Source: Cryomorphaceae bacterium (lineage in GTDB: Bacteria; Bacteroidota; Bacteroidia; Flavobacteriales_D; SKUL01). Taken from it: a stretch of DNA of 36,661 bases. The first letter of the stretch is position 1; the number at the start of each line of letters is the position of its first letter. The stretch is taken from contig REDV01000123.1 in the NCBI GenBank assembly GCA_007695365.1, positions 1 through 36,661 of the forward strand. Direction: 5' to 3'. Below the pieces are notes generated by a model. That model did no database searches and was not told the origin of the DNA. It saw nothing but the letters and a program-made list of their open reading frames with translations. Shown here one piece after another: positions 1 through 36,661 of this stretch. Both the position numbers and the translations under genes were made by a program.

Positions 1-95
1 TTCAGACCACTCTCATCTTTCAAAGTGATCCTGGAGTCCCCTCCCATGGACATAAGTTCACTGGCTGAATAATTGCTTAAATCAGGGCCGATCAT
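1..95 (-). CDS. Partial CDS, N-terminal 31 residues only, function unknown
   Basis: An ATG at 95-93 opens a frame that stays open to the window edge. The peptide begins MIGPDLSNYSASELM and includes GGDSRI. The start lies one base beyond the TGA (97-99) of the upstream ATP-grasp gene, so the two are almost certainly translationally coupled and this is the next gene of the same operon. I do not recognise the family from so short a stretch. That the frame is real is supported by the tight coupling and lack of stops; no function can be given. Confidence 0.6.
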   Translation of the reverse strand, partial: MIGPDLSNYSASELMSMGGDSRITLKDESGL

Positions 96-96
96 T

Positions 97-1200
97 TCAT
101 TTTCCTTTCTGAATCACTCCGTGATGTTCGTAAAATTTTCTAACCCCGGGACGCTCTAACAGAGGGCCAAAACATTGTATAATACTCATGTCAGGATTGT
201 AGTTGGCCTCAACAACTAATACTTTTTCACCATCCCAGGCAACGTCCCAACCTACGAATGCCAAAAACTCCAGATGAGATGCCAAATCCTTCATTTGAAC
301 AACAAAACTTGACCAATTCGGAATCACATAGCCCTTGGCACGGAAACCACTATCGGGATGACTATCTTTTGGTACAAAATCTTCTCTACGGCGCGGATAA
401 AGGTAGCCGTGTCCAATCTCTCCAGTGTTCTCATCGACTTTTGCCAGAAACCCACCTTGTTTCCAATTATCTATTACGCCAACATGCGTTGTACCAAACT
501 TGTGAGAAACAGCCGCGATGAATGGCTCTTTGGTATCGGGATCTATCATCGTAATAACCCTCATGGTATTCAGGGAGTGCGGAAATATCTCTCTTGAATA
601 GCCGGACGGAAATACTTTCGGCTGTATGATGGCGCGCCCGAATTTTGAGATAACGCTCGTAAAATCCTTCGGGTCTATTTCGGTCTTACCCACCAGAATT
701 TTCCCTTTTTCTGTGGAATATGAAATGCTCTCTACATTGCGGCCACCACCACCATCTATAGGTTTCACAACATATGTCAACCCTTCAAAGAGACAACCCA
801 AAAAATCATCAATGGAACTAATTTCGCTACCTGTAAAAACGAATTTTCCATTGCGTTGGATAAGAATTAATACTGGAATGACGTCCGCTACTGGATCCAT
901 AAAACGGTAAAAGACAAACTTATCGTGAACTACAATTCGGTGCAGTTTATTGATTCTTTCGGTGAGTATCCGCCTGTCCATATCTGAAATGTAGTCGGCT
1001 GCTTTTTGTCTATCATAATACAGCGCCTTGTCTGAGTGAAATCCACGTCGGTTCCACCATCGCTTGTCTCTGGCAGAAACAACCAAGTCACTACTTCTTA
1101 TCTTTTTTTCGTCTTTGTTAAATACTGGTGAATACAGCGGACGTCTGAGAAAGTAAAGGCCCAGTTCATTCAACAAATACACAAGGTAGGTTTTAATCAT
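97..1200 (-). CDS. ATP-grasp ligase of the sugar-transfer-associated type (ATPgrasp_ST family)
   Basis: A 367-residue protein that likely uses ATP to join a carboxylate to an amine or other nucleophile through an acyl-phosphate; the substrates are unknown. The C-terminal two thirds carry the ATPgrasp_ST hallmarks: a glycine-rich ATP-binding segment (VVKPIDGGGGRN, near residue 146), HSLNTMRV near residue 208, VIDNWKQGG near residue 243, and GWDVAWDG followed by VEANYNPD near residues 318-335, which supply the metal-binding acid and asparagine. The N-terminal 100 residues are basic and less conserved. The family is often found in polysaccharide and exopolymer loci. It follows another ATP-grasp gene after 15 bases and precedes a further gene after one base. 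Its DNA is visibly AT-richer than that of the hydroxyacid dehydrogenase or PrpD genes, so it may have been acquired separately. Family assignment is firm; the reaction is not. Confidence 0.82.
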   Translation of the reverse strand: MIKTYLVYLLNELGLYFLRRPLYSPVFNKDEKKIRSSDLVVSARDKRWWNRRGFHSDKALYYDRQKAADYISDMDRRILTERINKLHRIVVHDKFVFYRFMDPVADVIPVLILIQRNGKFVFTGSEISSIDDFLGCLFEGLTYVVKPIDGGGGRNVESISYSTEKGKILVGKTEIDPKDFTSVISKFGRAIIQPKVFPSGYSREIFPHSLNTMRVITMIDPDTKEPFIAAVSHKFGTTHVGVIDNWKQGGFLAKVDENTGEIGHGYLYPRRREDFVPKDSHPDSGFRAKGYVIPNWSSFVVQMKDLASHLEFLAFVGWDVAWDGEKVLVVEANYNPDMSIIQCFGPLLERPGVRKFYEHHGVIQKGK

Positions 1201-1215
1201 ATCGCCAGACCAATT

Positions 1216-2475
1216 TCATGAGTATGCGGCTTCAATACTTTCATAAATCCCTTTATCATACATACTTTCCCCTTGTTCATTCAGCACATCCAAGCTGTTT
1301 ACTACACGGTGGAGGCTATTGAAAAGCTCTTTCTTTGAATGGGCTTTTACCACGTAAGCTCCTATTCTGCATTTGCTCGCCGTAATCCCCTGAATGTTTG
1401 TATGCGGCGGCTTATAGCCATAATATGCCTTTACGAGCCCTTCTTCCATAAGCTTGTCCATACCTGTTACTTTCACAAATACTCCGGGTAGGGCGTAGAT
1501 GATACCAATGGCCTGATGCAAACCCGAAGGTTGAATCTCCACCCTGTGCGGCACCTCCAAAAACGAATCGATGGTCGCGTCAATGATGTCAAAGCCCGTC
1601 TCGTCAAAAATGGTCTCGTGACTAATTCCGCCCCCGGCTCGTGGCGCAAACTCAATAACATGGATGGTTTCACCAGATACAAATGCCTGGATATGGAGTG
1701 GGGTATTATCGAGTCCGTACATATCTGCCACCTGCTGCGCCGCCTCAACAATTCGTTTTTTGGCATGGGTACTGATGTCCGGAGGCGTAATGGTAGCGTA
1801 GCACTTAATCACATCGTCGGCCTCATTGGCAACACTTAACCTTTCACTCATCATCAAAAGCCTTGCTTCGCCCTTTTCTATGAAGCAATACGCGCTGACT
1901 TCCAGGCCCTCTACTACTTCTTCAACAATGACTTTATCGGTGCGACTGATGGTTTTGGCAAACTCAAAATACTGCGCGAGCTCGTTCTGGTTCTTAACCT
2001 TTTTTACGCCGGCAGACCCACAGGCATCGGCAGGTTTTACCATTAAGGGCCATTTCAAACCTGCTTGTTCCAATTCATTTTGATACTCTACATAAACGAA
2101 GCGCGAGGTAGGCACACCATTTCTACGCATCATTTCTTTCATTTTGCCCTTGTTAGACACCGCAAGAGCTGTTTCATAGCTGTAGGGTTTGGTTAAGCCC
2201 ATTTGCTCGGCTACATAGCACGCGGTAACATTGGCCTGATCAATAGAGCTGCTAATAACCAGTTGTGTATTTAATTCTTTGGCTACCTCCAACACCTTAT
2301 CCATATCGAGCGTGCTTTCCTGCACGTGCAAATGGGCATGCGCTTTTGCCGGCGGGTTGTCGAGGTAATCAAGCAATACTACATAATAACCCCGTTTTTT
2401 AAGATGGTTAATCAAGACGATGTGAGGAGCCGTTCCCCCCAACACCAATGCGACCGGTTTTTGGTTTACATCCAT
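1216..2475 (-). CDS. ATP-grasp domain carboxylate-amine ligase (PurT/carbamoyl-phosphate-synthase-like)
   Basis: A 419-residue protein with a pre-ATP-grasp Rossmann-like N-terminus (VALVLGGTAPH at residues 8-18, LLDYLDNPPA near 34), an ATP-grasp core (PLMVKPADACGSAG near 143-156; VIVEEVVEGLEVSAY near 180) and a metal-binding end of the core (IHVIEFAPRAGGG near 271-283). A C-terminal domain of about 120 residues follows. Proteins of this build ligate an amino acid or similar amine to a carboxylate through an acyl-phosphate. The start overlaps the end of the dehydrogenase gene by 10 bases, which argues for co-translation, and a second, unrelated ATP-grasp gene follows 15 bases downstream. Two ligases in a row suggest two successive amide or ester bonds in one product. 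Substrates cannot be read from the sequence. Confidence 0.83.
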   Translation of the reverse strand: MDVNQKPVALVLGGTAPHIVLINHLKKRGYYVVLLDYLDNPPAKAHAHLHVQESTLDMDKVLEVAKELNTQLVISSSIDQANVTACYVAEQMGLTKPYSYETALAVSNKGKMKEMMRRNGVPTSRFVYVEYQNELEQAGLKWPLMVKPADACGSAGVKKVKNQNELAQYFEFAKTISRTDKVIVEEVVEGLEVSAYCFIEKGEARLLMMSERLSVANEADDVIKCYATITPPDISTHAKKRIVEAAQQVADMYGLDNTPLHIQAFVSGETIHVIEFAPRAGGGISHETIFDETGFDIIDATIDSFLEVPHRVEIQPSGLHQAIGIIYALPGVFVKVTGMDKLMEEGLVKAYYGYKPPHTNIQGITASKCRIGAYVVKAHSKKELFNSLHRVVNSLDVLNEQGESMYDKGIYESIEAAYS

Positions 2476-3434
2476 CGGTTGGCTTCTATAGCTTGGGTTT
2501 GGCCGTGGTGAAACAGGCGAATATTGTTCAATGCGCTGCTCATCATATGGGTAAAGGTTTCTATGGTGAGGCCTCCTACGTGTGGCGTAAGTACGGTGTT
2601 GGGCGCTTTCAGAATGTCTGCGTCGGGCGACAGGGGTTCTTTCTCAAAAACGTCAAGGGCCGCACCAGCCACCTGTCCGGAGTGCAGTGCCTCGGCCAGG
2701 TGCGCTTCGTTTACCAGGGGGCCGCGGGCGGTGTTCACCAGAAACACCCCGCGCTTCATGCGGGCAAGTGTGTCGCGGTTAATCAGTGCGCGGGTGCTTT
2801 CGTTCAGGGGGCAGAGCAGGCAGATTACATCGGAGGTTGCGAGCAGGGTTTCCCAATCGGCGTAGCGCACACCGAGTTCGGTTTCTGCACCGGCCGGCAG
2901 GGGTTGCGGCTTGTAGTACACGCGTTGTACATCAAAGGGCGCGAGCATGCGTGCTACGTGGGTTCCAATGTTTCCCAGGCCCACCAGTCCTATTTGCTTT
3001 CCTTGCAGCGAGTGGCAGCGGAGGCCCGTTTCATTCTTGAGCCATGTGGCATTTTGCGTTTGGGTGTGCACTGGAATGAGTTGGCGCAACAGCGAGAGTA
3101 CCAGCAGCACGGTGTGCTCGGCCACGCTGCGGGCGTTGATGCCCCGGTTTACATACACCGGAATCTGCCGGTTTCGCAGTGCGTCTGCATCCAGTCCGTC
3201 GGTGCCAACCCCGGTTCGTTGCACCATGCGCAGCAAGGGGGCGGCTGCAATCACATCGGCGGTGATGCGCAACCTGCCACTGGCCAGGAAATAATCGGCT
3301 TGGGGGGCGGCGTGCATCAGGGCCTGTGGAGTGGCTTCGGGCAGCGCGGTAAACGTGAAACCCCCGGGCACCAGCGCCTCAACCACTTTCAGGACTTCCG
3401 GGCTGTAGGCATTGGTGAGGAGGATTTGCGGCAC
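2466..3434 (-). CDS. D-isomer-specific 2-hydroxyacid dehydrogenase (phosphoglycerate dehydrogenase-like)
   Basis: A 322-residue soluble enzyme that interconverts a 2-keto acid and a D-2-hydroxy acid with a nicotinamide cofactor. The nucleotide-binding motif GLGNIG is at residues 152-157, and the catalytic triad expected for the family is present: Arg237 in NTARGPL, Glu266 in DVFEKEP and His285 in TPHVGG. The end of the second Rossmann strand reads VYYKP (Lys175) where NAD-specific members normally have an acidic residue, so NADP(H) may be preferred. Length is typical for single-module members without an ACT domain, so it is not a standard biosynthetic SerA. It sits between the TIM-barrel gene (17-base gap) and an ATP-grasp gene (10-base overlap), which suggests it reduces or oxidises an intermediate of this operon's pathway. 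Confidence 0.88.
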   Translation of the reverse strand: MPQILLTNAYSPEVLKVVEALVPGGFTFTALPEATPQALMHAAPQADYFLASGRLRITADVIAAAPLLRMVQRTGVGTDGLDADALRNRQIPVYVNRGINARSVAEHTVLLVLSLLRQLIPVHTQTQNATWLKNETGLRCHSLQGKQIGLVGLGNIGTHVARMLAPFDVQRVYYKPQPLPAGAETELGVRYADWETLLATSDVICLLCPLNESTRALINRDTLARMKRGVFLVNTARGPLVNEAHLAEALHSGQVAGAALDVFEKEPLSPDADILKAPNTVLTPHVGGLTIETFTHMMSSALNNIRLFHHGQTQAIEANRWM

Positions 3435-3451
3435 GCTGTGGTCTTTTTCGG

Positions 3452-4345
3452 TTAGCCGATACTTCCCTTTTCCGACGCCTTTGCTTCGGGGTAGTACTGG
3501 TCAATCATGCGTTTTACGAGGCTTACCTGTTTGGCGCGCTGGCGGGCATCGGCTTCGGTGGTATCCCAACTGTGGGTTTTGGCAACCGATCCGCCGGTTT
3601 TCAGGTAGATGGGTGCAGCCACACGAATCATTTCGGGCACCTCGTAATGGCGGATAAAGCCGCCTGTGGATGCCGGGTTTTCGGTGTGTACATCGATGGG
3701 CACATCAATGGCCTGGCGCATGGAGGCCAGCATCGGAAGCTGAATATCGCGCACGGGGTTGATGGAATTGGCGCCGGTGTTTTGAAGTAAAAAGGCCGAG
3801 CAGGGATTTCCGTGTCCGGTATGGGCCGACACCTTGAAGTGGCATTCGGCGGGAATTTCGCCGTGGCGGCGCATTTCGTTCAACACCCAAAGACAGCCTT
3901 CATCGTAAACGAGGAACCCGCGGCAGCCGAGGTTTACGGCCCGCCGGATATCTTCCATGGCCCGCACAATCTGGTCTTGTCCGCGCAGGCGGTAACCCAT
4001 TCGCTGGCCTTCGGGCGTGTTTACCGATGCGCTGGTGTCGTAGGTGGCGCGCGGACCCACAGCCAGGATGAGTTCAACCTTGTGATCGGCGGCGAGGCTC
4101 ACCATTTCGCGGATGTCGTCGTCGCTCAGCAGCATGATGCCCTTGGTTTGGGTTACCCGGTGAATCACCATTCCGAGGCGGTCAATTTCTTCGAGCAGGG
4201 CTTTCATGGGTTTGGGCCCCTGAATACCCGGAACTTCAAAGCGGTACTGTGCGCCATCGGCAAAGCGTTTGGATGAATCCGGAAGTTGCCACGCGTCGCC
4301 TGCGGGCATCCCGATTTTGCGCAAAAAATCAAGACTTGCTTTCAT
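3452..4345 (-). CDS. Putative TIM-barrel protein, possibly peptidase U32-like
   Basis: A 297-residue protein without signal peptide or membrane segment. Alternating strand/helix segments such as VELILAVGPRA (near 89-99), CRGFLVYDEGCLWVLNEM (near 140-157) and VPIDVHTENP (near 215-224) look like a beta/alpha barrel. The overall character (a GxPAGD start, KRFADGAQYR, then a barrel with a Cys/His-rich mid part) resembles a group often labelled U32-family peptidase or simply hypothetical; the classical U32 signature is not visible to me, so this is tentative. It lies between the PrpD gene (16-base gap) and the hydroxyacid dehydrogenase (17-base gap) in a co-directional block, so a barrel enzyme acting on a small molecule, such as an aldolase, isomerase or lyase, is as plausible as a peptidase. 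Confidence 0.6.
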   Translation of the reverse strand: MKASLDFLRKIGMPAGDAWQLPDSSKRFADGAQYRFEVPGIQGPKPMKALLEEIDRLGMVIHRVTQTKGIMLLSDDDIREMVSLAADHKVELILAVGPRATYDTSASVNTPEGQRMGYRLRGQDQIVRAMEDIRRAVNLGCRGFLVYDEGCLWVLNEMRRHGEIPAECHFKVSAHTGHGNPCSAFLLQNTGANSINPVRDIQLPMLASMRQAIDVPIDVHTENPASTGGFIRHYEVPEMIRVAAPIYLKTGGSVAKTHSWDTTEADARQRAKQVSLVKRMIDQYYPEAKASEKGSIG

Positions 4346-4361
4346 GGGTAGAAGTTTGGTG

Positions 4362-5744
4362 TTACGCCTTTGGGGCGAACAACAGCAAAGGTAATTGTTT
4401 GTGCCAACCCTCGCCGGGGCGGGCAGCTATTTCGAGCACCTCGTTGCAGGTGGTTTCGGCCATACCCCAATCTGTGGCCAGTTCACGAAACTTTGCTTCA
4501 ATGGCCTCGGTGCTCAGGGGGCGCTCAGGTTCACCCAGTGGCAGGTTGATGCGGACCACATGCTCGCTTCCGTTGGTGGTTTGCACACGGACTTCTGCGG
4601 CACGCTCGCGGGGCACGGCCCGGCTCATTTCGTCGTCTGCAAGCACCCTGGTGAGTTGGGTAATGCGCTTTACGTGGGTGTTGGAAAGCGCTGGTTCCGC
4701 AAACTCCTGCTGACCGGCTTTTCCCCACACCAGTGCGGCCGCCACGCTGTAGGGTGTGCTCATTTTGGCGGAGTGTGATCCGGCAATTTGGCGGTGGTCG
4801 TGGCCGGGAATCCCGAGGGCATACGTATGCACTGTTACAGATTGTACATCGCTGTGGTTGAGGGCATGGCGGCTCCGTATGTCTATGGCTGCCTCAATGG
4901 CCGGGTGGCAGTGGCGGCAGGCGGCGTAGGGTTTTCGGTACACTGCATGGATGGCCGGCAGACTTTCGGCATCCGGCAGCAGTTCCTGTGTTTTTGCATC
5001 GCTGCCGACGAGTTGCCGGAGCAGACCTTCGACGCCACCGAGCGGATCATCGGGTCCGGCGTAGCCTGCACGTGCAGTCAGTGCCGCTACGAGGCCGTTC
5101 ATGGCTGCCATGCCGGCGTTGTAGGGCTTCAGGGCTGAATGGTCGCGAATGGCCTTGAGCGTGCCGGCGGTGCTAGCTGCCGCAGCTGCAAGGGCATTTT
5201 TTTGTTCTTGCCCGGAGTAGTTGAGTGCTGTTGCCACCGCCCAGGCCGCACCCAGGGTGCCACAGATTCCGGTGGCGTGGTAGCCGCGTTTTTTAAGCGC
5301 GGGTTGCATGGTGCGCGCCATCCGTATAGTGACTTCATATCCTGCAAGCACTGCGCGGTAGAGTGCATCACCATCAAAAGCATGCACGGAAGCCAGCGGA
5401 ATCAATGCCCCGAGCACAGGTGCGCCGGGATGCACCATGGCAAAGCGCTCGCCGTCGTCCAGCTCGGCCGTATGGGCACTCATGCCGGTAACCAGGGCTG
5501 CTGTGGTTAGCGAGGCATGGGTGCCAAGCCCCATCACTGGCACTGTACCACCGTCGGGATTGAGCTGATGAATAAGCCGCATGGCTTCTTCGCGCTGCTG
5601 CGCGGCTCCTGCAAGGGTCACCCCGATAAAATCCACCAGGCAATGACGCACTGCTTCGCGGTCGGCCGTAGTGGGGTTCTTTTGGATTGCGGCATTGATA
5701 CGGGCCACAAAAGCATCTGTGAGGTTGTCGGAGCTTTGTTGCAT
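4362..5744 (-). CDS. MmgE/PrpD family protein (2-methylcitrate dehydratase-like)
   Basis: A 460-residue protein of the MmgE/PrpD fold, whose members dehydrate, decarboxylate or epimerise tricarboxylate-like substrates (2-methylcitrate dehydratase, cis-aconitate decarboxylase, iminodisuccinate epimerase). Family signatures are clear: LKPYNAGMAAMNGLVAALTA near residues 205-224, YRKPYAACRHCHPAIEAA near 270-287 and STPYSVAAALVWGKAG near 328-343. Length matches the family. Its start codon shares one base with the stop of the upstream C-C lyase gene, so the two are translationally coupled and probably act on consecutive or shared intermediates. There is no methylcitrate synthase or isocitrate lyase beside it, so a role in propionate breakdown is unlikely. 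The exact reaction is not inferable. Confidence 0.85.
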   Translation of the reverse strand: MQQSSDNLTDAFVARINAAIQKNPTTADREAVRHCLVDFIGVTLAGAAQQREEAMRLIHQLNPDGGTVPVMGLGTHASLTTAALVTGMSAHTAELDDGERFAMVHPGAPVLGALIPLASVHAFDGDALYRAVLAGYEVTIRMARTMQPALKKRGYHATGICGTLGAAWAVATALNYSGQEQKNALAAAAASTAGTLKAIRDHSALKPYNAGMAAMNGLVAALTARAGYAGPDDPLGGVEGLLRQLVGSDAKTQELLPDAESLPAIHAVYRKPYAACRHCHPAIEAAIDIRSRHALNHSDVQSVTVHTYALGIPGHDHRQIAGSHSAKMSTPYSVAAALVWGKAGQQEFAEPALSNTHVKRITQLTRVLADDEMSRAVPRERAAEVRVQTTNGSEHVVRINLPLGEPERPLSTEAIEAKFRELATDWGMAETTCNEVLEIAARPGEGWHKQLPLLLFAPKA

Positions 5745-6898
5745 CAGTCGGTGGATTCGCCGAGAATAAGTTTCAGGTATGATTTTTCATCGTCCACCAC
5801 CCCGTAGGCACGCGCCAGGTTTACGATGCGTTTGGCCCAGTTGCGGTGGGGGTTGATTTCGTTCATTTTGTTGGACTTTGCGCTCTTTACCACACCTCCT
5901 TCGGTTCCGAGGATCTGCGATGCATCTTCAAACTCCTCGCGCGTAACGGCCTGCATGGCATTTACAAAGCGTATGTGCGAGGGGTGAATGATGGTTTTAC
6001 CCACAAAGCCGTTGGCTTTGTCGAGCAGTACTTCGCGCAGCAAGCCGTCGATGGCCTCGTTTACGATAGGATTTCGGCTGAGGAGCGTTTGATGAATGTC
6101 GCTTTCGAGCAGGTGTTCCAGATCGTCTTTTTTGTAGGCCAGAAAGTATTCCCAAACCGGCGCCGAAACGGTATAGCCCGTACCTTCCCTGTTGAAGTAG
6201 TTGAGGATATCACTCAGGCAATCGCGCACGGTGAGGATGTCGTAAATGGAAGCATTCATTCCGCGGCGCACGCCAAAGATGGAAGAGAAGTCGGTTCCTC
6301 CCACCCGCACGTTCAGGATCCACTGCTTAAAAGGTTCCATGAGTGTGCGCAGGGCATTCAGTTCGCCCACACGCGTTTCCCGAAAGGCGATGGCGCGGCC
6401 TTCGAGGATGGGCATGGCGTAGAGCGACACGTTGAGGCGTTTGTTGAGATGGTCAAGGCGCCCCAGGTATTCATCGGCATTGCTGCTGTAGAACTTGGGA
6501 AACACAAAGCCGGCCAGCACACGCGCATGACGTTCGTTGAGACGATCGGCAAACTGTCGGAACTGAATGGTGTTGCGCGCCCGAAGGAAGATGAGGGGGG
6601 TATCGTTTACGCTGAGTTTTTCGTCATCCCACGCCTCGTGAATGGTTTCAAGGTGAAAGAGCACGTTGTCTTCGGCAGCGGTTACATCGCGTTCGCGGAT
6701 GGCGTCTTCAAAGTCCATGACGATGGATGTAACGTGGTTCATGTTTCGGGCGATGATTTTGTCCACCACGTTTTTGGTTCCGGGCATGTAGAGGGTGCCG
6801 CCCAGGCAGTATTGCAGGTGATCCTTTTCGGTAAACTTGTTGAAAGCCTCCGGCTCTTTAAAAAAGCTGAATTGCGGGTTGAACTGGTTGTGTTTCAT
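5744..6898 (-). CDS. CitE/HpcH-HpaI-like C-C bond lyase of the type seen in Ter operons
   Basis: A 384-residue TIM-barrel lyase/aldolase. The start matches the larger CitE-like subfamily (C-C_Bond_Lyase): FFKEPEAFNKFT, then LGGTLYMPGTKN near residues 32-43 and SIVMDFEDAI near 58-67. Lyase landmarks are Arg106 in FLRARN, Lys135 in VFPKF, Glu166 in MPILEGR, Asp203 in VGGTDFSS (Glu and Asp being the expected Mg ligands) and a late IIHPSHI segment. The family cleaves or forms C-C bonds next to a carboxylate, often on CoA-linked or phosphorylated acids. Homologues of this subfamily occur with ATP-grasp enzymes in tellurite/Ter-type stress operons, which fits the ATP-grasp genes downstream, but no TerD, TerC or TelA gene is visible here. 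It overlaps the PrpD gene by one base. Family call is firm; substrate unknown. Confidence 0.83.
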   Translation of the reverse strand: MKHNQFNPQFSFFKEPEAFNKFTEKDHLQYCLGGTLYMPGTKNVVDKIIARNMNHVTSIVMDFEDAIRERDVTAAEDNVLFHLETIHEAWDDEKLSVNDTPLIFLRARNTIQFRQFADRLNERHARVLAGFVFPKFYSSNADEYLGRLDHLNKRLNVSLYAMPILEGRAIAFRETRVGELNALRTLMEPFKQWILNVRVGGTDFSSIFGVRRGMNASIYDILTVRDCLSDILNYFNREGTGYTVSAPVWEYFLAYKKDDLEHLLESDIHQTLLSRNPIVNEAIDGLLREVLLDKANGFVGKTIIHPSHIRFVNAMQAVTREEFEDASQILGTEGGVVKSAKSNKMNEINPHRNWAKRIVNLARAYGVVDDEKSYLKLILGESTD

Positions 6899-6940
6899 GA
6901 TGGCACTTCGGCTAATGCGTGTTGTATGGTTTCGACAAAT

Positions 6941-8350
6941 TTAACCTGAGATAATGATTTGCCAGTAGCCTTTTTTCGCGGGGCCCATAAATGATATTCT
7001 ACCTTCTGATTTCAGCCTGGCAATATCCCGAAGAACGGTTCTTTTGGATACATCCAGTTTTCTGGCCAAATCGCTGGTGGTGACCCGTGGGTTGGCCGTC
7101 ATGATTTCTAAAATTCTTCTGTGCCTTTTTTGGCTTGTTTCATCGGTGACATTTTCAGTGACATTTTCAGTGACAATTTCAGTGACATCATCGGGAGAAT
7201 GTTTCGAAGAGCTTATTTTCTGGCGGCTATACTCCAATGTTGCAAGTATCCCATTCGATATTTGCTCCATCTTGAATTTCATCGTAGGATAGGACTCAAT
7301 CTCCTGGCGAACACGAATTAATCCGCTGCCGTATTTTTCAATATCACCTTTCAGATAAAATGCCTCCGCAATAAGTTTGTTCCGGGCATGAGCTTGGTAG
7401 TCATTACGCAATAAATCTTCTACGGTAAGGTTCCCCACCAATTGACCTGGACTGAAAAAAGTGATTTTATTATCAAAAATCTTGATTTGAATGTCGCTCG
7501 GACTCATGTAATCGCGATGTACAACTGCATTTAACAGCACCTCACGAATTGCAGGCAATGGATACTCAAAAATCTCATTCCTTGAGGTTGATGTTCCGGT
7601 AACTTCACTTGCAACCTTGATTTGATTCAAAATATAACTCATTGACTGATTAACCAGGCTAAACAAGTTGCCCCTTAAGAGTTTATCGTCAAGAATAACT
7701 GAAGGACTTTTTAACCTTCCAACGTGTATCGCAAAACCTGTATCCCCTTCACCAAAAAGTAACCATGCAGCATTGGTCACCTGCTTTTTTGAGACCAAAC
7801 GAAGCTTTTTGAGCGCATCATACGAGTTCTCTTCGAGCCGGAATCGATTTCTTGAATTTACGTCTTTTATAAACCTCTGAATGGATTCGGTGTCGAGATT
7901 ATCCCAACTCTTGGTGGGGCTCGGATAAGAATCCCATGATACCTGCAACGACTGCATAGTCAACTGAGTAATCTCTAAAACAGATAAACGGTGGTTTGCA
8001 TTGCCTACACGTTGAAAATATCTGCCTCGAAAAGCTACAGGTTTAACCGGGAACTCCTGCACTTTGAAAGCCACAATTGATTTTCCCTCGAACTCGGTTT
8101 CATCAACGATAGGGACAATTCCTGGCAATGTCTTTCCTTTTATTTCATTAACCCACCGTTGAATCGTCTCCTTCTTTAGGTTGACTCCAGAAATCGAACT
8201 GTCATCATTTACCCCGATTAAGACCGTTCCTCCTTTTGAGTTCGCAAAAGCCGACAATGTCTCAATAACTTCATCTCCAAAACTTGCCTTGAACTCAAGC
8301 TTTTCACCTTCACCGGACGACAGATATTGATGCCATTCTTCAGTATGCAT
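6941..8350 (-). CDS. AlbA_2 (Schlafen-like) / GHKL ATPase-like putative transcriptional regulator
   Basis: A 469-residue protein. The chosen start is the ATG at 8350 (MHTEEWH), because upstream codons only read antisense-frame residues of the aminotransferase gene. Residues about 13-130 form an AlbA_2 domain (LEFKASFGDE, AFANSKGGTVLIGV); the middle has a GHKL/HATPase_c_4-like region (PLPAIREVLLNAVVHRDY near 275-292); a repetitive linker (VTEIVTENVTENVT) leads to a C-terminal DeoR-like helix-turn-helix (TTSDLARKLDVSKRTVLRDI). Such proteins are usually called RecG-like or Schlafen/AlbA_2 regulators, are common in mobile or defence-linked DNA, and are poorly characterised. It overlaps the aminotransferase by 11 bases and is followed by a 42-base gap. 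Its DNA is clearly AT-richer than both neighbours, suggesting insertion into the operon by transfer. Confidence 0.85.
   Translation of the reverse strand: MHTEEWHQYLSSGEGEKLEFKASFGDEVIETLSAFANSKGGTVLIGVNDDSSISGVNLKKETIQRWVNEIKGKTLPGIVPIVDETEFEGKSIVAFKVQEFPVKPVAFRGRYFQRVGNANHRLSVLEITQLTMQSLQVSWDSYPSPTKSWDNLDTESIQRFIKDVNSRNRFRLEENSYDALKKLRLVSKKQVTNAAWLLFGEGDTGFAIHVGRLKSPSVILDDKLLRGNLFSLVNQSMSYILNQIKVASEVTGTSTSRNEIFEYPLPAIREVLLNAVVHRDYMSPSDIQIKIFDNKITFFSPGQLVGNLTVEDLLRNDYQAHARNKLIAEAFYLKGDIEKYGSGLIRVRQEIESYPTMKFKMEQISNGILATLEYSRQKISSSKHSPDDVTEIVTENVTENVTDETSQKRHRRILEIMTANPRVTTSDLARKLDVSKRTVLRDIARLKSEGRISFMGPAKKGYWQIIISG
7146..7193. repeat. 12-bp tandem repeat, four units, inside the AlbA_2 gene
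   Basis: The unit GTGACATTTTCA occurs twice exactly (7146-7157, 7158-7169), once with one change (7170-7181) and once degenerate (7182-7193). On the coding strand each unit gives four residues of a TENV-type linker between the ATPase-like core and the helix-turn-helix. In-frame repeats can change the linker length without breaking the protein. Confidence 0.85.
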
Positions 8351-9428
8351 TGACCACGGAAATGATTTTACTTTGTTCCTCCTCCGTAATGCCCGCAAAG
8401 AGCGGCAGGCAGAGCACCCTGCGCGATACGTCGTCGGACACGGGCATGGCGGGGCTTTGCACGTAGGGCAGGTTGTTGAGCGAGGGATAAAAATACCGTC
8501 GCGGCAGGATGTTGTTGGCCTTGAGCCGCGCTTCTGCGCGGAGCAGCGAGGCTTCGTCGGGAAACACAACCGGAAAATAACTGTGGTTCCAATCCGTACC
8601 GGGGCGGATGGCAAGCATTTGCAGTTCAGTACCGGTCAGTTGCTCGCGGTAAAACGCGGTGGCGCGGCTGCGCGAGGCGAGGATTACCTCCATGTGGGGC
8701 AATACGGCCAGCCCCATGGCGGCCTGTAATTCAGACATTTTACCGTTGATGCCCAAGCCGTAAAACTCCAGCGCACCGTGATGCCCGAAATTGTGGCTGT
8801 AGTACACGCGGTGCCGGAGTTCTTCGTGAGGGCAAAAGGCGGCTCCGCCCTCGCCCGTATGAAAGAGCTTGGTGGCGTGAAAGCTGCATGTGCTGATATC
8901 GCCGTGGTCAAAAATGCTCTTACCGAGGTAGCGCACGCCAAAGCAGTGGGCAGCGTCGTAAATGACGTGCAGGCCGTGGCGGGCGGCGATATCGGCAATG
9001 GCCTCCGTATTACAGGGATTGCCAAAAACGTGCGTGGCCATGATGCAGGTGGTGCGTGGCGTGATGGCGGCCTCAATCAGCTTTTCGTCGATGGTGAGGT
9101 ACTGCGGGTCAATATCCACAAACACGGGCGTACAGCCTTCCCACACGATGGAGGCCGTGGTGGCCACATAGCTGAATGGCGTGGTGATGATTTCGCCGCC
9201 GCGCCCCAGCAGTTTCAGGGCTATTTGCAGCGGGACGGTGCCGTTGTTCATCAGCAGCACGTTGGATACCCCGAGGTGGTTTCTGAGCGCCGCTTCGAGT
9301 TCGCGCACCAGCTCGCCGCGGTTGGTGAGCCAGCCCTTGTCAAAAGCGCGCTGCACCAGGGCGGTGTAATCCTCCATGGGCGGCAGAAAGCTCTTGGTAA
9401 CCGGTATGTTTTGGTTGGGTTGGCTCAT
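8340..9428 (-). CDS. DegT/DnrJ/EryC1/StrS family PLP-dependent aminotransferase
   Basis: A 362-residue aminotransferase of the sugar-aminotransferase family, which normally moves an amino group from glutamate to a nucleotide-linked keto-sugar. The fold signatures are all present: NNGTVPLQIAL (61-71), TPFSYVATTASIVWEG (83-98), YDAAHCFG with Asp158 to hold the PLP ring nitrogen, and SFHATKLFHTGEGGA with the Schiff-base lysine at 187. Length is typical. It starts three bases after the FkbM methyltransferase stop and overlaps the next gene by 11 bases. Together with the methyltransferase it could decorate a surface or secreted sugar, or supply the amino sugar that the ATP-grasp ligases acylate; the second idea is inference. 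The exact sugar cannot be told. Confidence 0.92.
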   Translation of the reverse strand: MSQPNQNIPVTKSFLPPMEDYTALVQRAFDKGWLTNRGELVRELEAALRNHLGVSNVLLMNNGTVPLQIALKLLGRGGEIITTPFSYVATTASIVWEGCTPVFVDIDPQYLTIDEKLIEAAITPRTTCIMATHVFGNPCNTEAIADIAARHGLHVIYDAAHCFGVRYLGKSIFDHGDISTCSFHATKLFHTGEGGAAFCPHEELRHRVYYSHNFGHHGALEFYGLGINGKMSELQAAMGLAVLPHMEVILASRSRATAFYREQLTGTELQMLAIRPGTDWNHSYFPVVFPDEASLLRAEARLKANNILPRRYFYPSLNNLPYVQSPAMPVSDDVSRRVLCLPLFAGITEEEQSKIISVVNAY

Positions 9429-9431
9429 GTA

Positions 9432-10526
9432 CTACCTCGATTCGGGCACTGCAAAGATTACGGTTTCTTCGAGGTGTGTGGTGGCGTGCTTCATGTAAAA
9501 GCGGTATCCGAGCTGCAGGTTATTGATCCAGATGGGGATGTTCACAAAATCATCCATGCTGTGATAGGTGGCAATGGCCAGTTTAGGCCGATGGGTGCGG
9601 ATGGTTTGCTCTGCTCCCTGCAGGGCGTAAGGCTCGGCACCTTCAATATCCATCTTGATAAAGTCCACTTTGGGTAATTGCTTGTCGGCCACTACGCGGT
9701 CGATGGTGGTGGTTTCGGTTTGGCCGTCGTGGCCTTCAAACTTTTCGAACTGCACCTGGCTGGCCGGTCCGCGGTCTTTGTAGTACATGGCTTTGCCTGC
9801 TTCGTTCCACAGCGGATTAGGGCAGAGATCTATGGTGGGTTCCAGGGTGGGGTTCATGTTGAGGTTTCGTTGGAAGACCTCTATGTTGTTCGGAATAAAC
9901 TCAAAGGCCACCACTTTACCGTGATCACCTACCAGGTGGGCAAAGTACAGGCTTGAGTCGCCAAAGCAGGCGCCGCAATCGAGCACTACATCGCCGGCCT
10001 CGGCTTTGATTTTGTCGTGGTAGTTGTATTGCTCCACAAAGAATTGCGCCACCACCCCGCTGAAGTAGCCTTCAATGGGAAATCCGGCTTTGTGCACGCG
10101 GGTTCGGTAAATTTTGCGTGCACCACCGGGGTAGTTTACTTCCACGGCGTCGCTGCGGTCAAAACAATCTTTGGAGCGCTCCACCATTTTCTTGTAGTGG
10201 TCGCCATAGAGCGGCAGCCGCACTTTATCGCGGCCCATGATGCGGTAGGCCATCAGTTTCACCATCAGGTGTTTGGATTCGTCGTCGGCGAGCATGCCGT
10301 ACAGGGTTTCCAGGCGGTCGTTGTACACTGCAAGGGTATGGATACTGCGCTCCATAAAGTAGGCTGCGGCATCTTTGGTGATCATTTTTGCCAGCAATTT
10401 TCCGGCAACGGCCGTTTTGAGGCGGTCTTTCAATCCCGGAGCCGGGCCTTTTCGCTGGTCTGTAAAAGCGTTGTGAAGGGAGGCTTTCAATTCCTCAACA
10501 ACCTGGTGGCGGAAGGTGTCTTTCAT
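9432..10526 (-). CDS. FkbM family S-adenosylmethionine-dependent methyltransferase
   Basis: A 364-residue protein: about 170 N-terminal residues of helical, uncharacterised sequence, then a Rossmann-type methyltransferase domain. The SAM-binding loop is VVLDCGACFGDSS (residues 180-192), followed by VVAFEFIPNN, and the FkbM signature VDFIKMDIEGAEPYALQGA comes near residue 287. FkbM enzymes O-methylate sugars, polyketides or other hydroxylated small molecules. This is the first gene of the co-directional block, with a long non-coding region upstream, so transcription of the operon probably begins in front of it. The N-terminal extension is longer than in minimal family members and might bind the acceptor. 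Confidence 0.9.
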   Translation of the reverse strand: MKDTFRHQVVEELKASLHNAFTDQRKGPAPGLKDRLKTAVAGKLLAKMITKDAAAYFMERSIHTLAVYNDRLETLYGMLADDESKHLMVKLMAYRIMGRDKVRLPLYGDHYKKMVERSKDCFDRSDAVEVNYPGGARKIYRTRVHKAGFPIEGYFSGVVAQFFVEQYNYHDKIKAEAGDVVLDCGACFGDSSLYFAHLVGDHGKVVAFEFIPNNIEVFQRNLNMNPTLEPTIDLCPNPLWNEAGKAMYYKDRGPASQVQFEKFEGHDGQTETTTIDRVVADKQLPKVDFIKMDIEGAEPYALQGAEQTIRTHRPKLAIATYHSMDDFVNIPIWINNLQLGYRFYMKHATTHLEETVIFAVPESR

Positions 10527-10584
10527 AAATGTGAGAGGGTAATGCTTTGGCTTTCTGAAGGTCGGATATAGGTGCTTTAAGCTA

Positions 10585-10592
10585 CGAAGGTA
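10585..10592 (-). promoter_or_regulatory. Weak candidate -7 box upstream of the FkbM methyltransferase operon
   Basis: On the minus strand this reads TACCTTCG, one base off the Bacteroidota TAnnTTTG consensus, about 60 bases before the methyltransferase start. No good TTG box is seen at the usual distance upstream, so this is only a candidate. Confidence 0.25.
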
Positions 10593-10825
10593 TCAGACCT
10601 GGTTGGTTTATACGTTATGTGCGCAATTGAACTGGTATTTGGCGGTTCAAAGATAGGATTTCCGGAGGGTATGGGGGGAATGAGACGATGTGGTAATTGG
10701 ACGATTAGCCAGTTGACGGATGGACGATTATGCATCAGGCAACTTTAGGGGTGGACTCCTTGAGGCTTAGTGGCTCACTATGCTGAGTGTAAGTGTGATT
10801 GGTTTCTATTCTTGACGACTACTTT

Positions 10826-10841
10826 TTTGTCATTTCGACCG
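10826..10841. repeat. Solo copy of the MITE-like terminal repeat
   Basis: The 16-base sequence TTTGTCATTTCGACCG is identical to the left ends of the two elements at 11390 and 11588, but no matching right end follows, so this is a solo or decayed end. Confidence 0.75.
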
Positions 10842-10873
10842 ACAAATCCCAAAATTGAAACGGAGGCCTTTAT

Positions 10874-10963
10874 CCCCTCCACCGGAGGGGTGGCCCCGAC
10901 AAACGCGGGTTTCACACGACCTTGATGTTGAAGGTCGGGGTTGGGGTGGGTTTTTCACCCACC
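10874..10963. repeat. Three-hairpin palindromic element
   Basis: Three perfect hairpins follow one another: CCCCTCC/GGAGGGG (10874-10890, loop 3), GACCTT/AAGGTC (10918-10936, loop 7) and GGTGGGT/ACCCACC (10945-10963, loop 5). GC-rich composite hairpins like this are common between genes of Bacteroidota. The last hairpin has no clear T-run, so I do not call it a terminator. Confidence 0.6.
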
Positions 10964-11212
10964 ACTTAGCGCCCCACATATCAAACTTTTATCAATGAAA
11001 TTCATCCAATGGGTACTTTGGTTGCCGGATAATGTTCTCGAGGTGGACAGCGATTGCATGAAACGCGCCTGGCTGAGTGTCTTGCAAAGGTTGCTTTGGT
11101 AATTGGGTTTGACGAGTGGTGCTAAGAGTCCGTTTCAGGTGGATGCATTTGAGACGCGTCCTAATTTCAAAACCCTAAGAAACAGAATTATAATGGCATT
11201 GCATGTTACGCG

Positions 11213-11286
11213 AGACATTCGACCCCTTCGGGGTCGCACTTCTATCTTCGTTGCTTTCTCTTCAGACATTTGACCCTTTCAGGGTC
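11213..11286. repeat. Two copies of a short AGACATT-GACCC hairpin repeat
   Basis: Copy one (11213-11235) is AGACATTC plus the hairpin GACCCC-TTC-GGGGTC; copy two (11264-11286) is AGACATTT plus GACCCT-TTC-AGGGTC. Both arms changed together (C-G to T-A), so base pairing is kept, which suggests selection on the hairpin or repeated insertion of a folded element. Confidence 0.65.
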
Positions 11287-11389
11287 TGTGCTGAATCGTA
11301 GCGGTTATCATCAATCAGAGTCGCCACCAGGTGATGCTCTGATTGTCGTGTACAAGATATGATTGCGTTTTTGTTTTGATTACTAGCAT

Positions 11390-11551
11390 TTTGTCATTTC
11401 GACCGAAGCAACGACGCGAGGAGCTGCGCCCCGAAATGCTTCGGGAAGAAGTCTCAATGAGAAATGTGATTTGAGCAAAAACAAGACTCCGTTTCATAGA
11501 GATTTCTCCACTGCGTGCTTCGTGCCTCAGCACTCCGGTCGAAATGACAAA
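11390..11551. mobile_element. MITE-like element, copy A (162 bp)
   Basis: The element begins with TTTGTCATTTCGACCG (11390-11405) and ends with the exact inverse complement CGGTCGAAATGACAAA (11536-11551). It carries no transposase and has internal partial palindromes around GAAATGCTTCGGG and GAGATTTCTCC. It shares both ends and parts of the interior with the element at 11588-11742. A small non-autonomous transposable element or an extended palindromic repeat fits best. Confidence 0.75.
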
Positions 11552-11587
11552 GGGGTGTGATTGGGGTTTACAATTGGCTTTTTAATT

Positions 11588-11742
11588 TTTGTCATTTCGA
11601 CCGAAGCAACGACGGTAGGAGTTGCGTAGCGGAGAAATCTCATACGAGATATAGTGTGAAATGAATGAGATTTCTCCCCCGAAATTCTTCGGGGCAGGCT
11701 ACTTCACGCCTCGTTCCCCGGCGTTCCGGTCGAAATGACAAA
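11588..11742. mobile_element. MITE-like element, copy B (155 bp)
   Basis: The ends are the same 16-base inverted repeats as copy A (11588-11603 and 11727-11742). The interior contains the complementary stretches GGAGAAATCTCAT and ATGAGATTTCTCC and the short hairpin CCCCGAA-ATTC-TTCGGGG, so the whole element can fold into a long hairpin. No coding capacity is visible. Copies A and B differ more inside than at the ends. Confidence 0.75.
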
Positions 11743-11829
11743 GGGGTGGGGTTGAATAGGGTTTGGCGCGGATTCTCGCGGCTTACAATCTGAATCAAAA
11801 GAGCAGGCGGTGGTGATGCCTTGAAGATG

Positions 11830-11854
11830 TCAGCGTAGCGTCTCGCTACGCTGA
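11830..11854. repeat. Perfect 11-bp hairpin
   Basis: TCAGCGTAGCG and CGCTACGCTGA form a perfect stem with a 3-base loop. A run of seven T's lies about 17 bases further on, too far for a standard intrinsic terminator, so its role is open. Confidence 0.6.
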
Positions 11855-12094
11855 ACTGAGGCAATGTAATTTTTTTAGACCAACATCGTTAGAATCTACC
11901 TCCATTCAATCAGTCAAAGACGAAAGCAGATAACACCGAACAGATAACATCACCTATACGTAAGCATGGGTTTTGTGCTTCGCAGGATAGAAAAGTGGTA
12001 CGTTTAGCGTTCAGTTCTTCGCAGGAAGTTCAGTGGTTAAAATCCCCGCCTGCGCAAAACGCAGAACCGTTGTAACCATGCTATCCGCAGCCCC

Positions 12095-14788
12095 CTAAAA
12101 ATCATCATCATCTTCCAACTGATCCCAAAAATCGTCGTGGTCGTCGTCGTCTTCGTCGCTGGGAGAAATGATAATGACCGGGGGCTTGCCGGGCTGGGGC
12201 TGCGCAGGTTGGGCTTCATTCTTTTTCGGTGAGGGCGTGCCGTGCTCAATGATGATTTCCTCGGTTTTTTGCGGGGGCGTTGAGGGCGTTTCTTCGCGGT
12301 TGCGGCGACCGCCAAAAATGCCCCCAAACTCCTTGCGCAGCAGGTTGCGGAAATTCTCCTTTTCCTGCTGAAAATACGCGCGTCGCTGCTCACGGGCAGA
12401 CTCCCTGTCGTAGGTAAACTGCAGGTTGTCGAGCGGTCCGCTCATGCGCAAAAAGAAGGAGCCCCCGGAGCCATCGTCGCGAATTTCACCAAACTCACTG
12501 TGCTGCGCATTGGTGAGAATTTCGGCCAGCCGGAAGCGCAAACGGTAATCCACCACGCTGTTGAAATGATGGGTTCCGGCAGCCACCAGGTTCATGGCCG
12601 ACGACTCGAGGTTCATTTCGGGAATATGGATGGTTCGGTCGCGGATTTCTATCTGGTTCTCCAACCGCGAGAAATGCACGTGCTGCAAGCGTTCGCGCAG
12701 GCGGTCTGTTTTTACCAACGGCGCCAAAATGCGGTTTTGCCTGATATAATCTGCCACTTCAATCAGCGACTGGTGCTGAATCAGCTCGCCGTTTACAATG
12801 GAAATGTCAATCAGGCTGTAAATACTTGCCGGGTCGAGCTGCAAGGCATTGTTGAGCGTGGTTCGGAATACCACATCGGCGTTGGTTTTTCCGCTCAGGT
12901 GCTTGTCTGTAATAAAGTCCTGCCCAAAATTGTCGAATTCGGTAAACAGGCGCTGAATATTGATACCCCGCAATTGGGCCTGAGCGTTTACCTTGAAGTT
13001 GCCGCCGGCCATGGGGCGCACGTCCATCTTCGCATCGAAGGTGCCCTCACTGGTGCCAAAAGTGAGCCTGTCGGCAAAAATGCCGCTCGGGGTAATATCT
13101 AATAGTCCGCGAATATCATCCGCCTGAAAGGTTCTGAACTGCAGCTTTTTGATAGAGGCATTCGCGCTGAGCTGAATGTATTTGGGTAGCGTAAAATGCA
13201 GTTCATCGCCATCGGACTCCTTGTCGGCCAGCAGCAATTCCGCAAGGTCTATATACGACGACTGAAGGCTGGCCTGGATGTTCATTTTCTCGCCTTCGAT
13301 CAGCACAAAGGGAACGAAGTTTTCAAAAACGCCGTCGAGCGCAAAATCCGACGCGAAGATATTGCCCCGGAGGTTTTTTACCGCAGCGTGGTTGCCGTTG
13401 AGGTGAAAGGCGCCCGTAAAGCCGTGGTACTTGTGGTCGGCGCCGGTGATTTTAAAATCGGTGTTGTCGAACACAAGCTTACCTGAAATCTCTGCGCGTT
13501 TCAGGTCGGCCACGCTGAGTTTTTGAGGATTTGCGATGATTCCCTTAAAACGGCAGGTGAGATTTACCCCTCCGCGGATGTACTCGAGCGATCGGATTTC
13601 GATGATTTCCTGCAAATCGTTGAGCTGGGCCTTGCCGTTCAGTTCAAACTGAATCATGGGTCGGCTGAAGTTGCGGATGGAGCCGTTTCCGCTCAGGATG
13701 CCCTCTTTGAGTTGAAAGCGGAAGTTGTCTATCTCCAACAAATCGGGGTGGTTGGCGCGGTGGTGAAAAGTACCCGTGGCCTCAAAGTTTTTAAAATTAA
13801 GCCCGCTTTTGAGGTGCTTTACGCCGGCGTTCTGCACGTTGAAACTGGCCTGCACCTCCAGGGGTTTGGCAGGATCCGACGGGTCGCCCAGCAGGTGCAG
13901 ACCAAAGGAGGTTCTGCCCCGGGGCTCGTATCCTTCCATTGGTTCGAGCAGCTTCTTGGGAATGAGATTGAGCACGTCGAGGATGTCGAGCTGCTGGCCA
14001 TCGAGACGCAAATCAAGGTGTTGGGCATCACCGGCCTGAAAGGAGCCGTTGGCCAGAAACTGCATGCCGTCGAGCCGCACCGAGCCTTCGGCAATGGCAA
14101 AGTGGTTGCGCCCGGTATCAATTTTGATTCGGGTGGCAATCCGGGTGTCGCGGTTGTGCAGGTATCGCTCCTCGTCAAGCGACAGGGTTTCCAGCAAGAG
14201 CCTGCTCTGCACGTCCAGGTCGAACACGGCCTCATGAAAGTTTCCGCTCAGGTTCAGGTGGTCTATATCGGTGTCGAGGTGAAATCCGTTCTGCACATTT
14301 CGGTACGAAAAATCCACTTTTTTGAAGGCTACGGCCTCCAGTTGAAAGGCAATTTCGGTCGAGGTGGTATCGCTGCGTTCCTTCCAGAAATGAAAGTTAT
14401 CCTTGCCGCTTTCATCTACTTTGAGGCGCAGCACTGCGTTGGCAATTTCCACCTTGCGGATGGTGTAATTTCCGCGGAAGAGATCGAGCAGGTTGAACTC
14501 CAGAAAAAAGGAGCCGGCGTAGAGCAGGGTATCCTTGGGAGCCGTGGTTTCGATGGCATCCAGCGCCATCATGTTGCTGAATTCCAGCGAGGCATACGGA
14601 AACTTCTGAATCACACTGAAGGAGATACTCTCTACACTAATCTCTGTGTTGAGCCCCTGGTTCACTTCGCGCACAATGCGCTGCTTTACCTCCTCCTCGT
14701 AGATAATACCCAGCAGCACGCCCACACCCGCCAGCACGAAAAGCACCAGCAATGCTAGCAAAAACCACTTTTTGATTTTGCGCCCCAT
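12095..14788 (-). CDS. AsmA-like family inner-membrane protein
   Basis: An 897-residue protein with a basic start and a single N-terminal membrane segment (WFLLALLVLFVLAGVGVLLG, residues 8-27), followed by a long periplasmic body of beta-rich repeats typical of the AsmA/TamB-like superfamily (EISVESISFSVIQKFPYASL near 49-68) and an AsmA_2-like C-terminal domain (LDLIVAAG-type strands around 725-790). These proteins are thought to form a lipid-conducting groove between inner and outer membrane or to affect outer-membrane assembly. The last roughly 70 residues are Pro/Glu-rich and end in a highly acidic tail (DEDDDDHDDFWDQLEDDDDF) that is not a usual part of the family. It stands alone, 118 bases downstream of the small secreted protein gene. 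Family call is good, function general. Confidence 0.82.
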   Translation of the reverse strand: MGRKIKKWFLLALLVLFVLAGVGVLLGIIYEEEVKQRIVREVNQGLNTEISVESISFSVIQKFPYASLEFSNMMALDAIETTAPKDTLLYAGSFFLEFNLLDLFRGNYTIRKVEIANAVLRLKVDESGKDNFHFWKERSDTTSTEIAFQLEAVAFKKVDFSYRNVQNGFHLDTDIDHLNLSGNFHEAVFDLDVQSRLLLETLSLDEERYLHNRDTRIATRIKIDTGRNHFAIAEGSVRLDGMQFLANGSFQAGDAQHLDLRLDGQQLDILDVLNLIPKKLLEPMEGYEPRGRTSFGLHLLGDPSDPAKPLEVQASFNVQNAGVKHLKSGLNFKNFEATGTFHHRANHPDLLEIDNFRFQLKEGILSGNGSIRNFSRPMIQFELNGKAQLNDLQEIIEIRSLEYIRGGVNLTCRFKGIIANPQKLSVADLKRAEISGKLVFDNTDFKITGADHKYHGFTGAFHLNGNHAAVKNLRGNIFASDFALDGVFENFVPFVLIEGEKMNIQASLQSSYIDLAELLLADKESDGDELHFTLPKYIQLSANASIKKLQFRTFQADDIRGLLDITPSGIFADRLTFGTSEGTFDAKMDVRPMAGGNFKVNAQAQLRGINIQRLFTEFDNFGQDFITDKHLSGKTNADVVFRTTLNNALQLDPASIYSLIDISIVNGELIQHQSLIEVADYIRQNRILAPLVKTDRLRERLQHVHFSRLENQIEIRDRTIHIPEMNLESSAMNLVAAGTHHFNSVVDYRLRFRLAEILTNAQHSEFGEIRDDGSGGSFFLRMSGPLDNLQFTYDRESAREQRRAYFQQEKENFRNLLRKEFGGIFGGRRNREETPSTPPQKTEEIIIEHGTPSPKKNEAQPAQPQPGKPPVIIISPSDEDDDDHDDFWDQLEDDDDF

Positions 14789-14906
14789 GTCTGTTTCACA
14801 AAGTTGTTAAGTAAGCGATGGCCTCAGCAGGGAAAACCCAATACTTTCCACCACTAACGTGTGAATAGGCCAATGTCGTGCCAAAGCGGCGAAATCATGC
14901 AAGAGC

Positions 14907-15395
14907 TTAATAGAGGTATTCGGCAGCCACAAGAATCATCACCGCCTCCAGCATCGAAACCGATGGCAGCACGGTAACTACCGCGTCGAAAATGGCGGTT
15001 CCCTGCCCGTCGTAGATATGACTGCCTTTGTAGGTAAAGGCCAGGTCGAGCGAGTTTTCGCTGTCGCCATAATAGATATGCGGCCCGCGGATGGTGCACA
15101 TCACATCGCTCAGAAAACGGCTGTCGCCCCGGTACACTTTCATGTCTTCGCGAAGGGTGTAGAGCACGTCAAAAGGCGAGGTACTGCTACCGTCGTAGAT
15201 ACGCACGCCATCGGTGGTCATGATGGCGTAGGCCATATCGGTGAACTCGCCTTCAATGAGCACGCCATTCCAAACGTGGCCCACAATACGCGAGGGGTCG
15301 GTAGAATTACCCTCGTAAATAAACGATGGTTGCTGCGCCCGGGCGAGGGCTGCAAGGAGCAAAAACAGCAGAAAAAGTCCAATTGAGCGGGTCAT
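14907..15395 (-). CDS. Small secreted protein with about six 20-residue repeats (beta-flower-like)
   Basis: A 162-residue protein with a signal peptide (SIGLFLLFLLLAALARAQ, cleavage after residue 20 or so). The mature part consists of about six degenerate 20-21-residue units, each starting near Y-x-G and ending G-x-x-I: YEGNSTDP, EGEFTDMA, YDGSSTSPFDV, YRGDSRFLSDV, YYGDSENSLDL and YDGQGTAIFDA. Short repeats of this kind suggest a closed ring of beta hairpins, like the small '5-fold beta-flower' proteins of Bacteroidota; this fold assignment is an inference. The end (MLEAVMILVAAEYLY) is hydrophobic. The start lies only three bases after the asd stop, so the two genes are probably co-transcribed even though no functional link is obvious. 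Confidence 0.68.
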   Translation of the reverse strand: MTRSIGLFLLFLLLAALARAQQPSFIYEGNSTDPSRIVGHVWNGVLIEGEFTDMAYAIMTTDGVRIYDGSSTSPFDVLYTLREDMKVYRGDSRFLSDVMCTIRGPHIYYGDSENSLDLAFTYKGSHIYDGQGTAIFDAVVTVLPSVSMLEAVMILVAAEYLY

Positions 15396-15398
15396 GCA

Positions 15399-16412
15399 TT
15401 ATGCGGGATGGTTCATGTTGCCTGCAAATTCGGTGCAACATTCTGCAATCTGCACGGCATTGGTGGCGGCACCCTTGCGGAGGTTATCGGCTACAATCCA
15501 CATATTGAGGGCTCTGCTTTGCGATTCGTCCCTGCGAATGCGGCCTACAAAAACTTCATCTTTTCCTCGCACCATCAGCGGCATGGGGTAGGTATTAATG
15601 AGCGGATTGTCGCGCACTTCAATGCCCGGCGCCGATGACAACAGCGCGGCAATCTCGTTCACGTCAAAATCATTGTGCAGCTCTATATTTACCGACATGC
15701 TGTGTCCACCCATCACAGGCACGCGAACGGCCGTAGCGGTAATTCCGATGCTCTGGTCGCCCAGAATTTTACGGGTTTCGTTTACCAGCTTCATTTCCTC
15801 GCGGGTATAGCCGTTGTCTTCAAACACATCACAATGCGGCAGGCAGTTGCGGTCAATGGGATAGGGATAGGCCATGGCGCCCTTGCGGTTGGCGCGCTCG
15901 TTTTCGAGTTGCTCCACAGCGGCTTTTCCGGTGCCTGTTACCGACTGATAGGTACTGATAACCAATCGCTTGATTCCGTAACGCTGGTGAAGGGGTTGCA
16001 GGGCCACCACCATCTGAATGGTTGAGCAGTTGGGGTTGGCGATAATCCTGTCGGACGCCTCGATAAGCTGCGCATTGATTTCGGGAACCACGAGCTTCAC
16101 GGCGGGGTCCATGCGCCATGCCGAGGAGTTGTCAATCACAATGGTTCCGGCTTTGGCGAAGCGCGGTGCCCACTCTCTGGACACGTCGCCACCAGCCGAG
16201 AACAACGCCAGTTCGGGCTCTGCGCGCAAGCCTTCTTCGAGGGTCACCACACGGTGTGTTTCACCCCGAAAAACCACTTCGCTACCGGCAGATTTTGCGC
16301 TGGCCACCGGAACCAGTTCGCTCACAGGAAAATTACGCGACTCCAGCACCTGAAGCATCTCTCTGCCTACCATACCTGTGCATCCTACAACTGCTACTTT
16401 CATGGATTTCAT
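15399..16412 (-). CDS. asd: Aspartate-semialdehyde dehydrogenase
   Basis: It reduces aspartyl-4-phosphate to aspartate semialdehyde with NADPH, the branch step to lysine/diaminopimelate, threonine and methionine. Counting from the ATG at 16412 (MKSMKVAVVGC), the protein has 337 residues; starting at the second ATG (16403, MKVAVVGC) gives 334, the more usual family start. The Rossmann motif GCTGMVG is at the N-terminus, the catalytic cysteine is in ANPNCSTIQM, the substrate segment QSVTGTGKAAV is present, and the catalytic histidine is in GGHSMSVN. A longer reading from 16451 is unlikely since a good -7 box lies at 16428-16435. It is followed by a small secreted protein gene after three bases and diverges from the lamin-tail protein gene. 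Confidence 0.95.
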   Translation of the reverse strand: MKSMKVAVVGCTGMVGREMLQVLESRNFPVSELVPVASAKSAGSEVVFRGETHRVVTLEEGLRAEPELALFSAGGDVSREWAPRFAKAGTIVIDNSSAWRMDPAVKLVVPEINAQLIEASDRIIANPNCSTIQMVVALQPLHQRYGIKRLVISTYQSVTGTGKAAVEQLENERANRKGAMAYPYPIDRNCLPHCDVFEDNGYTREEMKLVNETRKILGDQSIGITATAVRVPVMGGHSMSVNIELHNDFDVNEIAALLSSAPGIEVRDNPLINTYPMPLMVRGKDEVFVGRIRRDESQSRALNMWIVADNLRKGAATNAVQIAECCTEFAGNMNHPA

Positions 16413-16416
16413 AACA

Positions 16417-16446
16417 TTTTGAGGTCTCAAAATTACGGTATATTTA
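16417..16446 (+). promoter_or_regulatory. Candidate promoter for the lamin-tail repeat protein
   Basis: A TTTTG at 16417-16421 is followed after 17 bases by TATATTTA (16439-16446), one base off TAnnTTTG. It sits 20 bases before the GTG start at 16467 and face to face with the asd promoter, so the two would compete for polymerase. Confidence 0.45.
16428..16435 (-). promoter_or_regulatory. Candidate -7 promoter box for asd
   Basis: On the minus strand this is TAATTTTG, a full match to TAnnTTTG, about 16 bases before the ATG at 16412 and 25 before the ATG at 16403. A TTTA sequence lies about 18-20 bases upstream, a weak -33 box. It supports a start at 16412 or 16403 and overlaps the divergent promoter on the plus strand. 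Confidence 0.55.
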
Positions 16447-16466
16447 CTCACCCTAAATGACCGTTT

Positions 16467-19400
16467 GTGAGCCGGATTTGTTCATACATGATAATGCTGT
16501 TGGTGTTGGCTACAGGGTATAACCTCAAGGCACAGATTTTTGATGATTTTGAAGACGGTGATTTCACCCAAAACCCAGCTTGGACGGGCGATGAAGACCT
16601 GTTCTCGGTAGTGCCTTACGAGCTCGACGAAAGTGTACTTATGCTCCGGAGCAACAGCACCGGCGCAGCTACCTACTACCTGAGCACCCCCAGTTTTATT
16701 GTTTCAGAAACCTCGTGGGAGTTTTTTTTCAACCTGCGCTTTTCAGTAACCGGCGCCAACTTTATGGATACGTGGTTGGTGTCGGACGACGATAACCTCA
16801 ACAACGCGCAAAACGGCTACTTTGTGCGCTTCGGCCGCACCCAAAAAGACATCAGTTTCTGGAAGCGTACGGCCGGCTCGGATGAACTACTCTTTGACGG
16901 CCCCGACAATCAGATTAACAGTTCTACCAACAACCCCTTTCAAATCCGCATTACACGGAATGACGAGGGCTTATGGCTGATTTGGGTGGACCAGGGTGCC
17001 ACCGGAAACTTTGCGCTGTTGGGTGTGGTAAACGACAGTACGCACACCACAACCGCGGCTTTTGGTTTTCGCATCGTGCAATCGGGTGCAGCCGGACCGA
17101 TTCAAAGTCACTGGATCAACAACGTGAATGTGGCTGTGATGCCTCCGGATGAAACGCCGCCCGAGGTTATCGGAACCATCGCCCCCCAGGCCAACGAGGT
17201 GATTCTTCAGTTTAACGAGCCGCTTGATGAGGCCACCGCCGAAAACGTTTTGAATTACTCCATCAGCGACGGTATTGGCGCCCCAACCTCGGCCACCCTC
17301 AATGCAACCACCCTCACGCAAGTAACGCTTGCGCTGGGCAATCCGCTCAACGACGGCCAAACCTACACGCTCACAGTGAGCAACGTAGAAGACCTCGCCG
17401 GCAACAGCATGCCTCCTCAGGAAGTGGATGTGCTGTTTTTCACCATTGCCGAGCCGGAATTCAGAGAAGTGGTATTTAACGAGCTGATGGTGGACGAAAA
17501 TCCACCGGTGCAACTGCCCGCCGCAGAGTTTATCGAACTCTTCAACACCACCACCGACAAGTTCTTCAATACCGATGGCTGGACCTACGTAAACGGAACC
17601 ACGGTACGTGTACTTGACGAAGCGATTATTCCGCCGGGCGGATATCTGATTCTGTGCCGGGCGGCCGATATACCATTGTTTGAAACTTTCGGGCCGGTGT
17701 TGGGCCTCAGTTCGTGGCCTGCGCTCACCAACGCTGCCGACAGTCTCACTTTGATCAGTGAAGGCGGAACCATTCTCGACATTGTGAGCTACACCATCGC
17801 CTGGTACCAGGACCCTGAGAAAAGCGGAGGCGGCTATACGCTGGAGCAAATCAACCCTTTTGCCGAGTGCAGCGGTATGATGAACTGGCGGGCCACCGAC
17901 GACCCCTCGGGTGGAACTCCCGGAGCGCAGAACTCCATTTTCGACACCACGCCGGATACCGACCCGCCTGTATTGGTGGATTTCAACATCAACAACCCGC
18001 AAAGCATCACGTTTTTCTTCAATGAGCCGCTCGATCCTGAAAGTCTGAACGATGCGACCTATACCATTGAGCCGCCTATTGAGATTGAGAGCGCAGGCAC
18101 CGGAGGAGATTTCAGCTTTATCAACCTGCAACTGGCCGCTCCTATTGATACCGGCGTATTTTATACCATCACCATTACAGGTGTTACCGACTGCCCGGGC
18201 AATCTCATTGCCGACCAGAACAGCATTGAATTCCTCATCGGATTTATTCCCGGCCTGCACGAGGTACTCATCAACGAAATTATGGCCGACCCCACGCCTG
18301 CTGTTGGATTGCCGCCCCACGAATACATTGAGCTGTACAACCCTACCGACAAGATTTTTGACCTGAGCGGTTGTCGGATTTCCACGGCTACCTTCCGCCC
18401 CAACACCTTTATCTATCCCGGCGAGCACCTTGTGCTGATATCGCCCTCCAACGAAGGAGAATTTCCGGGTATTGAGCCCCAGGCGGTAATGCAGAGTATG
18501 AGCACCACCTTTCTCACCAACGCAGGCAGGGAGTTGTTTTTTGCCAACGACAACAACGAATTGATTGACCGCGTGGAGTACAGCGATGCATGGTATCGCG
18601 ACGCTGCAAAATCAGGTGGGGGCTGGAGTCTGGAGCGCATCAACCCCGAGGAGCCTTGCCGGGGTGGCGACAATTGGCGCGCTTCCACGAACGTGAACGG
18701 CGGAACCCCCGGCTTTGTAAACTCGGTACTCGATCTCACTCCCGACAACGTTGCTCCGAGACTTGTGGCCATTCTCGTACCCGATTCGGTGAGTATTGAG
18801 CTGGTTTTTGACAGGGTATTGGACGAGATTGCGGCGCTCACGGCGGGCTATGTGTTTTCTCCTGATTTAACACTGGCTTCTATTGAGCCGCTTTCTCCGG
18901 CCAACCTGCGCATTCGCCTCACTTTTACAGAGCCGCTGGAGCCCAACCTGCGCCACGACCTCGAAATTCTCGGGTTGACGAGTTGTACAGGTATTGATTT
19001 TGAAAACAACGACCCGGCTTATTTCGGTGTTCCTGCTGAACCCACAAGCGGCAACATGATCATCAACGAGGTACTTTTCAACACGCGTGTGGGTGGGGCC
19101 ACATATGTGGAAATGTACAACAACAGCAATGCGATTCTCAGCATCCGCGACTGGGAAATTGCCAACCTCGGCAACAACCAGTTCAGGCTGATCACCCCCG
19201 AAGCCTACATTCTGTTTCCCGGTGAATACATGGCCATTACCACCAACAAAAACAACATCATCGCCGAGTATCCTTTTGGCGACCCCAACCGGATATTACA
19301 GATCCCCGGTATGCCCTCGCTTAATAACAACGACGGACAGGTGCGGCTCATCAATGCCGATGGCCAAGTGGTAGATGCCTTTGATTACGAGGCCAGCATG

Positions 19401-19877
19401 CACTTTCCACTGTTGCGCACAGTTCGGGGTGTATCACTCGAACGAATTGATTTTGATCGTCCAACCGACGACCGCACCAATTGGATGTCGGCCGCAGAAA
19501 CCGTAAACTGGGGTACACCCGGGGTTGAAAATTCGCAGTTTCAGCGCGCAGCCGATGATGACGGCGAAGTATGGGTTGACCCCGAAATTTTTTCGCCGGA
19601 CAACGACGGCTTTAACGATGTGCTGAACATCAATTACCGTTTCAGTGAGCCGGGTCTGGCGGGAAGTATCACCATTTACGATTCGGCGGGGCGTTTACTG
19701 CGAAGGTTGGTGCGCAATGAGCTGCTGGGCACGGAAGGTACCATTTCGTGGGACGGCACCGGCGAGCAGGGAGAGCGTGCACGAATCGGCATTCACATCG
19801 TGTATTTTGAGGTGTACTCTCCCGACGGAATGGTGCGCGGCTACAAGCGCAGTTGCGTGGTATCATCGCGCTTCTGA
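16467..19877 (+). CDS. Secreted multidomain protein with lamin-tail and Ig-like repeats, T9SS-like C-terminus
   Basis: An 1136-residue exported protein. The GTG at 16467 is preferred because it adds an arginine before the hydrophobic signal (MIMLLVLATGYNLKAQ); an ATG at 16488 is the alternative. After an N-terminal beta-sandwich domain (to about residue 225), three pairs alternate: an Ig-like SbsA/Big_5-type domain (beginning at DETPPEV, DTDPPVL and DNVAPRL, near 227, 497 and 757) and a lamin-tail domain (VVFNELMVDE, VLINEIMADP, MIINEVLFNT, near 335, 600 and 865, each with an EFIELFN/EYIELYN/YVEMYN motif and ending in GGTPG or WGTPG). The last 100 residues (EIFSPDNDGFND, then IYDSAGRLLRRL and SWDGTGEQG) look like the gliding-motility/FlgD-type domains that serve as type IX secretion signals. 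Likely surface-attached or released; function unknown. Its end overlaps the convergent crtYcd gene by 15 bases. Confidence 0.85.
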   Translation: MSRICSYMIMLLVLATGYNLKAQIFDDFEDGDFTQNPAWTGDEDLFSVVPYELDESVLMLRSNSTGAATYYLSTPSFIVSETSWEFFFNLRFSVTGANFMDTWLVSDDDNLNNAQNGYFVRFGRTQKDISFWKRTAGSDELLFDGPDNQINSSTNNPFQIRITRNDEGLWLIWVDQGATGNFALLGVVNDSTHTTTAAFGFRIVQSGAAGPIQSHWINNVNVAVMPPDETPPEVIGTIAPQANEVILQFNEPLDEATAENVLNYSISDGIGAPTSATLNATTLTQVTLALGNPLNDGQTYTLTVSNVEDLAGNSMPPQEVDVLFFTIAEPEFREVVFNELMVDENPPVQLPAAEFIELFNTTTDKFFNTDGWTYVNGTTVRVLDEAIIPPGGYLILCRAADIPLFETFGPVLGLSSWPALTNAADSLTLISEGGTILDIVSYTIAWYQDPEKSGGGYTLEQINPFAECSGMMNWRATDDPSGGTPGAQNSIFDTTPDTDPPVLVDFNINNPQSITFFFNEPLDPESLNDATYTIEPPIEIESAGTGGDFSFINLQLAAPIDTGVFYTITITGVTDCPGNLIADQNSIEFLIGFIPGLHEVLINEIMADPTPAVGLPPHEYIELYNPTDKIFDLSGCRISTATFRPNTFIYPGEHLVLISPSNEGEFPGIEPQAVMQSMSTTFLTNAGRELFFANDNNELIDRVEYSDAWYRDAAKSGGGWSLERINPEEPCRGGDNWRASTNVNGGTPGFVNSVLDLTPDNVAPRLVAILVPDSVSIELVFDRVLDEIAALTAGYVFSPDLTLASIEPLSPANLRIRLTFTEPLEPNLRHDLEILGLTSCTGIDFENNDPAYFGVPAEPTSGNMIINEVLFNTRVGGATYVEMYNNSNAILSIRDWEIANLGNNQFRLITPEAYILFPGEYMAITTNKNNIIAEYPFGDPNRILQIPGMPSLNNNDGQVRLINADGQVVDAFDYEASMHFPLLRTVRGVSLERIDFDRPTDDRTNWMSAAETVNWGTPGVENSQFQRAADDDGEVWVDPEIFSPDNDGFNDVLNINYRFSEPGLAGSITIYDSAGRLLRRLVRNELLGTEGTISWDGTGEQGERARIGIHIVYFEVYSPDGMVRGYKRSCVVSSRF

Positions 19878-20573
19878 CCAGGGCGAAACACCGGCCCGGT
19901 TTCGAAACCACTCATAGAGTGCGGTAGTCATCAGCAGCATGGCAAATCCGTACACCGTGTCCTCCATTGGTATGGTGAGAATGCGTGTGCCGATGATGTG
20001 TGCCTCGTTGTAGTACACCACCACATTTCCGAGAAAAGAACCTGTGAGCACGCCGTTCACCAGGATAAAGGGCACGAGAATCACCCCAAACATCAGGTAA
20101 AAACGCCCGAGCCAAACAGGCCTCCAGGCAATTCCTACCCAGGCAAGGAGCAGAACAGCCGAAAAGGCGCTCCACAACGTATGCAAACGACCGGGGAACT
20201 TGATCAGCAACACCACGCAGAAAATGAGCAGCAGCCCGGTGATGTAGGGCGCCGCCTTCCCCAACAAATCCTTGTGGATAAAGTAGTTCAGCACCTCGTA
20301 CGAAAACAGGCATACGTAAGGAATCACAAAAAAGAACAGAATTTCCTCGATGGGCAGGCCGAGAATCTTCAAACCGAGCAGGTAATCGTCGTTGAAGCCC
20401 CAAACGCCCCAACGGGTAAACAGCACATCCCACACAATAAACACCAGCGCCATGACAAGTGTGGCCGGAAGCAAGTGTGGCATTTTCCCAATAAAATGGA
20501 TGTGTTTTCTCTCGAACGAGCGGATAACGGGCACCGCCAGTGAAAAGAGCAATACGAGGGAGTAGGTAAACAT
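19863..20573 (-). CDS. crtYcd: Lycopene beta-cyclase, fused CrtYc-CrtYd type
   Basis: It converts lycopene to beta-carotene in the cytoplasmic membrane. The 236-residue protein is almost entirely membrane helices and contains two tandem copies of the small heterodimeric-type lycopene cyclase domain. Copy one has FTRWGVWGFNDDYLLG followed by LPIEEILFF (near residues 73-81); copy two has YYNEAHIIGTRIL followed by IPMEDTVYGF (near 201-210). The paired acidic motifs (PIEE, PMED) are the conserved catalytic acids. In Gram-positive bacteria the halves are separate genes; the fused form is common in Bacteroidota. It is the last gene of the pigment operon, six bases after crtZ, and ends inside the tail of the convergent lamin-tail gene. 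Confidence 0.9.
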   Translation of the reverse strand: MFTYSLVLLFSLAVPVIRSFERKHIHFIGKMPHLLPATLVMALVFIVWDVLFTRWGVWGFNDDYLLGLKILGLPIEEILFFFVIPYVCLFSYEVLNYFIHKDLLGKAAPYITGLLLIFCVVLLIKFPGRLHTLWSAFSAVLLLAWVGIAWRPVWLGRFYLMFGVILVPFILVNGVLTGSFLGNVVVYYNEAHIIGTRILTIPMEDTVYGFAMLLMTTALYEWFRNRAGVSPWSEAR

Positions 20574-20579
20574 GAGCTG

Positions 20580-21056
20580 CTAGCCCCGGGCCGTCTTTTG
20601 CTTGCGTTTGTATTGAAGGGCCTCGCGGAAAAACTTCCAGGGCACAATCAACATACCGAAGCACTCGCCATCTTCCTTGCCGAGCTTTTTGTGGTGCACC
20701 TTGTGGGCCTTTCGGATTGCGCGCAGATACACGTTGTCGGTGCGGGTAAACCACTTGATGCGCTGATGAATCACAATTTCGTGGATAAAGGTGTAGGCCA
20801 CGCCATACACGAGAATGCCCCACCCGAAGGCCCGCGATACCGGCGATTCATAGATGCTGCCAAGCATCATCAGCAACCAGCTGGGAATGGCAAAAATCAG
20901 GAAGAATATATCGTTCTTTTCAAAGGGTTTTTCATCACGCACGTGGTGGTCTTCGTGAAGTACCCACAGAAATCCATGCATCACGTATTTGTGCATGGCC
21001 CACGCCACAAACTCCATGACCACAAAGGTTCCGATGACAATAAGGAAGAATTGCAC
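20580..21056 (-). CDS. crtZ: Beta-carotene hydroxylase (fatty-acid hydroxylase superfamily)
   Basis: It hydroxylates the beta-ionone rings of beta-carotene to give cryptoxanthin and zeaxanthin, using a di-iron centre and O2 in the membrane. The 158-residue protein has about four membrane helices and the full set of histidine boxes: His22 and His27 (MHKYVMH), His34, His37 and His38 (LHEDHH), the mid-protein FIHEIVIH, and HKVHH near residue 120. Length and motif spacing fit CrtZ. It lies 22 bases after the redox protein gene and six bases before the cyclase, so the operon can make zeaxanthin from the C40 backbone. No ketolase (crtW) is visible in the window. Confidence 0.93.
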   Translation of the reverse strand: MQFFLIVIGTFVVMEFVAWAMHKYVMHGFLWVLHEDHHVRDEKPFEKNDIFFLIFAIPSWLLMMLGSIYESPVSRAFGWGILVYGVAYTFIHEIVIHQRIKWFTRTDNVYLRAIRKAHKVHHKKLGKEDGECFGMLIVPWKFFREALQYKRKQKTARG

Positions 21057-21078
21057 GAGCTCGAATTTTGGAGCAAAG

Positions 21079-21594
21079 TTAGCAATTTAGTAGCTCTCGG
21101 TAGCGAGGTCGGTCTGAAGCATAGCGATGGATAAAACTTGAAATGACCTTATTTTGACGAAGCATAAATACGCCAGGCATTTGATAGGGGTCTGCAACGG
21201 GATTTCCGATAAGGTGTCCCTTGAGCAAACCGGCCACAAAGCCCCGCCAAATAACGCGTGGGCCAAGAAGTTGCCACCACTTGCCGCGATTCAGGCCATA
21301 CTCACGGTAGAGCTCCTGCTCGGGATCGGTAATGTGCGATACATCATCGAGCTCATAAATGTTCAGCACCTCGTTGGCGTAAGACATACGGCTCATGTGC
21401 ACAAGCACAATCTTGATGTTCTTTTTGGCGGCCTCTTCTTTGATTTTACTCAGCTCCACGAGCGATTCGCGGCAAAAAGTACAACCAAAATGGCGCAAAA
21501 AAACGAGAAGCACGGGGCCGTTATGACTCAGCTCGGATAGCTTCTCTCCTTTATTTGTAATGGCGTCGATCATATTCTCTGAAGGTTGAAACAA
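21079..21594 (-). CDS. Thioredoxin-fold redox protein (AhpC/TSA_2, SelL-like)
   Basis: A 171-residue cytoplasmic protein of the peroxiredoxin-like AhpC/TSA_2 group. A redox CxxC motif lies at Cys38-Cys41 (FLRHFGCTFC) after the first strand (VLLVFLRHF), followed by IVLVHMSRMS, a TDPEQELYREYGL segment and the late QMPGVFMLRQNKV strand that closes the fold. There is no signal peptide. The family is often labelled SelL-related redox protein, and selenocysteine is replaced by cysteine here. It sits between the photolyase and crtZ with 22-base gaps on both sides, so it is part of the pigment/photorepair transcript. A role in removing peroxides or keeping an electron carrier reduced for the hydroxylase is inference only. 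Confidence 0.78.
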   Translation of the reverse strand: MFQPSENMIDAITNKGEKLSELSHNGPVLLVFLRHFGCTFCRESLVELSKIKEEAAKKNIKIVLVHMSRMSYANEVLNIYELDDVSHITDPEQELYREYGLNRGKWWQLLGPRVIWRGFVAGLLKGHLIGNPVADPYQMPGVFMLRQNKVISSFIHRYASDRPRYRELLNC

Positions 21595-21616
21595 CTCATC
21601 GCGGCAAAAGTTTCGA

Positions 21617-22933
21617 TTATTTGAATTTTACTGCTTCTGCATAGCGCTGTATAGCACGCTCACGCGCGAACCTGTGCTCAACAACTGGAAGGGGGTATTG
21701 GTTCAGTTCATTGAGTTCGGGGACCCATTTTCTGGTGTACACGCCTTTGGCATCAAACTTTTCGGCCTGCAAAGCCGGATTGAAAACCCTGAAATAAGGC
21801 GCTGCATCACAACCGGTTCCGGCGGCCCACTGCCAGCTCCCGTTGTTGCTTGCAAGTTCAAAGTCCAATAGGTGCCGTGCAAACCAGGCTTCACCCTTTC
21901 GCCAGTCAATCAGCAGGTGTTTGGTGAGGAAACTGGCCGTAATCATGCGCACGCGGTTGTGCATGTGGCCTGTTTGGAGCAATTCGCGCATTCCGGCATC
22001 TACGATGGGATATCCGGTTTGACCCTTGCACCACGCCTCGAAATGTGCTTCGTTGTTTTCCCAGTTGATGCGGTCGTATTCCGGCCGGAAAGACCGCGTT
22101 ACCACATGCGGAAAATGATGGAGAATGCTCATAAAAAACTCACGCCACACAAGCTGCTTCAGCCATACTTCGCCGTGCTCGGCTCCCTTGCGAATCATGT
22201 CGCGCACCGACACCGTTCCGAAGCGCAGGTGAATGCCGAGGCGCGAGGTGCCATCCACGGCAGGAAAGTCGCGCTTTTCGCCATAAGCCTGCACGATTTT
22301 GGCCGGCACATCGCTTCCGGGAAAGGGGTAGTTTCGGTCTTCAAATCCCATTTCAGCGAGGGTAGGCATGGGCAAAGCTGCGTAGCGATGGAGGGCACTG
22401 AGCAGGTCTTCGGACGGGTAATTGGGCACTCCGTCGGTTTTCATGCGCTCCAGCCATTTTCTGGAATACGGCGTGTACACCGTGTAGGGCTTGCCATCTG
22501 CTTTCAGGATGTCGCCACCCTCAAATAGCACCTGGTCTTTGAAGCTTTGAAAGCCAATATCTTTTTCGCGGAGCATTGCCGCCACCTCGCTGTCACGGCG
22601 CGTTGCATAGGGTTCGTAGTCGTGGTTGGTGTACACGGCATCCACGGGGAAGGATTCACTTATCTGCTTGAAAACATCGAGCGGACGACCGTAAAAGACC
22701 TGCAAATCGCCTCCCTCCTTTCGCAGAAGCGTGCGCAGATTTTCCAATCGGCGATAGATAAACACCACGCGCCGGTCGTCGGGCGGCAGCTCATCGAGGA
22801 TATCGCGGTCAAATACAAAGACAGGCAATACAGGCCTTCCGGAGCTGAGGGCGCGGTATAATCCGTGGTTGTCGTTGAGACGCAAATCGCGCCTGAACCA
22901 AAATACCGCAACGGACTGGGCGTTGATTGACAT
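21617..22933 (-). CDS. phrB: Deoxyribodipyrimidine photolyase / cryptochrome family
   Basis: It repairs UV-induced cyclobutane pyrimidine dimers with blue light and FADH-. The 438-residue protein has the N-terminal antenna Rossmann domain (VFWFRRDLRLNDNHGL, residues 10-25) and a helical FAD domain with TGYPIVDAGMREL near 302-314, HNRVRMITASFLTKHL near 321-336 and the strongly conserved NNGSWQWAAGTGCDAAPYFR near 364-383. These are the signature residues of class I CPD photolyases; the length is somewhat short for the family but complete. A cryptochrome-type photoreceptor cannot be excluded by eye. It stands in the middle of the carotenoid operon, 30 bases after crtB and 22 before the redox gene, so photorepair and pigment are made together. 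Confidence 0.93.
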   Translation of the reverse strand: MSINAQSVAVFWFRRDLRLNDNHGLYRALSSGRPVLPVFVFDRDILDELPPDDRRVVFIYRRLENLRTLLRKEGGDLQVFYGRPLDVFKQISESFPVDAVYTNHDYEPYATRRDSEVAAMLREKDIGFQSFKDQVLFEGGDILKADGKPYTVYTPYSRKWLERMKTDGVPNYPSEDLLSALHRYAALPMPTLAEMGFEDRNYPFPGSDVPAKIVQAYGEKRDFPAVDGTSRLGIHLRFGTVSVRDMIRKGAEHGEVWLKQLVWREFFMSILHHFPHVVTRSFRPEYDRINWENNEAHFEAWCKGQTGYPIVDAGMRELLQTGHMHNRVRMITASFLTKHLLIDWRKGEAWFARHLLDFELASNNGSWQWAAGTGCDAAPYFRVFNPALQAEKFDAKGVYTRKWVPELNELNQYPLPVVEHRFARERAIQRYAEAVKFK

Positions 22934-22963
22934 GTGCGAAAGTTGAGTGAAGCAGCAGACCTG

Positions 22964-23809
22964 CTAAATCATATTGAGCTGATGCCTCAGGTAGCTTGTA
23001 AGGAACAGCAGGTACTTGCGTTTGTTCGAAATGCGAATGCGCGTGGTTAGAATCACCGATGCCGGTGTGCGCTTAACCTTGTTGAAGAGCTGCTGATAGT
23101 AAACGTAGGCCACATACACCCCAAAGCGCGATTTTTTGGGCAACATGCGAATGCCGGTGAGGCCCTCGTCGAAGTCTTTCTGAACATCCACCTCAATTTC
23201 CTTCTTCACCGCGTCGTTGAACTCGCCCATTTCCACCCCGGGAAAATAGGTGCGCCCCATGATTTGGTAATCGGCTTTGAGGTCGCGCAGAAAGTTGATT
23301 TTCTGAAATGCAGAACCCAGTCGGCGGGCGTAGTGCTTTAGGTCGTCGTAGCGATTGACGTCGCCCTCCAGGAAAACACGCAGGCACATCAGGCCCACCA
23401 CCTCTGCCGAGCCATCAATGTATTCCTTGTAGCCTTCCTCGTCGTAGTTTTTCTCGCTGAGGTCGAGCTCCATGCTGTGCAGGAAGGTATCTATGAGCTC
23501 ACGCTCAATGTGGTACTTGTTTACCACCAATTGAAAGCTGTGCAGAATGGGGTTCAGGCTGATTTTTTCTTCAATAGCGCGGTAGGTATCGGCTTTGAAA
23601 CGGTCGAGCAGTTCGCGTTTGTTGTGTTCGTGAAAGGTGTCAACAATCTCGTCGGCAAAGCGCACAAAACCGTAGATGCCATATATGGGCAGGTGAAAAT
23701 CGCGGTGCAGAAACCGGATACCCAAAGAGAAAGATGTGCTGTACTTATTGGTGGTAAGCTTGCTGCAATGCAAACACACGTCATCGTATAGGTCTCGCTG
23801 GCGACTCAT
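22964..23809 (-). CDS. crtB: Phytoene synthase
   Basis: It condenses two geranylgeranyl diphosphates to phytoene, the first committed step to C40 carotenoids. The 281-residue protein of the squalene/phytoene synthase family has both Asp-rich Mg-diphosphate motifs: DEIVDTFHEH (near residues 52-61) and FLRDLKADYQIMGRTYFP (near 173-190). The SFSLGIRFLHRD segment near residue 26 and the YVYYQQLFNKV end also fit. Squalene synthase is less likely because the gene adjoins crtI and crtZ. The gap to crtI is 31 bases. No geranylgeranyl diphosphate synthase is seen in this window, so the precursor must come from elsewhere. Confidence 0.93.
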   Translation of the reverse strand: MSRQRDLYDDVCLHCSKLTTNKYSTSFSLGIRFLHRDFHLPIYGIYGFVRFADEIVDTFHEHNKRELLDRFKADTYRAIEEKISLNPILHSFQLVVNKYHIERELIDTFLHSMELDLSEKNYDEEGYKEYIDGSAEVVGLMCLRVFLEGDVNRYDDLKHYARRLGSAFQKINFLRDLKADYQIMGRTYFPGVEMGEFNDAVKKEIEVDVQKDFDEGLTGIRMLPKKSRFGVYVAYVYYQQLFNKVKRTPASVILTTRIRISNKRKYLLFLTSYLRHQLNMI

Positions 23810-23840
23810 GCTGCAAAGTTAATTTTCCTTGTGACTCTGC

Positions 23841-25319
23841 TCAGCGCTGCTCGCGGGCAATCTGCTTCGAAACTACTTTTCCGGAAATGATGGTGGGAGG
23901 CACCCCGGGGCCCGGCACCGTAAGCTGACCGGCAAAGTAGAGGTTCTTTACTTTTTTGCTTTTGAGCGAGGGCTTGAGCACAGCCGTTTGCAGCAGGGTG
24001 TTGGCCAAACCGTACGCGTTACCTTTAAAGCTGTTGTAGTCTTCCACGAAGTTGCGGTGTGCGTACGACGCTTTAACCTCAATATGATCGCGTATGGAGG
24101 TTCCGCAAAAACGCTCCAGTTTGTCCATGGCGTAATTGAAGTACTTTTCGCGCACCTCGTCGGTGTCTTCAAGGCCAATCGCCACAGGAATGAGGATCAC
24201 CAGGTTTTCGCCGTTTTCGGGTGCAACCGAGGGGTCTTTTCTGGAGGCGCATGACACGTACAACAAGGGCTTGGTGGGCCATTGAGGACGGTCGTAAATT
24301 TCTTCCGCATGCTGATCAAAAGGCTCATCGAAAATGAGGTTGTGGTGCAGAAGGTTGTCGAGCTTCTTGTTCACCCCGAGGTAAAACAGCAGGCTGGATG
24401 GTGCCATTACGCGGGTGTTCCAGTATTTCTCGCTATAGTTTCGGTAGGGCGCTTCGAGTAATTTCTGGTCAATATGGTTGTAATCACCGGCGCCTACAAG
24501 CACATCACAGGGGTAGGTGCCTTTGTCGGTTTCAACGGCAACTGCCTTGCCGCTTTCAACTACAATTTTGGTCACCGCTTCATTGAACCTGAATTCAGCA
24601 CCTTGTTTGCGGGCCACTTCAGCCATTCCGCGGGCCACCATGTGCATGCCTCCCATGGGGTACCATGTTCCGAGGCGCAGGTCAGCGTAGTTCATCAGGC
24701 TGTAAAGTGCTGGTGTATCGCCCGGTTTGGCTCCGAGAAACAGCACCGGAAACTCCAGCAACTGGCGCAAACGCTCGTTCTTGAATTTCTTGTGGATTTC
24801 CTTGCGGATGGAGCTGAACAAATCGAGTTTAAAGAGTGCCTTGAGCACCTTGATATCTGCAAACTCAAAGATGGAGAGGCCGGGCTTGTGCACAAATTCA
24901 CCCATACCTGTTTGGTACTTGAAGGCTGCATCATCGAGAAAGGCGCGCAGTTTGGCTCCGCTTCCGGGCTCGTATTGCTCAAAAAGTGCTTCCTGTGCGG
25001 CAGCGTCTGCGGCAATGTCCACAAATTCATCGGCACTAAAAAAGACCCGGTAGGCCGGGTCTAATTGAATAAGCTGGTAGAAATCGGAAGTTTTGTGCCC
25101 AAAATCGTTAAAAAACTGCTCAAATACTTCCGGCATCCAATACCAGCTAGGGCCCATGTCGAAGGTGTAACCCTTTTCTTTATACAACCTTGCCCTACCC
25201 CCCGGTTCGGAAAGTTTTTCAATAATGGTTACCTGAAAGCCCTGCTGGGCGAGATACGATGCAGATGAGAGCCCTGCAAACCCCGCACCGATTACAACTG
25301 CGCTTTTAGTCCTGGTCAT
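23841..25319 (-). CDS. crtI: Phytoene desaturase
   Basis: An FAD-dependent membrane-associated desaturase that converts phytoene to lycopene. The 492-residue protein begins with the dinucleotide-binding fold (VVIGAGFAGLSSASYL, residues 8-23, then IIEKLSEPGGRA) and the substrate-side motif GYTFDMGPSWYWMPEVF near 50-66. The C-terminal CrtI signature NLYFAGQLTVPGPGVPPTIISG is present near 462-483. Length matches bacterial CrtI. Its ATG overlaps the end of the sigma factor gene by 14 bases, so its translation is coupled to the sigma factor. CrtN- or CrtD-like desaturases are alternatives, but the crtB/crtZ/crtYcd context favours CrtI. Confidence 0.94.
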   Translation of the reverse strand: MTRTKSAVVIGAGFAGLSSASYLAQQGFQVTIIEKLSEPGGRARLYKEKGYTFDMGPSWYWMPEVFEQFFNDFGHKTSDFYQLIQLDPAYRVFFSADEFVDIAADAAAQEALFEQYEPGSGAKLRAFLDDAAFKYQTGMGEFVHKPGLSIFEFADIKVLKALFKLDLFSSIRKEIHKKFKNERLRQLLEFPVLFLGAKPGDTPALYSLMNYADLRLGTWYPMGGMHMVARGMAEVARKQGAEFRFNEAVTKIVVESGKAVAVETDKGTYPCDVLVGAGDYNHIDQKLLEAPYRNYSEKYWNTRVMAPSSLLFYLGVNKKLDNLLHHNLIFDEPFDQHAEEIYDRPQWPTKPLLYVSCASRKDPSVAPENGENLVILIPVAIGLEDTDEVREKYFNYAMDKLERFCGTSIRDHIEVKASYAHRNFVEDYNSFKGNAYGLANTLLQTAVLKPSLKSKKVKNLYFAGQLTVPGPGVPPTIISGKVVSKQIAREQR

Positions 25320-25821
25320 TGTACTGGTAGTGCGGCAAAGATAGCATTAGTTTACGCCGCGCCAGAAAGATCCGGCTTTTTACCGTACCGATAGGGAGAC
25401 CCAGCTCATCAGCTATTTCCTTGTAGCGAAAACCGTTGAAGTACATCATAAACGGTATGCGATAGGTGTCTTCCAGCTCACTCACCACATCAGAAACCTC
25501 GCGGTGGTGAAACATGGACTCCGGGTGATCGTCGTTTGCACTTTTGGTTTGGTTCAGGAAGAAGTTCTCCTCGGTAGTATCCACAATGGTATTGGCTCTA
25601 ACTGCCTTGCGGTAGTTGTTGATGAAGGTATTCTTCATGATGGTGTACAACCACGCTTTCAGGTTGGTGCCCTTTTTAAATTTTGAGCGATACGAAAGCG
25701 CTTTGTACATGGTTTCCTGAAGAAGGTCTTTGGCCTCTTCCTCGTCGCCGGTAAACTTGTAGGCAAATCCCTTGAGAGATGATTGCGCTTCGATTACCTC
25801 TTGATTAAAGTCGAATGTCAT
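25306..25821 (-). CDS. ECF-type RNA polymerase sigma factor
   Basis: A 171-residue sigma-70 family factor with region 2 (TGDEEEAKDLLQETMYKAL near residues 24-42 and LKAWLYTIMKNTFINNYRK near 54-72) and region 4 (FRYKEIADELGLPIGTVKSR near 130-149). I place the start at the ATG at 25821 (MTFDFNQEV) instead of the upstream ATG at 25881: a full-consensus -7 box lies between them at 25851-25858, so the upstream ATG would lie outside the transcript. It is the first gene of the operon and overlaps crtI. No anti-sigma factor gene is adjacent, unlike the CarQ-CarR pair of Myxococcus, so its activity is probably set by transcription, most simply by the upstream CarH-like regulator. It may amplify its own operon or switch on genes elsewhere. 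Confidence 0.88.
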   Translation of the reverse strand: MTFDFNQEVIEAQSSLKGFAYKFTGDEEEAKDLLQETMYKALSYRSKFKKGTNLKAWLYTIMKNTFINNYRKAVRANTIVDTTEENFFLNQTKSANDDHPESMFHHREVSDVVSELEDTYRIPFMMYFNGFRYKEIADELGLPIGTVKSRIFLARRKLMLSLPHYQYNDQD

Positions 25822-25895
25822 TTGTTTAACGTTTTTGGTGATTTGTTCAACAAACGTACAACACTGTTTAATGATTTCCAAGGATGGTTAAACAA
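25822..25895 (-). promoter_or_regulatory. Promoter and candidate CarH operator of the sigma-crt-phr operon
   Basis: On the minus strand a TTG (25881-25879) is followed after 20 bases by TACGTTTG (25858-25851), a full match to the Bacteroidota TAnnTTTG box. Plus-strand half-sites TTGTTTAA (25822-25829), TTGTTCAA (25843-25850) and CTGTTTAA (25864-25871) are spaced exactly 21 bases apart, and a copy in the opposite direction (TTAAACAA) is at 25888-25895. The middle half-site abuts the -7 box, the place expected for a repressor. That the CarH-like protein binds here is inference. Confidence 0.65.
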
Positions 25896-25957
25896 AATTT
25901 CTGTTAAATTTGGGTGGACTCACCCCCATCACCTGAAAACATGCTGATTAAACGCTG

Positions 25958-26845
25958 TTAAAGCGCGGTCTTAAAATCCTGTACGGACTCGGAAAAGTGC
26001 ACCGTGGATGGCGCATCGAAAGAAAAATCGCGCTGAAAGGAGTTCACTACGTGTACCGGAAGTTCACCCGTAACTTTCACAATAGCACGTAATACAGCTT
26101 CGATATCTTCCCTGGCATTGTAGGAAAGGAGGGCCGTAACGCACTCATCCGGTTTTTGGATACGGATTACTTCTTCGAGGTCTTTAAGCGGCACGGACTG
26201 ACCGAGATAAATGACTTTGTGTCCGGCCCTTTGAATGAGGTAGCTGTGAAAAAGCAGTCCCATTTCGTGGAGTTCACCTTCGGGGAGGAACAATAAAAAG
26301 GTGCGCGCATCGGGACGGCGCTGACCGGGCAGGGAGTCAATGGCAACCACCAGTTTTTGCCTGATCAGATTGGAGATGAAATGCTCCTGTGCTGCGTTGA
26401 TGCTTCCGGTGAGCCAGAGCACGCCCACTTTTTTGAAAAAGGGATAGATAACCTGAAGCATGGTGTTTTCAAAACCGATTCTGAGGGCACTTCCTGCGAG
26501 GATGTGATTGAAACGCGCCTCATCGAGGTCAATCATGGCAATTACAAGCCCCTCTACCTGCACGCGATGATCACCAAAATCGCTTGTAAACTCCACCACT
26601 CGCGCGTTGATTTCGTCGGGGCTCATTTTTACGATATCGGATATCCTCAGGCCCTTTTGGTTGAGCACGGCCACATTCAGGAGCTTTCGCAATTCATCTC
26701 CCGAATAGTTCCTTATATTGGTGTCGCTCCGCAGCGGGGTAAGCAGGTTGTAGCGCTGCTCCCACATGCGAATGGTGTGTGCTTTCACGCCGGAAAGCCG
26801 CTCCAGGTCTTTAATGGAATACTGTGCTGCAGGTGCTGAGTTCAT
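25958..26845 (-). CDS. carH: MerR-type regulator with B12-binding domain (CarH/LitR-like photoreceptor)
   Basis: A 295-residue regulator. The N-terminal MerR winged helix (YSIKDLERLSGVKAHTIRMW, residues 9-28, and NYSGDELRKLLNVAVLNQ) binds DNA; a helical B12-cap and a Rossmann-like B12-binding domain follow. The diagnostic CarH residues are present: Wx9EH at Trp144/Glu154/His155, and ExHxxG at 191-196, whose His193 is the expected cobalt ligand. In CarH proteins adenosylcobalamin in the dark gives a tetramer that binds DNA, and light breaks the Co-C bond and releases it. The gene lies just upstream of the sigma-crt-phr operon and diverges from uvrC. Half-sites on its own promoter suggest autorepression. 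Family and B12-motif calls are strong; light response is inferred. Confidence 0.88.
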   Translation of the reverse strand: MNSAPAAQYSIKDLERLSGVKAHTIRMWEQRYNLLTPLRSDTNIRNYSGDELRKLLNVAVLNQKGLRISDIVKMSPDEINARVVEFTSDFGDHRVQVEGLVIAMIDLDEARFNHILAGSALRIGFENTMLQVIYPFFKKVGVLWLTGSINAAQEHFISNLIRQKLVVAIDSLPGQRRPDARTFLLFLPEGELHEMGLLFHSYLIQRAGHKVIYLGQSVPLKDLEEVIRIQKPDECVTALLSYNAREDIEAVLRAIVKVTGELPVHVVNSFQRDFSFDAPSTVHFSESVQDFKTAL

Positions 26846-26901
26846 TGCGGTATATCTTGTTCAAAGGAAACAACGCTGCCAGGGAAAGTGTTTAGCGTTT
26901 C

Positions 26902-26949
26902 TTGTTCAAATGTTAAACAAAGGTAGACAATTTTCCGCTGATAGTTCAA
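26902..26949 (-). promoter_or_regulatory. Promoter and palindromic candidate operator of the CarH-like gene
   Basis: On the minus strand TTG (26949-26947) and TACCTTTG (26925-26918) are separated by 21 bases, a good Bacteroidota promoter. The -7 box is overlapped by an imperfect 19-bp inverted repeat, TTGTTCAA-ATG-TTAAACAA (26902-26920). Another TTGTTCAA lies in the leader at 26857-26864. This arrangement fits autorepression. Confidence 0.6.
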
Positions 26950-26978
26950 ATTTGGTTCAATATTCACCCTTACCTTTG
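26942..26978 (+). promoter_or_regulatory. Candidate uvrC promoter with two direct half-sites
   Basis: TACCTTTG at 26971-26978 fully matches the -7 box but lies only four bases before the uvrC ATG, so the transcript would be leaderless or nearly so. The half-site variants TAGTTCAA (26942-26949) and TGGTTCAA (26953-26960) are 11 bases apart in direct orientation just upstream. The -33 box is poor (TTG at 26952-26954, spacing 16). Confidence 0.45.
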
Positions 26979-26982
26979 CGAT

Positions 26983-28773
26983 ATGTCGCTCGAAGCGAAA
27001 ATAGCTGCTGTTCCGCGCAAGCCGGGCATTTACCAGTTTTACGACTCCGAAGGAAAGATTCTGTATATCGGGAAGGCGGTCAATCTGCGTAGCCGGGTAG
27101 GATCATATTTCACGAAAGCCGGCGGCCATAGCGGCAAGACCCGGCTGATGGTGAAGCGCATTGCCGACATCCGATTTATTGTAGTTGACAATGAATATGA
27201 TGCGCTTCTGCTCGAAAACAACCTGATTAAAAAGCACCAGCCGCGCTACAACGTGATGCTGAAGGATGACAAGACCTACCCGTGGATCTGTATCCGCAAC
27301 GAGCGTTTTCCGCGAGTGTTTGCCACCCGTCAGCTGTTGAAGGACGGCTCACAGTACTTCGGGCCCTATGCTTCGGTAAAAGCCATGCACACCGTGCTGG
27401 ATGTCATCAAGCAACTGTATCCGCTTCGAACCTGTGCATTTCCGCTCACCGAAAAAAATGTAAAGCAACGCCGCTACAGGGTGTGTTTGGAGTATCACAT
27501 TGGTAATTGCCTGGGGCCTTGCGAAGACTTGTTATCGGAAGATGACTACAATGCATCCATCCGCGAAGTGGCCGATATCCTGAAAGGGGATGCGCAGGTA
27601 GTGGTAAGCACCCTGAAGAACCGCATGAAGCAACTCGCCGAAGAGCTCAAGTTTGAGGAGGCGCAGGAGTGCAAGGAAAAGCTCGAAGCACTGGAGAAAT
27701 TCCGCAGTAAATCAACCGTGGTGAACCCATCCATACACAACGTGGATGTATTTACCGTGGTGAGCGACCAGAATGCCGGCTACGTGAACTTCCTGAAAGT
27801 GGCCAACGGAGCGGTGATTCAGGGGCATACTTTGCAGATAAAGAAAAGGCTCGAAGAAACGCATCAGGAGCTACTGCAAATAGGCATTGCCGAAATCCGG
27901 CAGCGTTTTGCCAGTCAGGCACCGGAAATTCTGGTTCCTTTTGAGCCCGAAATAACGCTGCCCGGCGTAAAATGGGTGGTGCCGCAAAGGGGCGACAAGA
28001 GGAAGCTGCTGGATTTGAGCGAGCGCAACGCCAAGTACTTTATGCTTGATCAACACCGCCAGGAGCGATTTACCGACCCCTCGCGCTTCAAAGACCGCGT
28101 GCTGGAGCAAATCAAAAATGACCTCCGCCTTAAGGAAATTCCGCGGCATATTGAGTGTTTCGACAACTCCAACATGCAGGGAACTCACCCGGTGGCAGCT
28201 TGCGTGGTATTTCGCGATGGCAAGCCCTCCAAAAAGGAGTACCGGCACTTCAACATCAAAACGGTGACAGGCCCCGATGACTACGCCTCCATGCGCGAAG
28301 TGGTGTATCGGCGCTACGCACGGCTAATGCGCGAAGGACAATCGCTACCCCAACTGATCGTTATAGACGGTGGTAAAGGGCAGCTCAGCGCAGCGGTGGA
28401 GAGCCTGGAGCAACTCGGACTTATCGGCAAGCTTGCGGTGATTGGCATTGCCAAGCGACTGGAAGAAATTTACTACCCCGACGACCCGGTTCCGCTGTAT
28501 CTGAACAAAACCTCTGAATCGCTCAAGGTTATTCAGCACCTGCGCAATGAGGCTCACCGCTTTGGCATTGAGCACCACCGCAACCTGAGAAGCAAGAATG
28601 CCTTGGGCACATCCCTCACCGACATTCCCGGCATAGGTCCGTCCATGGCGCAAAAACTGCTGCGCGCGTTTAAATCGGTAAAGCGCGTTGCCGGGGCCAA
28701 AGAAGAAGAACTGGCCGAAGTTGTGGGACCGGCAAGGGCCAGGGTGATATTGAAGCACCTCGCGCAGTCCTAA
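26983..28773 (+). CDS. uvrC: Excinuclease ABC subunit C
   Basis: It makes both incisions around bulky or UV lesions in nucleotide excision repair after UvrA and UvrB load. The 596-residue protein is full length: a GIY-YIG nuclease domain (PGIYQFYDSEGKILYIGKA, residues 14-32), a Cys motif CLEYHIGNCLGPC near 168-180, the UVR domain that binds UvrB (FEEAQECKEKLEALEKF near 216-232), the RNase H-like C-terminal nuclease (IECFDNSNMQGTHPVA near 388-403, IDGGKGQL near 461-468) and a helix-hairpin-helix pair (IPGIGPSMAQKLL near 549-561). It diverges from the CarH-like gene across 137 bases and shares that regulator's candidate half-sites. Its TAA overlaps the stop of the convergent glycosyltransferase gene. 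Confidence 0.96.
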   Translation: MSLEAKIAAVPRKPGIYQFYDSEGKILYIGKAVNLRSRVGSYFTKAGGHSGKTRLMVKRIADIRFIVVDNEYDALLLENNLIKKHQPRYNVMLKDDKTYPWICIRNERFPRVFATRQLLKDGSQYFGPYASVKAMHTVLDVIKQLYPLRTCAFPLTEKNVKQRRYRVCLEYHIGNCLGPCEDLLSEDDYNASIREVADILKGDAQVVVSTLKNRMKQLAEELKFEEAQECKEKLEALEKFRSKSTVVNPSIHNVDVFTVVSDQNAGYVNFLKVANGAVIQGHTLQIKKRLEETHQELLQIGIAEIRQRFASQAPEILVPFEPEITLPGVKWVVPQRGDKRKLLDLSERNAKYFMLDQHRQERFTDPSRFKDRVLEQIKNDLRLKEIPRHIECFDNSNMQGTHPVAACVVFRDGKPSKKEYRHFNIKTVTGPDDYASMREVVYRRYARLMREGQSLPQLIVIDGGKGQLSAAVESLEQLGLIGKLAVIGIAKRLEEIYYPDDPVPLYLNKTSESLKVIQHLRNEAHRFGIEHHRNLRSKNALGTSLTDIPGIGPSMAQKLLRAFKSVKRVAGAKEEELAEVVGPARARVILKHLAQS

Positions 28774-30182
28774 ACCGCATTCGGGTTCAGAACTTGCAGT
28801 AATTCATGGTTGAGCTCCTTTTGGAAGAAATGGTCCGGATTAAACGCTTGAGAAGGATAATCAAGTTTCATTGGGTCTTCATCGGCGTGCATTTTTGCCG
28901 CTACACCCAATGCAGCAATGGCTTCCACAAACGCGGCCATTTTATCTGAGTGTAACACTGCCCGCTTCAACCCGGGGAATCTTGTGGCTTCAAACAGCGT
29001 ATTGCTGTACATGCTCACGTAGTACTGGCACTTTCCGTAAAGATAGTCGAGGCTTGAGGAGCACACAAGCACATTGGGCAAACCTGTCACATCAGCATAT
29101 AGCGCGGGGGCTTCGGCCGGATGCAGTTTAATCACTATACCTGTTTCCGGGTTCTCCTTAAGGTACCTTTTTGACAAGGAGCCAATCAACTCATTAAATG
29201 CGACGTGACGCAAGTTTTGGGTGCCAACGAGAACCCTGGTAGAGTACTTTTCAGAAAATCGCGCTAATTCATCTGCATCTTGCCCCGGCATCGGGTTGCG
29301 CAAAAAGTAATCGCCGAAAACCTTGATTTGTCCGGGTTCGTATTCCGCCCCTTGTTGAAGTTGCTCTTTCCAGTAGTTGCCAAAAAGCCAAACCTCATCG
29401 GCAAAAAGCGCCCGCTTTGCCACCGGTTTGATTTTTTGAGGATAGACGTAAAAATGTGAAGCAGGCGTAATGACTCCATGCTGCAACTCTATCACCTTGA
29501 TCTGCAGGCTTCGTGCAGCAGCAATAAAATACTCGGTATAATAGCCGGGGGCCATCACTACCATACTGGGTTCTGTTAGCTCAAGATAAGCGCGCACAGC
29601 CCTGTAGGCCTGCCAGAATTCATCCAGACCAGCTTCAATGTGCCTTACATCCTCCCTGGTCAAGGTGGTTCTTTCAGGAACTCTCTGCAAAATACGCCTG
29701 AACCCAGATATCATTTTTCTGTCATGCGCATTCAGTTTGAGGTTTCTCCCCGAAGCAATAATTTCTCCTATATGCGCATCCGCAGAGGGCTCGCCGTTCG
29801 CCTTGCCCCGCAAATACACCACATAGTACTCTTCTCTTTTCAGTTTTTCTGTTAATTTGCTCAAATACTGATGTTTCAGAACCCCTTCTACATCAACAAA
29901 CCTCGGAGGAACAAGGTACATTAAATCCGGCTTCTTCTTCGTTCGGGGCCGATGAAGACCACGAACTCCACGAAGTCTGGCGCGTAACTTCGAAAGAAAA
30001 AGACGCAGAGAGATTTTGGCAAAAGACTGGCCGATGTAGGTAGTCCGGTCATGTTCACCTATTCGCCGAAACACTGAATCCTGGGCTACCTTCAGCAAGT
30101 TGAAGCCCTCACAGTCAAAAACGCCGGGGTCATCAAAAGAGGCAAGAAAGCGCTCAGAAACCGGTGGCTTTTGAAGCTGCAT
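28770..30182 (-). CDS. Putative GT-B-like glycosyltransferase of capsule/LPS type
   Basis: A 470-residue cytoplasmic protein without membrane segments. The C-terminal half resembles the GT-B fold of capsule and ulosonic-acid transferases: a QHG motif at 234-236 (VIELQHGVITPAS), a VKVFGDYFL-type strand near 287, a KLHP motif at 352-355 and a nucleotide-binding region with SNTLFEA at 393-399. The QHG/KLHP/SxxxxEA set is seen in polysialyltransferase-, KpsC/KpsS- and CDP-glycerol-transferase-like enzymes, which often use CMP- or CDP-linked donors. That agrees with the cytidylyltransferase two genes upstream. Its ATG overlaps the HAD phosphatase stop by one base. The DNA is AT-richer than that of uvrC, as is common for glycan genes. 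The acceptor is unknown. Confidence 0.68.
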   Translation of the reverse strand: MQLQKPPVSERFLASFDDPGVFDCEGFNLLKVAQDSVFRRIGEHDRTTYIGQSFAKISLRLFLSKLRARLRGVRGLHRPRTKKKPDLMYLVPPRFVDVEGVLKHQYLSKLTEKLKREEYYVVYLRGKANGEPSADAHIGEIIASGRNLKLNAHDRKMISGFRRILQRVPERTTLTREDVRHIEAGLDEFWQAYRAVRAYLELTEPSMVVMAPGYYTEYFIAAARSLQIKVIELQHGVITPASHFYVYPQKIKPVAKRALFADEVWLFGNYWKEQLQQGAEYEPGQIKVFGDYFLRNPMPGQDADELARFSEKYSTRVLVGTQNLRHVAFNELIGSLSKRYLKENPETGIVIKLHPAEAPALYADVTGLPNVLVCSSSLDYLYGKCQYYVSMYSNTLFEATRFPGLKRAVLHSDKMAAFVEAIAALGVAAKMHADEDPMKLDYPSQAFNPDHFFQKELNHELLQVLNPNAV

Positions 30183-30820
30183 TACAAGCAGTTAAAATCG
30201 CGAATGTAGTACACCGAAATATCCTCGAGCGCTGGATTATTGAAGCCAAGAAAATCGACGCCGTGCGCCGCAGCGGCCTCGTAATCGTTGATGGAATCGC
30301 CTATCAGGGCTGTAGATTGCGGTGTGTAGCCATGCTGCTCCATCAAGCGGCCCACCCACTCTTTTTTGGGTGTTGGCGACCCGTGAATGGACTCAAAGAA
30401 ATGACTAAGCTCCAGGATGTCGCAAAGTTTTCTCAACTCCTGCTGATCCGAACCCGACACTACATGCATTGCGAAGTCGTTGTGCTTTCGCTCCAAAAAC
30501 CGGTGCGTGGGTTGAATGAGCAAATCGGGATTTCCGAGTTCCTCGAGCATGATGCGCGAAAAAGCTGCGGCCAGCTCTGCCAAACGCTCGTCCGACAATT
30601 CCTCACCGCGAATTTCTTCAAAAAAGTAGCGGAACTTCACGTAGCGCGACAAGCCTCCATTTTTCCTGTGATAGGCCAGCAGTGATTCAACCTGGTCTGT
30701 CGGAAAATCCTCCAGCACCCGCACAAACCCGCGGTCGCGAATGGGCATGGAGTTTAGAATCACGCCGTCAAAATCCCACAACAGGGTTTCGTAGTGATGG
30801 ATATTAGACTTATCACTCAC
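30182..30820 (-). CDS. HAD superfamily phosphatase
   Basis: A 212-residue hydrolase of the phosphoglycolate phosphatase-like HAD class with a small helical cap after motif I. Catalytic features are complete: the nucleophile Asp16 and acid Asp18 (LLWDFDGVILNS), motif II VVSGSDQQE near 119-127, a motif III lysine in TPKKEW near 149-154, and motif IV LIGDSINDYEAA near 171-182. It overlaps the cytidylyltransferase and the glycosyltransferase genes by four and one bases, so it is made together with them. By analogy with KdsC in Kdo synthesis, it may remove phosphate from the aldol product before CMP activation; that is inference, and KdsC itself is a smaller, capless relative. Confidence 0.87.
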   Translation of the reverse strand: MSDKSNIHHYETLLWDFDGVILNSMPIRDRGFVRVLEDFPTDQVESLLAYHRKNGGLSRYVKFRYFFEEIRGEELSDERLAELAAAFSRIMLEELGNPDLLIQPTHRFLERKHNDFAMHVVSGSDQQELRKLCDILELSHFFESIHGSPTPKKEWVGRLMEQHGYTPQSTALIGDSINDYEAAAAHGVDFLGFNNPALEDISVYYIRDFNCL

Positions 30821-31551
30821 TGTTCTCTACGCTTTATTTCGGCAATTACACGCTCAACGTCCTCCGGTGTATCAACAGCGATGGAATCTTGCGAAAGTTC
30901 AATCATCCGAACTTCGTAACCCATCTCAAGGAAGCGCAGGATTTCTATATCCTCCATACTTTCAAGGGGCGTTTTTTGGTTTCGTGAGGCGAAGTCCATC
31001 AGGGCTGTTTTTGGAAAGGCATAGACGCAAATCTGGCGCCATGCCCTGTAAAATTCATTCTGCTTGTGCCCGGGAATAGGGCTTCGCGACATGTACAGCA
31101 AACGGCCATCAGGGCGCAGTACCACCTTCGGCACTGAGGTGCTACGGTATGAATGCTCATCCGAAATCGGTGCAAAACCATTGATCACCTCACCCGGGTG
31201 GTTCCGCGCAGCTTCTACGGTTCGGGTAATATCTTCCGGATTGAAAAGGGGTTCATCACCCTGCACATTCACGTAAAACGACGCATCCATTTCTTTCGCC
31301 ACAGCCGCCACGCGGTCGGTACCGGTAAGGCATTTTTCGGGTGTCATCAGCACGCGCATTCCGCGCTCCTCGCAATGGTCAAAAATTTTGGGGTGGTCGG
31401 TGGCAACCACTACCTGGTCTTCGGGCAGTGCTTTGAGGCATTGCCGGTAGGTTCGTTCAATCATGGATTGCCCACAAAGATTCACGAGCGGCTTTTCGGG
31501 CAGCCGGGTGCTTTTTAGGCGGGCCGGTATAACTACGAGAAACTCCATCAA
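30817..31551 (-). CDS. KdsB-like cytidylyltransferase (CMP-sugar acid synthase)
   Basis: A 244-residue nucleotidyltransferase of the CMP-Kdo synthetase family, which activates 3-deoxy-2-keto sugar acids with CTP. The nucleotide-binding start is PARLKSTRLPEKPL (9-22), and VNVQGDEPLF (94-103) carries the Mg-binding Asp. The end SIAVDTPEDVERV (223-235) also fits. Two positions differ from true KdsB: the conserved R-H-[IL]-G-[IL]-Y segment reads RQICVY (172-177), with Gln in place of His and Cys in place of Gly, and the late motif is TPLESMEDIEIL in place of the usual LE-LEQL form. This suggests a substrate other than Kdo. It overlaps its neighbours by four bases each way in a four-gene cassette. 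A separate, standard kdsB would be expected elsewhere in the genome. Confidence 0.85.
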   Translation of the reverse strand: MMEFLVVIPARLKSTRLPEKPLVNLCGQSMIERTYRQCLKALPEDQVVVATDHPKIFDHCEERGMRVLMTPEKCLTGTDRVAAVAKEMDASFYVNVQGDEPLFNPEDITRTVEAARNHPGEVINGFAPISDEHSYRSTSVPKVVLRPDGRLLYMSRSPIPGHKQNEFYRAWRQICVYAFPKTALMDFASRNQKTPLESMEDIEILRFLEMGYEVRMIELSQDSIAVDTPEDVERVIAEIKRREQ

Positions 31552-33113
31552 ATCAACAGGCTGTAGAGCGACTGAACTTCCAGCGCGTCGTACTTGGAGG
31601 GGGTAACAGATTTCAGTTCAACGCCCCGAGAACGGTAGGCCGCGAACATCTGGTTGTTTTCAAGAAATAGCGCTTGCTCTTTCTCGCCCATTTTGGTTTC
31701 GCTGTAACCATCGTATCCGGCCACAAAAATCTGACCTGCCCCAAGTGCCAGGGCCGTTTCTATGGCGATGATGGTTGATGAGTCCGAAGGCATTTGCTCA
31801 GATGAGAGCGAAGGCAGTTCAAAGGTACGACCTTCGACGATGGACGGAATATAGGTTCCCATCTTACGTGGGAATGGAGGTAAAATGCAGGTGCCGTTAA
31901 AGGCTCCAAAGCTATTGAACAAAGCCTCCAGCCTGTGACCTTCGCTGCCTACCAGCGCAAAGTACTGGGTTGCGTCCAGGTCGAGGTAATGGCCCGCATT
32001 GCGCGAGCTGGAATGAATGACGCAGGTTCCGGGGTTTCGCTGCACCCACGCCTTGATAGCCGAAGCATGAGCTTGGGCGCTGGGGCCTCCGCCCACAATG
32101 ACCGCGCGTTTAATGCCTGATTCCGGGGCAAATACGGGAAGCCTTTGATTGTCCTCGATGCCCTCTTTTTGGTTCTGCAACGCCCGTATAATACTATTGA
32201 ATGAATAGTAGCGCTTGCTCACCCACTCCATCACGTCTTTTTGCGGAAGCGAATTGGCCCCCGAGACCATGTAGGGAAGGTTGGTGCCCCAGCCGTGTTG
32301 AGCCTGTAAGGCTTCGAACGCATCTACCACGCCACTCAGCTTATTGAAGTCCACGTGCAAGCCGTTGCGGGCATTCAAGGCCGTGAGCAATAGCTCCGTT
32401 TTGAGATTTCCCGCCCCGCGACCCATTCCGGTTACGGTGGCATCCACAATGCTTGCCCCGTGAGCGATGGCAGTGAGGGTGTTTACCAACGCAAGTTCAA
32501 GGTTGTTGTGTCCGTGAAAACCGATGGGAACGGTAACCTGTGACTTTACAAGCTCCATCATCTCAGCCACATCTTCGGGGTACACACCGCCAAAAGAATC
32601 AACGAGGTAGAAGTAGTCCGCCACATCATTCACCGCGTGCAAGCCATCCATAAAGCCCGGAAGCGATTTCCAGGTGCTCATATACATCACGTTAAAGGCC
32701 ACCTCGTAGCCCAGCTCTTTCACTGCGCGGGCCAGCACAATAGCACGGTCCATGTTTTTAGGATCCACCGCCATGCGCACCAAATCAATGTAGCTGCGCA
32801 CAGGGCCAAGTAACTCAGGCACCTGCTCTGCGCGAAAGTCTTTCTCATTGAGGATGATGGCCAGCTTTTTTCCGGATGCCTCACGCGCATGGCGCAGCAC
32901 GTACTCCGGGCAGTAAAAATACTTGCCGAAATAGGGTTTAAGGGGCTGGCTGCGGTAACCGATTTCCAGATAAGAAACCGGTAAATGGTTGAAGGACTCA
33001 AAGTACTGATTGACCAACTCTTCACTAAAATCCCACTGGGTATAATAGCCCCCGTCGCGAAGGGTGCAATCGAGAATGGTAACCGGATGGGGTGTTGGAT
33101 TCATAGACGCCAT
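31548..33113 (-). CDS. HMGL-type aldolase fused to a Rossmann-like C-terminal domain
   Basis: A 521-residue two-domain protein. Residues about 10-310 are a DRE-TIM metallolyase/HMGL-type barrel: the first strand motif ILDCTLRDGG (13-22) with metal-binding Asp15, the metal-binding GFHGHNN (198-204, His200 and His202) and the loop GMGRGAGN (229-236). This family joins or splits a pyruvate or acetyl unit and an aldehyde or keto acid. Residues about 330-521 form a second domain with VIVGGGPSA near 339-347 and FVAGYDGY near 475-482, like a Rossmann-type or DUF115-like unit. Such fusions occur in surface-glycan clusters. As first gene of the cassette with a KdsB-like enzyme, a HAD phosphatase and a transferase, it may make the keto-sugar acid skeleton in place of KdsA or NeuB. 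That role is inference. Confidence 0.8.
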   Translation of the reverse strand: MASMNPTPHPVTILDCTLRDGGYYTQWDFSEELVNQYFESFNHLPVSYLEIGYRSQPLKPYFGKYFYCPEYVLRHAREASGKKLAIILNEKDFRAEQVPELLGPVRSYIDLVRMAVDPKNMDRAIVLARAVKELGYEVAFNVMYMSTWKSLPGFMDGLHAVNDVADYFYLVDSFGGVYPEDVAEMMELVKSQVTVPIGFHGHNNLELALVNTLTAIAHGASIVDATVTGMGRGAGNLKTELLLTALNARNGLHVDFNKLSGVVDAFEALQAQHGWGTNLPYMVSGANSLPQKDVMEWVSKRYYSFNSIIRALQNQKEGIEDNQRLPVFAPESGIKRAVIVGGGPSAQAHASAIKAWVQRNPGTCVIHSSSRNAGHYLDLDATQYFALVGSEGHRLEALFNSFGAFNGTCILPPFPRKMGTYIPSIVEGRTFELPSLSSEQMPSDSSTIIAIETALALGAGQIFVAGYDGYSETKMGEKEQALFLENNQMFAAYRSRGVELKSVTPSKYDALEVQSLYSLLI

Positions 33114-33160
33114 AGTTTGACAGGCGCAAAGCTAAGGGTTTTTACGGTGGGCGGCCAGTC

Positions 33161-34162
33161 TCAGACAAGCTTGTCCGAAAGGATGCTCATCTCGATAGAC
33201 GGAGCGATGTTGTCGTACACAATGTTGTACACTGCATGGCAAATGGGCAAATCAACCTGAAACTTTTTGTTCATTTCAATGATGGATTTTGCCGCGTAGT
33301 AACCCTCTGCCACCATGTTCATTTCCATCATGGCCGATTTTACCGAATAGCCTTTGCCAATCATGCTACCAAAGGTTCTGTTTCGGCTGAACTGAGAGTA
33401 GCCGGTTACCAGCAGGTCGCCGAGATAGGCCGAAGTTTTCACATCCCGGTGAATGGGGTTCACAGCGTCCACAAAGCGTTCAATTTCCAGAATAGAATTG
33501 GACATGAGCACCGCCTGAAAGTTATCGCCGTAGCCGAGGCCATGACAGATTCCGCTGGCCACGGCAAACACATTTTTCATCACTGCCGACAGCTCGGTAC
33601 CGAACAAATCGTCGGAAGTAGTGGTGTGGATGTAACGCGTTGCAAGCACTTTGGCTACTATTTCGGCTTTGCTCAAATCGCTGCAGGCAATGGTGAGGTA
33701 CGACAGCCTTTCCATGGCTACTTCTTCGGCGTGGCAGGGGCCGCTGATCATGGCAATGGAATCGTAGGGAACGCCAAACTGCTTGTGGAAATAACGCGCA
33801 GGTATGGCATGGTAGGCAGCAATGATTCCTTTAATAGCCGAAACCATGACCTTGTCCTCGTAACCTTTGCAATCGAAATCCTTAAAAAGGTCGTACACAA
33901 AAGCCGATGGAGTAGCCATGATGATGATGTCGCCCCATTGCATGGCATGTGCCAGATCGGTGGTAAGCAGGATTTTTTGGGTATCGAACTTTACCGAGGG
34001 CAGGTAGCGAGGGTTGCGTCCGAATTCCTTGATATAGGTGAGTTTACTTTCACTACGCATCCACCAGCAAACCTCATCGAGGTTTTCGGTGAGCATTTTC
34101 ATGATAGCGGTGGCCCAGCTTCCGCCGCCAATCACCGACACACGTGGTTTGCTTTCAATCAT
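33161..34162 (-). CDS. gpsA: NAD(P)-dependent glycerol-3-phosphate dehydrogenase
   Basis: It reduces dihydroxyacetone phosphate to sn-glycerol-3-phosphate for phospholipid synthesis. The 333-residue protein has the Rossmann motif GGGSWATAI (12-20), the conserved SAIKG lysine (Lys111), SGPCHAEEV (140-148) and the catalytic lysine segment [17 protein letters not shown] with Lys196. The late [18 protein letters not shown] and the C-terminal helices also match. Length is usual. It diverges from tyrS over 165 bases and is followed after 47 bases by the aldolase gene, so the glycan cassette may be read through from the gpsA promoter. Confidence 0.94.
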
Positions 34163-34232
34163 GGTTTTGAAATTCCGCAGCTATGGATGTCAACGTCTCC
34201 CCGCGGAGATATTTGCCAAATGCGAAGGGCTA

Positions 34233-34240
34233 CAAAAATA
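34233..34240 (-). promoter_or_regulatory. Candidate -7 promoter box for gpsA
   Basis: On the minus strand this reads TATTTTTG, a full match to TAnnTTTG, 70 bases before the gpsA start. A TTG at the right distance upstream is not seen, so support is from the -7 box alone. Confidence 0.4.
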
Positions 34241-34298
34241 CACATTGACCCGAAAGCGCCTCGTTCGCACAAAATCGCAGCCATTGCTGATACAAAGC

Positions 34299-34306
34299 TA
34301 TCTTTG
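34299..34306 (+). promoter_or_regulatory. Candidate -7 promoter box for tyrS
   Basis: TATCTTTG fully matches TAnnTTTG and ends 21 bases before the tyrS ATG at 34328, the distance expected for a short leader. A clear -33 TTG is missing at the right spacing. Confidence 0.45.
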
Positions 34307-34327
34307 CCGCAAATTGAAAGCTTGATC

Positions 34328-35605
34328 ATGAAGAACTTTGTGGAAGAATTGCGATGGCGCGGGCTTATTCACGACATGACGCCCGGAACAGAAGAGCAAC
34401 TCCAAAAGGAAATGACCACCGGATATGTAGGTTTCGACCCGACAGCCGATTCGCTTCACATCGGAAATCTCATCCCCATTACGCTGCTCACCCATTTTCA
34501 GCGCTGCGGACACAAACCCATGGTACTTGTGGGCGGCGCTACCGGGCGGGTGGGCGACCCTTCGGGCAAAACCGAAGAACGTCAACTGCTTTCTGTTGAG
34601 CAAATAGAGCATAACCTGCTCTCCCAGCAAAAGCAGTTGGAGCGGTTCCTGAATTTTACCGAAGGCAACAACCGCGCAGAAGTAGTGAACAACTACGACT
34701 GGTTTCGAGACCTTGGTTTTCTGGACTTTATAAGGGATGTAGGCAAGCACATTACCATCAACTACATGATGGCCAAAGATTCGGTGAAAAACAGGCTCGA
34801 AACGGGCATGTCGTTTACGGAGTTCAGCTACCAGCTCATTCAGGGCTACGATTTTTACCACCTGAAGCAACACCGCGGCGTAAAGCTTCAAATGGGCGGC
34901 TCTGACCAATGGGGAAACATCACAACAGGCACAGAATTGATTCGAAGGATGGGCGCCGGTGAGGCTTTCGCGCTGACCGCTCCGCTGGTGAAAAAAGCAG
35001 ATGGGTCGAAGTTTGGAAAAAGTGAAGGCGGCAACGTGTGGCTCGACAGGGAGAAAACCTCGCCCTACAAGTTTTACCAGTTTTGGCTCAACAGCAGCGA
35101 CGACGACGTGAGCAACTACATCCGCCTGTTTTCACTAAAAAGTCGCGAAGAAATTGAAAGTCTGGAGAAAACCCATGCTGAAGCGCCACACCTCAGAACC
35201 CTTCAAAAGGCATTGGCCGAGGAAATGACCACGCGTGTTCACTCGGCGGAAGATCTTGCCGCGGCGCAGGAGGCCTCGGAAATTCTGTTCGGAAAGGCTA
35301 CGTCGGATGCTTTATTGCGTCTGAGCGAATCTGATTTCCTGTCAGTTTTTGACGGCGTGCCTCAACAAACGGTTGAGCGCAGTGTAATGGAAAACGGAGT
35401 TGAAATCGTTGAATTGCTCTCCGACCATAGTGGTTTTCTCGCTTCGCGCGGAGAAGCGCGCAGGGCATTGAAGGAAAACTCCATCAGTGTGAACAAGGAA
35501 AAAGTTGTAGAAGGCGCCATCATCGGCACAGAAAATCTCATCAACAACAAATACGTGCTGCTGCAGCGCGGAAAACGCAATTACTTTCTGGTAGTAATGG
35601 TCTAG
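34328..35605 (+). CDS. tyrS: Tyrosyl-tRNA synthetase
   Basis: It charges tRNA-Tyr with tyrosine in the cytoplasm. The open frame extends far upstream across the antisense of gpsA, but the protein begins at the ATG at 34328 ([17 protein letters not shown]), the standard family start, giving 425 residues. Class I landmarks are the HIGH-type motif HIGN (44-47, after FDPTADSL), the tyrosine-pocket segment QGYDFYHL near 175-182, GGSDQWGN near 193-200 and the KMSKS-type loop KFGKS near 233-237. A C-terminal S4 RNA-binding domain is present ([18 protein letters not shown] near 374-391). It is convergent with the OmpA-family gene, with 28 bases between stops. Confidence 0.96.
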
Positions 35606-35633
35606 CCGATATGGGCTGGAGCTTCGCTAAACC

Positions 35634-36605
35634 CTAATCGAGCAGCTCCATCACTGCGTCGAGATTGGGGGTAAGGACAACCTCAATACGACGGTTACGC
35701 GCTTTGTCGTCGGGATCAATCGGGATGTACTCACTGCGACCGGCAGCAATCAAGCGCTCCGGTTGAATACTGGAATTCTCGAGCATGATCTTTACCACTT
35801 CGGTGGCACGCAGCACACTGAGCTCCCAATTGTCGCGCGGATGGCGTGATGACGACAGTTTATCGGTGTCGGTGTGGCCTTCTATCAGAATGCTGAGGTC
35901 TTCCTGTTCGGAAATCACACGCGCCAGGTCTTTAATGGCCTCGCGACCTTCCTTTCCCACTTCGGTGCTTCCGGTGGCAAAGAGCAATTTGGCTTCCATG
36001 TTCACGTACACGCGGCCGTTTTTGTACTCTACCGACAGGCCTTTGTCTTCATAACCGGCCAGCGCAGATGCAATGCGGTCTTTGAGGCTGCTCATGGCAG
36101 CTTCTTTTTCTTCCAGCATGTCGGTAAGCTCTTTGATTTTGGCTTCTCTTTCGGCCAGTGAGGCTTCCTTGGCCTTGAGGTCGCGATCCAGTTTATCCAG
36201 GCGATCTTCTTTCAGCTCCAATTGCGTACGCACATTGTCGAGTTCTACCAGTAATTTCCGGTGTTCTTCTTCTGCTCCTCCGCGCATCTGGTCTGATTTT
36301 GCAAGAAGCTGATCATTGAGCGACAGTATTTTATCGTACTGGCCGCGCAATTTGCGATTAGACGTTCCCAACATGGCTGTATCTTCGCGTAAGGACCGAA
36401 CCTGTCGTTCAAGGGCTTCAATTCGCACTTCCATGTCTTTGGAGCTTTCGGTGACCGATTTACTTTTTGCCCGCAGACTCTCCTGTTCGGCAAGGAGCTG
36501 ATCACGGTGCGCCTTAACCTCTTCATACTGCCTTCCCGGAACACATGCCGTAGCTGTAATGATTGCTATAATGGTAAGCAATGTAAACTCTTTGAAACGT
36601 TTCAT
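35634..36605 (-). CDS. OmpA-family peptidoglycan-associated lipoprotein with coiled coil
   Basis: A 323-residue envelope protein. The N-terminus has a signal sequence ending in a lipobox-like TATAC (Cys21), so it is probably a lipoprotein. Residues about 27-175 are a long charged heptad-rich coiled coil (ESLRAKSKSVTESSKDMEVR, then ELKEDRLDKLDRDLKAKEAS). The C-terminal third is an OmpA/MotB domain that holds peptidoglycan: LLFATGSTEVGKEG near 209, ILIEGHTDTDK near 239-249, RLIAAGRSEY near 285 and the arginine pair in ARNRRIEVVLTP near 302-313. Proteins of this build tether the outer membrane to the cell wall or form part of gliding/secretion assemblies. No neighbour helps to specify the role. 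Confidence 0.88.
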   Translation of the reverse strand: MKRFKEFTLLTIIAIITATACVPGRQYEEVKAHRDQLLAEQESLRAKSKSVTESSKDMEVRIEALERQVRSLREDTAMLGTSNRKLRGQYDKILSLNDQLLAKSDQMRGGAEEEHRKLLVELDNVRTQLELKEDRLDKLDRDLKAKEASLAEREAKIKELTDMLEEKEAAMSSLKDRIASALAGYEDKGLSVEYKNGRVYVNMEAKLLFATGSTEVGKEGREAIKDLARVISEQEDLSILIEGHTDTDKLSSSRHPRDNWELSVLRATEVVKIMLENSSIQPERLIAAGRSEYIPIDPDDKARNRRIEVVLTPNLDAVMELLD

Positions 36606-36630
36606 GTTGAGAAAGGATTTTCAGTTCAAA

Positions 36631-36638
36631 CAAATGTA
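36631..36638 (-). promoter_or_regulatory. Candidate -7 promoter box for the OmpA-family gene
   Basis: On the minus strand this reads TACATTTG, a full match to TAnnTTTG, 25 bases before the ATG. The -33 box would fall at the window edge and cannot be judged. Confidence 0.45.
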
Positions 36639-36661
36639 GCATCAAACTTGCTACTTTTTGG

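Follow-up and report, generated by a model that had tools for sequence, protein, structure and literature searches.

A cassette of four overlapping genes in a Cryomorphaceae bacterium probably makes a CMP-activated 3-deoxy-2-keto (ulosonic) acid without a PEP-dependent synthase. The cassette lies in a stretch of 36,661 nt on contig REDV01000123.1 (GCA_007695365.1), hereafter the window, whose own genome is denoted G000. To our knowledge, the known CMP-activated ulosonic acids (Kdo, sialic, legionaminic and pseudaminic acids) are all made via PEP-dependent synthases. The logic (condense, dephosphorylate, CMP-activate, transfer) is a known one; what is new here is the kind of synthase that serves it, together with the unusual fusion of domains in that protein. 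At the level of product class, the case for a CMP-activated ulosonic acid made without a PEP-dependent synthase is strong. The computations show the gene order and its conservation, the intact metal site, the predicted domain folds, the coupling to CMP-synthetases, the tie between the fourth gene's family and NeuB, and the separateness from Kdo synthesis, while the substrates, the direction of the reaction, the order of dephosphorylation, the role of the C-terminal domain and the final glycan are all matters that we infer. If this reading is correct, the cassette, which looks like a second route to acidic surface sugars of the sialic acid or Kdo kind, would represent a second chemical solution to ulosonic acid synthesis beside the PEP-dependent synthases, surveys that count KdsA or NeuB would overlook ulosonic acids in many Bacteroidota, and the orphan structure 3dxi would gain a function.

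Table 1. Features of the cassette and its flanks, in window coordinates.
Feature	Position	Strand	Basis
HMGL/DRE-TIM-type aldolase with C-terminal Maf/Cst-II-like domain, 521 aa; candidate ulosonate (phosphate) synthase	31548..33113	-	PF00682
Catalytic TIM barrel of the aldolase, about residues 11-319	32157..33083	-	52-sequence alignment; 1nvm/8ih7/4lrs alignment; Foldseek
C-terminal domain of the aldolase, residues 320-521, predicted Maf/MptE/Cst-II fold	31551..32156	-	AlphaFold2; VIA-align; sub-threshold PF01973
KdsB-family CMP-sugar synthetase (cytidylyltransferase)	30817..31551	-	PF02348; NF009905
HAD-superfamily phosphatase	30182..30820	-	PF13419
GT-B-like putative ulosonate transferase (fourth gene)	28770..30182	-	Family otherwise encoded with NeuB
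uvrC, convergent with the cassette, one flank	26983-28773		
gpsA-like gene, other flank, upstream of the aldolase	33161-34162		

The four open reading frames were confirmed on the minus strand (Table 1) and, by their coordinates, overlap by 4, 4 and 1 bases, as originally predicted. At the junction of aldolase and cytidylyltransferase the sequence reads TTGATG after ..ATTTGA, which makes an ATG start at 31548 likelier than the TTG at 31551; given that start, the first junction is probably TGATG with one shared base. The second junction is GTGA (4 bases shared) and the third TAATG (1 base). A scan for promoters and terminators gave no signal above chance. The gpsA-like gene was considered as a fifth member and rejected, since it stands beside the cassette in no other locus.

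In the proposed pathway, the HMGL-type barrel would bind a divalent metal via D20, H200 and H202, with R19 stabilising an enolate derived from pyruvate, or from oxaloacetate after decarboxylation, and would add this enolate to an aldehyde sugar, probably a phosphorylated one. The HAD enzyme would then take off the phosphate, the KdsB-like enzyme would couple the free ulosonate to CMP, and the GT-B-like protein would move the sugar from CMP to a surface glycan. Like the Kdo pathway (KdsD, KdsA, KdsC, KdsB, WaaA), this scheme has a phosphatase, CMP activation, a KdsB-family enzyme and a transferase; it differs in dispensing with the PEP-dependent KdsA, in the type of its HAD protein and in its transferase.

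The assignment of the first gene as HMGL-like holds by PF00682 (residues 11-255, E 2e-25), and the AlphaFold2 model of the full-length protein has a pLDDT of 91.5. The nearest solved structure is 3dxi, which covers the N-terminal domain, and no more, of BVU_2661, a member of the same family (E 7e-122, TM-score 0.96, about 55% identity across residues 12-322); the title of the entry says only 'putative aldolase'. Neither a functional study of 3dxi, BVU_2661 or HMGL-type aldolases in CMP-sugar loci nor a functional description of the aldolase family was found in the open-licence literature searched; an earlier characterisation may exist in other journals.

Among 52 aligned aldolase sequences, R19, D20, Y23, H200, H202 and N204 are invariant. 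In the alignment with 1nvm, 8ih7 and 4lrs, R19, D20, H200 and H202 match the R/D/HxH site of DmpG (1nvm), at positions that we take to be its catalytic Arg and metal ligands. The enzyme thus has in common with the HOA aldolases (DmpG/BphI; 1nvm, 8ih7) a TIM barrel and a metal-pyruvate site, but their catalytic His, which follows RDG-x, is replaced by Tyr23 in 52/52 sequences, and the cassette enzyme further differs in its fused Maf-like domain and its CMP-synthetase neighbour. Moreover, it reaches 94.4 bits against the 4-hydroxy-2-oxovalerate aldolase model TIGR03217 (cut-off 286), and no partner acylating dehydrogenase was seen with it. As the site for metal and pyruvate is intact but the base of HOA aldolases is not conserved, the sequence suggests an enzyme that works like a pyruvate aldolase, yet outside the HOA family by both cut-off and active site; given Tyr23, the mechanism, and even the type of reaction, may differ from that of HOA aldolases. 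The metal-dependent, pyruvate-aldolase-type barrel of the original prediction consequently stands as regards its invariant R/D/HxH site, but not as a bona fide HOA aldolase.

An extra Rossmann-like domain had also been predicted; the domain is present, although its predicted fold is that of Maf, Cst-II and MptE rather than a generic Rossmann fold. Residues 320-521 modelled alone with AlphaFold2 gave a pLDDT of 93.4, and VIA-align matched this model to the Maf glycosyltransferase 5mu5 (Z 14.9, 188 aligned, 3.3 A), SteA (Z 12.1), the archaeal MptE/HPPK structure 8sd5 (Z 11.5), Cst-II 1ro7 (Z 10.4, 168 aligned, 3.8 A), thiamin pyrophosphokinase (Z 10.3), Cst-I (Z 10.2) and a Pasteurella sialyltransferase (Z 9.9). 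The likeness comes from fold comparison only: for the domain alone, Foldseek gave no match below 0.001 and a profile search of the PDB by sequence no significant match. The window copy scores 16.1 bits against PF01973 (MptE-like; gathering score 34.6), with weak sub-threshold matches in 42/52 family members. G466, D468 and Y470 are invariant in the 52 sequences, in a stretch that may be akin to the GxDxY of the Cst-II donor site. The domain thus appears to share the fold of Maf, Cst-II (GT42) and MptE-like proteins, but it is fused to an aldolase, stays below the Pfam cut-off and has a putative role. The central PF01973 domain of Maf has been reported to resemble Cst-II, and the donors of Maf enzymes are CMP-nonulosonates and CMP-Kdo (PMC11339370). 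The fused domain would most likely bind CMP or a CMP-sugar, as a transferase or a regulatory module; of these functions, nucleotide binding is the safer inference than transfer, because thiamin pyrophosphokinase aligns equally well with it as several sialyltransferases.

The KdsB-like assignment of the second gene holds by PF02348 (CTP_transf_3, E 2e-46) together with the subfamily model NF009905 (286.5 bits, cut-off 255), and the protein remains below the cut-offs of the KdsB equivalogs TIGR00466 (134, cut-off 155) and PRK05450.1-1 (164, cut-off 281). It is 31% identical to the canonical KdsB of the same genome and falls outside the clade that canonical KdsBs form in the tree (support 95/86). 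The third gene likewise keeps its assignment as HAD (HAD_2 PF13419, E 3e-15) and encodes a protein of the phosphoglycolate-phosphatase/beta-PGM type.

Full-length aldolases of about 510 residues, with barrel and C-terminal domain, are rare (8/296 sampled genomes of the phylum). A pattern scan of genome contigs found 60 loci with a full-length aldolase, mostly in Bacteroidota; the outliers, at 35-38% identity, belong to Calothrix and to a Methylococcaceae bin. Close relatives of the window aldolase occur in the cultured non-pathogens Pedobacter metabolipauper, Flavobacterium sp. 270 and Chitinophaga ginsengisegetis. In the set used for conservation, which comprises 64 aldolase loci including near-duplicates, a PF02348 cytidylyltransferase adjoins the aldolase or lies within four genes downstream in 64/64 loci (63 by clustering, plus a partial cytidylyltransferase at a contig end in L039), and such an arrangement is far beyond chance. 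HAD relatives, with about 29-57% identity, lie downstream of the aldolase in 52/64 loci; no recognised HAD was found near it in the other 12, some of which are at contig ends. The conserved unit is therefore aldolase, CMP-transferase and HAD phosphatase: of the four-gene unit originally predicted, and checked here for co-occurrence in other genomes, the first three genes hold together and the fourth varies.

The cytidylyltransferase is of KdsB type in 23 of these loci and of NeuA type in 41, and its type switches 14 times on the aldolase tree by parsimony, with at least 8 switches forced by well-supported branches. The swapping of two types of CMP-ulosonate synthetase while aldolase and phosphatase stay points to an ulosonic acid as the product, and the conservation of the HAD protein beside both types argues for a phosphorylated intermediate. 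Compared with the NeuB/NeuA pathways of nonulosonates, NeuA-type enzymes serve the cassette in the majority of loci, but the HMGL-type enzyme takes the place of NeuB. NeuB is also present in 17 cassette loci; a further cytidylyltransferase occurs in 15 of them, indicating that NeuB has a partner of its own. The gene after HAD is variable: in 10 loci a GT29 sialyltransferase-family gene (PF00777) directly follows it, 4 loci have an MptE-like gene there, and yet other genes are seen in further loci. Many of the loci sit in clusters of glycosyltransferase and sugar-nucleotide genes. No gene for the sugar precursor is shared by every locus. About nine loci have an additional aldolase of pyruvate type (HpcH/HpaI, PF03328) inserted, which the simple scheme leaves unexplained, and it accounts neither for the PfkB kinase of locus L069 nor for the loci that lack HAD. 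The chances are about even that these loci form a Bacteroidota-wide family of CMP-ulosonate pathways, with cyanobacterial and gammaproteobacterial outliers, in which a metal-dependent pyruvate aldolase fused to a Maf/sialyltransferase-like domain takes over from the PEP-dependent synthases of Kdo and sialic acid synthesis and makes an undescribed ulosonic acid.

The fourth protein alone had no match in Pfam, NCBIfam or the PDB. Its family occurs in 17/395 genomes of the class at the default threshold, 11 of them, besides the window, matching over long stretches. Among these 11 homologous loci, 10 have usable flanks, and in 9/10 NeuB (Pfam-confirmed on representatives) lies within about 7 kb, directly adjoining the relative of the fourth gene in L132 and L133. 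The family profile had its best, weak matches in the PDB with KpsC (E 0.06), a Kdo transferase, and 2/12 members gave weak matches to the polysialyltransferase family PF07388 (best E 0.0038). Because its relatives occur with NeuB and its profile leans towards KpsC, the fourth protein is probably a nonulosonate-type transferase. As this family is otherwise found with NeuB, the window aldolase appears to occupy the usual place of NeuB.

The original prediction of a CMP-activated ulosonic sugar made without KdsA or NeuB passed every computational test available, which lends it partial support, with the activity putative. In addition to the invariable coupling to a CMP-synthetase, the NeuB-paired transferase family and the GT29-like neighbours in other loci, this support includes the gene content of whole genomes: NeuB (PF03102) had no match in G000, and both KdsA and NeuB are absent from the cassette-bearing genomes G112, G123 and G054. 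These observations also bear on an alternative that we regard as unlikely, although it survives better than the others, in which the HMGL-type enzyme forms a side acid or a precursor, or alters one, by Claisen-type condensation, carboxyl transfer or retro-aldol cleavage, while another enzyme builds the skeleton of the CMP-activated sugar. The loss of the HOA catalytic His to Tyr is compatible with such chemistry, as are the acetyl-CoA-dependent synthases and carboxyltransferases in the wider superfamily and the HpcH/HpaI-type aldolase of some loci. However, no KdsA or NeuB is there to build the skeleton in G112, G123 and G054, pairing with the CMP-synthetase is strict, and the top 12 Foldseek matches of the aldolase model are 3dxi and pyruvate-specific HOA aldolases, with acetyl-CoA synthases only later.

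That the cassette serves as a bypass of KdsA, providing ordinary Kdo by another route, is highly improbable. The KdsB-type cytidylyltransferases of many loci and the four cassette genomes without KdsA (G112, G123, G054 and G203, the last of which has NeuB) would be in line with it, but NeuA-type enzymes prevail, and 4/4 of these genomes also lack WaaA and an above-cut-off KdsD. They are estimated to be 98-100% complete, although an assembly gap is possible, and in G112 the cassette enzymes themselves are the sole PF02348 matches. The cassette of the window holds no KdsA; G000 encodes it elsewhere, on contig 102 (338.7 bits, above cut-off) with KdsD adjoining. Another KdsB of this genome lies on contig 78, and contig 9 carries WaaA. 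With ordinary Kdo made from these genes, the cassette must provide something additional, and a Kdo bypass was rejected on the grounds of this complete gene set and of the missing WaaA in the KdsA-less genomes. Of the evidence against itself that the original prediction had named, accompaniment of the cassette by KdsA was seen in a weak sense only, as the unlinked Kdo pathway of G000 with its own KdsB and WaaA.

Equally improbable is a CMP-activated non-sugar acid, for instance a headgroup of phosphonate or sulfonate type. A phosphonopyruvate/sulfopyruvate decarboxylase (TIGR03297) lies near the cassette of G123 and a sulfolactate-dehydrogenase-like gene near that of G112, and CMP activation is reported to be common in phosphonate biosynthesis (PMC6697681). 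Nevertheless, the cytidylyltransferases are of Kdo/sialate type and the neighbours are GT29-, MptE- and NeuB-associated transferases; the phosphonate route was rejected because PEP mutase (TIGR02320) was found in 0/8 genomes tested. Finally, HOA aldolases are lyases in catabolism, and this family resemblance would suit an aldolase that splits a sialic-acid-like sugar with the remaining genes as recycling enzymes, a reading that is the least probable of all, given that a single, tightly overlapping operon unites a CMP-synthetase with a glycosyltransferase and that many loci lie inside glycosyltransferase and sugar-nucleotide clusters.

Besides the aldolase cassette, the window carries a second gene module, with ATP-grasp enzymes among its members, and counterparts of this module were identified near the cassette (at loci L144 and L145) in genomes G112 and G123, both of which carry the cassette without KdsA or NeuB. 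The unknown 297-aa protein of the module shared 74-79% identity among its counterparts and was restricted to 3 of 296 sampled genomes of the phylum, all three being cassette carriers, from two genera. The ATP-grasp module and the aldolase cassette may be co-travelling modules. In G112, two diverged cassettes (loci L103 and L104) lie approximately 20 kb apart, with the ATP-grasp module between them.

Features of the window and of cassette loci in other genomes
Feature	Position	Details
Second (ATP-grasp) module	window 97-6898	sugar-transfer ATP-grasp, ATP-grasp ligase, unknown 297-aa protein, MmgE/PrpD-like, C-C bond lyase
DegT aminotransferase	window 8340-9428	listed with the ATP-grasp module
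1136-aa protein	window 16467-19877	three lamin-tail domains, one bacterial Ig-like domain
Probable carotenoid cluster under light control	window 19863-26845	lycopene cyclase, DNA photolyase, phytoene synthase, amine-oxidase-family desaturase, ECF sigma factor, MerR/B12-binding CarH-like regulator
Phosphonopyruvate/sulfopyruvate decarboxylase	L105:17283-18383	near cassette, G123
XcbD-like fumarase-family lyase	L105:13598-14941	near cassette, G123
L-sulfolactate-dehydrogenase-like gene	L103:16806-17804	near cassette, G112
HpcH/HpaI aldolase (PF03328)	L036:11539-12297	directly 3' of HMGL-type aldolase
PfkB-family sugar kinase	L069:12295-13323	after CMP-transferase

The decarboxylase, XcbD-like and sulfolactate-dehydrogenase-like neighbours suggest a link between the cassette-bearing glycan loci of G123 and G112 and sulfonate-like metabolism; no PEP mutase was detected in either genome.

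Additional enzymes were also found within cassette loci. At locus L036 the HMGL-type aldolase is followed by a second pyruvate-type aldolase, of the HpcH/HpaI family, and the same insertion occurs at this place in approximately eight further loci, as well as in G112 and G054 (another carrier without KdsA or NeuB). A single sugar cassette with two aldolases is unexplained by the proposed scheme. Locus L069 has a sugar kinase and lacks the HAD phosphatase. L083, a typical Bacteroidota-type cassette locus, belongs to a record titled as a Streptomyces griseus MAG, which is probably mislabelled or a mixed bin.

Elsewhere in the window there is a probable carotenoid cluster under light control, and the lamin-tail protein gene is divergent from a semialdehyde-dehydrogenase-family gene.
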